From the NCBI GenBank assembly GCA_029851415.1, contig CM056743.1, positions 71,631,186-71,695,185 on the forward strand: a DNA stretch of 64,000 nucleotides, read 5' to 3'. Below, in pieces: positions 1-64,000 of this stretch; positions within the stretch are counted from its first letter, which is position 1, and each line of letters opens with the position of its first letter. The notes under the pieces were generated by a model that was not told the origin of the DNA, made no database searches, and saw nothing but the letters and a program-made list of their open reading frames with translations. A program made the position numbers and the translations under genes. Origin of the DNA: Eretmocerus hayati. Taxonomy: Eukaryota; Arthropoda; Insecta; Hymenoptera; Aphelinidae.

Positions 1-487
1 TCATCCAGTTGGCAGTAGTACGATTCGCCCCTAGAAATCGTCATTTTCTGTACGATTCGCAGGAGTTTCCAACGATTCTGAGCCCAATACCGATCGCAGA
101 TCGCACTACAGTGGATCCGAGTGACGGGACTGGGCTCAAAATATTTCTCTTCTAATTGACAATGTGCTGGGTCGCTTCGAGGGTCGCAGTAGTACGAGTT
201 CCGTCATAAGATTGATCATTTTCCGTGGGATCCGCACGGATTTCCGACGATCCGGGGCCGAATACAGGTTTCATATCGCACTGCAGTGGTATGAGTGACG
301 AGAGTGGGCTCAAAATATTCATATTCGATCCCAGAATCAACTGGATTCCTCATTGAGTTGGCAGGAATAGGATTTACCCCCTAGAATTTATGATTCTGAA
401 TACGATTTGTGATCGTTTCCGAAGATTCTGGGCCCAATACTAATCTCAGATCGCACTGCAGTAACTCTGAGACATGGGACCGGGCCT
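1..487 (-). repeat. Satellite block, ~175-bp monomers, reverse orientation
   Basis: This block is the reverse complement of 4,485-4,972 in the forward array; the 62-codon frame at 152-340 (minus) is identical to the one at 4,632-4,820 (plus). The landmark around CTGCAGT recurs near 108, 285 and 460, the same ~175-bp spacing as in the main array. The match ends abruptly at about 487, where unrelated AT-rich sequence begins, so this is a broken edge rather than a complete array. The short frames in it are incidental to the repeat. Confidence 0.85.
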
Positions 488-2617
488 CGAGTGACCATTC
501 TGAAGTGAGTTACACCAGGCGGCTATCAATTGAAATTACTTTTAGAAACATCAGAGGACGGGCATGCACAAGAGATGCAAATACTGGATTGAAATTTGTT
601 TCAAAGATAATTTTTGCATTTTCGACCACTCTCCACCGCCAAGACTGATAGTTTTCGAAACCGTTTTCGCTGTAACATGACCCGGCAAACACAATGAAGT
701 GGTTAACTAACGTCTTGATTACAGGTAACATGGTTAGAAATCAATTCTTATGTTTTATCAATTTTCTTAGAGGCCTCAATCACAGGTTGTCGATATAAGA
801 ATACTGCTCTCCTATTTGTCCGAGTTCCGAAGATATGTTGAAAAAAATCAGGTTGTTTCATTGAAATGCATCGGAACACAATTTTACTAATGGAACGCCG
901 ATTTTCAACTTTTTGGAGGATTACTCAAAACACCGTACGACACAGAGATGACCTTGGGACGTTAGAAAGCTCTTTCCCCACTCAAAGCTTATGAAATAGT
1001 GAGGTCATGCTTTTCTCTTCAAAATGATTGGCGAACCATTCTTGTCCAATGGTGCAGCATCGTAGTTAGGCGATTCGTTCTTACCCATCAAAACTGTACA
1101 ACTAGCTGTCCAAGGAGTCTAGCCGGGTTTAACCGCCTTCAGATAATAGACAGAGGATCTAACTCTCATCATACAATCGATAAAAGGGCGTAACTCCCAT
1201 CATATAATCGACAAAAGGGCCTAAGTGCACTTAGGCCGTTTTATCGAATATGTAAAAGGGCCTAAGTGCACTTAGGCCCTTTTTCTGATCTATGGGGTTC
1301 TTGAAGTTTATGGAAAAACAACTTTCATGGGGTGATAGATCATGGTTCAAGGGTTCAAAAAAGCGGTAGGCCGGAAAAAGGGCCTAAATGCACTTAGGCC
1401 CTTTTTCCACCCACCCCCTCAATTGGATTTTGAATGTATCTAAAAGGATTTTGAGAAATTCGGTATCAACTAATCGATTCAGAACGATGAAAAAGTATAA
1501 ACTTAGTTGAGTAAAATTTGTATATATTAGTTTAGGGGGTGGGTAATAGCGGAAAATGGATTTTAGATGCGATTTCCTCCTAATATTTTGAGTTATTATA
1601 AGGAGATTGCCTTTTAGGGGAATTCGGATGACCTAAACTAGGGTTTTCCACGGAATATATGTAGTATGGTTGAGGGCAAATTTCAATATAGTTGGTGTAA
1701 GGATTATAAAAATGGAGTATTTTGAAAAAATTTGGATTTTTCGGGAATAAATCGGATTTTGAATGTATTAAAACGGATTTTGAGAAAATTCGGTATCAAC
1801 CAATCGATTGAGAGCGATGAAAAAGTATCAACTTAGTTGAGTAAAATTTGAGTAAAGTAATTTAGAGGAGAGATATGAGGAATGTATGAATATTGAAAAA
1901 AATATTTTTGTATATTTTGAGTTATTTTTTTGAGGAAAATAGTTATTGGGATTTGGGATACCTAAAGTGAGGTTTTTTTAGCAAAACGTGTAATTTGGTT
2001 AGAACAGAATTTCGATAGAATAGGTCTAAACATGCTCAGATTGCTGTTTTTGTTGGAAATTTTGGTTTTTTCATAAAAATTTACGTTGATGGAGTTTGAA
2101 TGGAATTTCGGTATTAACCAAAAGATAGATTGAGCCAAAAAAACCATAGCCTAGGTGATCAAAATTGGGGTAAGGTGAAGTTAGAAAGAGATATTTTAGT
2201 ATGAAAGTACAAAATTCCAGCGATTTTATCTCAAAAAACGTTTAAATCAGATTCGATTTGGAGAGGAGACCAAGCAAAGCACTGGTCTCATCTCTGAGTG
2301 ATTCTCTACAACTTGTAGGAAAGCAAAAATCGATAAAGTGGAGTGTAGAAGAGAAACCGTGGCGGAAAGAAAACAACACACATACACACACACAGACACA
2401 GACAAAGGGCCGGAGAGATTAGTCACTGGGGGTTTTTTGAGGATTATAAGGAGAAAAGTGTTACTTACAATCGTTAGATTTTGGCGAGAGGAATAAGATG
2501 GTTGAAGCACTTTTGTGATAAGATTAATTATGTTGAAGAAAATATTGAGTTGAATGGAAAAATCGATCAAAAATTTGCTGTGTCGAAAACAAAGCTTTCT
2601 CTTTAGAGAAAGCAAAA
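488..2617 (+). repeat. AT-rich interspersed repeat, no protein function seen
   Basis: The segment splits the satellite: both edges (about 487 and 2,617) are abrupt changes from satellite to AT-rich sequence. Its right half (about 1,740-2,617) recurs in the same orientation at about 40,830-41,757, including a CA-rich microsatellite near 2,380 and the same end point. It also holds an internal duplication: 1,430-1,560 resembles 1,745-1,870. Three strong palindromes lie at 1,209-1,406. The minus-strand frame at 2,247-2,624 is partly shared with the second copy, but it reads through low-complexity CA/GT sequence and I do not call it a gene. The family is unrecognised; a non-autonomous transposon is the likeliest reading. 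Confidence 0.6.
1209..1406. repeat. Three clustered long palindromes (GGGCCTAAGTGCACTTAGGCCC type)
   Basis: Three hairpin-forming copies of one palindrome occur within 200 bp: 1,218-1,237 with an imperfect outer stem to 1,209-1,246; a perfect 30-bp palindrome at 1,254-1,283; and 1,375-1,406 with a single mismatch. All share the core CCTAAGTGCACTTAGG or its one-base variant and are flanked by A-runs and T-runs. They resemble bacterial terminators, but nothing else here is bacterial. Confidence 0.85.
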
Positions 2618-5310
2618 GGCTCACAGATACGGCATTTTTGGCTAAGAATGATGATATTTAGGTGAATAAAAGAAGTACTGCCAACTAATCAACAATTGGA
2701 ACCAATTCTAGATCTCACTCACAAAATTTTGCGTCCAATCTCACCCCCGAGAATCACTGCTAAGAGCACTGAGATCAATCCTTATCCAGCAGCATTTCAG
2801 AAAGGCAGTGAATTCTCGCATGATCGTGGATTATAGGGCGGAAATCGTCCTCCTGCCACCTGAACAGCAATCGAGAATCATTTTGGGATCATTTGACGTA
2901 TTTTGAACAGAAACTCGATTCTTAATATATCTGCTGAGAGCTTTGAGATCGATTCTGAGGCAGAAATTGCGAAGTGGCACTAGAAATGAGTCAGGTCTGA
3001 TGATTCTAACTCCCAATAAGTACTACTGCCACCCCAAGAATACATACAGTGAAATCTAGGATCATAGACGGGATTTTCTAGCCAAATCCTGCATCTGAAA
3101 ATTGCTGCAGAGAAATTTCAGATGCATATTGAGCTCAGTACTGTCGTGAATTACAGTCGATCTGATGAGGAATAGTTGAATATTTTTGTTCAATTCTACT
3201 ACTGCCAAGGTGAGTACCATTCCATCTCGTTACAAGTCCAAAAGTGAATATTCTGAGCCCGGTGTCATGCCCCCAAATCACTGCAGTGTGATCTGCAATC
3301 AAGACTGAGCCAAAATCATCGGAAATCCGTGCAAATCCCACGGAGAATGACGAGTTTCAGGAGGGGAACCATACTACTGCCAACTCGAGAACGATCTCAT
3401 CGAGTTCCAAATTTGCCAGTGGATTTTTTGGGCACATTCTCGTGTCTCAACACTACTGCAGTGCGATCTGAGAACAATATTTGGGCCAGAGTACTCGCAA
3501 ATCAGCGCGGGTCATATAAAAGAAGATGGAATCTAGGGCGTAAATCCTACTCCTGCCAACTTGAGAATGGATCCAGAAAATTTTTAGTATAGCTGCGGGT
3601 ATTTTGGGCCCGATCCTGTGTCTGGCGATAACTGCAGTGCGATCCGCGATCGGTATTGGGCCCAGAATTGTGGGAAACTTCTGCGGATCCTACAGAAAAT
3701 TGCGATTCCTAGGGGGTAAATCGTACTACTGCCAATTTCATCAGAAATCAATACATTTTTGAATCGACTAGAAACATTTTAAGCCGAGCCTCGTCACTCA
3801 GAATCACTGCAGTGCGATTTAAAACCCAAATTGGGCCCCGAAACGTTCGAAATTCGTGCGGATTCCACAGGAAATGATGGGGTTCAGAATGGGAATCGTG
3901 ATACTGCCAAATCGCGAGCGATCCCACCGTATCCCATGTTTGTCAGTCAATATTTCGGGCCCGTTCCCATGTCTCAGAGTTACCGCGGTGCGATCTGGGA
4001 TCGGTATTGGGCCCAGAATCATCGGAAATGATCACAAATCGTATTCAGAATCATGAATTCGAGGGGATAAATCCTATTCCTGCCAACTCAATGAGGAATT
4101 CAGTGGATTTTGGGATCAAATACGAATATTTTGAGCCTAGTCCTGTTACTCAAATCCACTGCAGTGCGATGTAAAACCTGTATTAGGCCCCGGATTGTCG
4201 GAAATCCGTGCGGATCCCACGGAGAATGATCAATCTTAGGACGGAAATCGTACTAGTGCGATTCTCAAAAGCGACCCAGTACATTTTGAATTAGAAGAGA
4301 GATATTTTGGGCCCAGTCCCGTCACTCAGATCCACTGTAGTGCGATCTGCGATCGGTATTGGGCTCAGAATCGTCGGAAACTCCTGCGAATCCTACAGAA
4401 AATGACGATTCCTTGGGGACGAATCGTACAACTGCCAACTAGATGATGAATCCAGTACACTCCGGGATTGACGAGGAATATCTTGGGCCCGGTCCCATGT
4501 CTCAGAGTTACTGCAGTGCGATCTGAGATTAGTATTGGGCCCAGAATCTTCGGAAACGATCACAAATCGTATTCAGAATCATAAATTCTAGGGGGTAAAT
4601 CCTATTCCTGCCAACTCAATGAGGAATCCAGTTGATTCTGGGATCGAATATGAATATTTTGAGCCCACTCTCGTCACTCATACCACTGCAGTGCGATATG
4701 AAACCTGTATTCGGCCCCGGATCGTCGGAAATCCGTGCGGATCCCACGGAAAATGATCAATCTTATGACGGAACTCGTACTACTGCGACCCTCGAAGCGA
4801 CCCAGCACATTGTCAATTAGAAGAGAAATATTTTGAGCCCAGTCCCGTCACTCGGATCCACTGTAGTGCGATCTGCGATCGGTATTGGGCTCAGAATCGT
4901 TGGAAACTCCTGCGAATCGTACAGAAAATGACGATTTCTAGGGGCGAATCGTACTACTGCCAACTGGATGATGAATCCAGTACATTCCGGGATTGACAAG
5001 GAATATTTTTGGCCCGGTCCCATGTGTCAGAGTTACTGCAGTGCGATCTGAGATCGGTATTGGGCCCAGAATCATCGGAAATGATCACAAATCGTATTCA
5101 GAATCATGAATTCTGGGGTTGGAACCTATTCCTGCCAACTCAATGAGGAATCCAGTTGATTTTGGGATCAAATAGGGATATTTTGAGCTCAGCCCCGTCA
5201 CTCAGATCCACTGCAGTGCGATGTAAAACCTGTATTGGGCCCCGGATCGTCGGAAATCCGTGCGGATCCCACGGAAAATGATCAATCTTAGGACGGAAAT
5301 CGTACTAAGA
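2618..5310 (+). repeat. ~175-bp satellite array with ~526-bp higher-order repeat
   Basis: The landmark CTGCAGTGCGAT (or a 1-2 base variant) recurs near 3,281, 3,457, 3,631, 3,806, 3,983, 4,159, 4,332, 4,511, 4,686, 4,861, 5,036 and 5,211, giving a monomer of about 175 bp. Three monomer types can be told apart by what follows. Type A has GTAAAACCTGTATTGGGCCC, type B has CTGCGATCGGTATTGGG, and type C has CTGAGATCGGTATTGGG followed by ATGATCACAAATCG. From 4,159 they run A-B-C-A-B-C-A, a higher-order period of about 526 bp. The first kilobase is more diverged. Short open frames in the array arise because the monomer has few stops; none is a gene. Confidence 0.85.
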
Positions 5311-6721
5311 TGAGCTGAATAAAAATCTCAATGGGCGCAAGGACGGACAACGTATCGTTCTTGAGTAATCGTTTCAAAAGTCGCCCGAGCTTGCAAGCTC
5401 AAATAGGGTTATGTCATGTTTACAAGATGCGCCACGCACTCGATTCCCTCGTTAGTTTGCTCATTGTTCATCAAGATGGCATAGCTCAGAGTAGAAGTAA
5501 CGTATATTGATTCCGGAAAACGGATTCCAAAGCTCCAAGTCTGTAATTTTAGATCCTTCTCCACCCAGTCCAGAATATTCCCGTACGTTCGAGCTGCCGG
5601 AGCCAGGAGATTCTTCCAAATATCATCGAAATTCGCACTTTTTCAAGCTCCAATTGGGGAGATTTGGGGTGATAGGAATGAATAATGCCATTTCGAAGTA
5701 CGTAGCAACACCTCTAGAATGAATCCCGGCGATGTCCTTCTTGGTCGAGTTACTGCTCAGTAGTTTCACCAATGAAAATCTGGGAAAATATCCTCCATTT
5801 CCAACACACTTGAAAAATGGCCTCCCAGTGCTTCAGAAAGATTAATCCTATTGTGACCTGTACTTGAAACCCGAATACCTGGACTTCGTCTTCGTAAGAA
5901 TTGAAGTAGTGAAATAAAACCTCATCTTGACCTAACCTCAATTAAGCATTGATAACATCTTTTATTGTATGTAACAGTGTCGAGATAATCTTTCTTGTTC
6001 TTCTAATAGACAAAATACTTCCCTCGGCCCAATTTATGACATTTAATGTGAATTGAATCTCAGTAGACCTGTGAGTGAACCACTATTGTTGACGAGTTGC
6101 AATACAATCAGTCCAAAGAGCATATAAGAAACCACGGAAAAGTTCATCAATGAAATGTTTCCATCTAGATTCTATGGAAAGTCTTAGGCTCGAATTCATA
6201 GTCGTAATCCGGAGTCCGGATTAGTGAATTCAAGGCGCCACAATCGCCAATTCTGATAGATAAGCAAACTCGCCGCACCGATTGTGGTGGATCTGATTCG
6301 CTTATCCGAGCTCCGGATCACTAATATAAATTCGAGCCTGAGATGTACGGGGGATCACGCGGATATCAGAACTGTGTTAACGAGGTTGCTCATAACAATA
6401 ATGATCTTACGTCTCGGTTTGATATCTCTCGATGCACGAGGAAAGGAGAAATGTTCATAAACATATATAACCGAATGCAAATATTTTCATGAGTTGGTTA
6501 CATTACATGTAAGCAGAGAACACCCCACAACTTCTCCTTGATAGATTCTGTTATTGAATGTGAGATCTGTTCAGTTTCTTCCATAATCGGAGGGTCATAA
6601 ATACGGCCACATATTATCGTTGAAAGGAATAGGAGCAATAAGGATGAAGAATCTAATGAGTCATACATGCCACAGGTTTTGACGTACGCCTCCTGGTCAG
6701 AATTGCAAAAATTCTGGGTGT
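5311..6721. other. Core flank without recognisable gene
   Basis: This stretch lies between the forward satellite arm and the transposon-type gene. I see no conserved protein signature in the short frames at 5,507-5,722 (plus) or 5,750-5,941 (minus). A hairpin MITE lies at 6,184-6,342. Upstream exons of the gene at 6,722 could be hidden here, but I could not identify them. Confidence 0.4.
6184..6342. mobile_element. Small hairpin MITE
   Basis: About 160 bp with inverted ends: TAGGCTCGAATT at 6,185-6,196 pairs with AATTCGAGCCTGA at 6,329-6,341. The pairing continues inward through ATCCGGAG / CTCCGGAT and CACAATCG / CGATTGTG. It has no coding capacity. The target-site duplication is not clear. 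Confidence 0.6.
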
Positions 6722-7815
6722 GTGTCCTGTGGAGAAGTTGTGAACATCGGGGCCTTTCGAGAGTATGGTATTGACACCGCAAGACGATTCGTCGAGTTTG
6801 ATGACTGGTATTACATGCCTCCAACCTTGCATCTCATATTGATTCACGGATACCCATTTCTGAGGAAGTTGGATCTGGCAATGGGCTTGTACTCAGGAGA
6901 GCCCCTCGAGAGCAGCCACAAAGTTCTAAAATCCTATAGAAATCACAGGGCGAGGAGATGCGACAGGTGAGAGACCTTATATACAGCCGTAACAGCATTG
7001 TCAACCGTCTCGATCGAGGTGGTTCGGTGATATTTGACTTCTTTGCCCAGTGAGCTAGGGCTTATTAATTTCATAGTAAGAGAGACCATGAACCGTCTGC
7101 CGTTGAAAAAATTATGGAATAACGGGAATTTTTCAAGAACAACTCTTTTGGAAAATGGATCTCTAACACACGTCTTACGGGCATATAAACTTTTCTCACT
7201 GGAAGTGACGAGACATTTTCCTGGAAACATCGGCTTTCTTGATAGAAAACATCAAGTCTCCCCTCATCTCTATCGAATCAAAGCTCCCTACATCAAGTAC
7301 AGAGCCGTGACTCCCATGAAATATCATGAATCGACGAATATGCAACTCTGTTACACAATTGAGTAATGATTCTTCGAAGAAATGGGGTATGCGCTTTTTG
7401 GCAATGCAATTGTCATACTGATCTATCGCGAATTTTTTACAGGGTTTCAACTAATAGGGACGTGTTTCAATGCCTACGCTTCAATTCAGATCCGCGGATA
7501 TCGATGATGAGGAAGGTGAAGAAACATAAGAAATGTCCATTGACGGATGAAATGTTGTCGCTGATTCAGCCACGGGCCGATGAAACAATGAACATCGCGA
7601 GAGATGCTGATCAGTATCGCATTGATGGCTTACGATTTGCCGATAACAGTTCCAATGGATCGAGAAATGATGATGATACTGGATGCGATGATGATATTGA
7701 ACACGAAGATGATGAGGACCATGATAGTAGCCAAACTGACGATGATGACAGCGATGACAGCTCAGATGACGAAAAAGATATGGAGAGTGACCCTGAATAC
7801 ATTGATTATGATTGA
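6722..7815 (+). CDS. Two-exon transposon-type gene (5' partial), acidic C-terminus
   Basis: Exon 1 (6,722-6,966) and exon 2 (7,443-7,815) are joined by an intron with donor CAG|GTGAGA at 6,967 and acceptor TTTTTTACAG ending at 7,442; frame and phase match exactly across the junction. Exon 1 carries WYYMPPTLHLILIHG and ESSHKVLKSYRNHRARRCDR; exon 2 continues with TNRDVFQCLRFNSDPRIS. I recognise this combination (M-P-P-T-h-H-h-h-h-H-G, then a tract with S-H-K/N-K and R-Y-R, then R-D-h-F and SDP) from a family repeated many times in insect and cnidarian genomes and thought to be transposon-borne, but I cannot give a family name. The C-terminal 70 residues are mostly Asp/Glu/Ser. The real start is not visible: the exon 1 frame opens at a GTG, so upstream exons or 5' sequence are missing. 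It sits at the centre of the inverted satellite arms, where the gene of a large transposon would be expected. Confidence 0.6.
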
Positions 7816-8270
7816 AGAGATTGCTTAGCATTCCCTATGGTTTTGTCTACTACTTACTCTTCATATACTTCATGCTGTTCTACCTGAGATTTCTTTGATT
7901 GAAAGATGGGTATCGCATAGGACTCAGCATTTTGTTATCACTCAACTAATATCCCCGTGATGACAAGAAGACATCATGTAGAGGTGGATGGCGGTATCTG
8001 TAGAATATCGAAGGTCAGTTCCAATCGAGGTCGGCACAGGGGGGAAAACGCTTCTTTCAGTACATTTCATATTGGTCGTCAATAATCATAATAATCAATG
8101 AGTCACTGCTAGTGCACCGTGTCATGTTATGGATCAAAAGCACCTTGAGGTGGAGGGATGAATCGCACGCAATACTCTTTCAACATCTGTATCATCCATT
8201 ATTCCTCTGTATACCTATTGGTTGGAATACTGTATCCAATATAATGATTTAGATTCAAATCGATCGAGAA
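7816..8270. other. Spacer, nothing recognised
   Basis: This lies between the stop of the spliced gene and the inner edge of the reverse satellite arm. I see no protein signature and no strong inverted repeat. It probably contains the 3' UTR of the upstream gene. Confidence 0.4.
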
Positions 8271-11200
8271 TCGATCAGAAATGATTCAGAGATACTGGAC
8301 AGGGTCCAAGGCATACCCAGGAGAACTCAAGATTTACCGTGATTGTTCCCAGAGGAGCAGTGGGAGAATCCATTCCGTGGAAATGACCGTTCCCTATCCC
8401 ATCAGCAGCAATTTTTGACCGTTCCAGGCCGAACACGGATCTCAAATCGCTCTGAGGTGACTCGGAAACACGAGACCGGGCGTGGGATATTTTGAGCGAA
8501 ACTCGGGTGTACTTCATGAGTTTTCGAGTTGGCAGAAGGCCATTGTACCCCTTGGAATTCATCATTTTCCACAGGATTCACAAAATTGCCAATGATCGTG
8601 GACCCAATACCGATCTCAGATCGCATTGCAGTGACTCTGAGACATGAGACCGGGCCCAAGATACTCACTGACGAACAGGAAATCCGATGGGATCGCTCGC
8701 GATTTGGCAGTAGTACGATCTTCATTTCGAACCCCATCATTTTTCGCAGGATCCGCAGGAGTTTCCGACGATTCTGGGCTCAATGCCGATCTCAGATCGC
8801 ACTGCAGTGGATCTGAGAGACGGGCTTGGGCCCAAAATATTTTGAGTTAATCCCAAAATGTACTGAGTTCATTATCCAGTTGGCAGTGGTTCGATTCACC
8901 CCCTAGGAATCGTCATTTTCTGTAGGATCCGCAGAAGTTTTCGAAGATTCTGGGCCCAATACCGATCGAAGATAGCACTGCAGTAGATCTGAGTGACGGG
9001 ACTGGGCCCAAAATGATTGAAGTCAATCTCAGAATGTACTGAATCCATCATCCAGTTGGCAGTAGTACGATTCATCCCCTAGAAATCATCATTTTCTGTA
9101 GGATTCGCAGAAGTTTCCGACGATTCTGGGCCCAATACCGATCGCAGATCGCACTACAGTAGACCTGAGTGACGGAACTGGGCCCGAAATATTTCTCTCC
9201 TGATTCAAAATGTGCTTTGTCGCTTTTAAGGGTCGAAGTAGTACGATTTCCGTCCTAAGGTTGATCATTTTCCGTGGGATCCGCACGGATTTCCGACGAT
9301 CCGGGGCCCAATGCAGGTTTTACATCGCACTACAGTAGACTTGAGTGACGGATCCCAAAATCAACTGGATTCCTCATTGAGTTGGCAGGAATAGGATTCA
9401 CCCCCTAGGATTCATGATTCTGAATACGATTTGTGATCATTTCCGATGATTCTGGGCCCAATACCGATCTCAGATCGCACTGCAGTAACCCTGAACCATG
9501 GAAACGGGCCCAGAATATTGACTGACAAACATGGGATATGGTGGAATCGCTCGCGGTTTGACAGTATTACGATTTCCATCCTGAAACCCATCATTTCCCG
9601 TGGAATTCGCATGAATTCCCAACGTTTCAGGGCCCAATTCGGGTTTTAAATCGCACTACAGTGATTCTGAGCGACGAGGCTCGGCTTGGAATGTTTCTAG
9701 TCGATTCAAAAATATATCGGATTCCCGATGAAATTGGCAGTAGTACGATTTACCCTCTAGAAATCGCCATTTTCTGTAGGATCCGCAGAAGTTTCCTGCA
9801 ATTCTGGGCCCGATACCGATCGCAGATCGCACTGCAGTTATCGCCAGACACAGGATCGGGCCCAAAATACCCGCAGCTATACTGAAAATGTCCTGGATCC
9901 ATTCTCAAGTTGACAGGAGTAGGATTTACGCCCTAGATTCCATCTCCTTTTATATGACCCGCGCTGATTTGTGAGTACTCTGGCCCAAATATTGTTCTCG
10001 GGTCGCACTGCAGTAGTTTTGAGACACGGGAATGTGCTCAAAAAATTCACTCGCAAATTTGGAACTCGATAAGATCGTTCTCGAGTTGGCAGTAGTATGG
10101 TTTTCCTCCTGGAAGTAGTCATTCTCCGTGGGATCCGCACGAATTTCCGATGATTTCGGCTCAATCCTGATTGCAGATCACACTGCAGTGATTCGAGGGC
10201 ATGACACCGGGCTCAAAATATTCACTTTTGGACTTGTAACGAGATGGAATGGTACTTACCTTGGCAGTAGTAGAATTGAAGAAAAATATTCAACTATTCC
10301 TCATCAGATCGACTGTAACTCCCGACAGTACTGAGCTCAATATGCATCTGAAATTTCTCTGCAGCAATTTTCAGATGCAAGATTTGGCTAGAAAATCCCA
10401 TCTATGATCCTAGATTTCACTGTATGTATTTTTGGGGTGGCAGTAGTACTTATTGGGAGTTAGAATCATTAGACTTGACTCATTTCTAGTGCCACTTTGC
10501 AATTTCTGCCTCAGAATCGATCTCAAAGCTCTCAGCAGATATATTAAGAATCAAGTTTCTGTTCAAAACACGCCAAATGATCCCAAAATGATTCTCGATT
10601 GCTGTTCAGGTGGCAGGAGGACGATTTCCGCCCTATAATCCACGATCATGCGAGAATTCACTGCCTTTCTGAAATGCTGCTGGATAAGGATTGATCTCAG
10701 TGCTCTTAGCAGCGATTCTCGGGGGTGAGATTGGGCGCAAAATTCTGTGAGTGAGATCTAGAATTGGTTCCAATTGTTGATTAATTGGCAGTACTTCTTT
10801 TATTCACCTAAATATCATCATTTTAAGCCAAAAATGCCGTATCTGTGAGCCTTTTTTGACCCAATACCGGCACTCAATCTCACTGCGGCAGTTCTCGGAC
10901 TCGGTATCAGTGTCAGAATCTTGCCGAGTGATCACAGAGTATACTCCAAGTATTTCTGAGCTGGCAGCAATAGGAATTCCAAGCTAAAATCGGCCAATCG
11001 GCATGATTTGAAGCGCTAGTGACACACTCCCGGCACATGCCGTATTGGAATCGATCCCAGTACTCTCACAAGTTATCCTCAGATCTCAGATAAGGCTTTG
11101 AATTTTGCTGTTCAACCCTGGATTGTGATGTGACCATTTTTCATGTGGCAGTAGAGCAGTTTCCAACCTATGATTCATAATTACGCGAAATTTTGCCCGA

Positions 11201-11880
11201 TTCATCTCACGCTTTTGGCTCAGAATCGATCTCAGAGCTCTCAGCAGCAATTCCCAGGTTCGGGCTTGAGCTTGAAATTTTGTGAGGGAGGACTGGAATG
11301 TACGTCAAGCCTTAACTTGTTGGCAGTAGAGTTTTTCTCCATCTACAATTCATAGTTCTTTCCGAAACGTCAATTTTTTTGTAGCTTTTTTGGCCTGATA
11401 TCGGTCATAAATCATCCTGCAGTAAGTTTGAGACTCGGTATTGACGTCAAAATCATGTTCAGTCATTCTAGAGTGCACGCCAAGTGGTTTTGAGCTGGCA
11501 GTGGTAGAAAATCCGAGCTAAAATCCATGACTTTGATCCGGCGGTAAGGCATTTCCAACCGTTTTTAGCTCAAAACTCACCCCAACAATCTCAACAGCAA
11601 TTTCTAAATTCGAGAGTTAGCTAGAAATCTCGTAAATTCATCCCAGATTTCATCGCTATTGTTTTTCAGGAGGCAGCAGAACGATCGTCGATTCAGAATC
11701 AACAATTTTGGTCAAATATACAGTTCTTATAACATATTTTTGGCTAAAAATCGCTCTCAAAATCCATAGCAGTGATTCCCAGGTTCGGGGATAGGCCCAA
11801 AATTCAACTTAAGAGTCCTAGAATGTACTCCAAGTGTATTAAAGTTGGCAGTAGAACGAGCGACTCGTCACGCAAATGTT
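8271..11880 (-). repeat. ~175-bp satellite array, reverse orientation
   Basis: This is the inverted counterpart of 2,618-5,310. Matching landmarks sum to about 13,469 (2,831 with 10,638; 3,135 with 10,334; 3,592 with 9,877), so the outer arm 2,620-4,130 pairs with 9,340-10,850 as a long inverted repeat centred near 6,734. Closer to the core the arms no longer align base for base, although both still consist of the same monomer. From about 10,860 to 11,880 the monomers are much more diverged, as is typical of an array edge. The right arm lacks about 26 bp near 9,355 relative to the left. Confidence 0.8.
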
Positions 11881-11902
11881 TTGTTTCGGTAAAATTTCGT
11901 TG

Positions 11903-11927
11903 TTTTTTTTTGGGGGGGGGGGGGGGC
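11903..11927. repeat. Poly-T / poly-G homopolymer junction at LINE 3' end
   Basis: A run of T followed by about 14 G separates the satellite from the LINE. On the minus strand it reads GATAAACG, then poly-C, then poly-A, directly after a long untranslated stretch. That is where the tail of the minus-strand LINE should lie. Confidence 0.5.
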
Positions 11928-12149
11928 GTTTATCGACTCCACCAGAGAATGATAAGATACATTTTCATATACATATATCAGTCTTTACAAGAACAAAAGA
12001 GGAGAAGAGAACATTCTCAAGTAGAAAGGTATATAAAGGCTTGGGCCAGCAGAAATATCACAGGAATTACAATTCCGTAACGAAGTAGCCACGTATGACT
12101 CTTTGAAAAAAAGGAACGCCGATTGAAAAAAGCCCAAACCTATCACAGT

Positions 12150-15080
12150 TTAGAGATTAAAATAATGCCTTCTCTCCACATCAATCCTCTGAGGAGACTG
12201 AGTCAGAAGGGAATCTTTCAAGGCCTCTTTGAATACTGATATTTTCCTCAGCTGCCGAAAGCCCGGAGGGAGAAAGTTCCACAGATGAGCACATTGAACC
12301 TGGAATGATCTTCTTCTGTACTCAAGTCTCATATTGGGAACCTTGAGTACCCGCTCTTCTGCATCACCACGTGCGGGGCGCTCAGATTGGTACCTGGTGA
12401 ACATCGCAGCTAAGTAGCCAGGTTCCCCAAGGTGCATGATCTCATGCATTATAAGTACTGCGAAGTACATTCCCCGCGAATCAGTACGTAACCAACCCAA
12501 ACGCTCCCTAAACGGGGTGATGTGCTCGTCTCTCCTAAGATCAAAAATGTACCTCACACATGAATTGCTCAGTCGCTGTATCCGTTGCCGCTGTTCGTCC
12601 GTGACGTCGAGGTACACGACTGTACGATAACCTAAATGCGGTTGAACTAATGACTCGACTAGGCAAATTCGGAGAGGTCTGGTGATACACGCCCTAAAAA
12701 ACCGCAATCCGTATAGAGCTCTATTCACTTCCTTAGTTACTTGGTCAACGTGCGGTTTCCACGTCAGTTCACTATCAAGTGTAACACCAAGACTCACGAC
12801 CGTGTCGCTGAACGGAATGAACTATCCATCCTGTATCTCAACCCCTCGCAAGTCCATTCTCTTCAGATCTTTGATATTCCTCTCAGAGCTGAAGGAGATT
12901 GCTTTGGTATTGCCAGCGTTGAGACGTAGGCCGGAACTTCTGGCCCATTCAGCAATTAGTCGTCCTACTTCTCTCAGCCGAGTGATGCCTTCCTTGATCT
13001 TAGTTTTCTCGACTTGGAGATGAATTTGAAGGTCATCCGCATAGAATAGATGATATACCGACTTTCCGTCTAGCAAACCAGGTAAGTCATTAACATATAA
13101 GCTAAAGAGTAAAGGCCCAAGAACGGATCCCTGTGGAACACCCAGAAAGGTTTCGAGCCAATCAGAACTACCGGATTTTGAAGTGACTATTTGGGTGCGG
13201 CCTTGTAAGTATGATTTTATCCACAGGAGTACCGATCTCAAGAATCCAAGGTTTCGGAGCTTCCTCAACAGCTTCGATGGAGTTATTGTGTCAAAAGTTT
13301 TGCTAGAGTCGAATAATAGGAGTAAGGTGATCTTCTTCCCATCAATGCCTACTCTGATGTCATCAGTCAACTTAAGTAAAGCTGTCTGGGTGCTGTGGTA
13401 TTGCCTGAAACCAGTCTGGAAGCGATCAAGAAGTCCCTCTACTTTTAAATACTCCGTGATTTGGTCATGTGCAATTTTTTCCAGAACCTTGAAAAAGAAG
13501 CACAGCAGCGCTATGGGACAGAAGTCCGAGACCGTTGATGGAGCTGCAGTCTTCTTCAATGCAATCAGCTGCGCTTGCTTCCAAGTCTCAGGAAAAACGC
13601 TATGAGCGAAAGAGGAATTGAAAATATGTACAATAAGATCACCAATTGCCAGGAGAGCCTTCGCGATCACGCTCTGGGGGATCCCATCCACCCCGCGGGC
13701 CTGCGAGGAGAAATGTTTAATAGCAAGGACTACATCATTGAAATTTGTAGGCTTAGATTTAAACCCCTCCTCCGCTGCAGGATTAATATCGTCCATTGCT
13801 TTATTGATATTTTCGCGAGGCGGAACGGAAACCCCCGCGAAGTGAGCGTTCAACTCATCCGGTGTGAAACCGTGAAGTTCTTCCTCTTTGCTCTTGGGCA
13901 AGAGGCCGAAATTGCGCATCCCCTTCCAGATGTTCTTGTTCTGATCAAGAGCGTCTGAAAGATGGTTTTGAAGGAGGGAATTACGCTCTTGCTCAATGCG
14001 CAGGTCGATCTCTTCGCTAAGCCGAAAGTACTCATTTTGAAGACCAGGACACTTGTGCTGGTTGCGTTGCGTGCACTCCCAGCACCTGCGCGTCGCGTTT
14101 CGCTTATTCATGAGCACCCTCAACTCAGGACCAATTCAAGGAGCATCATTTTTACGCGGGTTTATAGTTTTTTCCGGTGCTAGTTCATCTAAAACAATCT
14201 TTAAATTCTCATTCGAGCAGTGAATCGCGTCTTCCAAACTGGTTTCGGCATTTCCAAGAGCTGTCCAGTCACAGCGAAGCAGAGGGTCATTCAATATCTC
14301 CGGACTGATGTTACGAAAAGTCCTATACTTGAAGGACTTTTTTGGCGGAGTAGGGGTGAAGACGTTGATGGTGACGTCAATGACCGAGTGCCCCCCGAAA
14401 CTGGGCAGGTGTCTGTTCTGAAAGTCAGTTATGGTGTCGTTGTCATCTACATAAATGTGATCAATCCATGTATGAGATACATTGGGGTTGTGTTGATGAG
14501 TCGCGCCATGGTGCACTATCTGCAAGGCAAGTTCTTCTCTCAGTGCAATCAGTGTCTTGGTGTCGGGATGAGCAGTATCCAACAAATCAGCGTTCAGATC
14601 ACCCATAATGATTTTGTGACTATAATCTCCGCACAGTCGGCGTAACGAGCCAAACAGCCCATCATCCTCCTGCATGGCGATTTTTGGGGGTCTATAAATT
14701 ACCGCGACTAGTATTGGGGTCGAGTTGCCTTGCTGTACGCTACAGAAAAGAAATTCAGGCACGCCAGGTTTCCCCGGCCCAAAATCATTCGACGAAACTA
14801 ACTTCTCGACTTTGAAATCATTGCGCACATACAAGGCAACTCCTCCACCCTCTCTGTTGCGATCTTGTTGCAACAACGAAAAAACTGGAATCTGAACGAG
14901 ACTGTCCTCCACATACTCATCTAGCTTCGACTCGGCCACCCCAAGTAAATGATAGGAGGGATCGTTAGCGACGAGCAAGCGTAGATGCTCAATCTTATCT
15001 GTCAGGGAGTTAAGGTTGATAAATCCCGCTTTCAAGAAACCTCCACCCCCTCGTCGCTCCTCAGCAGCCGTATTGAGTCA
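12150..15080 (-). pseudogene. LINE ORF2: APE endonuclease + reverse transcriptase, two nonsense stops
   Basis: The frame runs without a shift from just after a stop at 15,078-15,080 to 12,150. The endonuclease is in the first 300 codons, with LNSLTDK, VAESKLDE, YRPP, GDLNADLLD and SHTWIDHIYV. The reverse transcriptase follows (QTGFRQYHSTQTALLKLTDD, VPQGSVLGPLLFSLYVNDL, FYADDLQIH) and then a ~215-codon C-terminal region containing CVRYIFDLRRDEHITPF. There are two in-frame stops, a TGA at 14,136-14,138 between endonuclease and RT, and a TAG at 12,822-12,824 after the RT. Each can be explained by one transition. The start codon is not clear. With no frameshift in about 2.9 kb the copy is young or its decay is biased. 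It encodes the enzyme that nicks target DNA and copies the element RNA. Confidence 0.85.
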
Positions 15081-15332
15081 AGGAGCCTCCGCTGATTCTG
15101 CTGCCGGAACTCGGGTCTGTCCCGGAACGGCTGCGCAGCTCTGGATATTGTTAGAGGACGCACAGAAACGTTTTGGAACACTTCAACAGGCCGTTTAAAT
15201 GACCTGCAGATCAGCGAGGGATTCGAACGTATTCGCTCGCTCACCATTTTTCCGCCTGACCCAGAAACGTCCACCGCTGTGCCAGACGTATCTCAGAACC
15301 AAACCACGTGCAACCGATCTCAAACGTGTGTA

Positions 15333-16412
15333 TTACTTGTCCTTCTCACGGGGGAGCATTTCATTTATAAAGATTTTACGGTTTGGCACATAAGCTTTCG
15401 CATCTGAGTCAAGTAGATCAGGCTGGATGTTATTAGCCGTGAAATAATTACTGGCGATTGAACGTTTAGCCCGAATCACTTTCCCGACTAAATGGCTACT
15501 GGAGAGTTGGACTACGCATGATGGTAGAATGCGTGAGACGGCAGCTGAGGCTCGTGAAGATGGATCCGAATCACGATTCCTTGCAGGAGGCCTCTCCTCA
15601 GACGCATGCCTTGGATGCAGGACATGAACATCGACAATGTCTACCCTCTCCAACGAGGGAAGAATGGACTTGAACACTGCGTAGGAAATACCAGATATTT
15701 GTGCCGGTGAGGCCATAAAATTTTCTTTCAAAACACCATTAATAATAATTTTACAGCGCTCAAGCCCATCACTGCCATGTCCCCGTCCTTGCTTTCCATC
15801 ATGTGAATGGGAGGACTCGTTCATCCTAGGTGGATTGATAGGAATCGAGGATTGATGTGTCGATTCGGCGTTGCAATTCTCATAATTTCTTAGATTATAA
15901 TTTTGCAGAGTACTCTGGAAGCCTCCAAGCAGCTCAGTAAGAGTGGAAATCCGGCCCTTCTAATTGGAATTCTGCTCCAAAAGAAGCTGGCGATCCAGGC
16001 AGAGCTTCTCCAGCTGGGAGTTCTGCTTCTCTATAAGTCCCTCGAGAGAAGATACACGTGCTAACAGGCAATCATCCACCTCTTTCACCGCTGGCGTGAG
16101 AGATGGAGGGGGAATGGCAACGTTGCATCGACTCACGAGGGATTTTCTTTCGTCAAGCTGGTTCTGGAGCAAGGCATATTGGTCGTAAAATAGGTCCAGA
16201 GTACCATGTGCTATAAGTACCTATCTTGGCTCCGGAGAAGGTAACAGCGTCGATGTGGGTGATGCTGCAGGATGTTCCAAGATGTTGGATCTATTTCTCC
16301 TCTCCATCCCAGCAGGGCCGTCCTCAGGTGGTGTAGGAAGCAGCAACTAGGAGGCAGTATACTCTTTATCGTTTTCAAGTTTTTGATAATTTTTCGAGTT
16401 GGGAGGACCCAT
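15333..16412 (-). pseudogene. LINE ORF1 (RNA-binding/coiled-coil), three nonsense stops
   Basis: The frame starts at the ATG at 16,410-16,412 (reading MGPPNSKNYQ) and stays open to 15,333 except for three TAG codons at 16,347-16,349, 16,221-16,223 and 15,960-15,962, about 359 codons in all. The middle is a likely coiled coil (VSSLEGLIEKQNSQLEKL). The C-terminal part has a CKIIINGV strand motif, a conserved ANNIQPDLLD segment and ends KIFINEMLP, a pattern I know from ORF1 proteins of insect LINEs. It would bind the element RNA. The ATG was chosen because it is the first in frame after the presumed 5' UTR and the downstream frame is continuous. Confidence 0.65.
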
Positions 16413-16608
16413 TTTGAATTCTGCGATGTGAGCAGCACTACTGTTCAAACGTAACTGAGAGGTGTGTACGATTCTACGTGCCCACAAGTACGTTCTGCGT
16501 GCTTCGACGTGCACATCAATTTTCTGATGGAGGGGGGTTTCAAAGAATACAAACGGATTCTAGTGTAGCACGATCAAATTTATTAATTCCAGACAAATAA
16601 TATTCCGA

Positions 16609-17354
16609 TCACGATGATATCATTACATCTCTCAACTTTTTGACAATACCTGGCAGCCCAAAGGCCAGAATTCCACTCAATACAAGGTTTTTGCAAACAC
16701 TATCGAAACAACTATCATCTTTTTCACTGTTCATCTTTCTACTCACGAAGCTCTCGATTCCAGCACTATGGGATGCGTCATACTGCTTGAATTTTGAAAA
16801 GTCGTTCAACAGTACGGCTGCATCTTCTTCTTCCTTACGGATCTTCTCTTTTGAGTATTCAACTATTGCTCTTACAACACTCTCCACTTTCGGTGACCAC
16901 CCTTCCAATTGCGCTAGATGGAGATTAATCAGATGGCTCTGCAGACGTAAGCCGTCGAATCTAGCAGGCTGCATGACAACAGATGGGGCGCGATGTGTAA
17001 TTTCTTATTCACTGGTTCGATTTCACTATCGAGCTTGCGTTCTTGGTAGGTAGGGCGCTCGTCGATGAGAATTTTTCGCGTACCGTACGTCGTGGCAAAC
17101 GTCAGATCGTGGTTTTGCAGATAGATCTTGTTACATTTCCCAAATTCGCCATTGAAAGCCTGATTATGACGGGAATAGTTGTTGATACCATCAAAGTGGT
17201 CCTTGAGGAATTGCCAATCCGCGGCGTTAAGAGTCAAGGGTTTGCCCGAGCTGTGAAATTTGATGACTCGACGATATAGACCATTATCACTCTCCAGTCC
17301 GATGCACAGCCTTTTCGTGTTCGATTTGTTGAACGCGTAAGAGGTAGATAGTAG
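16609..17354 (-). pseudogene. PC4/p15-like transcription coactivator of the Polinton, frameshifted
   Basis: The frame is open from 17,354 (just after a stop at 17,355-17,357) to 16,929, and continues in another frame from about 16,974 to 16,609. The upstream part has SDNGLYRRVIKFHSSG followed by GKPLTLNAADWQFLKDHFD, which matches the ssDNA-binding PC4 fold pattern (strands, then h-L-T-x-x-E/D-W-x-x-L-K). A conserved region ending KLHIAP lies close to the shift. The downstream frame is mostly helical and charged (VVRAIVEYSKEKIRKEEEDA). No ATG opens the upstream frame, so the start is lost or lies on an unseen exon. PC4-like proteins accompany some Polintons; the assignment is from the motif only. 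Confidence 0.5.
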
Positions 17355-17357
17355 TCA

Positions 17358-17792
17358 ATTAGGTAATTTGCTCATTTCCGAGCATTTTTCACTGCGAGTC
17401 TGACAACGAGCCATTTTTCTGTCTCACAAAATTCCACCTGGTAAGATATTCGACTGAACTGGATGATGGCTAAGACGGGACTGTCTTCTAGGCAAAAGAC
17501 AACCAACGAAGCTCCGTTCTGTTCAAAAGGTGGGGGAGACCAGTGCTGTTGCTAACCAAACTTGGGGGGTCGCACAAAGTGCGATCGTGACGTGCGATGC
17601 TCAAGCATGTTATGTCAAGTTTTATGTCTCCTACCAGCCACGCGTGCACCATGTGCGTTTTATTGACCTCTGAAAGCCATGGCAAGTTCTGACACGATCT
17701 ATTTGTGCGTCTACTCTCATGGGATTGCGGGGCTTGGAAATTTTTTGAAAACAGTAACACCTGTATACAACATCAATGTTTTTTATTTCTAT
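17358..17792. other. Intergenic stretch inside the Polinton, nothing recognised
   Basis: This is about 430 bp between the protease gene and the PC4-like gene. A 90-codon minus-strand frame at 17,488-17,760 has no family signature. It may be a decayed gene or a regulatory spacer. Confidence 0.4.
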
Positions 17793-18371
17793 TTACATGA
17801 CACTGTGGCGACACAGACAACAATCACGCACATCATGCACTCTAGGACTACAAGTTTGATGGGTGCAACCAGAGTCAATAGATTGCTCCAGCAAAAATCT
17901 ACCAGGCTGTTTTCGTTTCTTACGTCTCAAATTCTGCGTGATTTTTTGGCAAAAGTTTATCACTATCCTATCATTCCTTCTTCTGTCAGTCATGGAAATG
18001 CTTTGAGAATCACGCAGAGTTGAACCGTTACACATGTAATATAAGAACATAATCACGTATTGACCACAACACACTGAATCACAACTTTGTAACACCTTCG
18101 TACTCCACGTGTCATTCCTGCAGTTACTCTGCAGACGACTGAGATGATGCGTCGAGATCGGCGGCAAGCCGTAGCTGTCGAAGTACGTCCCCTTCCTGTC
18201 TCCATCGATGTGGATTCCAATCCAATGACTCCCTCTGCGTGTATGATCATTGGTATTACAACACAAAGCCGCCGGGTGACATAAAATCCTTGGAATGCAA
18301 TCAGCAGCATAGACTCCTATCGTATTGGCCCTTGCAATCGCGAGAGCTTCTAATATCTCCGTCGTGTTCAT
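17793..18371 (-). CDS. Adenovirus-type cysteine protease (PRO)
   Basis: An intact 192-codon frame starting at the ATG at 18,369-18,371. It has the order expected of the C5/Ulp1-like fold: GSHWIGIHID (catalytic His), TYFDSYGLPP (acidic residue) and LQSCDSVCCGQY (Gln-region and nucleophile Cys). The length is typical of Polinton proteases. In the family it cleaves virion precursor proteins during maturation. The C-terminal 60 residues are basic (RRKKRKQPGR) and less typical. Its start overlaps the stop of the upstream gene by 4 bp (ATGA), consistent with co-transcription. No break is visible. Confidence 0.8.
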   Translation of the reverse strand: MNTTEILEALAIARANTIGVYAADCIPRILCHPAALCCNTNDHTRRGSHWIGIHIDGDRKGTYFDSYGLPPISTHHLSRLQSNCRNDTWSTKVLQSCDSVCCGQYVIMFLYYMCNGSTLRDSQSISMTDRRRNDRIVINFCQKITQNLRRKKRKQPGRFLLEQSIDSGCTHQTCSPRVHDVRDCCLCRHSVM

Positions 18372-19126
18372 TCTATATGAATCAAAGGTTCTTCCACTAC
18401 AGCGTATACGTGACTGCCCTCGTCGCTATTTGTTGCATCTTTTGAGCAATCTCCAATCTCATATTCCTTACTTTTGTCGATGACGTCCTCCCCAGCTGCA
18501 ATATCATCTCTAGGGAGCTCAAAACGCACCGAAGCGCGTCTACGCTGGTGTGCTTCAAAGTACAGCTGTCTCAGCGTACGCAGCAACAATGACCCATGGC
18601 TGATTTTTCCGTGATCTCTGCGCGAATTCTCCGGTAGAAGCGATAGAAGCCACTTTCTCGTCAACTGCGTTAGACGCGCAGCGCAATACTCACTCTTATA
18701 TGTATGTTGATACACTGCATGGAACCAACACACATTCCTGCATCTGAACTTTGGTTCCGTATCTAGAACGCCAAAAGTGGTGTACTCGTCGATGTCGATC
18801 ACAGTCCGGGCCATGAGTGATTCGATATATTTCTTCTTGTTTAAACCTCTGACGAATATATTGTCCGTGATCCGGGCTAATTTGTACAGATTCTCATTCA
18901 GTTGAGACACCGATATTCCTGCGTCGAAGCATTGAAATCCGTGCGTCAGACGAGACGCGCGACTGTTGTAACTTTTCACTTGATCCGGCAACTCGTCCCA
19001 TTCATGAGGTCCCGATATTATCCAGTGTGCAGTCACGTTACCGTTCATTGACAGTACAGCGACTTCTTTTGGCAGGAATTGATGATACTTGTCCAAAAAC
19101 CCTTGCATCTCAATTTTCAGGTCCAT
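18368..19126 (-). CDS. Conserved Polinton protein of unknown function
   Basis: An intact 252-codon frame from the ATG at 19,124-19,126. I recognise the pattern from proteins encoded beside Polinton proteases: EVAVLSMNG near the start, WDELPDQVKSYN, then FVRGLNKKKYIESLM, and a Cys/His cluster CRNVCWFHAVYQHTYKSEYCA near residues 128-150. The cluster and the V-R-G-x-x-K-K motif suggest a metal-binding or nuclease-like fold, but I cannot assign a function. The C-terminus is acidic. It overlaps the protease start by 4 bp. Confidence 0.55.
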   Translation of the reverse strand: MDLKIEMQGFLDKYHQFLPKEVAVLSMNGNVTAHWIISGPHEWDELPDQVKSYNSRASRLTHGFQCFDAGISVSQLNENLYKLARITDNIFVRGLNKKKYIESLMARTVIDIDEYTTFGVLDTEPKFRCRNVCWFHAVYQHTYKSEYCAARLTQLTRKWLLSLLPENSRRDHGKISHGSLLLRTLRQLYFEAHQRRRASVRFELPRDDIAAGEDVIDKSKEYEIGDCSKDATNSDEGSHVYAVVEEPLIHIE

Positions 19127-19277
19127 GCTTGAAGTCGTGCGGGCTGCTTCTTTTGAGGAGTCACGAGTCGTACTGGATTTTGATCGGTGAACGTGTTCTT
19201 ACCATCTCACGAGTATTCCCTCTCCCGACATCATCCTTACTGTCCTTCTACATACATGTTTGAGTTTCACGACATCT

Positions 19278-20618
19278 TCAAGCGTTGAAATCGGTATTGA
19301 CAACTCTGTTTGAATCTATCTCGAGAACGTTGTCGAATTTGGCGTACACTATGCAGTTAATAGTTTCAGTCAAAGCAGTCGCGAAACGCACTCCAATTCT
19401 CAATGAACCCGTTTTCACAACATTCCAATGACTTGAATAATGAGATGACAGATCGGGAGTCAAGTCAAAAGCGAACAAGCAATACCCCTTCGCGTAAGAT
19501 ATCCGATCTATACCTAGGCTCTCGTTCATGTAATGTATCCCCGTAACCGTGTAGATACTGTGGTAGGCGTCGACATACAGCCGTTCGTTATCCGCAAAAC
19601 GCGGCTGTATAGGTCTACTGGGTATCTGGACACCATCCACGTATAGTGATAGGAAGTTGATGGAGAAATGTTGGAAATTGAAAGGATTGAGCTGACGATT
19701 TCTATTGAAAGCTCTATTCAACACAAATCCAATTACAACCCTCTCCGGTAACTGACCCAAAATCACGTTGTCGAGCGTATCACCAAGGATTCCTTGATGC
19801 ATAGTAAACGATTTCACTTCCACACGTGTGAGGGGATACTTGGCAGTAGTTCTCGCAAGGGCATTAGCGTGAGTGAGCAGGACACTAGGACTAATTTTGG
19901 CTCGCCGCACAACCAGGGCTGCGTCCTTGATACGGACGGTATAATTTGCAGATTGCGAGAAATCCATGAGACAGAACGCGTCCTTGCTGCGCATCAATCT
20001 CACTCGTACTTCAATATTGTTCAATAGAAACCGTGGTTGATTGAATATGTCACAATGTAGATAACCAATCATGTCCACCGTTGCTCCGTTTGCGGTGAGG
20101 TTCATCCGTGTCAATGCTCCATGATCACAATTCTCGTCATCTTTTGCTAGATTGGGGTTGGCATCCATGTGGCCAGGTCTATCAGTGTAACACAGAGCTG
20201 TCGTCATATGCGATTGCAAACTTGGTACTGAACAATCCAACACGGTTTCGAGATACGCTCGGTATGGGTAAGTATTAGACGGCGGTGATACTAGCTTTTG
20301 ATCCAGGAACACATCGATCTGATTAAATAGTGTGTGAATGAAATTATCCACGGGGGCGACTTTTGCATTCTCAACTTCGACTCCCACAGGTGCGATTTGA
20401 ACGGAAACACGTAGCATTGTGTATGCCAGGTCGATGTAGTGATCGGTTGAGCCTGGTATGACGAATTCGAGAGGTCTTTCACCGTCTCCGCTGAGAGAGG
20501 AGACGGGGTTGTAATACAAAAATGCACTAGACTCAATAGATGCATGCATAGGTGGTAGCGTGAGAAGATCGAGCTCGCTCTTCATACACTCGCCACTGCA
20601 CGCGTGTAGGAATGCCAT
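19278..20618 (-). CDS. Polinton major capsid-like protein (F54H12.2-like, double jelly-roll)
   Basis: Intact frame of 446 codons. I chose the ATG at 20,616-20,618 because the family begins M-x-F-L-H; the frame remains open a little upstream only through GTG. Diagnostic segments are KSELDLLTLPPMHASIES, an early strand pair ending DHYIDLAYTMLRV, FNQIDVFLDQKLVSPPSNTY with YPYRAYLETVLD, and a C-terminal strand region. NCBI annotates this family in animals as F54H12.2-like, and structural work on Polintons places it among double jelly-roll capsid proteins. At ~446 residues it is on the short side for that fold. It would form the capsomers if the element made particles. The neighbours (core-like, penton-like, protease) fit a capsid module. 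Confidence 0.7.
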   Translation of the reverse strand: MAFLHACSGECMKSELDLLTLPPMHASIESSAFLYYNPVSSLSGDGERPLEFVIPGSTDHYIDLAYTMLRVSVQIAPVGVEVENAKVAPVDNFIHTLFNQIDVFLDQKLVSPPSNTYPYRAYLETVLDCSVPSLQSHMTTALCYTDRPGHMDANPNLAKDDENCDHGALTRMNLTANGATVDMIGYLHCDIFNQPRFLLNNIEVRVRLMRSKDAFCLMDFSQSANYTVRIKDAALVVRRAKISPSVLLTHANALARTTAKYPLTRVEVKSFTMHQGILGDTLDNVILGQLPERVVIGFVLNRAFNRNRQLNPFNFQHFSINFLSLYVDGVQIPSRPIQPRFADNERLYVDAYHSIYTVTGIHYMNESLGIDRISYAKGYCLFAFDLTPDLSSHYSSHWNVVKTGSLRIGVRFATALTETINCIVYAKFDNVLEIDSNRVVNTDFNA

Positions 20619-20657
20619 CTTGACCACTCATCGCGGACCAAAAATGTCACTTATCGG

Positions 20658-21161
20658 TCACACTCTTCTCTTCGTCGTGGTGCGTCGTTTCTGTTTCTTC
20701 GTAACACCTGAGCTCGTGCGACGCTTGACACGTTTTTTGGTTGTCGATGCTTTCCTCCGACCGTGCGACGAGATACTAGAACCAGCATGGCCACGCTTGG
20801 ACTGTCGCTTCCTCCTCAGCGTGGCAGACTTATAACCGGAACCCCTCATCATCGTGCGTGCCTTATTGAATGCCTTCTTACCCAATTTCTTCGCAGGTTC
20901 ACGCGATTTGGCCTTCGAAGATTCCCTGATATTCATATCGTTCGCAGCCACGTCGTCAAACACGTTCAGCCCTGCACGTATTGCTTCCTTCCCAACAGCT
21001 TTAGCTCCACTCGTCAAGTAGGGCACCACGTTTCTGAAGAGAGATCCCAAGAAACTACCAACACCGGAGCCACGTTGATATGCCGAGCCAGCGAAAACAT
21101 TTCTCACACCTCTGTTACTGCCGCCCACCTGCTCACTGTAATAGTGAATGTAATGGCTCAT
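20658..21161 (-). CDS. Basic virion core-like protein (adenovirus pX/Mu-like)
   Basis: Intact 167-codon frame from the ATG at 21,159-21,161. The N-terminal half has the segment GSGVGSFLGSLFRNVVPYL followed by GAKAVGKEAIRAG, which recurs in Polinton and adintovirus core proteins and resembles adenovirus pX/pVI segments. The C-terminal half is an Arg/Lys/Ser tail with little else, suited to binding packaged DNA. It lies between the penton-like and major capsid-like genes. The role in packing DNA is inferred from composition and neighbours. Confidence 0.6.
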   Translation of the reverse strand: MSHYIHYYSEQVGGSNRGVRNVFAGSAYQRGSGVGSFLGSLFRNVVPYLTSGAKAVGKEAIRAGLNVFDDVAANDMNIRESSKAKSREPAKKLGKKAFNKARTMMRGSGYKSATLRRKRQSKRGHAGSSISSHGRRKASTTKKRVKRRTSSGVTKKQKRRTTTKRRV

Positions 21162-21179
21162 GATGGAAGCTCATGTCTC

Positions 21180-21977
21180 TCATCGTTCGTGGCGGAAGTG
21201 TAGCGTAACCGTCAGCGTTCCGTACTCGAATGGCACGCTCTGCCCGAGCTGATTCCTTATATCTATCACGATGCTCTGGAAGATGTGATGCATGAGCGGT
21301 ACATAATGTATGGGTGCGAACTGTCTGACCACGTTCGATCCAAACCTGTATCTTGAATTCTCTAGCGATACTATTCGTAATAGAGAAGCCTGTGTATCAC
21401 CGACTGTGTAAGGCTCGCATATGTCCGTGTAGACGTATAGCTGATCACACAAACAGCGAGAGATACATGCTAGTCTCTCGCCCACAATCTCTGTTCGCTT
21501 GGAGGTCATCTGCATCGCCTCTAAGCGTTCGTGGAAACCAAAGACTCGTCGCAACTTTTCACTCAAAATTAACTAATGACTATCCGCGCACACGCATACA
21601 CGTTTGATCATGTGAAAACCCTTTGGATTGACCGAGGGTTCTACACTGAGATGCCCGTTCAATTCGTGCGCGCTGTTGATTTCGCTAGCGAGTTGCTCAA
21701 TATTTTCATACACACCGTAGGGAATAGACAAGATTTGATCCTCGTGCTCATCGGTATCTACGGATGCGTTGAAATGAAAATCGGCTTCATCCTTTTGCAG
21801 GTGCGTCATGGTACATGGTATATGAATTTCAGCCAAACCGACCGACCAATTGCCATTCAATCGAATCACCCTATTCAGATGCGTCGTGGAACAGGTGGTG
21901 GTGTTCTCGGGGTAATACACCATGCTACTGTTGCTCGGCAAAACGAGGTAGACGTCATCCATCATAGCGTCGGACAT
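21180..21977 (-). pseudogene. Polinton penton/minor capsid-like protein, one in-frame TAG
   Basis: The frame from the ATG at 21,975-21,977 to 21,180 is continuous for 265 codons apart from a single TAG at 21,573-21,575; both halves look like the same protein and no frameshift is needed. The N-terminal part has VLPSNSSMVYYPENTTTCST and LNGNWSVGLAEIHIP, which I associate with the single jelly-roll protein of Polintons. The C-terminal part ends VPFEYGTLTVTLHFRHER, also typical. The assignment to penton/minor capsid is from family knowledge; the length is shorter than some relatives. As written it makes only a 134-residue product. Confidence 0.65.
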
Positions 21978-21991
21978 CCTCGCTGTTCAAT

Positions 21992-23188
21992 TTAAATCGA
22001 TTCCAATTCCGATGCTTTTATCCAGCTGTTGAATTTGTCGGGCCAACCAATCCACTTCACCAAAACTTGTCTATTGACACCATGACCTTTGCTACGTATA
22101 ATGCGCTCCACCCGGAATTCCTTGTCTGCTTCGAAGCGCTCTTTGGCAACTAAAGTCAATTCTTCGTTGTAGAAGAATTCGTCAATCAGCGCACCGTCCA
22201 AGTCGGTGATTTCGTAAGTGTAAAGACCTTGCCGGAACGACATGCGTGCAATTTTGAAGCACTCCTCCGAAAAATTCTTCATGTACCCTTTCTCGAAGGT
22301 TCCTTCGGAAAGACTGATACGCACCAAATCACCTACGTGATATTTAGGTACTACACATGTCTTCCTCTTGCTTTTCCAGAGTCGACCTTGGCGCGTGTTG
22401 AGGAGTGCTTGGCGCGCATTGAACAGGGTCACATCCACGGGTTTCATAGCGATCGTTGAGTGCCTAGTAAGATTGTACCCTTGAATGATTTTCTGTATGA
22501 CATCTATATATCTGTGGGTTTTGGCATGAGTGAAGTAGCGCCATACGCGTACCTTGATCGTTTTTTGCACGCTCTCTACTATACTACACTTCACATCCGG
22601 CAAGCGACTCGTTCTGAACCGTATAGAGTGTTCCTCGAGCAATCTTTGCATAGGACTACCTGTGAATTCTGTCCCTTCATCGGTCTGCAGCAGTATGAGC
22701 TTGCGCCCCCGAGCTCTCTCGAGGATCGACTCGAATGTTTTAGCAACGGTTCCGATCGATTCATCTTTGAGCACTTCAACCCGCACATATTTGCTCAGTA
22801 CATCGATGACGACCAGAAGATACGTGAAATCATCATTTTCACTCTTCAGAGAAGTCAATTGACTGAGGTGTGCCTCCCAGACATCATCTATATTTGTAAC
22901 GTTGTAATGAAGTCGAGAAAATCGGTGTCTAATCGGTCTGTGAAGAGTGTAAGCATCTTGATTGCTTAGCCATGAGTATATTCGGTCTTTCTCTCACGAT
23001 TTTTCCTTCACGGGCTTCCCTTGGGTATTGACACGTATGAGATTTCGAGCACCAGCGTAGCCGACCTCAAGATTTGGATCGTAGTACTGTGAACCGTAAT
23101 CGATACCTTTCTCGCGCCCTCTTGAACGCGTCATATTTAGATCTTGTAGTTTAGCCACCTCTTTTTCGTACCGTTCCTTGTCAATCAC
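21992..23188 (-). pseudogene. Polinton integrase with chromodomain, one in-frame TGA
   Basis: A single frame from about 23,188 to 21,992, about 398 codons, broken only by a TGA at 22,994-22,996. Visible features in order are WLSNQDAYTLHRPIR, VTNIDDVWEAHL, catalytic core motifs VVIDVLSK (first Asp), LLQTDEGTEF (second Asp) and SIVESVQKTIK (Glu), an SH3-like region, and a C-terminal chromodomain (RVERIIRSKGHGVNRQVLVKWIGWPDKFNSWI as a region, with the aromatic cage partly visible). Integrases of this type join the element into 6-bp-staggered target sites and chromodomains steer them to marked chromatin. The start is unclear: the open frame begins at GTG, with a (CTG)n tract just upstream at about 23,265. 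Confidence 0.8.
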
Positions 23189-23296
23189 TGACCAGGTGTG
23201 GATGACTGCACGTTTTCAACAAATCTGAATTTGGCACTGGGCTGGAAAGTCGGGCTAGTCCCGGGCTGCTGCTGCTGCTGATGTCACCCAATGTTT

Positions 23297-23718
23297 CATG
23301 GCTTTCTCATGGGTTCTGATAATCTTTTGGCCGTCTCCAATATGTCCAAGTTTCCGATGAGATTCACCGGTGTAGCAGACGTCCCGATGAATTCAGCAAA
23401 TTCTAACTATCCGACAGGTGGTTTGTATGTCCTTCCACTCTTTTTCACAACGTGTGCGAGCAATTCGAAGATATTAGACTGCGGGACAACCGTGCCATCA
23501 ATTATGGAGTTACCTTTGTCGTTCCATTCGAACCGATCCGGCTCGAAGCTCAGCCAGTGCCGAAGTAACGAGCGCGCATGCTCCGCGTGGGCTACAGGCA
23601 GATTTTCAATTATCCTATCTTCGGCCAATCTTGCTATCGCAGATGCATCGCTTTCGTCATCGCCATCGAGCCTCGACATAAATTCGCTGTGCCTTTCTTC
23701 GTCTTTGAAATATAGTTA
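23297..23718 (-). pseudogene. Conserved Polinton protein of unknown function, one in-frame TAG
   Basis: The frame is open from just after a TAA (about 23,719) to 23,297, with an ATG at 23,677-23,679 and one TAG at 23,407-23,409. The segment FEWNDKGNSIIDGTVVPQSN and the later region NLIGNLDILETAKRL resemble a small protein found in many insect Polintons. It is short (about 125-140 codons), partly acidic at the start, helical and of no assigned function. It sits upstream of the integrase on the same strand. Confidence 0.5.
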
Positions 23719-23780
23719 ACGTCGTAAAATCTGTAGATATTTTACGCACTTTTCTCGTTCATCTGTGATATCTTTCGAGT

Positions 23781-24059
23781 TCATGCGTCAGCCTCTGAAT
23801 CTTCGATGTCGTTTTCAGGTCTATCTTGTTGGTCGAAATCCCGTAGCTCGTCGTCCGGGAAAACCACATCGTTCTCGTCATCATCATGATCATCAAGGTA
23901 TTCACCGTGATTCTCGATACGATCCCGTCTTCGCTCGTCCTCTAGCTGGTTTGCCGGGGTATGATTTTCACCCTCGTCGTCGTCGGACGAGCTATTGGCT
24001 AAACCAACCTGTACCATCCACTCGTACATTTCTGTAGAGAATGATTTCGTATGAGTCAT
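23781..24059 (-). CDS. Small acidic protein, unrecognised
   Basis: A 92-codon frame from the ATG at 24,057-24,059. More than a third of residues are Asp or Glu, with a DDDEGE cluster and a second acidic block near DDHDDDEND. I recognise no family. Acidic low-complexity frames can be chance, but the position between two co-oriented element genes and the clean ATG make a real small gene plausible. Confidence 0.35.
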   Translation of the reverse strand: MTHTKSFSTEMYEWMVQVGLANSSSDDDEGENHTPANQLEDERRRDRIENHGEYLDDHDDDENDVVFPDDELRDFDQQDRPENDIEDSEADA

Positions 24060-24099
24060 CGTGAAGATGATAATGTGAGGATCATGATGTCCGTGTGAT

Positions 24100-24519
24100 T
24101 TACACGCACTGATCCATTATTATAAATTTGTTCAAACTGTATCCCTTCATTATAATTCTGATCGAATACATACCTATCACCTCGTCTCGCTGCTGCATTA
24201 GTGCTCTGAAACGAAAGAGCGACTGGGACCGATACCTCATGAGGTATTCCCCGGTGTGGTACATGGCTCTTTTACTTTTTATGAAAATACGGCTGTACAT
24301 CCTCTTGATCTGCTCGATGGTGGAATCAAACAGTATCCTGTTGAAGGATCGTACTATCAGACGATAACCGTTCGGTCTAGCTTCCAATCCCTCAAGGACT
24401 CTTTCACACCTCTGCCGAATTGCCCGTGACGTTCCAATCACACTAAAGTACCGCGCGCACTTCATGACGATGCGACGAAAAAGTCGGATGTTGGTGGTGG
24501 TTGGAACAGGAAGAACCAT
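24100..24519 (-). CDS. Basic Arg-rich protein of the Polinton, unrecognised
   Basis: A 139-codon frame from the ATG at 24,517-24,519, rich in Arg, Tyr and Met, with predicted helices and no clear motif (for example IKRMYSRIFIKSKRAMYH). It does not look like the packaging ATPase: no Walker A loop is present. It sits at the upstream end of the minus-strand gene block. Confidence 0.35.
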   Translation of the reverse strand: MVLPVPTTTNIRLFRRIVMKCARYFSVIGTSRAIRQRCERVLEGLEARPNGYRLIVRSFNRILFDSTIEQIKRMYSRIFIKSKRAMYHTGEYLMRYRSQSLFRFRALMQQRDEVIGMYSIRIIMKGYSLNKFIIMDQCV

Positions 24520-25296
24520 GGTGAGTTATTGTTAGCGGATAACAAAGAGAACACGAATCAGATTTCCCGAGATTTTGGGTGAAGCGAGTCGTACGGTTGT
24601 CTGAGGACAAAGTGAACGTGAGTCGAGCAAATTTAGCTCCTTATATCCAAGCAATGAGCTCTGAGGCAAACCCCAGAATTTCCCCTGGGTTTTGAATTGG
24701 TCGATCGAGTTTCCGTAGCGGGGGTGAATAAATTGAGCAGACCAAAGATAATTCATGCGAGTTCATTGGCACTTCCAGTGAGTCCTGGTTCTATGACGGG
24801 AGACTGGCCGGGTGTAGTCATGACCATGATGATGATGCTACAATATAATATACGTGTTACGTAGGCTGTTGGCCGGGACACAATACATTTCCTCTTTCTT
24901 ATACGATGATTTCCACACTATACTGCGAGAAATACCGTCGACGCGAATCACTAGTATCCCACGGGTGGGAATGAAGTCATTTAGCTTCCAATATCCCCTA
25001 TAGAGATGGCATTGGATCGTTATATCCTTGCTCGACAGGTATGGACAGGTTGTTTCGGATGAGCACTAGGTGCGACTATTATCGTTTTATTTGAGGAACG
25101 TGTGTATGGAGGAATCCTCCTACCTGACACGTGCACAAGCTATCAGATACTCTGTGACCATGACTCTCGCCAGCGAATCGCACATCCCCGGGTACCCTCT
25201 GCGACGGCCTCGTAGAACGCGTCGCTTCAGTTCGCCATCAGTCGTCGATCTGGAACATTGTGGCTCATATTTGGCTCTTTTCGATCAACACCCATA
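24520..25296. promoter_or_regulatory. Divergent intergenic region between minus- and plus-strand Polinton genes
   Basis: About 780 bp separate the minus-strand block (upstream gene start 24,519) from the plus-strand spliced gene (ATG at 25,297). Position suggests it holds both promoters. I see no clear TATA box close to either ATG and no conserved protein. Confidence 0.3.
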
Positions 25297-26640
25297 ATGG
25301 CTCAATCGATATTCTTATGTGACTTAAACATCGCTGAAGTTTTGTTGTCTCTGGTGGGTGACGGTTGTGATATTGACCAAGAACCTGGAGGAAAACGGCC
25401 CCGCATCGTGCACAATCTGGACGAAGAAGCCCTTCTGGATGATTTGTACGAGCGGCTGGAACCACCGACTCACAAGGCTCAATCAATCGTAAGGAATCAG
25501 TCATCGTAATCATTTTCATGTATAAAGGACATAGTTCAATGAATAATGCCGACTTTTCTGTTACCTAGCCCAATGAGATCATCACTCAGCAGCCGCTGGA
25601 GACAACGGCTGGTCACGATTCCGGAAGAGTAAACGAGCCTGACCTTGCGGTACTCGAGCAATCAACTGTCTCTACGAATGACTCGACTCCAATGCATTCG
25701 TCGAGTTCACGTCCTTCTACCATCGCGCTGGATCCGAATGCCGACTATCCACGTTTCTCAACAATGATGGACCAAACTTGGCGCGATAAACAGAAAGAAA
25801 TCATCAAAAACCGTTGGGACTACGAGGAAAAAAAGGACAACGGTGTTACAGAAATTCATTCGGGTCCGAGCATTTTGACACCTATCATCGGCGAATAGCA
25901 CTCATCGGAGGCTGAAAAAGTGAGAATAGCCGCGGCTCATTCTACAGACCCAGACAACATTGGCGTACGATGTCCTGCAGAGCCAACCATGGAGGAGTAC
26001 ACGATGCAGGACAAGATAACGGAGTATTGGTATAATTCGAACGAAATATCAACAATTCGTCTCTTTTTGTGTGACTTCAGCGCCAAGGTAGACGAGCTGA
26101 TAGATGTACGAACAAACATCAAGAGGATGGAACGTCGTTTGTACCATCTGAATTCTCGAGAAATTCTGGAGAAGAACAAAGCCATTCTCCGAACACCTCT
26201 GAGTTCTATGACGGACGAAAAACTCTGCAATGGGATGAATTTTATCGAAAGACAAAAGATAGAAGCGGCTCGGAGTCGGGAAGAATCGATACGAAGACGC
26301 GACATCGGTGAAACGCAGAGGGATATGCTCGAATCAACCTCAAAATGGTTTTGCAGTGAGTACTCATCTCATTATCTCCTATATGTGATAGAATATAAGA
26401 TGAAACACACTGTGGATTTTAACTTCCAGTTCAGGACGTATGGCGCAGCGTCAAAGCCTCAAAGCTGTATCGGATAATTTACTCAGTGCAGCGTACCGTT
26501 GGATCGCTGTGACAAAATATACGGGTGACCCCGATTTCGACTTTGCCAAACCATTCGGGGATTCAGCATTCCAGAGGATCATCGGTGAAGACGTGCTCAA
26601 GGAAGCCGCTGAAAATTATAAGGCTGTTCAATTAAAATGA
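25297..26640 (+). pseudogene. Three-exon plus-strand Polinton gene, coiled-coil, one in-frame TAG
   Basis: Three segments join with intact phase. Exon 1 is 25,297-25,488 (ATG at 25,297, donor ATC|GTAAGG). Exon 2 is 25,569-26,355 (acceptor TTACCTAG ending 25,568; donor GCA|GTGAGT). Exon 3 is 26,435-26,640 (acceptor TTCAG ending 26,434). The introns are about 80 bp each, as in insects. Only the acceptor ending at 26,434 reads into the well-formed third frame (AAYRWIAVTKYT, FDFAKPFGDSAFQRII). Exon 2 carries one TAG at 25,896-25,898. The product is hydrophilic with a predicted coiled coil (IKRMERRLYHLNSREILEKN) and no recognised domain; coiled-coil proteins accompany many Polintons. The gene model is my inference from splice signals and frame. 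Confidence 0.5.
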
Positions 26641-27350
26641 TCATATATAAAATGCACATGCGGCGGATTAGGCCTAGAGGGGAACCGCCATCGTATTTCA
26701 CTCTTTTGCAGTGTCGTAACATCTTGACCGAGTGAAATAGCGAGAAAAAAAACGCGTCTGTTGCATCTACCTCTCGGGTGACGTGGAAAAGATGCAAACT
26801 TTCAATTGGTCTACACCTTACTCGATGAGATACAGTGGCCAACTCACTCTTTTCACCCTCGAGCAGGCGCGCCTGCTCGAGGGTGAAAAGATTCATTACA
26901 TCAAAGACCATTTGTGTCCACAAACTTCAGTAGAAATCTTCTATACAATGATGATTGGATCACTTCGACCATTTACGATATACATTCTTTAGATAAGATG
27001 TGTCTCATGAATAAATATCTCATCATTTTCCGAAACACTCGTATCAACATAGGTATCTTGTGAGACGCTCCTTTCCAATGTTGAGAGCGAGACAGCATTT
27101 GGATCTTTGAATCCAAGCGAGTCGAAAACGAACCGTCCCGAGCAAGAATGTCCTCGCCCGCGTGCGTTTGTCTAGACCGGAGCGAGAGCGCCAAACTTCG
27201 AATGAAGTCTGATCTGACCAATACAAAGCACTTTGAGCCTCACGCACTTTAAGCCAGTGTCCTGGTAAGCGGCCCATACTCTACCACATACGTAAACTTT
27301 TGGGTCTCACGGACAGAGGAGAATTATCCTGCTATGCTGCGGGTGTATAC
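26641..27350. other. Right end of the Polinton and flank
   Basis: No clear gene. A plus-strand frame at 26,783-26,992 starts NWSTPYSMRYSGQL and runs through the 44-bp palindrome; coding status is uncertain. I could not find the terminal repeat of the Polinton here. The remaining ~350 bp contain nothing I recognise. Confidence 0.35.
26848..26891. repeat. Perfect 44-bp palindrome
   Basis: Two 22-bp arms with no spacer, centred at 26,869/26,870 (CAGGCG|CGCCTG core). The next bases (26,847 and 26,892) do not pair, so it is not the middle of a larger inverted repeat. In-frame readings of both strands give the same peptide segment (FTLEQARLLEGEK). Confidence 0.95.
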
Positions 27351-27357
27351 CATTAGC

Positions 27358-27358
27358 G

Positions 27359-27394
<36 letters not shown>

Positions 27395-27397
27395 CGC
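27358..27397. repeat. (TC)n followed by (CG)n microsatellite
   Basis: A run of about ten TC units passes directly into about nine CG units. The alternating CG tract is a classic Z-DNA-forming sequence and the TC tract is a polypurine/polypyrimidine run. Confidence 0.9.
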
Positions 27398-27614
27398 AAT
27401 CGATTTTCATGGCCGCGGCGCAAGAAAGACGATTTGACCGCGAGCTGTCGAGCGCCGGCGATTCCCACACTCGGAAAACCCGGCAAAGCAGGATTTCTTC
27501 TGTGCGTGGTGAAAGGTGGGCGCGGGGGTGGGGGAGGGGGGAGCGGCTGCTGCAGAGGGGCACCAGCACTGCCAAAACCCGTTCGTATCGGCGTGGCGAA
27601 AAAAATCCACCGAT

Positions 27615-27659
27615 GGCACTATAGCCGGCGTGACGTCATCGGTGTCCGGCTATAGTGCC
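27615..27659. repeat. Perfect 14-bp inverted repeat with CRE-type TGACGTCA in the loop
   Basis: GGCACTATAGCCGG at 27,615-27,628 pairs with CCGGCTATAGTGCC at 27,646-27,659. The 17-bp loop contains the palindrome TGACGTCA (27,631-27,638). Confidence 0.9.
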
Positions 27660-27689
27660 CCGTATACTACTTTCAGTACGACCTCTTGC

Positions 27690-28340
27690 CTTTGATTCCG
27701 AGGTTTTTGTTGCAAAAAAGGTTCCAGCAACGTGTTAGCAACGTCTTGGAACATTTCATGTAACGTTCGCCTTGATTAGTAAGTTGTAGACACGTTGCGG
27801 CAACGTTCCAGTGCAACCTTTCCCCTGTGTTTATCAACTCTGGTGGCGGAAAAGGTTGCAGCAACGTCTCAGCAACGTCTATGCAACTTTCCAGGAAACG
27901 TTGCTCGAGATCCTATCTGCAACGTGGCGAATAAGGTTGTAGAAACGTTGTGGCAACGTTCTTCCATAAATCATGAAAATTGGTCGCAAAGATAGTTGCG
28001 GCCCCGTTTCCGCAACAACTTTGCGACCTTTCTTGCAACGTTTTCTGCAACAATGCACCAGAGTTTGTGGGAACGTTTCAACAACGTTGCCGGGATAAGA
28101 GTTGCAACCAAACTTGGCCTCCAAACCAAATAAAAGCTAGACCGAAGGTTGCAGCAACGTTTCTACAATCATTTTGCAACTTTTGTGCGACCAACCGACA
28201 ACAAATTTGCGAACTTCCGTTAGTTGCAATTTTGGTTGCAGCAACCATTCCGGGCGGACATCAACCTGTTGCAGCAACGTTGTGGCAACGTCCCTGCAAA
28301 ATGCAGACTTGGTTGCAAACGTTGCAGCAACGGTCACTGT
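27690..28340. repeat. Degenerate array of GCAACGTT / TTGCAGCAACG motifs
   Basis: About 650 bp in which short motifs such as GCAACGTT, GTTGCAGCAACG and TGGCAACGTT recur every 15-40 bp on both strands with irregular spacing. The motif is close to its own reverse complement (AACGTT, TTGCAA), so hairpins are common. Frames here read as Val-Ala-Ala-Thr-like periodic peptides and are not genes. Confidence 0.7.
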
Positions 28341-29214
28341 TCTGGGGTACCTTTCTATGGGAACGAGTCAATGAAAATGAAGGAGTTTGTGGTTTCTGAA
28401 TAACTCATCGATTTGCCTCCAAATTTCGATGCCTGCTTCAACATGTATTCACGCTACTCCGTGGCCAGTTACAAGGCTCTATGTACGTTAGTTCAAGATT
28501 TTGGTTCTTAGAACCTTTTCATCATAATAGGCTCATGCGCTGCTATCTCAAATTCTAATAATGCACATTTTGGCTGCAGTTCTTCATATAACTGGCTGGA
28601 ATTCTACCCATAGGTTCTGATTGTCCTCTAGAACAGGCACATAATTGCACTCTCTGATTAATACGCTTATTGGGGAACAAAAATTTTCAACATTCATTTT
28701 GTTGCTTTGTATCTCATATTCTTGCTTATCATTTTCGAAATTTCAGATCCCTCTGAATACCAATGAGGATCTGTCTATGCCTTGAGCTAACAAACTTGTA
28801 TTATGAAAATTATCTGTAATGATATGTAGCTTCTAGCATGACTATCTAGCATCACTATTCAAAGAATCTCTGAAAGATTTTTCAATATCCCAGTCTTCGC
28901 AGAAGATTGATGTGGAGAACAGGCATTATTTTGATCTGTAATGGGAAGGGTTCTTTTCCAGTTTAGTTCTTTCTACATGTGACCTTAGTCACCCAGTTGG
29001 TGATCTATATCTGTGATATTAGTGCGAACCCTTGCTCCCTTTTCTTCATCAATTTATATCCAGTTTTATAAGTGTTTGAATAGTCCTGGAGTATACACCC
29101 TGACTAGTCACGAATTGTGATACTTATTGTCCTCGAACAAACCAGTAATCGACTGAATTTATTATCATTTTGTGTACATATATCTCATTCATTTCTTATA
29201 CGTAATATTATATT
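28341..29214. other. No recognisable gene or element
   Basis: About 870 bp of ordinary AT-rich sequence with no long frame. Given the tail that follows it, this may be the 3' UTR of a truncated plus-strand LINE, but I see no coding remnant. Confidence 0.4.
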
Positions 29215-29291
29215 GTAACGGACATATGTAAGCGTATATAATGATATTTTTGTCTTCGGACGAATAAAGGACATCTATCTATCTATCTAGC
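29215..29291 (+). mobile_element. Probable LINE 3' tail: AATAAA signal plus (ATCT)n
   Basis: GAATAAAGGAC is followed by (ATCT)4. Polyadenylation-like signals ending in a short tandem repeat rather than poly-A are usual for CR1/Jockey-group LINE tails in insects. The body of the element is not recognisable upstream. Confidence 0.45.
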
Positions 29292-29403
29292 TTGGAGTTT
29301 TATGAAGTATTTCTGTGCAGAGAAATAGGGATAGAACTTCACTCGATTTAAGAGCAAGCATCTGGCAGAATAGGCAGATTCAGAACCCTAGACGCAACTT
29401 CTA

Positions 29404-32112
29404 CCCTGCTGAAAATAATTTCGTGGGATCCCATGGTCCTTCGTGGGACCTGGTTCTGGTAAAATATCTAATTTCTATATTGTGCAAAATTTGGCACCGA
29501 AGACGCGCAGCATACAAGTTTCGAACATTATTTCTCCGGCCCACGAAGTGGTTGATACATGGGAAGTAAAGAATGGATGCTATGTGGATTCTGATCTCGA
29601 TCTCTGAATGATTACGGGTATAAATATTTGAAATCGACTGATACTCCAAAAGTGTGAAAGAATCAAGCATCGAGGATCAATCCTTTGACTTCTCTCAAAA
29701 TGTACCTTTAGCCGAGAGAAGATGCCTATGATGTCGTCACGTGTCAACAGATCAAGTGAAGAACAATGCTCAGAGCGACACATGACGTGGATTCCATTTC
29801 GAGAACGTGTAGATACTGAGTCATCTAATGATAAGGACTCGGAGCAATGACATTGTATACATAATCTTAGGTTCTTGAGAATTTTTTCACGCGAATTAAA
29901 CAAGTTCTCATGATGGGATTGGAAGAAGAATTCAAACTATCTTTCATGGTCTGCTTTATTCACAAACATATGAGTCATTCTGGCCCAAGGTGAACATTTT
30001 GAGAATCGACGAAATTTAAAAATGCCCCAAACACTTTTTTCCCGTTAGTACTACTAGAACATAGTTAAAAAAAATTTCTTTAGATTTTTTGGGACCCTTG
30101 GCGGGGCCTACGAATTTTCAAAGTCTCAATTTTCAGCAGTTTTTCGCCTATTTTTCGCTATCTTGGAAAATTTGTAGCTCGGACCCAAATCCATGCTTCA
30201 TTCTACCTGGGCGCATTTTTTGTTATAACGTACACTTTCAAGAAAAAAATTGACCGGTACAAAAAATTAATATCTGGTAGGTCCCACGGTTGCATCAAAA
30301 AAGGCCCAAAAATACGATTTTGCACCACCTTTGGAGGCATATAGGTCAAAATGGAAGCCTCGTCACGAGATTTTGCAGAAGAAAAAACTTGAAGGTCTTG
30401 AAAAAACCTTCAATTTCCCTTTTCGAACGTGTCATTATCTTATTTCACGTACGATCTACAGCCGATTTGAGTTGGTCAATTTTGTAAAAACGTGAGACTT
30501 CGAGGCCAATTCAAAAAGATCTTTTTTTTTATCGACCCCAAACCTATGAGAAAATGTTTTCCCAGGTGTCTTTTTTAAGGCCGAACAATGGTTTGGTTGT
30601 TCCTTTTAAATCCCGATTTTATGCGAGCTGTCAAAAACAGTCGAAAATACCGAAAATCGTGTCGAATTCGGGCCTTATCATGACGCTTCGTGGACTGGGT
30701 CTTCCCTTGCTCTCGATTCGTGGACTCTAATTATCCAGCATTTGGCATAAAATATTGTGAAAGGTGAGACCTATAGCTGAAGAATGGTCTCCCGTGCGAT
30801 CTTTTACGACGGAACAGTCCAAAACTAGAGTAAATTGAGTAAATACAAGATGAATCGAGAAAATCGATTGTGACGCATTTCTCACTTAACTAGCCCGCGC
30901 TCACTAGCCCAGCCGGCCGCTTTGGCACTCCGCGTATGCTCCGCCCTGCATGCCATCCTCCGTTTATGCGGAAGTGATGATTAGCTGATGCAGTATTGTC
31001 AGGTATTATCCGGTATAGACAGAGATAAGAAGGTTTCTCTAATCTCCGTTACAGACTGTAGACTGTACGAGTTTTTGGTTGTTAGTGACCACCACAAAAA
31101 GATTTTTATGTGTCAGTCAGCGCCCCGATTGGGTTTCTGGACCAAGGTGAGCATTTTGAAAAAGATTTGGTCCAGAAAGACCCATATGTATATTTTCCTA
31201 TATTATTTCCCGTCTGATTATCATGATCGATGTAGAGTATTGATCGAGTAGCTGTACTAATTGCTAACAACAAAGACAATATCAAATCCGAATCCCAAGG
31301 ACTTTGGTTTTTGAAGCAAATTCATTGTATGACGGGTGAATGGACATGTTATATAGAAAATTCTGCGGAATAAATTATCCTACCCGATCATTTATGACGA
31401 TCATGGAAGCCTCATTCACGAATAATTTTGGGGATGGATGGTCACTAATTACCAGTACGTGAGTACCGAGTTCTCTTCATGCTCCTAGAATGATGTATCA
31501 CCTTGTCACTTGAGTGTTGAGAGTGGAACATTTCGTTGGATCTTAGATATTAAGCTTCAATTGCAAAGAAAGAACACTCGGTGTATAAAGCAGGGGACAT
31601 TATGAATTTCGAAGTTGCTCAATACTGCACGTTCTCGGAATGAAATCCACGACATGTGTCGCTCTGAGCATTGTTCTTCACTTGATCTGTTCACACTTGA
31701 TGACATCATAGGCATCTTCTCTCGGATACAGGCACATTTTGAGAGGATTGATGGGATTGATTCTCGATGCTCGATTTTTTTACACTCTTGGAGTATCAGT
31801 CGATTGCAAATATTCATACCCATAATCATTCAGAGATCGAGATCAGAATCCACGAAGCATCTATTCTTTACTCCCCATGTATCAACCCCTTCGTGGGCCG
31901 GGGGAATAATGTTCGAAACTTGTATGCTGCACGTCTGCGGTGTCAAATTTTGCAAAATACAGAAATTAGATATTCTACCAGGGTTGGTCCCACGAAGTCC
32001 CACGGGATTCCATGGGACCCCATGGGACCCGGTGGGAATTGGTACCATGGAACCCCATAGGATCCGGTGGAAATTGGTCCCATGGGATCCCACGAAATTA
32101 TTTTCAGCAGGG
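29404..32112. mobile_element. 2.7-kb TIR element with TA target duplication
   Basis: The termini are perfect 33-bp inverted repeats (CCCTGCTGAAAATAATTTCG onward at 29,404-29,436, complementary at 32,080-32,112), each flanked by TA (29,402-29,403 and 32,113-32,114). Behind them the arms continue as diverged inverted repeats (29,454-29,825 with 31,620-31,985), so the element has long imperfect TIRs. The right arm has extra GGTCCCATGGGATCC-like repeats (31,985-32,090). The interior (29,826-31,619) shows no transposase; frames on both arms are mirror copies of the same repeat. A TA duplication suggests mobilisation by a Tc1/mariner-type enzyme or a similar one. Confidence 0.75.
29826..31619. other. 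Interior of TIR element, no gene recognised
   Basis: About 1.8 kb between the inverted arms. The frames at 30,290-30,487 and 30,988-31,251 have no family signature. The region has no visible transposase, so the element is probably non-autonomous. Confidence 0.4.
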
Positions 32113-32287
32113 TATTTGTTTGAGGGATGAACCTAAGACTGCATCCATCATCGAAAATACTGTGAACCCTTTGATTATACGTGAAAGCGTAGCAGCTACC
32201 CAATGGGAGCCTATATAGCTTGGCCGTATGCTATGGATAGCCTATATTCCACAGTACCACAGTGTGCGCCCCTACAGTTGTCATTAG

Positions 32288-32324
32288 TTTTGGCTCTCCC
32301 TCTCTCTCTCTCTCCCTCTCTCTC
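32288..32324. repeat. (CT)n microsatellite at the 5' edge of a LINE
   Basis: A short imperfect CTCTCT run directly precedes the LINE coding remnant. It could be part of the insertion site or of the LINE 5' end. Confidence 0.6.
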
Positions 32325-34288
32325 CGAGAATATAAATCTCCATGGATCACAGCAGGACTAAGCGAAGAGTGCCATCAGCGTGATCGAATGTACCAGAAAG
32401 CCAAACGAACAGGGAATGTCGATCTACTGAGCAGATATAGAACAGTACGCGCGGATTTGAGAAAGGGAATGGAAAAAGCAAGGATTGAATTTTGTACACA
32501 ATCTCTATCGAAAAATCCCACTGGTACAAGTTGTTGGTCAGTCCTGCGTAAACTTGGTATTACGAAGGAACAGCACCAGTCGCCCTTGAGCAGCTTCTCT
32601 GCCGATCAATCAATTACCTTATACTCTGTGATGTCTAGCTGCCACGAGAACTGTTCGTTAGATAGACTCGAAGAAATAATTCGCTACCAAGCAACATGTG
32701 ATACACCACCATTTTCAATCATGCAAGTAGATGGCATATAAGTTTATGAATCGATGTTAGCATGCCTTCCAACGACGAAAGGGAAGAGCAGCGACGGGCT
32801 GAACAAATCATACTTCAAATCGGTTCTGAGTTTCTTAGTACCATATTTCACCAAACTTTTCAACCTGTCTATATCTACTTGTCAATATCTGGAATGCCGG
32901 AAAAGATCACTTGTTATACCCCTGAGTAAACTGTAGTGCAGGATACAAGACCCATCGCAAATCTTCCGCATTTTGCGAAAGTATTCGATGATTTTATTGC
33001 AAAACAACTTGTAGAACATCTTGAACGATATGATCTTATATCACCATGGCAGTCAGGTTTCCGAGCTTCATTCAGTACTCAAACGGCCCTATTGAAAGTA
33101 TCAGAGGACATACGTTTCGGAGTCGAAAAAGGTCTTGTTACGCTACAAGTGTTGTTTGACTTCAAATCCGCATTTGACAGTATTGATCACGAGGAATCAT
33201 TGATTACCATGAAAGGAATGGGTTTTTTAGAAGATGCTCTGCGATGGTTTCACTCGTATTTGAGCGAAAGATCGCAAGCTGTGGTTGACCAGGATGGAGG
33301 TGTATCCAATTTTTCGCCAAACACGTCAGGTGTCCCCCAAGGTTCAAAACCAGTTCCCATCATATTCTCAATTTTCATAAACAGTATTTTGTCAATTCTG
33401 GTGCATTGTAAGGCACTATCATTTGCTGATGATTTGCAGATATATATTCAATGTAAACCATCAGACCTTCACGCGATAATCCCAAAAATCAATGAAGATA
33501 TAGGTAGAATAGTTGCATGGGCGCGTTCCCATGGTCTAAAATTGAACCTGGCAAAAAATAAGGCTATTTTGTATGCATCTGGACAATATCATATGAGAAT
33601 TGACTCAAGCTCATTACCACCTATCATTGTTGACGGGGTGGTAGTCCCACTTCAATCGACAGTAAAAAATCTCGGAGTCATTTTTTCTGAAGACCTATCG
33701 TGAAACGCGCATGTTTCTGGAATCTGCTCAAGGGTACACGGTGTTGTTTACAAACTGCGATATCGTGGGAACTTCTTACCATCGGAAGTAAAACGTATGC
33801 TTGCCAATGCATTAGTCATCCCACACTTTGATTATGCATGCCTTGTATACAATAGCATGTCAACCTACCTTGAGGAAAAACTACAACGTTTGTGTAATAT
33901 GTGCTTGCGATTTATCTACCATCTAAGATGTGATGCAAAACTTGAGCCGTTTCATAGAAAGTTGGGACGGCTACCTCTGAAAGCTTGATGTGAGTACTTG
34001 ATGTGTGTACAGTTGTATCAAATCTCTACAACCGCAGGACCTGCTTATCTATCCGAGCTTTTCCCTATTGATAATGACGTGTGCCGTTCAGTGAGGAATC
34101 AATCATCCCGGATGATCATACCGACTGTGCGCACCAAAACCTATGAGGGATCATTCTCGATTCAAGCCAAACTCATGTGGGAAAAGATACCAACTAACAT
34201 TAGATTGATTAAAACTCTGGACACTTTCAAGTCTACCCTCACTGAATTTCTTCGTGAGAGGGAAGGACGTTCTCGCCATACTCTGTGA
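32325..34288 (+). pseudogene. LINE reverse transcriptase remnant, stops and a frameshift
   Basis: The reading frame covers the pre-RT region (32,325-32,741), a TAA at 32,739-32,741, a middle part to 32,936 where the frame shifts, the RT core 32,936-33,703 and the C-terminal region to 34,288. RT motifs are visible: QTALLKVSEDIRFGVEKG, VLFDFKSAFDSIDH, SGVPQGSKPVPIIFSIFINS (normally SVLGP) and FADDLQIYIQ. In-frame TGA codons stop it at 33,701-33,703 and 33,986-33,988. The SKPVP replacement in the RT core would weaken a functional enzyme. It is clearly dead. Confidence 0.8.
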
Positions 34289-34545
34289 TTTAGTATTTGG
34301 ATTGCGTGATGTGTGTGAAAAAGTGTGAAAATATGTGCTATTATTTGTAAAAACTTAATGAAGTGTAGACCAGACGTATACCTGGCACTAGCAAGTAAGA
34401 TTTTTATGGAATATGTTTATTCGTGTCACAACTGTTAGAATACTTTTATAGTGAACCCTGTATAATACCTTTGCCCTACGGTCCAAATGGACCTAGGCAT
34501 AATACATCCGTTATCAATCAATCTCTCTTTCTCTTTCTCATTCAA
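32325..34545 (+). mobile_element. Decayed LINE (Jockey/CR1-like), 5' truncated
   Basis: It begins within a pre-RT region (KSPWITAGLSEECHQRD), passes through the RT and ends near 34,545 after a short TCAATCAATC / CT-rich tail. It is 5' truncated: no endonuclease or ORF1 is present. It differs from the LINE at 11,928-16,540 in sequence. No target duplication was identified; the right edge abuts the foldback element at 34,551. Confidence 0.75.
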
Positions 34546-34550
34546 TCAGT

Positions 34551-36352
34551 ATATGATGAATTCCACGCCAAAGCGACCTACGAAAAGGGGTCATCTCTCA
34601 GATTCTTTTTTAACCTTTTTCATTCGATTCTATGGCCCAAAATAGGAATTTCGGACCACTTATGGGGCCCAAAAGAAATTTCTTCTCTCCATTGCACGCA
34701 CATCCGTCAACAGACCGAAAATTTATCGTGTGAAAATCGATGCTCTGTCATTCACGAAAATGGAAATATCTCGAGTTTTTGAATGGCTATCGATTTTCGG
34801 GTTGCGGCATCTGAAAGGATATCAAAAAACCTATCGAAAACGTTGTCGGAAATTCCTTCTCTGTGATTTGGGGGCCTCCTGGAGGCAAAAGAGTGTTTTT
34901 CACTAAAATGTTGATTTCCCAGAAAGCCATTTCTTTTATTTTTTCAAAATCATACATTTGACGTAAAATTCTGCGTTCTTTCGAAAAAAATGGGTTTCAG
35001 AGAAGTTTGGGGCGATCCAAGTGACTTATGAGCCATTTTTTGAAAATTCGATTTTTTCGGTTTCAGAAAAAGGCGATTTTCTGCGCATGCGCACGAACGT
35101 AGACTTTCGGCGCCACTCTCAATGGAAAGCTGACAAAATTTCCTATAAAATGACTACCCGCAAAGTTGGAATTCATGCACTGAAACGCGATCTGCAAGGA
35201 TTAATCATGTCGAATCAAAATCACATGAAAATTCAGCCCATTAATGCCTTCGTGGCACCTGCTGAGATGACACATTCACGAGATCTTCTCGGGACTCAAT
35301 TTTGAGTACGAAATTGACCTGAAAAAAATTCAAACCACATGGTTTCAACGTAAAATTGTATGAACTTTCAAAATATGCGATGAAAAACCCCGTTTGAGGC
35401 GAACCCGAGGTGCTACATTCAATTTCTTGCCAGAAAATACGATATTCCACATTCAAAATCGCGAAAAATTGATTGTAGCACCTCGGGTTCGCCTCAAACG
35501 GGGTTTTTTATCGCATATTTTGAAAGTTCATACAATTTTACGTTGAAACCATGTGGTTTAAATTTTTTTCAGGTCAATTTCGTACTCAAAATTGAGTCCC
35601 GAGAAGATCTCGTGAATGTGTCATCTCAGCAGGCGCCACGAAGGCATTAATGGGCTGAATTTCCATGTGATTTTGATTCGACATAATTAATCCTTGCAGA
35701 TCGCGTTTCAGTGCATGAATTCCAACTTTGCGGGTAGTCATTTCATAGGAAATTTTCTCGGCTTTCCATTGAGAGTAGCGCCGAAAGTCTACGTTTGTGC
35801 GCATGCGCAGAAAATTGCCTTTTTCTGAAACCGAAAAAATCGAATTTTCAAAAAATGGCTCATAAGTCACTTGGATCGCCACAAACTTCTCTGAAACCCA
35901 TTTTTTTCGAAAGAAGGCAAAATCTTACGTCAAATATATGATTTTGAAAAAACAAAAAAAATGGCTTTTTGAGAAATCAACATTTTAGTGAAAAACACTC
36001 TTTTGCCTCCAGGAGGCCCCCAAATCACAGAGAAGGAATTTCCGACAACGTTTTCGATAGGTTTTTTGATGCCCTTCCAGATGCCGCAACCCGCAATTCG
36101 ATAGCTATTCAAAAACTCGAAATATTCCCATTTCCGTGAATGAAAGAGCATCGATCTTTACACGATAAATTTTCGGCCTGTTGACGGATGTGCGTGCAAT
36201 GGGGAGGAGAAATTTTTTTTGGGCCCCATAGGTGGTCCGAAGTTCCTATTTTGGGCCATAGAATCGAATGAAAAAGGTTAAAAAAGAATCTGAGAGATGA
36301 CCCCTTTTCGTAGGTCGCTTTGGCGTGGAATTCATCATATATCATGGCTTGA
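34551..36352. mobile_element. 1.8-kb foldback element (large palindrome, ~880-bp arms)
   Basis: Arms 34,551-35,425 and 35,466-36,352 are near-identical inverted copies around a ~40-bp loop (coordinate sum about 70,903; the frame at 34,550-34,782 mirrors that at 36,109-36,363). It contains no transposase; the long frames read through the arms and are not genes. The outer ends are ATATGATGAATTCCACGCC. Sequence features such as GCGCATGCGCAG are shared with the second foldback element to the right. Confidence 0.85.
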
Positions 36353-36424
36353 TGATACTGCACTGAGCGCCCCCCACGCCAGGTCGCCAGTGCAGCAATA
36401 AGAGTGCGCCTCCCGCCGAGAGAG

Positions 36425-38170
36425 GGTATGGAATATATATGTACACTCTCTCACTGGAGGCGGTATCATATATATGTCTACTTTTCGGCTGTAGACGGTA
36501 TTATATATGAGAGATTCTACGCGAAATAGACTTACGTAGAAGAGTCATGTCTCAGATTGTTGTCTTGGCTTCTCCACTCGATTCTATGGTACTATACATG
36601 AACTTTTCGCCACCCATGGGACCCCATGAAAATTTTCTAAGTATGTGGGACTCATATTGATTTATCTTTTCCAATCATCCCCAACAGCGGAATTTGAGTC
36701 TTTTTTCAATCAATTCCATATTTCTCGAATCCGTTTGAAGGTACAGAAATGCGGTTCACGGGATTCGAAAGGTTTTGAAGAAACCTATCGATATCTGACT
36801 TGTATAGTTTATTTTTAGGTTATGAGCGGCTTCAGTGGGCAAGAGAATGAAGAATACAGAAATATTAATCTCTCGGAAATCCATTCGTTTCACCCCTTGA
36901 AGATTTGAAAATTTGATGTAGAATTATGTGCTCTTCCAGAAAAAAGTAGTCCTCAACACTTCGTTTGCATTCTTATGCCTGTTTCTGCTACTTTCTGCAA
37001 ATCTATCTTCTAGGCGATTGAAAATCGTCTGTTTTCTGCGCATGCGCAGGGATTTGGATTCTCAAAATCAACTCTATTAAAAAGCCGAGGAAATTCTCTT
37101 CAAATGACGACTTGGCAAAGTCAATTACATGCATTTGGACCAGAGCTACAACGTCCAGAAGACCACTGGATTTCAGGAGGTATGTCGGAGGTACCGGAAG
37201 AAGTGATAGAGGAAATCTGCGCAGGATAGCGTACGCCTACGAGCTGAGGGATCATCATGCGTTACAGCTCCGGTTCTAGTTGATGAAATTGACTCCGCCA
37301 AGTTGTCATTTCAAAGGAAATTTTCTTGGCTTTTGAATGAAATTGGTTTCAGAAATCCAAATTCTCGCGCATGTGCAGAAAACAGACAAGTTTTAATCGC
37401 CTAGAATATAGATTTGCAGAAAGGAGGGAGAACAGGCCTTAGGACGCGAAAAAATGTTCGGGACCACTCTTTCCTGAAAGAACTCAATATTCTACATGAA
37501 ATATCAAATTTTCAAGCAACAAAAATCATGACTTCTTGAGAAAATATTGTTTCTGTGTTTTCTAGTATCTTGCCCACTGAAGCCGATTTTAACCGGGGTT
37601 TTTAACGAAATCCATTTTCAATTTCGTTGAATTTCGTTGAATTCTATCCAATGACCAATTTTATAACGAAATCCTACTCAAAAAATCATAATCGTCATAA
37701 TATGATGATTATGATTTTTAGAGTGGGATTTTGTTATGAGATGGGTCATCAAACAGGACTCAACGAAATTCAACAAAATTCAAAATGGATTTCGTTGAAA
37801 ACCCTGCTCTTAACCTCAAAATCATATATCATATATCTACAAGACTGAATTTGATAGGTTTTTCCAAGACCCTCCGGATGCCGCAAACCACATTCCTGTA
37901 TCTCTGAAAGAATAGGAGAAATATGGATTTTATTGAAAAAAGACCCAAATTTCGTTGTTGGAGAAGATTGAGAAGGATAAATTAATATGTGCCCCACATA
38001 CCTTGGAAATTTTTATGGGATCCCATGGGTGATTGAGAGTTCATAATTTGTACCATGGGATCTAATGGAGAATCCAGAAAAACAATCTGAGACATGACCC
38101 TTTTTCGTAGGTCTATTCCACGTGGAATCACTCATATATGTGCGCACTCCGACTGGAGACGGTATTATAC
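36425..38170. mobile_element. Older foldback element of the same family
   Basis: A degenerate inverted repeat centred near 37,205. For example TTCTAGGCGATTGAAAATCG (about 37,010) pairs with the 37,390 region, and GCGCATGCGCAG (about 37,040) pairs with GCGCATGTGCAG (about 37,365). The two arms are far less similar than those of the 34,551 copy, and the left outer part carries GGTATTATATA-type ends. A separate MITE is nested in the right arm. No transposase is present. Confidence 0.65.
37593..37808. mobile_element. Nested ~215-bp hairpin MITE
   Basis: Near-perfect inverted repeat with termini GGGTTTTTAACGAAATCC and GGATTTCGTTGAAAACCC and a centre reading AATCATAATCGTCATAATAT. The arms carry repeated TTTCGTTGAATT units. 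It sits inside the older foldback element. Confidence 0.75.
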
Positions 38171-38337
38171 AACATGTACCGGAATTAGTGTACATCCCGG
38201 GAGAACTGGGTAGCAGTGAGTTTGTAATTTCGATTGGTGAGATCGAGAGAGTTTGTGATAGTTTCCTGAATTTATAACTGTCGCGTGAGAAACCGTATCT
38301 TTTAGCGTTATATCAGTAACGCTTGGTGTGTGATGCT

Positions 38338-38760
38338 CAACGGCGAGGATTATACCAAAGCGTTACATTGTGTATTCTGCTCGGTTATGGTTCGGAGGGG
38401 TGTGTTTGTCAACCGCTCTAATCTTGATTATGCACCGAGATTCTTCTGCGCGAGCTGTTCGCGTCGAGGAATTACAAATCAAATCGGTATTCGCACGAAG
38501 ACTTTTGCGATGCGTCTTTCCAAATATCTTCGCATACGCGAAGAGTCGGTCCTTTCGCGTGCGCGGAGGCTTTGCGGAGCGCCATCCTGACTATTTTCGC
38601 GTACTCACCCGAATTGGATCTGATTTTGCGTGCGCGAATAATTACCGGTTCGCGTACGCGAAGGCTTCTAGGCGGCACGTCTTCGAAAAATTCTGCGTAC
38701 ACGAAGGATGAAGCCTGCGCGTACGCGTAGAAATTCCGATTCCGCGTACGGGACAACGGC
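38338..38760. repeat. CGCGTACGCG-rich block
   Basis: Variants of TTCGCGTACGCGAA and GCGTGCGCGAA occur at least seven times on both strands between about 38,520 and 38,755. The motif is palindromic and CpG-rich, unlike the AT-rich neighbours. Frames through the block are not supported as genes. Confidence 0.5.
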
Positions 38761-38770
38761 GCAGAATTAG

Positions 38771-40829
38771 CTTCCACTTCAATACGAAGTACGAGAGCAC
38801 CTTCCGCAACTCTCACAACATTGCTATGAGAGCCCAAAGATCAGTTTTCATGTGTGCGCTGCGCACATACATTTTGTGGCGCAGTTTTGCCTAAAATTTT
38901 ACTCGCTCAGTTTCCCTAGGGACTAGTGTATATGACTCATTCTGGGCTTTCCCGTCCCAATTGATCCTTGGCAGGAATCGTCAGGCGCAACTTTTTCATG
39001 CCTCAGAATTTCGGAAAAAATTGATTCTCATACTTTGCGCAAATCTTTCCCGCAAAAATTTGGTTTTGCTTAATTTTTTGGTCAGTTCCGTGTTCTACTA
39101 ATGCGACACTTGAACGCAAGATCACGGAGTTCCTAGTCAGTTTTATTCAAAGTATCTGATGGCCAAATGAGAACCCCGAATCTTCAAGACCGTAACTCAA
39201 AGCGTTCGGACGTAAGATCAATTTTAGTGGCAAATGTCAGGTTCCGTCCCCGCTACCGTGTTATCCTCGTTGCGCGAGTTAATTCATGCTTTACATGTTT
39301 CAGAGAGTCAGAAAATCCATCTTAGAACCCTCGGAAATGAGATTTGGGGTTGGCACATTTGCGACCCTCAAATATCAAAGTTTCCACGGAACTACTCATA
39401 TGCTTCCACGACAAGCCAAGCCTATTCCGAACGTCATGGTGAGCAAGTTACATTGATTCCCTACCACGAAAATGGGTGGGAATGACAATATCGTAATTGA
39501 ATCTCAGCGTCATGTGTAAAACGGTGAGGAGAGTGGAATACATGATGGAATGTATTCAAAGTGGAGAGGAGATGCCTTGCAGCCTCCGGAATGCGCATTC
39601 TGTTGATGAGGCTGATCCCATGAGCATATCCCAAGAGACATTTCTTCATGAGGTAAAGGTGTCCTTGAGCTGAATTGGATATCTCACTGCATGAACAGCA
39701 CATTTGCTGTGAACTCATTCTCTTCAAATCAAGATTCATACGGTGATTATGAAACTGCCCAATATGGTTCACCATAGGACACCTGGAGAGATGAATGAAT
39801 ATTGTTATTACCAGCAAAGAATTCTACTCGATTTGAGAGGTTGGAGGGATCAGAGAGGGACAAGTCGTCAATATATTCAAAGTCGACACCCAGACGTGAA
39901 TGTTTGGAGAGAAGGACAAATGGATGATATCCTTCATTCGTGAGTCAGTAGACCACAGCGGCTGTATCTGAAAACGGATTGAGACTGGTGACAGGATTCT
40001 ACATTTAACCCTACGAAATCACCGGCTGAATCTGAAGCTACTTGTGTTTTCACGTGATAGATCTTACCACCTCTCCATTTGCTCCTCATTCATATATCCA
40101 TTCATAGCTTTCGTCTTTCACCCACCGTTTCACTCTGAATATATTCAGCCAGCGACGAAACCATTATTCGAATCATGGAGTGTAAATTCGTGTTACTGCG
40201 AATGATGTTGTTGCATCAGTGCATAATATAAATATCTAATTTCTGAAAACAGCTGATCGTGTATGTATTCACCGATCAGCTGTTAATGTTTTGTTCACAT
40301 TGTGAACAGAATTTCATTTCACATCGTGACTATTGGATGACTAGTTCGTGTTTTGTATTGTTGTTAAGGCTATGTCTACCAATATGAAGATCAAATCTGA
40401 ACTAGTTTGGAGGTTGAGTATCTAAACTCTGCCGTAACCAAGATCTGAACCGGGATGCATTGGCGAAACTCAGTGTTGATCTTCAGGCATCAGCGAGGAT
40501 TGAATCGTCATGGGTTTTTTGCCTGATGGAACTGGGGGAGCCAAGTGGGTCAACGGCCGAAGGGTCAGGATGAAGAGAATTTTGGAATGATTCCGTCAGA
40601 TACTCAGGCATTTGTGCGAATTGACTTTCTATAGGTCCCAGCCCGATTGGAGTTGCGGAAAACAGTTTCTTTGGAGGTTGGTTACCTGAACTCCACCATG
40701 AACAGGGTGAAAATCAGAGTGCATAGGCAAAATCCTTGTCGGATAATCAAGCATCAGCGAAGATTGAATTCCCACAAGTTCCTTCTAAAAGAATACACAT
40801 GACCTACAGTAGGGTTTTTTGTGCAAGAT
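38771..40829. other. No recognisable gene
   Basis: About 2 kb without a convincing gene. The 118-codon minus-strand frame at 39,461-39,817 and the 83-codon plus-strand frame at 39,234-39,485 have no family signature. A 12-bp perfect inverted repeat (AACAGCTGATCG / CGATCAGCTGTT) lies near 40,249-40,285, followed by a TGTTCACATTGTGAACA palindrome near 40,290. Confidence 0.4.
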
Positions 40830-41757
40830 ATATCACCTGGTTGAGGTGAAATTTAAATATGGTTGGTATAAAGATGATAAAAAATTGAGTCGTTTGGAAA
40901 ATTCTGGATTTTTCAAGAACAGATTCAACTATGATATATCAAAACGAATTTGGAAAAAATTCGGTATCGAAAAATCGATTCAGAATGACGAAAAAGTATT
41001 TTTGGATGGATTAATTTGTGAGGGAGATATGAGGGAAGTATGATTATCGAATTTTTTTTTTTTTTATCTTGAGTTATTATTTTGAGGAAGCTAGTTAGGG
41101 AGATTTGGGCTATCTAATTTGAGGTTTCCTGAGCAGAGTCTATAACTTGGTTGAAAGGGAATTTTGATACAATTAGTTTGAATCATCCCAAAATGGAGTT
41201 TTTGTTTTTGGTATAAACTTAGGTTCGAGGAGTATAAATAAAATTTCGGTATTAACTAATCGATAAAATTAGCTGAAAAAACCATAGCCTAGGTAACCCA
41301 AATTACCGAAAGATCAAGTTAGAAGAAGATATTTCACTATGAGAGGGAACAATTTCAGCAATTTTACCTCAAAAAATCTCTAGATCAATTTTATTGGGAG
41401 AGGAGAGCAGCCAAATCACTGGTCCCATCTCTGAGTGATTCTACACAACACATAGGAAAGCAATAATGGATAAAATGGAATGGAGAAGAGAAAGCGTGGT
41501 GCAAAAAAGACAACTCACATACACACACACACATACATACACAGGCAAATGGACGAACAGATGAGTCTCTGGGAGGTTTTGGAGGATCTTAGGAGAAAAA
41601 GTGTCACTTACAATTATCAGATTGTGGCGAGGGGAACAACATGGTTGAAGCATTTTTGTAATAAGACGAATTTTGTTGAGGGAAATATTGGATGAGATGG
41701 ACAAATAGATCAAAAATTTGCCGGGCCGGAAACAGAGCTTTCTCTCTAGAGAAGACA
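40830..41757 (+). repeat. Second copy of the AT-rich repeat seen at 1,740-2,617
   Basis: Same order and orientation as the first copy: the GTATTAACTAATCGAT segment (about 41,255), ACCATAGCCTAGGT (about 41,281), the CA/ACAC microsatellite (about 41,518) and the terminal GAGAA run ending near 41,757. Sequence identity is moderate, so the copies are old. The minus-strand frame in it is partly shared with the first copy but crosses the microsatellite. Confidence 0.65.
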
Positions 41758-42365
41758 AAATTGACGGTCAGGCTTGAATGGAATAATAACAATTGATATC
41801 TATCCTGAGTCTGAATCGCTAGAGGAGACCAAATCGCTGAAGTGAGAATGCCTTCCAGCCCAACTGGGGATTTGGCGTGCACTCAGATAATCGGCACAGT
41901 TATTACACATTTGTACGAGGCAAAAATTCACGCACGAGAGTAGATAAACTATGGGACCTCCGACTCGAATGAGCCGAAGGTCCCATAGCAGTTCTGACTC
42001 AAGCTGATCATCCCTGCGATAATCAGCTTGAGCTCATTCTCTTAGAGATTATTAGCTCGGGTTGAATGTATAAACATTTTACAACACATCCGATGGTGAT
42101 GAACTCCACATAGAAAACCTCACGCTGCTTTTGGGTGACTTGATGTCTGAACAATTCATGACCTCCAATGTGTGAAACATCATACGACAGCCCTCCACGT
42201 ACCATATTACTCATCTCACTTTGTACGGAGATGAAAATTCAACGACATTGTGGATGTCTCGATGATAAGGTGACTAATATGGCACGTGTGGAAGTATTAT
42301 AAGAAATTCAGAGGAGTGTGAAGGTATCAATCCACAGCCACACCCGCACAGAGCATATGCGCGTG
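41758..42365. other. Spacer with two adjacent hairpins
   Basis: No gene recognised. Two imperfect hairpins lie close together: CTATGGGACCT / AGGTCCCATAG at about 41,949-41,991, and CTCAAGCTGATCATCCC / ATAATCAGCTTGAG at about 41,998-42,034. These are probably remnants of small elements. Confidence 0.45.
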
Positions 42366-42888
42366 ATTCAATTTCTCTCCCTCTCTCTCTTTTTTTTTTT
42401 CTTTTTTTTTTTCTTTTAAGGTGGCTGTAGGGTGAATACGCTGCGACGTACGAAGGAGAGGCCCCGGTCAGCCAAACACGGCTGGCCAGCACCTCCCCAA
42501 CAGTCCCGGGCTGGAATCCGCGTCGATACGGCCATCCGAACCGGGTAAACCCTCTCTTCCTTCTCCGTTGGCGCCGGCCATGGGACAAGGGAGAGATCCA
42601 CCAACTTACCAATCCGGCCCCGGCACCGCGTGAGCATTACTTCAGGGCCGGCGGCGTCTCGCGCTCAGGATCGAGCGTCTCTCTTCTCACGACTCGCAGG
42701 TGTTGTTTCCCTTCCTTCGATCTTCTTCCATCTCTTCATTCTTCATTCTTCTTTCTTCTTTCTTCGATCTTCTCTCTTCTTCCTTCCCTCTTCAGTCCAT
42801 CATGTTCCTCCTGGAACCAGTTGGACCTCTTCTGTTTGAATCGGCAGGTTTACTGTAATTCACCGGCATCGAGGCGCCTCACCTCCCT
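42366..42888 (-). mobile_element. 3' part of an R1-like LINE, split off by the palindromic element
   Basis: On the minus strand this continues the LINE at 53,319-55,290: the open frame runs 11 codons past the insertion to a TAA at 42,850-42,852, followed by a ~430-bp 3' UTR (42,420-42,849) and an A-rich tail (T-rich on the plus strand, 42,388-42,418) next to a (CT)n tract. The frame at 42,416-42,637 lies in the UTR. The left copy of the target duplication (CTCCCT) is at 42,883-42,888. I include it as part of the LINE because the join is exact. Confidence 0.8.
42883..42888. repeat. Left target-site duplication CTCCCT
   Basis: Six bases immediately left of the palindromic element, identical in direct orientation to those at 53,319-53,324. 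Confidence 0.85.
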
Positions 42889-43049
42889 AGTAGTGGAGCT
42901 ATGCCGTTCCTGGCGCATGCCGGTCCTGGCGCAACGGTTCTAGCGCAATGGGAAATAGCATGTGTGCCAGTTCTGGCGCACGTCGGTAAGGTAGGTCACC
43001 ACCTTAACCACTGTGGGCGAGTATCGATCCAAACCGGTATAGTAGGAAT

Positions 43050-43410
43050 CTGGTAGATTTTACAACCCATACTCGTGTAGATTTTCATAACCCATATCTG
43101 TGATGAAATTCCTCAACGCATATCCGGATGGACTACCACATAACCCGTGTCCTAGGCCGTTCCTGGCCCATGTTTGTGTAGATTTTATAACCCATAACCC
43201 ATATTTATGTATATTTTACAACCCATAACCCATATTTGTATATATTTTACAACCCGTAACCCATATTTGTGGAGATTTTCATAACCCATATCTGTGATAA
43301 AATTCCCCAACCCATCTTTGTGAAGTTTCTCATAACCCATATCTGTGATGGAATTTTCCTAACCCATATCCGAATGGACTACCACATAACCCATGTCGGT
43401 AAGGCAGGTT
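43050..43410. repeat. ATAACCCATAT block (outer, left)
   Basis: About 350 bp with roughly fifteen copies of the motif (ATAACCCATAT with variants such as ACAACCCATAACCCATATTTG), spaced irregularly at 15-50 bp. Mirrored at about 52,797-53,157. It lies just inside the element end. Confidence 0.7.
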
Positions 43411-43573
43411 GCCACCTTGCCTACTGTAGGTAAGGGGTACACTTGAGCCGATAAGGTAGTGATCTGCATTACCATCAGATGGTAACCGATCACAACATGT
43501 GCAGGACAAACAGCCTGTACGTCAAATGTTTTTTGATGGCCCTGAAAAGGGCCGATTGTACTCCCCGCTCCGC

Positions 43574-43786
43574 CTAGCAATCTGGAACATCATTCCTCCT
43601 TGCAGGCCTTGATGTTGGCACCGGCTCAGGCCTAGTCGGGATCCTAAACCATGGTTCTCGAGGAGGTGGTGGTGGAGGTGACTGGAACAACCTGACCTCG
43701 ATGACCACCACCGGTTCCCGACGTCTCGGTTCTATGTCGATGATAGGCATCGATGGCAACTCTGTGCGGAGCTCTTGTTGATCCAT
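43574..43786 (-). CDS. Small proline-rich protein (gene C, left copy)
   Basis: 70-codon frame, the mirror of 52,421-52,633. The start is the ATG at 43,784-43,786; an upstream frame extends to 43,924 but crosses the TATA box at 43,831-43,837. The sequence contains a PPPPPPREPW stretch and basic RPARR near the end; no known domain. See the right copy for the promoter. Confidence 0.5.
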   Translation of the reverse strand: MDQQELRTELPSMPIIDIEPRRREPVVVIEVRLFQSPPPPPPREPWFRIPTRPEPVPTSRPARRNDVPDC

Positions 43787-43904
43787 TGTGAGCAAGCGAT
43801 TGAATGACACCCTGACGCTCGGTAGCCTTGCTTTATAGTCGAGCCCCCTCCATCGAGCCACCGCAACGCATGCGCACTTTCTTTTGGGGCCCAGGGCCGC
43901 CTGT

Positions 43905-44393
43905 TCACTGGGTTGTCCAGTCATCCGAAAAGGAAATCCAGCAATCTAATTCCACGATTTCGATACCTAGCTCCCCCATCCGTGCATGATCATCTTTACC
44001 TATTCCGCACTCTTTCATCTTATCTACGCAGTCTTTCAACTTGCGTAAGAACGGTGTCTCCCATCGAACTAATCTCTGCATGTACAGATTGACATCTGTG
44101 ATGATGATCTCTGCATCTCTCTTGTAGTAGTACCCGGTGTCGAAATTATAGAAGAAATGATCATCAATCCATAAATTGCCATCCACTGTGTTGAACTCGA
44201 GTTTCGCCGATTCTACACATCTCTCGCACGACTCCTCTTCATCGAAGAAATTAACGCTGACTGCTACCTCACCAGGCAAGAGCCTCCAATCTTCGGATAC
44301 TGGATACCCTTTGCAGGACTGCAAGGTCTCCTTTCTTTCTGTACACCCATCTTCACCCAGAAAATGGATGCAGATATTGAACGAGAAGCCCAT
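43905..44393 (-). CDS. Gene B, unrecognised protein, left copy
   Basis: Identical to 51,814-52,302. It is a paralogue of gene A with about 40% visible identity in corresponding segments. The start ATG at 44,391-44,393 lies 42 bp downstream of TATAAAG, as in gene A, while an upstream in-frame ATG precedes the promoter. See the right copy for details. Confidence 0.6.
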   Translation of the reverse strand: MGFSFNICIHFLGEDGCTERKETLQSCKGYPVSEDWRLLPGEVAVSVNFFDEEESCERCVESAKLEFNTVDGNLWIDDHFFYNFDTGYYYKRDAEIIITDVNLYMQRLVRWETPFLRKLKDCVDKMKECGIGKDDHARMGELGIEIVELDCWISFSDDWTTQ

Positions 44394-44527
44394 GACGACA
44401 GAATGATCCGTCTGCGTGTCCGACCGAGCTTTATATGACAATCGCCCCCACCACAAGTCGAGCCGCCGACGCCGCACGCATGCGCATATCTTAATTACTT
44501 TAGCTCTGAGTGATTACTCATTCCTCT

Positions 44528-45016
44528 TCAATGGAATACTTTCGAGTAATCCGTGAACGAGATCCAGTCTTCCTTCACAACTTCGATGCCTAGCACTTTC
44601 ATGCATGAATGATCATCCTTCCCTATTCCATACTCTCTAATCTTCTCCACACAATCTCTCAACCTGCGCAAAAATGGTGTTTCATATCGATCTACTTTCT
44701 TGAAGTATAGATCAACATCTGGGATAATGAGTTTTGAATGTTCTTTGTAGTAGTAGCCTGTGTCGAAATTATAGAAGAATTGAGTTTCAACCCATAAATT
44801 GCCATCTTTTGTACTGAACACAAATGTAGGTGATTCAATGCATTTCTCGCAATACCGCCCCTCATAGAAGAAGTGAACGCTGACTGTCGCTTCACCCGGT
44901 AAGATCTTCCAATCTTGAGATTCGAGACGCCCTTTGTAAGAGTACATGGTATCTTTCCTCATTGTGCGCCCATCTCGATCCAGAAAGTGAACGCAGATGT
45001 AGTATGAGCAACCCAT
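44528..45016 (-). CDS. Gene A, unrecognised protein, left copy
   Basis: Identical to 51,191-51,679. The start ATG is at 45,014-45,016; the in-frame ATG 18 bp earlier lies only ~24 bp from the TATA box and would be upstream of the transcript start. See the right copy for details. Confidence 0.6.
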   Translation of the reverse strand: MGCSYYICVHFLDRDGRTMRKDTMYSYKGRLESQDWKILPGEATVSVHFFYEGRYCEKCIESPTFVFSTKDGNLWVETQFFYNFDTGYYYKEHSKLIIPDVDLYFKKVDRYETPFLRRLRDCVEKIREYGIGKDDHSCMKVLGIEVVKEDWISFTDYSKVFH

Positions 45017-45154
45017 GATGTCGGATTGATCCATTTGTTTATTCAACCGGGCTTTATATGCCAGTCGCCCCCCCACCACAAGTCGAGCCGCCGACGCCGC
45101 ACGCATGCGCATATCTCGAATTCTTGAGTGTGTGCTAGTGTAAGCCAGAATGGC

Positions 45155-45560
45155 TCAATGTCTGTGATCCATAACCCATATTTCAAGGTCTTTTGGCCGT
45201 ATCTCAGCGGATAATGCCCAGAGAGGCTCCGCGATGAGTGCATTGAAACCCTCGTAGACCCCCTTCAATTTTCCATACTGTGCTCCATAACCCATATTCC
45301 AAGGTCTTCTGGCTGTATCTTGGTAGACAATACTCAGAGAGGCCCCGCGACAAGTGCATATAACCCATATTTCAAAGTCTATAGGCCATATGCTGAGAGA
45401 GGCCCCCCCGGGATGAGCGCATTGTGTTCCTCGTGAACCCCGCTTACAATTTTTCATGCTGTGCTCCATAACCCAACTCTCTCCATAACTCATAAACCTC
45501 CGAAAGAAGGGTTGCTCCATAACCCATGTGTCTTCAAAAGAATGTTTTACTCCATAACCC
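45155..45560. repeat. ATAACCCATAT block (inner, left)
   Basis: Motifs TCCATAACCCATAT and CTCCATAACCCAAC occur about every 30-60 bp between gene A and the 31-bp array. Mirrored at 50,647-51,052, where the plus strand reads GGGTTATGGAGC. The 135-codon frames here follow the repeat and are not genes. Confidence 0.65.
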
Positions 45561-45933
45561 AACTTGCTCTATAACCCACGTGTCTCCAAAAATGCAGGTT
45601 TTCCGGTAATGCAGGTTTCCTCCCTACCAACAGTCGGCAAAGTAGAGTCTCTTCCTCATCATCAAGAGTTGAGCGGAGGTGATGCAGGTATCATGACAAC
45701 TACTCTCCCCAGGCCCCGATCTGCGGGACTCAAGGTCCGTAACTCAACGAATAAAACTAACTCACACGATTGAGCGTCAGCTATCGAATTCACGTCTAGT
45801 AGGCAGCCGTCCAGCGGCCAGATGCCAGCAGCCAGCAGCCAGGTGCAGGTGTCAAGTGGGGCAACTCATCCCGGTGCTCGCATCCTGATGCATGCGCTCC
45901 CCTCTAGCGGCCTGTTCTGATCATTCCCACGAC

Positions 45934-46445
45934 GTGCCGGTACTCAGCTATACCGCACGGTATTCGACCGGTATTCGGCTATACCGCGCGGTATTCCGTC
46001 GGTATTTGGCTATACCGCGCGCTATTTGATCGGTATTCGGCTATACCGCGCAGTATTCCGTCGGTTTTGGCTATACCGTGCGGTATTCGATCGGTATTCG
46101 GCTATACCGCGCGGTATTCCGTCGGTATTCGGCTATACCGCGCGGTATTCGATCGGTATTCGGCTATACCGCGCGTTATTCGATCGGTATTCGGCTATAC
46201 CGCGCGGTATTCCGTCGGTATTCGGCTATACCGCGCGGTATTCGATCGGTATTCGGCTATACCGCGCGTTATTCGATCGGTATTCGGCTATACCGCGCGG
46301 TATTCCGTCGGTATTCGGCTATACCGTGCGGTATTTGATCGGTATTCGGCTATACCGCGCGGTATTCCGTCGGTATTCGGCTATACCGCTCGGTATTCGA
46401 TCGGCATCCGGCTATACCGCGCGGTATTCGATTAGTACTCGATCG
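45934..46445. repeat. 31-bp tandem array, left (about 16 units)
   Basis: Unit of 31 bp with the core CTATACCGCGCGGTATTC and an alternating linker (GATCGG or CGTCGG), so consecutive palindromes CCGCGCGG lie 31 bp apart. Because 31 is not a multiple of three, all three forward frames are open and share one translated pattern every 31 residues; none of those frames is a gene. The right arm has 13 corresponding units. Confidence 0.85.
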
Positions 46446-46486
46446 GTATCCTGGTTTGAGTCATCACGAATGGTCAGGAACTCTGA

Positions 46487-46493
46487 TATAAAA
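46487..46493 (+). promoter_or_regulatory. TATA box of the DUF8207-like gene (left)
   Basis: TATAAAA at 46,487-46,493 lies 61 bp upstream of the ATG at 46,548. The FLYWCH gene has the same arrangement (60 bp). Confidence 0.6.
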
Positions 46494-46547
46494 GGGATGA
46501 TTCCTAGGGAGGTACTCCAGTCAATCAGAGCACGTCAAACCGCGGAC

Positions 46548-47417
46548 ATGGAGGACTATATCAATCAAAGAGATGAACTCGTCAAGCTCATGAAAGCCAA
46601 ACGAGCTCTCAAACGAAAATATGTGGCGATGCAGCGCCAACAAGCTGAGTTTGAGAAAAACATGAGTGATACATTCAAGCCCATTACTGATCCACTCGAA
46701 AAAATCATAGCCCATCAAGAAAACCACCGGGATCTCCAGAAAGAATTCGGACAACTGGACGATTCGGTCAAGGCCTCGTATATAGGCGACGAGACTTTAA
46801 TGAATCGGAGCGTTCCAGAGGATATCGAGAGTCAAAATTCTTCGGTTGCTTCATTCGAGACGGCTGATGATGAACTTAGCGAGCCCGAATACTACTTATC
46901 TACCCTGCGTAGGGATGATCGTAATCTTGATAGGATATATGGAGTCAGACGGAATGGGAATTCCTTGGGAATCGGTAAATCTCGAGTACAGCTAACCAAT
47001 GACTATATCACAGTAGATAACCACCGGTTCCCAACCACAACTGGTTTGCTTGAATTGATCTTCAAAAGATCCCCAGATCAAAATGTGATATCTGAGGAAG
47101 ATATGAGAAACTATCGCAAAATCTTGGATGTCTCGCATGTTCACCGTAAAAGATTCGTGCACGATGGAGAACTGCGCAAGAGCAAGAGCCGAAAATTCCA
47201 GAACATAATCGCGCCACTATTTGACGTGGATAAACGAGGCGGATCACTGGCGAGTGGGTTGATCACTATATATTGGGATGATCCGAATAAGATAGTCGAC
47301 AGACTTCGGGGTCTAATTGATGAAAAGTCAGCTGGTAATCGAAATAACGATGATGAGATAAGAGCTATCTTAGAATCTTTGTATCTGGCGGGCTACATAA
47401 GTACAACTTACTCTTGA
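46548..47417 (+). CDS. DUF8207-like protein with N-terminal coiled coil
   Basis: 289 codons from the ATG at 46,548. I chose this start because the TATA box lies 61 bp upstream; the open frame continues upstream only through the 31-bp array. The N-terminal 70 residues look like a coiled coil (LVKLMKAKRALKRKYVAMQR). Residues ~128-235 match the pattern I know as DUF8207: DRIYGVRRNG, GIGKSRVQLTNDYITVDN, TTTGLLELIFKRSPD and EDMRNYRKILD. The pattern recurs in Polinton-type and related elements of Hymenoptera; the function is unknown. The ORF ends normally after the arm boundary (47,318), so the last 33 codons are single-copy. Identification is from memory of the pattern and needs a profile search. 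Confidence 0.6.
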   Translation: MEDYINQRDELVKLMKAKRALKRKYVAMQRQQAEFEKNMSDTFKPITDPLEKIIAHQENHRDLQKEFGQLDDSVKASYIGDETLMNRSVPEDIESQNSSVASFETADDELSEPEYYLSTLRRDDRNLDRIYGVRRNGNSLGIGKSRVQLTNDYITVDNHRFPTTTGLLELIFKRSPDQNVISEEDMRNYRKILDVSHVHRKRFVHDGELRKSKSRKFQNIIAPLFDVDKRGGSLASGLITIYWDDPNKIVDRLRGLIDEKSAGNRNNDDEIRAILESLYLAGYISTTYS

Positions 47418-47442
47418 ATTAGTATTCTTGAGCAAGATTTAG

Positions 47443-47449
47443 TATAAAT
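47443..47449 (+). promoter_or_regulatory. TATA box of the FLYWCH gene
   Basis: TATAAAT, 60 bp upstream of the ATG at 47,503. It is downstream of the DUF8207 stop (47,417), so the two genes are tandem but have separate promoters. Confidence 0.6.
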
Positions 47450-47502
47450 ACAGATAAGAATGACCAGAGGAACATTACTCATTGAGCAGTTAAGCTGACG
47501 AC

Positions 47503-48684
47503 ATGGGTGAGAACTTCGAGGAAGCTCTCGAGAGAGCTGCTATGGCGGTGAAGAAGAAACTGCAGCTTCTACGCGAGGAGCCCTCATATCGAGGGGACTT
47601 GAGCAAATCGAATCAGGTCCGAGTACCGGGTGGAAATGAGGAGCCTCCACAGGCAGAAGAGATCGATGAATCGATGAAATTCATCAAGAATCGTCTTGGC
47701 AAGGATCAACTTGTAGTGAATGGGAGTCATTTTAACCGAGAGAAAGTCCATCGAGACGGTACAGTTCGATGGAAATGCCATGCATACTATAAGACCAAAT
47801 GTCGAAGTACAGCAGTGACTCGGGGAACGAATCTGGTCAGCGTTGGCGATCACAACCATGCCGGGGAGTTCATTTTACGAACACAACCGTCTACGTATGA
47901 GAATGCAGAGAATAGTGGAGCTCTTGGCAATGTTGCGCCTCCAGAGAGTCGTGATCAGAACCAGTCGGTAATCGTTGAGAATTCCAAGAGTTCCGTGGAA
48001 TCGTCTCCTCACGAGTCATCGAATAGAGAGGGAGCTGTCGACAGTGTTACTCCTAAGGAGGGTCGCAATGAGAGTCATTCAATGTTCGATAGAAGTTCTG
48101 ACAATCCGGGTCTCACCAGTTCACAGGGTAATGCGGAATCATACCCTAGCTTTGATATTTCGGACCCTAGCAGTATGCACGAAGACCTAGAGAGTATATC
48201 ATGTTCACAGAATGATTCCGGAAGTACCCGAGTATCCTACCCTTTCAGTTCGAGGGACGATTCACAGTCTGACTCAGATAATCCATGCATTGATAACTGG
48301 GAGTCCAAACAAAATGAGTCCAGTGAGCAATGGCTAACTCGCGATCATTGGCAACCCCATTGTTACTCCAGAGGGTCTGCGACAGGTGACGCCACAGACG
48401 AAATATACGATAGGGGAACTTCTCCATACATGGATTTCCGAGCCCCAAAGGCCGGAGCGTGGGTCCCTTGCCTAGTCAAAGGTTATTCGGGAAAGAGTCA
48501 GCAAACTTCGAGGTCCAGGAACAGAGATTTATTGCTCACATTCGCACGTCAATCATTCAGACGATTAGGACTTCCGTCATACGAGACTCTCCCACGGACC
48601 ATACAATATGTGCAGGGTATCAGGAGGCGTCATTATAATGGGAGATACTACTGGTCCAAACTGGAGCCAGAAATAGGGAGCTGA
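47503..48684 (+). CDS. FLYWCH zinc-finger protein
   Basis: 393 intact codons from the ATG at 47,503. Residues ~60-121 form a FLYWCH-type finger: F60, then G-K-D-x-L-V-V-N-G, F77, W90, C92, C100 and H117-x-H119 (VRWKCHAYYKTKC, VGDHNH). The spacing C-x7-C and H-x-H suits zinc binding, as in the FLYWCH/Mod(mdg4)/MULE-associated family. The rest is a Ser/Glu/Asn-rich low-complexity tail, with a basic C-terminus (QTSRSRNRDLLLTFARQSFRR). FLYWCH fingers bind DNA and occur in insect chromatin proteins and in MULE transposons. Here it is the only gene of the single-copy centre, so it might bind the arms, for example the arrays. That role is inference. Confidence 0.75.
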   Translation: MGENFEEALERAAMAVKKKLQLLREEPSYRGDLSKSNQVRVPGGNEEPPQAEEIDESMKFIKNRLGKDQLVVNGSHFNREKVHRDGTVRWKCHAYYKTKCRSTAVTRGTNLVSVGDHNHAGEFILRTQPSTYENAENSGALGNVAPPESRDQNQSVIVENSKSSVESSPHESSNREGAVDSVTPKEGRNESHSMFDRSSDNPGLTSSQGNAESYPSFDISDPSSMHEDLESISCSQNDSGSTRVSYPFSSRDDSQSDSDNPCIDNWESKQNESSEQWLTRDHWQPHCYSRGSATGDATDEIYDRGTSPYMDFRAPKAGAWVPCLVKGYSGKSQQTSRSRNRDLLLTFARQSFRRLGLPSYETLPRTIQYVQGIRRRHYNGRYYWSKLEPEIGS

Positions 48685-49752
48685 GCGACTCATGTTTACA
48701 TGAACCCTTAGACAAGCGTCTCTCGGTTGATGAGGTAAACTTAGTCCAAGGACTCTAACTCTCGACCCGAGTTGCGGGATGATTTGAGGGAGAGAATAGC
48801 GATAGAGTACCGCGCGGTATAGCCGAATACCGATCGAATACCGCGCGGTATAGCCGAATACCGACGGAATACCGCGCGGTATAGCCGAATACCGATCGAA
48901 TACCGCGCGGTATAGCCGAATACCGATCGAATACCGCGCGGTATAGCCGAATACCGACGGAATACCGCGCGGTATAGCCGAAATTAGACCCCGAAGTCTG
49001 TCGACTATCTTATTCGGATCATCCCAATATATAGTGATCAACCCACTCGCCAGTGATCCGCCTCGTTTATCCACGTCAAATAGTGGCGCGATTATGTTCT
49101 GGAATTTTCGGCTCTTGCTCTTGCGCAGTTCTCCATCGTGCACGAATCTTTTACGGTGAACATGCGAGACATCCAAGATTTTGCGATAGTTTCTCATATC
49201 TTCCTCAGATATCACATTTTGATCTGGGGATCTTTTGAAGATCAATTCAAGCAAACCAGTTGTGGTTGGGAACCGGTGGTTATCTACTGTGATATAGTCA
49301 TTGGTTAGCTGTACTCGAGATTTACCGATTCCCAAGGAATTCCCATTCCGTCTGACTCCATATATCCTATCAAGATTACGATCATCCCTACGCAGGGTAG
49401 ATAAGTAGTATTCGGGCTCGCTAAGTTCATCATCAGCCGTCTCGAATGAAGCAACCGAAGAATTTTGACTCTCGATATCCTCTGGAACGCTCCGATTCAT
49501 TAAAGTCTCGTCGCCTATATACGAGGCCTTGACCGAATCGTCCAGTTGTCCGAATTCTTTCTGGAGATCCCGGTGGTTTTCTTGATGGGCTATGATTTTT
49601 TCGAGTGGATCAGTAATGGGCTTGAATGTATCACTCATGTTTTTCTCAAACTCAGCTTGTTGGCGCTGCATCGCCACATATTTTCGTTTGAGAGCTCGTT
49701 TGGCTTTCATGAGCTTGACGAGTTCATCTCTTTGATTGATATAGTCCTCCAT
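48577..49752 (-). pseudogene. DUF8207-like gene, right copy, 3' end replaced by repeats
   Basis: Mirror of 46,548-47,417 for 49,752-48,982. At 48,982 the gene runs into a block of 31-bp units (48,806-48,981) and then into antisense of the FLYWCH gene, so the last 33 native codons are absent. The resulting chimeric frame is open to 48,577 with no stop, but the added part is repeat translation. The native TATA box is retained at the mirror position (49,807-49,813). It is probably non-functional or altered. Confidence 0.7.
48806..48981. repeat. Extra block of 31-bp units at the inner end of the right arm
   Basis: Between five and six units with the same CCGCGCGG core in the reverse orientation. 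They adjoin the right arm at 48,982 without equivalents at the left inner end. They may mark the recombination point that made the palindrome. Confidence 0.8.
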
Positions 49753-49864
49753 GTCCGCGGTTTGACGTGCTCTGATTGACTGGAGTACCTCCCTAGGAAT
49801 CATCCCTTTTATATCAGAGTTCCTGACCATTCGTGATGACTCAAACCAGGATACCGATCGAGTA

Positions 49865-50270
49865 CTAATCGAATACCGCGCGGTATAGCCGGATGCCGAT
49901 CGAATACCGAGCGGTATAGCCGAATACCGACGGAATACCGCGCGGTATAGCCGAATACCGATCAAATACCGCACGGTATAGCCGAATACCGACGGAATAC
50001 CGCGCGGTATAGCCGAATACCGATCGAATAACGCGCGGTATAGCCGAATACCGATCGAATACCGCGCGGTATAGCCGAATACCGACGGAATACCGCGCGG
50101 TATAGCCGAATACCGATCGAATACCGCACGGTATAGCCAAAACCGACGGAATACTGCGCGGTATAGCCGAATACCGATCAAATAGCGCGCGGTATAGCCA
50201 AATACCGACGGAATACCGCGCGGTATAGCCGAATACCGGTCGAATACCGTACGGTATAGCTGAGTACCGG
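49865..50270. repeat. 31-bp tandem array, right (about 13 units)
   Basis: Mirror of 45,934-46,445 with three units fewer. The same CCGCGCGG core is spaced at 31 bp. Confidence 0.85.
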
Positions 50271-51095
50271 CACGTCGTGGGAATGATCAGAACAGGCCGC
50301 TAGAGGGGAGCGCATGCATCAGGATGCGAGCACCGGGATGAGTTGCCCCACTTGACACCTGCACCTGGCTGCTGGCTGCTGGCATCTGGCCGCTGGACGG
50401 CTGCCTACTAGACGTGAATTCGATAGCTGACGCTCAATCGTGTGAGTTAGTTTTATTCGTTGAGTTACGGACCTTGAGTCCCGCAGATCGGGGCCTGGGG
50501 AGAGTAGTTGTCATGATACCTGCATCACCTCCGCTCAACTCTTGATGATGAGGAAGAGACTCTACTTTGCCGACTGTTGGTAGGGAGGAAACCTGCATTA
50601 CCGGAAAACCTGCATTTTTGGAGACACGTGGGTTATAGAGCAAGTTGGGTTATGGAGTAAAACATTCTTTTGAAGACACATGGGTTATGGAGCAACCCTT
50701 CTTTCGGAGGTTTATGAGTTATGGAGAGAGTTGGGTTATGGAGCACAGCATGAAAAATTGTAAGCGGGGTTCACGAGGAACACAATGCGCTCATCCCGGG
50801 GGGGCCTCTCTCAGCATATGGCCTATAGACTTTGAAATATGGGTTATATGCACTTGTCGCGGGGCCTCTCTGAGTATTGTCTACCAAGATACAGCCAGAA
50901 GACCTTGGAATATGGGTTATGGAGCACAGTATGGAAAATTGAAGGGGGTCTACGAGGGTTTCAATGCACTCATCGCGGAGCCTCTCTGGGCATTATCCGC
51001 TGAGATACGGCCAAAAGACCTTGAAATATGGGTTATGGATCACAGACATTGAGCCATTCTGGCTTACACTAGCACACACTCAAGAATTCGAGATA

Positions 51096-51155
51096 TGCGC
51101 ATGCGTGCGGCGTCGGCGGCTCGACTTGTGGTGGGGGGGCGACTGGCATATAAAG
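51096..51155 (+). promoter_or_regulatory. Gene A promoter: TGCGCATGCG motif plus TATA box
   Basis: TGCGCATGCG at 51,096-51,105 is followed by GTGCGGCGTCGGCGGCTCGACTTGTGG-type sequence shared with gene B, then TATAAAG at 51,149-51,155. The ATG at 51,191 is 42 bp downstream of the TATA start. The TGCGCATGCG half is close to the NRF-1 (insect Ewg) palindromic site. Confidence 0.7.
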
Positions 51156-51190
51156 CCCGGTTGAATAAACAAATGGATCAATCCGACATC

Positions 51191-51679
51191 ATGGGTTGCT
51201 CATACTACATCTGCGTTCACTTTCTGGATCGAGATGGGCGCACAATGAGGAAAGATACCATGTACTCTTACAAAGGGCGTCTCGAATCTCAAGATTGGAA
51301 GATCTTACCGGGTGAAGCGACAGTCAGCGTTCACTTCTTCTATGAGGGGCGGTATTGCGAGAAATGCATTGAATCACCTACATTTGTGTTCAGTACAAAA
51401 GATGGCAATTTATGGGTTGAAACTCAATTCTTCTATAATTTCGACACAGGCTACTACTACAAAGAACATTCAAAACTCATTATCCCAGATGTTGATCTAT
51501 ACTTCAAGAAAGTAGATCGATATGAAACACCATTTTTGCGCAGGTTGAGAGATTGTGTGGAGAAGATTAGAGAGTATGGAATAGGGAAGGATGATCATTC
51601 ATGCATGAAAGTGCTAGGCATCGAAGTTGTGAAGGAAGACTGGATCTCGTTCACGGATTACTCGAAAGTATTCCATTGA
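51191..51679 (+). CDS. Gene A: unrecognised ~162-aa protein (right copy)
   Basis: 162 codons from the ATG at 51,191 to the stop at 51,679; an identical copy lies in the left arm. I chose this ATG because it is conserved in gene B (M-G-[CF]-S), and the one 18 bp earlier (51,173) lies too close to the TATA box to be in the mRNA. Common features with gene B: ICVHFLDRDG near the start, C-x2-C (EKCIES region), DGNLWVETQFFYNFDTGYYYK, and a C-terminal DCVEKIREYGIGKDDH with D-W-I-S-F near the end. It resembles no family known to me. Two related genes in every arm point to an element-specific function. Confidence 0.6.
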   Translation: MGCSYYICVHFLDRDGRTMRKDTMYSYKGRLESQDWKILPGEATVSVHFFYEGRYCEKCIESPTFVFSTKDGNLWVETQFFYNFDTGYYYKEHSKLIIPDVDLYFKKVDRYETPFLRRLRDCVEKIREYGIGKDDHSCMKVLGIEVVKEDWISFTDYSKVFH

Positions 51680-51720
51680 AGAGGAATGAGTAATCACTCA
51701 GAGCTAAAGTAATTAAGATA

Positions 51721-51778
51721 TGCGCATGCGTGCGGCGTCGGCGGCTCGACTTGTGGTGGGGGCGATTGTCATATAAAG
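51721..51778 (+). promoter_or_regulatory. Gene B promoter: TGCGCATGCG motif plus TATA box
   Basis: TGCGCATGCG at 51,721-51,730, then a block nearly identical to that of gene A, and TATAAAG at 51,772-51,778. The ATG is 42 bp downstream, exactly as for gene A. Confidence 0.7.
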
Positions 51779-51813
51779 CTCGGTCGGACACGCAGACGGA
51801 TCATTCTGTCGTC

Positions 51814-52302
51814 ATGGGCTTCTCGTTCAATATCTGCATCCATTTTCTGGGTGAAGATGGGTGTACAGAAAGAAAGGAGACCTTGCAGTCCTGCAAAGGG
51901 TATCCAGTATCCGAAGATTGGAGGCTCTTGCCTGGTGAGGTAGCAGTCAGCGTTAATTTCTTCGATGAAGAGGAGTCGTGCGAGAGATGTGTAGAATCGG
52001 CGAAACTCGAGTTCAACACAGTGGATGGCAATTTATGGATTGATGATCATTTCTTCTATAATTTCGACACCGGGTACTACTACAAGAGAGATGCAGAGAT
52101 CATCATCACAGATGTCAATCTGTACATGCAGAGATTAGTTCGATGGGAGACACCGTTCTTACGCAAGTTGAAAGACTGCGTAGATAAGATGAAAGAGTGC
52201 GGAATAGGTAAAGATGATCATGCACGGATGGGGGAGCTAGGTATCGAAATCGTGGAATTAGATTGCTGGATTTCCTTTTCGGATGACTGGACAACCCAGT
52301 GA
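51814..52302 (+). CDS. Gene B: paralogue of gene A (right copy)
   Basis: 162 codons from the ATG at 51,814; the residue equivalent to the earlier ATG of gene A is an ACG, which supports the chosen start. It shares the layout with gene A: ICIHFLGEDG, C-x2-C (CERCVES), DGNLWIDDHFFYNFDTGYYYK and KMKECGIGKDDH. I recognise no domain. Divergence from gene A shows an old duplication maintained in the element. An identical left copy lies at 43,905-44,393. Confidence 0.6.
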   Translation: MGFSFNICIHFLGEDGCTERKETLQSCKGYPVSEDWRLLPGEVAVSVNFFDEEESCERCVESAKLEFNTVDGNLWIDDHFFYNFDTGYYYKRDAEIIITDVNLYMQRLVRWETPFLRKLKDCVDKMKECGIGKDDHARMGELGIEIVELDCWISFSDDWTTQ

Positions 52303-52330
52303 ACAGGCGGCCCTGGGCCCCAAAAGAAAG

Positions 52331-52376
52331 TGCGCATGCGTTGCGGTGGCTCGATGGAGGGGGCTCGACTATAAAG
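52331..52376 (+). promoter_or_regulatory. Gene C promoter: TGCGCATGCG motif plus TATA box
   Basis: TGCGCATGCG at 52,331-52,340 and TATAAAG at 52,370-52,376; the ATG at 52,421 is 51 bp downstream. The connecting sequence is shorter than in genes A and B, so the promoter is related but not identical. Confidence 0.6.
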
Positions 52377-52420
52377 CAAGGCTACCGAGCGTCAGGGTGT
52401 CATTCAATCGCTTGCTCACA

Positions 52421-52633
52421 ATGGATCAACAAGAGCTCCGCACAGAGTTGCCATCGATGCCTATCATCGACATAGAACCGAGACGTCGGGAACCGGTGGT
52501 GGTCATCGAGGTCAGGTTGTTCCAGTCACCTCCACCACCACCTCCTCGAGAACCATGGTTTAGGATCCCGACTAGGCCTGAGCCGGTGCCAACATCAAGG
52601 CCTGCAAGGAGGAATGATGTTCCAGATTGCTAG
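52421..52633 (+). CDS. Gene C: small proline-rich protein (right copy)
   Basis: 70 codons from the ATG at 52,421, 51 bp after the TATA box. It contains acidic/basic segments around IEPRRREPVVVIEVRLF, a run of six prolines followed by REPWFRIPTRPEPVP, and ends RNDVPDC. It is low in complexity, perhaps an SH3/WW-type interaction peptide; no family is recognised. The identical left copy and conserved promoter are the main support. Confidence 0.5.
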   Translation: MDQQELRTELPSMPIIDIEPRRREPVVVIEVRLFQSPPPPPPREPWFRIPTRPEPVPTSRPARRNDVPDC

Positions 52634-52796
52634 GCGGAGCGGGGAGTACAATCGGCCCTTTTCAGGGCCATCAAAAAACATTTGACGTACAGGCTGTTTG
52701 TCCTGCACATGTTGTGATCGGTTACCATCTGATGGTAATGCAGATCACTACCTTATCGGCTCAAGTGTACCCCTTACCTACAGTAGGCAAGGTGGC

Positions 52797-53157
52797 AACC
52801 TGCCTTACCGACATGGGTTATGTGGTAGTCCATTCGGATATGGGTTAGGAAAATTCCATCACAGATATGGGTTATGAGAAACTTCACAAAGATGGGTTGG
52901 GGAATTTTATCACAGATATGGGTTATGAAAATCTCCACAAATATGGGTTACGGGTTGTAAAATATATACAAATATGGGTTATGGGTTGTAAAATATACAT
53001 AAATATGGGTTATGGGTTATAAAATCTACACAAACATGGGCCAGGAACGGCCTAGGACACGGGTTATGTGGTAGTCCATCCGGATATGGGTTGAGGAATT
53101 TCATCACAGATATGGGTTATGAAAATCTACACGAGTATGGGTTGTAAAATCTACCAG
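52797..53157. repeat. ATAACCCATAT block (outer, right)
   Basis: Mirror of 43,050-43,410; on the plus strand it reads ATATGGGTTATG and ATGGGTTGTAAAAT. Confidence 0.7.
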
Positions 53158-53318
53158 ATTCCTACTATACCGGTTTGGATCGATACTCGCCCACAGTGGT
53201 TAAGGTGGTGACCTACCTTACCGACGTGCGCCAGAACTGGCACACATGCTATTTCCCATTGCGCTAGAACCGTTGCGCCAGGACCGGCATGCGCCAGGAA
53301 CGGCATAGCTCCACTACT

Positions 53319-53324
53319 CTCCCT
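53319..53324. repeat. Right target-site duplication CTCCCT
   Basis: Identical to 42,883-42,888 and immediately outside the right arm. A 6-bp direct repeat is the Polinton-type signature. Confidence 0.85.
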
Positions 53325-55290
53325 CTCTTTCTCCTCCTTACGGGTCATCACCAGCTTGATGTATCCCGTAACTCTATCCCATGTCTCCTGGTTGCGAAGT
53401 AAGTACGGGACGAGGTTTTCAGGTGTCAGTTGAGCACCCAGCCATCCATCCAACTCGGCGCGCTCTCTTTGTGTGTCGTTGCACGTGAACAGGGCGTGTT
53501 CAGCATCATCCCAGTTGTCCCCGCATGACTGGCATGCTGGGGATGTCCTGTTCTTGAACCGGGTCAGATAGGCACCGAAGCAACCGTGGTCACTCAGTGC
53601 TTGCGTCGTCCAGTAATCTATCTCTCCGTGGGTGCGTTCCGTCCATTTGGCTACGTCACGGATCAGCCGGTGCGTCCATCTGCCATTTGCAAATGACGAA
53701 TCCCACTCAGTTTGCCAATGCTCAAGGGTGGTTTCCTTCTCGTTGTCGCGGATGATCTCCTTCATCGTTGGAGTGAGTACTCGTTCGGCTCCGATCACTT
53801 TCTGGCGGTCCCAGATCCTCACTCGCTCCGCGACGAGCAAGAGGATGGGCGGTGTACTCGCCAATACGTAAGCCGCATCTCCTGACACGGTGCGGTAGGC
53901 ACGGATACTTCTCAGGGCCGCTCTCCGGTGGACAGGCCCCATCTTCTTCTCGATGATGGTCTTCTCTACTCTCTTTCCCCACACGGGTGCACCGTAGAGC
54001 ATGATAGAGGTGCTGACGGTGTTGAGGAGTGCGCGCCTCTTTTCCTTGGGTCCTCCGATATCCGGCATCAGCCGCTGAAGCGCCGCACCAACCCTGCTCG
54101 CTTTCTGGGCGGCCTCCTGGATGTGCTTCTTGAACGACCACTTGTCGTCAAGCCATACGCCGAGGTATTTCAGCTCTGTCTTACGTGGGATCTCTTGCCC
54201 GTTGATGTAAAAGTGGGGCAAGTCAAACTTCCTGCGTCTTGTGACCACGATTGCTTCGCACTTCTTGACAGCAAGCTCTAGGAGCCTGCTGACCATCCAC
54301 TCGTAGACTCGGGCCAGCGCCTCGTTTGCGCGTCTACCCAAGAGTTCCTCGTTGTCGGACCAGACTATGAGCCCCGCGTCGTCCGCGAAAGCCACTATTA
54401 TCACTCCTTCGGGCAGTTCAATAGACAGTAAACTGTCGTACTGGGTGTTCCAGTTGAACGGCCCGGAAACCGATCCCTGTCCAATTCCGGCGGACAGTTC
54501 CCGGGTCTCTTGTCCCTCGTCGGTGTCGTACACGAGTGTCCTGTTCCGCAGATAGTCACTCGTGATGGCTAGTAGATAGGGCGGCACTTTACCTGCTTGG
54601 GATTGATAGACTCGCTCCCAGCTCGCGCAGTTGAACGCGTTCTTTATGTCCAACGCAATAATGGCACAGAATCCTCCTCTTCCTTGGTATGGGTTCCCTA
54701 CCGACGCTTGAACCCGCTCTTGGACCTCCTCGATCGCGTGCACAGTGCTTCGTCCCTTCCGGAACCCAAACTGCATTGGTGATAGCCCGCCGCTCTCTTC
54801 GTAGGCTTTTTCCACCCTGTTGAGCACCATCCTCTTGTACATTTTCCCGATATTGTCGAGCATGCTGAGAGGGCGTTGACCTCCTTGACCCTTAGGTATC
54901 AGGACCAGCTTCTGGCGTTTCCACTTGTCCGGGAAAGTTCCCGCGCTCAGACAGATGTTGAAGAGGTCGAGGAGTAGATCTCACTTGTATTTGAAGACCA
55001 GTTTCAGAACCTCGTTTGGGATGCCATCCAGGCCAGGGGCCTTGCCGTTCGGCATTCTCTTCGCCGCTATGAGTAGCTCTTGCATAGTGAAGAGCGGGAT
55101 GGGGTCTTCGCTCTCCGTAGGGAATGTAACTCCGGGTTCTCCTGCTGGGAAGAGGTCTTCTACGATGGTGCGTAATGTTGCTGCATCGGTCGGTGCTGGG
55201 TTGCCCTTCCGGGGTCGGACCTTTGACATGACCACGCGATATGGCGTGCCCCAGGGGTCTTCGTTAACCATGTCGCACAGTTCACCACAA
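53319..55290 (-). mobile_element. R1-like LINE, 5' part with RT, interrupted by the palindromic element
   Basis: Minus-strand LINE from a 5' truncation near 55,290 to the insertion at 53,319. The remainder lies at 42,366-42,882 on the left of the palindromic element. The RT style and the Cys/His knuckle are R1-like. It is 5' truncated: no endonuclease is present. The insertion is younger than the LINE because it splits it cleanly. Confidence 0.8.
53319..55290 (-). pseudogene. R1-like LINE ORF2 fragment, one in-frame TGA, interrupted
   Basis: One frame with a TGA at 54,981-54,983, open from about 55,290 to the element. Landmarks: DPWGTPYRVVMSKVRPR (pre-RT), NGKAPGLDGIPNEVLK, QFGFRKGRSTVHAI, IALDIKNAFNCASW, GIGQGSVSGPFNWN, AFADDAGLIV (RT catalytic), ELKYLGVWLDDKWSF, and a C-terminal knuckle CQSCGDNWDDAEHALFTC (C-x2-C-x8-H-x4-C). 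The only defects visible are the TGA, 5' truncation and the insertion. The frame continues past the insertion on the left for 11 codons to a TAA at 42,850-42,852. Homology to R1-clade RTs is from these motifs. Confidence 0.85.
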
Positions 55291-56527
55291 TAAATTACGC
55301 AGAAGCAATTTTCCTTTCCATCGTGACAACAGTCACCAGGATTTGATGACATCAATGAGACTTGGCTGGATTCATAGGTTTCTTCGTGTTGAATCAGATC
55401 CCGTCTTCAGAATTTTATTATTCCTATCGCCCCGATGACAGGATCGTGAGCAAGAGCGATCCTTTAAAATGACAAAAATTTTGTGACACACCAACAACCT
55501 CCATAAGCTCTCGCATCTCGGCGAGGACGGCGTGAGGCAAAGAGAATTCAATTCTCCAAAGTGTCATCTATCACCCATCCGATCCCCAGGATGGTTGATC
55601 AATCGCCCTCGAACCTACAAGCTAAGGCGTGCACCTGAAACTCGATCGCTGATCGCACTGAGGAACAAAATTTGGGGGTCGGAATGTCCCCCCGAGGAAA
55701 GTATGATTTCCTTGTGTATTTTTGCCCATAGAATCCGAATTCGACCTCAGTTTTGCCCCTACATGTCAGCATTTTTTTTAAATCGCAAAAAACTGATTTT
55801 CTAAGAAACGGCGTCTTTAGCGTTTTTCGCCAATTTTTCAAGTTGATGATCATTTAGCCAAGGAGTACCCGTTGGTCAAAATGCATACCAAGGTATGTTT
55901 TCCCACGTGTTTTGACCTGCTGAACACGATGGCAGTGGTTTTAGGGGGCTAGGATGCACTCCAGAAGCGTGATGAGCTGATCTTTCGAGTTGCTATCAGC
56001 AAAATTCGACCAATTCCGCAATAAATCTTCAAATGCTGATAAAATGGACAAAAAACACCCAAATGGACCTCACAATACCTCATTTTGTTCGTTTTGACCT
56101 GTACTTTTGACGAAGAATGTGACCCAATAGCCATTTTGAGAGTGACAGCTGCCTTGAGTGTTTCCGGCCAGGGATTTTTTCAACGTTTTCGAGCACGTCG
56201 CAGCAGCATCGTAATGGCATTGGCTGGGGTCTCACGCACACGTAGCTCGTAGATTTTCATGTACACAACTGATATATGCGAACCTTGAGTATGAAATGGA
56301 GATAGGTTGAGGAATATTACCCGCAGGTGATCACTGTCGACTGTCGAGTCCAGCTTAAAGCAAGATACTAGCTCAACACAGGCCAACTTTTAAATTCTCA
56401 CCGCTAGATGGATGCCAGATTCCTCTTATCTTCTATAGAAGTGATCCATTCAAGATACAAGGGTACAATGAAACGCGACTCAAATGATTCATTTGAATAA
56501 CGTTCATTCGTGTTCAAAATGAATTGA
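55291..56527. other. No recognisable gene
   Basis: About 1.2 kb. The frames at 55,532-55,804 (plus) and 55,599-55,853 (minus) overlap each other and have no signature. Ordinary AT-rich spacer. Confidence 0.4.
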
Positions 56528-57440
56528 TTGTGGTCTTCTATTCAGCCGCCATTTGAAATAGCAATGCAGCGACAGTTTCAGTGTACCAATAACCCTAATA
56601 AGTTCTGTTACGTATGCAGCGAATATGCGCTGGATACCCGTCCCTTCTCGTCCCACTATCAAGAAGCATATGAAAAATACTTTGGTTTCAGAATCATCAA
56701 TATCAACAAATCTTGGGTACCGGGCGTGATATGCACTACTTGTGCTACTAGATTAGTTTCAAAATCAGAGAGAAAGTTAAATTTCTCCGTTCCAACAATA
56801 TGGAGAGAATCAAGGGATCACGTTCACGACTGTTACTTTTGTCTGACCAATTAAGTTGAGTTCAACTCCCGAACTAAACACCTCATGAAATATCCAGATA
56901 TAACGTCTGTTACAAAACCTATTCCCGGTTACCCTGTTCAAAATATCCCCATTCCATGTCAAGTCACTGAAATTACTGATTCACAGAAGTCTCGAGAATG
57001 TTTATCCCTCAGTTCCGATCCATCAACACAAGAATTTATGCATAGTACGACAGAGAAAAAACCACAAGAGCCAATATTGTTCAGTCAGGAAGATCTGAAT
57101 AATTTCATTCGTGACTTGGAACTCTCAAAAAAAGGCTGAGCTCGCAGCTTCGCGACTCAAAGAGAGGAACATGCTCGAAGAAGGTGTCTCAATCACTTCA
57201 TCCCGACAGAGAGGATCAGAGTTTGCCCGTTTCTGTACAGATGATGATGGAACTTTATATTGCCATGATGTTAAAAGCTTGTTCTCCGAACTCGAATATG
57301 AGCACTCCCCTGATGAATGGCGCCTTTTCATAGACTCGAATAAAACTAGTTTAAAAGGAGTTCTGCTACATAATGGCAACGAGAAATCCCCAATGCCGGT
57401 TTACTATGGGCCACAAGTCAAAGAATGCTATGAGGTCTCT
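56528..57440 (+). pseudogene. Arthropod transposon-borne protein fragment, stop plus frameshift
   Basis: I know this protein from many arthropod genomes: QCTNNPNKFCYVCSEYAL and VICTTCATRLVS give a Cys-rich N-terminal module (FCYVC, C-x2-C), followed by HVHDCYFC, a linker with IKYPDI-like sequence and an RLKERN / EWRLFIDSNKTSLKGVLLHNGN segment. The frame has a TAA at 56,852-56,854, and a shift in an A-run at about 57,128 (between LELSKKG and AELAASRL). Homology fades after about 57,430, so the 3' end is truncated. It is probably encoded by a transposon; its biochemical role is unknown to me. Confidence 0.65.
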
Positions 57441-57581
57441 GCGGCCTGGTTGATCTACAATTACTCAATCTTAGCTAAATGTATACATTTTCAAAATCTT
57501 TTCAAGCACGTCTTGTGGGTTCCTACCTGTGGCCACAAGAGTATCTCGTGGATAAATCCTAATCCATGGGAAAATTCATGA

Positions 57582-58603
57582 AAATAGGTCCTACACTACA
57601 ACTACAGCTAGCCCGGCATGAGGTTATGAAGGCAATTATCGAAATATCATCTGGAAGTAGAAGTGAAGAAATTTGAATTTCGTGTTTTACAATGTTCGCG
57701 GCTGGGACTTTTGCGAATCCGGATCCAACTCGGACCTTTCCAGAGTAAGGTTGATTCGAGATACTAATGGTTTGGAACGAATCTTCCCGGATCATGATTC
57801 GACTGACTACTAGGGCGGGTTCTAAGACCTGGGTTCGGTCAAACTTAATGCAGACCATGAGTATTTAAAATCTGTTTCATTCCATCAATACCAAAGTGAT
57901 CAGAATCCGCAGACGTCAAGCCCTAGAAATGATTTGCGTACGTTTTCGATTCGAGCTGTGACGGCATTTGTATGTGAGGATTTTTATCGAAAAATCAATC
58001 AGTCATCGACAAGTCATCAATTGACTCATACAGAAACAGATGTGAGCACTGATCTTGGTTATTTCCACCGACAATACTGTGAACTTGGGGAGAAATAGAA
58101 ATAAATACCATAGATTCAAATTTTGGCCACCGGTCCCAACCTGTCATAAGGTTTGGGGCCTTTTCACAATAGAAATTTTTATTAATAAAAATAGGCACAG
58201 TTGAAAATATGAAAACCCGGAATGAGTTTGAGTAACGGGATTTGGAAGTCTTGTCTTTTACTTTCACATGCTCTTTGAATAATTATGAGCCACCAGCTCA
58301 GGTGGGACTTGCAAAGGCCTGAGTGCTTACCTAATTGTCATGAATTTTACCAAGGATTTGACTTGACCGCCTGGAACCGTGTTGCGCCGCCAGAAGAAGA
58401 CACAAGACGAGTCCTAGAATTAATTAAGAATATCTAAGAAATTAGCTAAGTTTGTGTCGTTGTGGGCCTACGGTGCCGCAGAAATCGAAATTAGTAACTT
58501 GGATTTTCCGTGTTGGAGTGTTTACAGAATAGTGACCGTTAGTGCATTAATAATTTTCCCGCCATGAAAAGTTTTTTTGAATATTTTCCAAGTTATTAAT
58601 AGT
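57582..58603. other. No recognisable gene
   Basis: About 1 kb with short frames only (57,559-57,858 minus; 57,995-58,267 minus). No signature and no strong repeat. Confidence 0.4.
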
Positions 58604-58984
58604 TTAAGGGGATGTCGGAGTCTCGCGCGGAACGAGAAAACACTTTATGCAATCATTTTTACACCGATTGAGATAAGGGTGGTCGCAAAAGATTCGGAAT
58701 TACTTCAGAAATTGGTCTCTGGTGCGAATGATAAGAACAATTGTCTCCATCTGTCATAAGAATCGATCTAAGGTGCAAGGTCGCGATTTCTGAGAATCAT
58801 CAATATCGGGCATTTCCTGGTTCACTCCAAGAGCGAGGGAGACTTTTATTTCCATAGGTTGTACCAGAAGCCGATTCTTGAAGAAATTCCGAATCAGTTG
58901 CGACCACCATCGTCTTAATTGATGTAGAAACCATTGCGTAAAGTGTTTTTTCGTTAATGCCGTGAGACTCCGACATCCCCTTAA
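58604..58984. mobile_element. TTAA-flanked hairpin MITE (piggyBac-like insertion site)
   Basis: Inverted repeat with ends TTAAGGGGATGTCGGAGTCTC (left) and the complement (right). Arms of about 150 bp are diverged but match throughout, around a centre near 58,795. TTAA at both edges (58,604-58,607 and 58,981-58,984) suggests a piggyBac-type target duplication, although TTAA is itself a palindrome. No coding capacity. Confidence 0.75.
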
Positions 58985-61680
58985 GAGGGCTGGCCAAGTT
59001 TATTGTGGGAACGCATTGTTCTAGCGGGGAGCATTAGGCGGATGAAATGATACAAGATATTTGCAATCATTTTAATATGGTTGCTCGACTGTAATGGGGT
59101 AACGAATCTGTGTATCCACTATCTTTTTAGCCATCTGCTTATCTACTTATGTCGAAAAGAGCGGGTTTGTCCACAGTTTTAACTCTATTCTGCGTGAATC
59201 GGTTGGCAAAAGCCCGTTCACCACGTGCCAAAGTATGCAAAACCGCATAATTATGGCGAAATGTGTTGGAAATTGTTGGAGAACGTGCGAAATGAAGACA
59301 TTTGAAAATCACCATTTTCAAATTAAAATTTCCAATTTTTTCTGGTTCTACATACCTCGGCACATGGTGGACGGGTTTCAGCGAGGCCTTTTGACCGGGA
59401 AGTGATACGAAATGCAAGCAAAGTCACTCTTTCAGGTATCACTAAGCGAGTAGATCGCGTACAAGAATACCGGGAACACAGATTCGGCAAAGCTCACTAC
59501 GAGGCAAGCACTGTCACTATTTATTACTAGTGACATGGCTTTAAAGAGCTATTTGAGCCGGGGTTAATGTAAATATTTCATTTTTGAGTCGTCCAAAAGT
59601 ATTTTCATCATCGATATGAAATCTTATACCCAAACGTACGAAATTTCATTGAGAAAAAGTATGAGTTATGATGGAGTACTTTTATAGACCTTGTACACGG
59701 TTAATAAGTAGGAAAATATGTGAGAATGCACTTTTTAGGCAGGAAAATTTGGTGTAGAATATGACAAAAATAGAGTAATAAAAATTCTAGAAATTACATG
59801 AAAATCACAACGTTTCATCAAGCGACTCCCATAACACAGCCATGCGTGGCCGCCAAACTAGATGTATGAAATAGAAATTGTGAGAATGTAAAACTTGTAA
59901 TAATTGGAATAATCAGGGCCGCATTAGAGGATTTGCTAAATCATGAGAAGCTGCTATGTCCACCATCCTGTGGGAATCGTATTGAGGCAGCTTGAAATAT
60001 TCAGCACGATAACCAGACATGGGCATTTACTGGATAAATGAACGAATAATGTATAATGTTATGTTAAATATGTATTATATGGAACCTCATGAATTTGCGC
60101 ATTCTCGACACTCGAAAAAAATCGTTTGCATAAAATGTTCCAGGGCGGGTTCTCGAAAGAAATTCAGAATGTATGGTACGTTTTCACGGTGAGTACAAAC
60201 AATTTTTGTAAGGGAAGCCATTGGTACCTCAGTATTTTTACCGTTCTCGATATATAATTTCTTTACCAAAACTTATGATGGGTCGGACACAAATTAGTCA
60301 TTTTGTTCTAGATCCATTGCTCGGATGACGATGCGAAATAAACCGTTATCTTTAAAATACACAAAAGTTATATCCGTCTGAATTCTTCATCAGTGATGAA
60401 TGACAGATTGAGACAGATTGAGGTCAATAAAGAAACAAACGAGGGGCAAATTTACGTATTGCCCGTGGCCGGCTCATTTCGACGCACTGGGTAAGAGCGT
60501 TACTAATCGCACCTCAAGGATGGCTCGAATCACGCAAAAAATTTTCATGGTGCACTCGTTTTAACGACTACTTCGAGTACAAATAGAGAAAAATACAAAA
60601 ATTGCCGTCCATATGGCAAGACGAGTGTCCCATTTGTAAAGAAATAGAATTTTCACGTTTGGATGGCCGAGTTGCTACTGATTTCTGGGTGCTACATGGC
60701 TTCTTTGGTTTCCATCTTATTCCTCTGATTTGCGTCGCTGGTGGGCACGGTAAAATACCACAACTAGACAATCTTCGTGATGTCAATTTTATGGTAAAGA
60801 CAAAGGAACCGAGGCATGTTACGTAGCAATTCATCATTTCTAGAAATAGAAAGAGATTGTGTATTGGAAACACTTTATGGTTGGGTTGAGAAAGTAAATT
60901 GGCAGGATGATATCATGTGAACCACTAAAGAATTGAAACTTGATCACATCCCGAATGGTGCATGATATCGCACAAACTGTGACAGCTTCGTCGATTCATT
61001 GATCAGCACACTCAAAGATTGCTTCAAAATCAAAGTAAATACTGGCATTTCCAATATGTTTGTTATGTTGTGAAGAAACTTGGTAGAGTATGATGAAATA
61101 GTTCTTGGAACTCGAGCAACGTACGGCGACGCATGCTGCTGAAAAAACCGCAACTAAGACATAGTAGAATTACGAAAATTATGACTGCTGATGTCCACTG
61201 TACTGAAGGCCTTGTTTAGGATAACTTGAGATGAAGCTTAATGGAAGCATTAGAAACGAGTAAAAAGTTTGTGAATAACTTTGGCATAGTTGAATGAAGT
61301 TTCCACAATGATGACATATGAGCAGTCCTCAAGATGCTAAAAATGAGACGTACCACAATCTCAATCTTCTTCACCTGAATAACTTGAAGAAAGCTTCCAT
61401 TGTTCCATTTCTCGGAAAGCTGCTCCATGAACACTGGCGTGGTCCTTATTTCCCAAGTTTCACAGATCCTTTCTCCCCCCCTCTGGATACCTTCTTTGAG
61501 CCGAAAAAACATGGGGAAAATTTTCCCCGAGCCCCTAGAGAGTGATTTAATAGTGCCTCAAAGAGCATCTTGCTTTGAAACTCAAGTAAAAAATAACGTT
61601 TTTTGTGATTTTTCTGTCCCTATGTTCGAGCTCTTGAAACTTAGTGTTTCTTCGCGAATGTAAAAGTGGGCATATATGTT
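58985..61680. other. Long stretch without recognised gene
   Basis: About 2.7 kb of AT-rich sequence. None of the short frames (the longest about 100 codons, at 60,568-60,873 minus and 61,216-61,512 minus) has a family signature. I see no strong inverted repeat. Confidence 0.4.
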
Positions 61681-61689
61681 CCCACGTAA

Positions 61690-62310
61690 AATTTGATGCT
61701 GAATTGAATTTCATCGTGACATTTGAACTAGGATGCCACCCAATACTCGTGAATTGCGTTTTCCGACGCGGAAAACATTTTTAGCGCGACTTTTTCATCT
61801 CATTCGAGTGTCTCAGGCGTCACTCACTCCCTCAAGATTAATCTGAACCACCTATTTTCATGTAAAAAAAGACGCTGAATTGGAATCCATCGTTATTTCC
61901 TAGGTATAATGTTGCCTAACGTGAGAAAAATGCGTTTTTCCACCGAGAAAGTACCTTAAGCGAGTCTTTCACGCCCGAATCGAGTGTCTCAGGCGTCACT
62001 CAATCTCTCGGGATCAATACGAACGACCTAATTTCATGTAAAAAAACACGCTGAATTGGAATCCATCTTCAATTACCAGGTATAATGTCGCCTAACGTGA
62101 GAAAAATGTGTTTTTCCACCAAGGAAGCACCCTAAGCTCATCTTTCACGCGGGAATCGAGTGTCTCAGGCGTCACTTACTCTCTCGAGATTGATCCAAAC
62201 GACCTGATTTTATGTAAAAATCTACGCTGAATCAGAATTCATCGTTATTTTTCGGGTACAACGACGCTTAACGTGAAAAAATCCGTTTTTCCTCCAGGAT
62301 GCAACGAAAT
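61690..62310 (+). repeat. ~180-bp tandem repeats (forward arm)
   Basis: About three and a half units share the segments CATGTAAAAAAACACGCTG, GGTATAATGTCGCCTAACGT, GAGTGTCTCAGGCGTCACTC and TCTCGGGATCAATACGA. Period about 180 bp. The same units recur inverted at the window's right end. Confidence 0.75.
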
Positions 62311-63665
62311 CCACGAAAGATGACGAATTCCTGGGTAAAATTCATAAAAAGTCTGGAATCAACCAAGTCAATTTGAGAGACAGCTCAAAGTCCCTACAAA
62401 TCATTGTGATTCTTAAAGAACTCAGTCATCATTCTCCACCAGAACATTTTGACACTCGACACAAATAGGGATATCATGAGTCAAAAGGATTTACACCTCA
62501 GGCATCTATTGGAAAAAAAATTTACGATATCTGATTCGGATGGGATAGTCGATACTCTTTATCACGCTTTGACTAGGGAGATGCATTTATAAACAAGAGT
62601 GGAGATATCGAGTGACTTAAGTTAACAACATAACACGAGTCCTCGACTCATAAAATTATGAAGATCTTTCCTCTTCGATCCTCATCTTTTTCAGAACGGT
62701 CATCTTACTTGCATCTGGATACTGTCTTTTATCCCTCTTTAAACTTAGCTGTATAGAATGTAACTATGTTTTTGATCGTATGTGCGCAAATGAGTAATTC
62801 GCACACTGTTTCTCGCTCTCCATTTGCTCACAGAAGATCAAAAAACATAGTATGATACTCGGGCGCAATGATTTTCTCCTTCTCATGACTATTTAGACCC
62901 TCACCTGCGGCTCGGGCCTAAAAATGTCACTCGAACTGCGAAAACCATCGTTTGGGCCCTTGTATCATAATATACTATTCTGGTATATTTTGGCTCTGGA
63001 AATCATGGTCACAGCAGAAAACTCTTCTGTATAGTCAGATTCGACATGGATTCAGACTTGGAAGTATACCAGAGAGTAATTTAGGGAAGCATTGTGATTC
63101 CAGAATCTCGATCGGTTCCCCAGGGACCTACTTATTCGCAACTCACTAAAATTTAATGACAGCTTGACGTTGCTCGTCGTTAACTGCCAAAACGACCGAC
63201 GTGAATCGACGCTGACAAAAGGCTGGGAGCAGGGCCTGGACTACTGGAGCAGCCATAGGATCCCATTTTCACATAAAATGCTAGGATTCCGAAGCGTGTA
63301 AGGTTTGGTTCGATGGCCGGCCGCAACGCACGAGCAAGGGGCGCTACAATCTTCGCGTGAGATAGGGACCTTACCCGTGAGGGTTGGGTTAGAGTAAGCC
63401 CGATTGATCTCTTTCTGGATTAGGCGGCCGGAGTGCATAGACGTTTTCGTACGAGATACTTTTATCTCGTGCTGATTGGAGGTGATTTCAACAGACGCCA
63501 TTGACGAATCCGATTCTCCCTTAGGCCTCTTTACAGGGACCAATTTTACGGCAGAAATGATGGTGAACTCTGATTTGGCATGGATTTGGAACGTTCTGAC
63601 CATTCCTACGTGAGTCAGTGACTGCTGAGACCCTCGAATTGAACGGAAGAGACATTTTGGCGAAT
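62311..63665. other. Core between inverted arms; no gene recognised
   Basis: About 1.35 kb between the tandem arms. It contains one MITE hairpin (62,763-62,851) and short frames only (63,241-63,669 minus). It is too short for a full transposase and none is visible. Confidence 0.4.
62763..62851. mobile_element. Small hairpin MITE
   Basis: Left end ACTATGTTTTTGATC pairs with right end GATCAAAAAACATAGT (one T different), and the pairing continues through ATGTGCGCAAATG / CATTTGCTCACAG. About 90 bp. Confidence 0.65.
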
Positions 63666-64000
63666 TCACATTAGTCTCGAGAGAGTGAGTGACGCCTGAG
63701 ACACTCGATTCCCGCGTGATGGACGCGCTTAGGGTGCTTTCTCAGTGGAAAACCGGATTTTTCTCACGTTGAGCGTCGTTGTACCTGAGAAATAACGATG
63801 AATTTTGATTCAGCGTGGTTTTTTACATGGAATCAGGTCGTTAAGATCAATCTCGAGAAAGTGAGTGACGCCTGAGACACTCGATTCCCGCGTGAAAGAT
63901 GAGCTTAGGTAGCTTCCTTGGTGAAAAAACACATTTTTCTCACGTTAGGCGACATTATACCTGGTAATTGGAGATGGATTCCAATTCAGCGTGTTTTTTA
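63666..64000 (-). repeat. ~180-bp tandem repeats (reverse arm, cut by window end)
   Basis: Reverse complements of the units at 61,690-62,310: GAGTGACGCCTGAGACACTC occurs at about 63,685 and 63,866. The array continues to the window edge, so its length is unknown. Confidence 0.75.

What the first reader, a model, noticed from the sequence alone, without database searches (positions are those of the whole stretch)
42889..53318. 10.4-kb palindromic element with Polinton-type ends but no replication or capsid genes
Seen: ends AGTAGTGGAGCT / AGCTCCACTACT, 6-bp direct repeats CTCCCT on both sides, 4.4-kb arms, and eight gene copies under TATA promoters around a FLYWCH gene. Known: Polintons leave 6-bp duplications and have AG...CT-like ends. 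Inferred: this is an undescribed non-autonomous or satellite relative of Polintons, with DUF8207-like, FLYWCH and the A/B gene family as its own cargo. Its arms are far longer than usual Polinton terminal repeats (hundreds of bp).
Basis: partly seen in the sequence, partly recalled or inferred. Interest (0 to 1): 0.93.

Follow-up and report, generated by a model that had tools for sequence, protein, structure and literature searches.

The report
Palindromic satellite of Maverick (Polinton) elements
This is a real, repeatedly inserted mobile DNA element in a small wasp in which no replication or shell gene of the virus-like Maverick transposons was found, yet which wears their ends on both sides, so it probably lives as a parasite of the larger Mavericks found in the same genome.

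Summary
Observation confirmed. The 10,430-bp element has (AGT)2...(ACT)2 ends, a perfect 6-bp duplication, near-identical arms (one mismatch outside a 31-bp array) and interrupts a retrotransposon ORF that reads on once it is left out. The same genome (very probably Eretmocerus hayati) holds at least 28 gene-length FLYWCH matches in 27 loci. I inspected 11 loci: the 10 with both ends seen have these end motifs, perfect 6-bp duplications and palindromic arms. Full-type Mavericks of 18-21 kb share the ends and the C-A1-A2 genes; the nearest differs from this copy at 13 of 1,504 terminal bases. The core (array, B, FLYWCH, array) was not found in the fetched Mavericks; B groups with their DUF8207 gene. 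Arms are exchangeable: near-identical cores sit in unrelated palindromic arms, and the two arms of one element differ by 0-2 bases per 1.5 kb while arm groups differ by 31-68. Best reading: a non-autonomous Maverick satellite lineage that borrows helper ends and enzymes. Mobilisation by helpers and the arm-copying mechanism are inferred.

The parts
42883..42888 (.). left target-site duplication CTCCCT
   Evidence: sequence
42889..47318 (+). left palindrome arm (4430 bp)
42889..42894 (+). (AGT)2 end motif
   Evidence: the motif is described for vertebrate Mavericks in PMC8097293
43574..43786 (-). gene C, left copy (70 aa, proline-rich)
   Evidence: same gene at 98.6-99.5% in the other end-matched satellites and 93-99% in full-type Mavericks, where some copies are broken
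43905..44393 (-). gene A1, left copy (162 aa)
44528..45034 (-). gene A2, left copy (168 aa), 59% identical to A1, dN/dS about 0.26
45113..45900 (+). non-coding repeats rich in AACCCATA
45938..46432 (+). 31-bp tandem array, 16 units
   Evidence: its core motif is absent from the 8 fetched full-type Maverick pieces
46548..47417 (+). gene B, complete (289 aa), DUF8207 family; start taken at the ATG after the TATA box
47503..48684 (+). FLYWCH gene (393 aa)
48794..48982 (+). second 31-bp array (6 units)
48983..49752 (-). gene B, right copy, lacking its last 32 codons and running into the array
49868..50269 (+). third 31-bp array (13 units)
51173..51679 (+). gene A2, right copy
51814..52302 (+). gene A1, right copy
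52421..52633 (+). gene C, right copy
48982..53318 (-). right palindrome arm (4337 bp)
53319..53324 (.). right target-site duplication CTCCCT
53325..54863 (-). host site: interrupted non-LTR reverse transcriptase ORF (RVT_1), which reads on to a stop in the left flank when the element and one CTCCCT are left out

Best explanation
A lineage of non-autonomous Maverick (Polinton) satellites. SHOWN: Maverick-type ends and 6-bp duplications; no core Maverick gene found in it; a core (31-bp array, a diverged DUF8207 gene B, a FLYWCH gene, array) seen in all 11 loci inspected, its FLYWCH gene in 27 or more; palindromic arms whose outer part, in this subfamily, is the C-A1-A2 end of full-type Mavericks in the same genome; other copies with the same core in other palindromic arms. 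INFERRED: the Mavericks' protein-primed polymerase copies it from the (AGT)2 ends and their integrase inserts it. The two arms stay nearly identical because linear strand-displacement copies with complementary ends fold into a panhandle, or because one arm is remade by fold-back copying from the other. Such template switches, helped by shared repeats and arrays, let the core change ends and so follow different helpers. B probably competes with or substitutes for the helper's DUF8207 protein; FLYWCH probably binds element DNA, the 31-bp arrays being the obvious candidate site.
For: Ends and duplications: 10 of 10 satellites whose two ends I saw have (AGT)2/(ACT)2 and perfect 6-bp duplications; 3 of 4 full-type Mavericks have a perfect duplication, the fourth 5 of 6 bases. 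(AGT)2//(ACT)2 with 6-bp duplications is a published signature of vertebrate Mavericks (PMC8097293). Full-type copy 7 carries DJR capsid (E=2.3e-115), Pox_A32 ATPase (1.2e-6) and DNA_pol_B_2 (7.2e-12); copy 6 integrase core (2.6e-15) and DJR capsid (3.2e-107). Terminal 1.5 kb through A1: copy 7 differs from satellites 1, 2, 4 at 13/1504, 8/1545 and 14/1545 bases. B groups with the DUF8207 genes of copies 6 and 7, support 95/95, on a long branch. Within-element arm differences 0-2 per 1.45-1.55 kb in 6 of 6 satellites compared; between the three arm groups 31-68; a frameshift in A2 of copy 9 is in both arms. Arms of copies 3 and 5 contain a piece of copy 7 at 99%. Unrelated arms around the same core; the gene of a third arm type is 41-43% identical to ORFs beside the window's own Polinton relic. 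B is open in 11 of 11 inspected satellites (copy 5 seen as two pieces, each 100% identical to the window); 8 of 13 differences in copy 9 are synonymous, p=0.002.
Against: No mobilisation, replication intermediate or particle was observed. Arm pairing is not without exception: the left arms of copies 3 and 5 are identical in bases (0/1526), closer than the two arms of copy 5 (2/1516), and near-identical arms could in part just mean recent insertion. FLYWCH differences of copy 9 (6 synonymous, 13 not) look neutral, and the FLYWCH frame of copy 3 is broken by a 22-base deletion. A2 is broken in copy 9 and was not found in copies 3 and 5. For the unrelated arm types no Maverick with the same ends was found, because the genome search did not complete. 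The polymerase match of copy 7 is spread over three ORFs, and an intact helper was not shown; copies 6, 10 and 11 are 7-12% from this copy at the end.
Confidence: 0.8

Rival explanations
1. Dead-end fold-back products: each copy is an independent, defective-interfering-like rearrangement of a full Maverick, without a lineage of its own.
For: Arms in this subfamily are the end of full-type Mavericks, and copies 3 and 5 join distant parts of one in inverted orientation; inverted terminal duplications are known (recalled, no paper seen) from adenovirus defective genomes.
Against: The same core, not found in the fetched full-type Mavericks, recurs: FLYWCH at 27 loci, B 98.5-100% identical and open in the 11 inspected; a decayed relative with B-like (58-68% aa) and FLYWCH-like genes points to an older lineage.
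Confidence: 0.1
2. An independent small virus-like element with its own undetected replication system and convergent Maverick-like ends.
For: A1 had no database relatives (A2 and C were not searched there); FLYWCH had only two, fragments of the same species.
Against: 99.1% identity with full-type copy 7 over the terminal 1.5 kb, shared C-A1-A2 genes, and a DUF8207 gene that groups with theirs; no core-gene domain in the ORFs scanned.
Confidence: 0.05
3. Assembly artefact (inverted read duplication).
For: Perfect palindromes are a known artefact class (recalled).
Against: Different flanks on the two sides, 6-bp duplication, uninterrupted host ORF at the joined flanks, arms of different length, and the same layout at other loci with other duplications.
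Confidence: 0.01
4. Full but degraded Maverick: core genes were lost by internal deletion after insertion.
For: Size 10-14 kb, below the full-type copies of 18-21 kb.
Against: The centre is not a deletion scar but two genes with their own arrays, near-identical at many sites.
Confidence: 0.04

Closest known systems
Polinton/Maverick elements
   Same: (AGT)2//(ACT)2 end motif, 6-bp duplications, C-A1-A2 end shared with full-type copies, DUF8207-family gene.
   Different: No polymerase, integrase, ATPase, protease or capsid gene found; arms 3.2-5.2 kb against terminal repeats of 46-1,447 bp (mean 402) in vertebrate Mavericks (PMC8097293).
Non-autonomous DNA transposons (MITEs and internal-deletion derivatives; recalled)
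   Same: Ends shared with a fuller relative, no transposase of its own.
   Different: Carries its own genes, is palindromic, and its ends differ between copies with the same core.
Virophages and other satellites of large DNA viruses (recalled)
   Same: Proposed dependence on a helper's replication machinery; own genes that may interfere with it.
   Different: No capsid gene seen, the supposed helper is itself a Maverick; infection or particles not tested.
Maverick remnants in bracovirus loci of braconid wasps (PMC3573978, PMC2646287; passages read)
   Same: A DUF8207 protein of Cotesia sesamiae Mombasa bracovirus is the only significant viral fold match of B, and in that wasp a bracovirus-like sequence lies inside a Maverick.
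   Different: That Maverick has PolB, ATPase and integrase genes; no palindrome or FLYWCH core is described in the passages read.

Membership tests
Polinton/Maverick | 6-bp target-site duplication | tested here: met
   Perfect in 10 of 10 satellites with both ends seen
Polinton/Maverick | terminal inverted repeats ending in (AGT)2//(ACT)2 or (AG)3//(CT)3 | tested here: met
   (AGT)2//(ACT)2 in 10 of 10 satellites; motifs from PMC8097293
Polinton/Maverick (autonomous) | protein-primed DNA polymerase B | tested here: not met
   No Pfam match in the 5 genes and 9 further ORFs of the unique half (one search lists 36 stop-to-stop ORFs of 60 aa or more, the small rest not scanned); blastn finds only the C-A1-A2 end shared with full-type Mavericks
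Polinton/Maverick (autonomous) | retroviral-type integrase | tested here: not met
   Same calls; copies 3 and 5 hold only an integrase-end fragment
Polinton/Maverick (autonomous) | ATPase, protease, jelly-roll capsid proteins | tested here: not met
   ATPase and double-jelly-roll capsid present in full-type copies, protease not identified by Pfam there
Non-autonomous derivative of a Maverick | ends shared with full-type Mavericks in the same genome | tested here: met
   Copies 6, 7, 10 and 11; copy 7 differs from satellites 1, 2, 4 at 8-14 of about 1,500 bases. Copy 11 is filed as full-type by its DUF8207 piece and ORFs, without a Pfam scan
Helper-dependent satellite | moves or replicates only with the helper | not testable with these tools
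   inference only
DUF8207 (PF26634) | sequence homology of gene B | tested here: met
   62 of 62 hits carry PF26634; the Pfam copy on hand gave no DUF8207 hit for B or for any of the 48 members of its alignment
FLYWCH zinc-finger proteins | PF04500 above cut-off | tested here: met
   E=2.2e-12, 47.4 bits against cut-off 23.6

The most novel reading that the evidence does not exclude
A long-lived satellite lineage of animal Mavericks that survives by end-capture: a fixed core (array, decoy DUF8207 gene, FLYWCH gene, array) repeatedly acquires the terminal arm of whichever Maverick is active, duplicates it into a palindrome, and so hijacks a succession of different helpers, perhaps restraining them as virophages restrain the viruses they depend on.
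Probability: 0.45. Interest if true: 0.92.

Novelty: new variant of a known kind. Interest (0 to 1): 0.83.

Why it matters
Whether Mavericks in animals are working viruses is open (their particles have not been observed, PMC8097293 abstract). A multi-copy satellite with near-identical arms and cores suggests that a Maverick-type replication and integration machinery has worked in this wasp lineage recently. Exchange of whole arms around one core would be an unusual way for a parasite element to change helper. The set of copies makes this testable: each arm type predicts a Maverick with the same ends.

Tried and rejected

Rows left out of counts: copy 4 from the within-element arm comparison (its right arm lacks C and A1); 16 of 27 FLYWCH loci not inspected (one of them, C4:69.25 Mb, touched by L036 without its FLYWCH gene); C4:102854831 inspected only in part (arms run off the fetched pieces), so it is not in the end counts. 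The middle of full-type copies 10 and 11 was not fetched, and copy 11 was not scanned against Pfam.
Full report
Anatomy. The element spans 42889-53318 of the window and is flanked by CTCCCT on both sides. Leaving out the element and one CTCCCT, the minus-strand reverse-transcriptase ORF that starts at 54863 runs on to a stop in the left flank, so it is a clean insertion into a non-LTR retrotransposon (RVT_1 E=3.4e-18). Arms are 4430 and 4337 bp; the 93-bp difference equals three 31-bp units, and only one mismatch lies outside the array. Each arm carries C, A1 and A2 pointing outwards; a 31-bp array precedes B, and FLYWCH follows B. The right arm contains a second, 3'-truncated B. The stretches before C, A1 and A2 share GCGCATGCG and a TATA box; B and FLYWCH have their own TATA boxes (by eye). 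AACCCATAT occurs 10 times in the left arm on the + strand and nowhere else on that strand of the window.

Host. The FLYWCH protein is 99% identical over 141 residues to a predicted protein of Eretmocerus hayati; the longest contig listed for that protein has the same length (204,958,428) as contig C1 of this genome. The genome is therefore very probably E. hayati, an aphelinid wasp.

Copies found by the end. The terminal 72 bp gave 33 matches. By position and orientation 22 form 11 pairs of ends 10-55 kb apart, two more form a 406-bp mini element, two are extra matches inside copy 6, and seven stand alone. Of the 11 elements, 10 have perfect 6-bp duplications and one 5 of 6; all have AGTAGT...ACTACT, except that copy 11 starts AGAAGT. 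Seven are satellites (this one; 12,653; 12,648; 14,002; 13,427; 10,199; 10,346 bp), with palindromic arms around B-FLYWCH; copy 4 has the B-FLYWCH module twice and lacks C and A1 on one side; copies 3 and 5 lack a recognisable A2. Four are full-type Mavericks (18,104; 18,539; 20,730; and 54,775 bp, the last probably with nested DNA), with terminal repeats of about 0.16 to 1.5 kb. In one or another of copies 6, 7 and 10, Pfam finds a double-jelly-roll capsid protein, a Pox_A32 ATPase, an integrase core, DNA_pol_B_2 over several ORFs and a PLA2/Adeno_PX ORF; all four have DUF8207 matches, in copies 10 and 11 partial or in pieces. FLYWCH, B, the 31-bp array and the inner repeats were not found in them by blastn; the middles of copies 10 and 11 were not fetched.

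Copies found by the core. The FLYWCH gene gave 28 gene-length matches (91-100%) in 27 loci, a lower bound since 40 of 78 candidates were scored, plus 27 shorter matches of 71-80% and one short piece at 100%. Seven of the 27 loci had been found as pairs of ends, and an eighth (C4:69.25 Mb) has a partial end match about 11 kb away. I fetched the surroundings of four of the other 20. Two (C3:150.58 Mb, C1:11.01 Mb) have the same core (B 99.8%), perfect duplications AATTTG and TCACAC, (AGT)2/(ACT)2 ends and palindromic arms (1 mismatch in 2,766; 3 mismatches and 19 gap bases in 2,803), but an arm in which blastn finds nothing of this element's arm save about 100 bp of inner repeat, and which holds a 365-aa ORF. 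A third (C3:18.95 Mb) shares 433 terminal bases with these, then has another arm with a 264-aa ORF; duplication CCAAAC, arms 99.7% identical over 3,869 bp. That ORF is 41-43% identical to ORFs at 16,615-17,414 of the window, beside the Polinton relic there. The fourth has C- and A1-like sequence and palindromic arms that ran off the fetched pieces.

Arms evolve mostly as pairs. Over the outer 1.45-1.55 kb the two arms of one satellite differ by 0-2 bases (6 of 6 compared). Left arms of the seven satellites fall into groups {1,2,4}, {3,5}, {8,9}: 0-10 differences within groups, 31-68 between. In 4 of the 6 the element's own second arm is clearly the nearest; copy 3 ties with copy 5, and copy 5's left arm is nearer to copy 3's (0) than to its own right arm (2). 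Copy 7, a full-type Maverick, is 8-14 bases from the first group; copies 6, 10 and 11 are 7-12% away from this element. In copy 9 the same A2 frameshift is in both arms. B is identical in copies 1, 2, 4 and 8, although the arms of 1 and 8 differ at 64 of 1,417 positions. Core and arms therefore have separate histories. In copies 3 and 5 the arm continues from the A-gene end of a Maverick into an inverted piece covering the integrase end and its neighbourhood, 99% identical to copy 7, which is what template switching on a helper would leave.

Mechanism. Shown: shared ends, duplications, no core gene detected, multiplicity, arm pairing, arm exchange. From PMC8097293 (passage): repeated end motifs allow jumping-back in protein-primed replication. 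Inferred: helper polymerase and integrase act in trans; panhandle or fold-back copying makes and maintains the palindrome; array and repeat homologies promote the switches. B groups with the DUF8207 genes of copies 6 and 7 with support 95/95 on a long branch, whose place the program itself calls unsure, at about 43-45% identity; 8 of 13 changes in copy 9 are synonymous (p=0.002), so it appears to be kept for function. The same test for FLYWCH is not distinguishable from neutral, and FLYWCH is broken in copy 3. A decayed element at C1:52.66 Mb has B-like, FLYWCH-like and weakly A-like sequence and short terminal repeats, which suggests that the core is older than the present palindromes.

Link of DUF8207 to Mavericks. 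Besides its presence in the full-type copies here, the only significant viral fold match of B is a DUF8207 protein of Cotesia sesamiae Mombasa bracovirus (E=2e-14), and in that wasp a bracovirus-like sequence lies inside a Maverick (PMC3573978, passages). That the two are the same stretch is my inference.

Verdict. A real, apparently recently active, non-autonomous Maverick satellite with interchangeable palindromic arms: a new variant of a known kind, with the end-capture reading as the bold but unproven case.

Noticed in passing
window 15000-25000 (minus strand): Degraded Polinton relic: integrase core (E=1.1e-9) plus chromodomain at 21995-22993, with capsid- and protease-like ORFs by eye only (no Pfam match). 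ORFs at 16615-17414 are related to an arm gene of a third satellite type.
   Followed up: partly
L029:298-703 (C2:36204323-36204728): 406-bp mini element with both Maverick-type ends, AGTAGT...ACTACT, but no clean 6-bp duplication (CTTCGA/TCCGAA), MITE-like.
   Followed up: partly
L037:8848 to L033:7431 (C1:52660848-52669430): Decayed divergent relative with B-like, FLYWCH-like (PF04500 E=1.2e-10) and weakly A-like sequence, short terminal repeats, duplication GGTTCA/GGGTCA 5 of 6.
   Followed up: partly
L027/L028 (C4:39983743-40038517): Maverick-type ends 54.8 kb apart with a perfect duplication; large ORFs at L027:4237-8994 suggest later insertions nested inside.
   Followed up: no
L019:6254-7159: ORF with a phospholipase A2-like domain (3.9e-11) and a weak adenovirus core-protein X match (0.0018) in a full-type Maverick.
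   Followed up: no
P0063 and P0064 (E. hayati public proteins): Both public gene models match the satellite FLYWCH protein only up to the same residue (326), then go on with other sequence, in P0064 a trypsin-like domain; probably a mispredicted splice site.
   Followed up: no
window 34550-36341: 881-bp inverted repeat, 95% complementary, with a 30-bp spacer.
   Followed up: no
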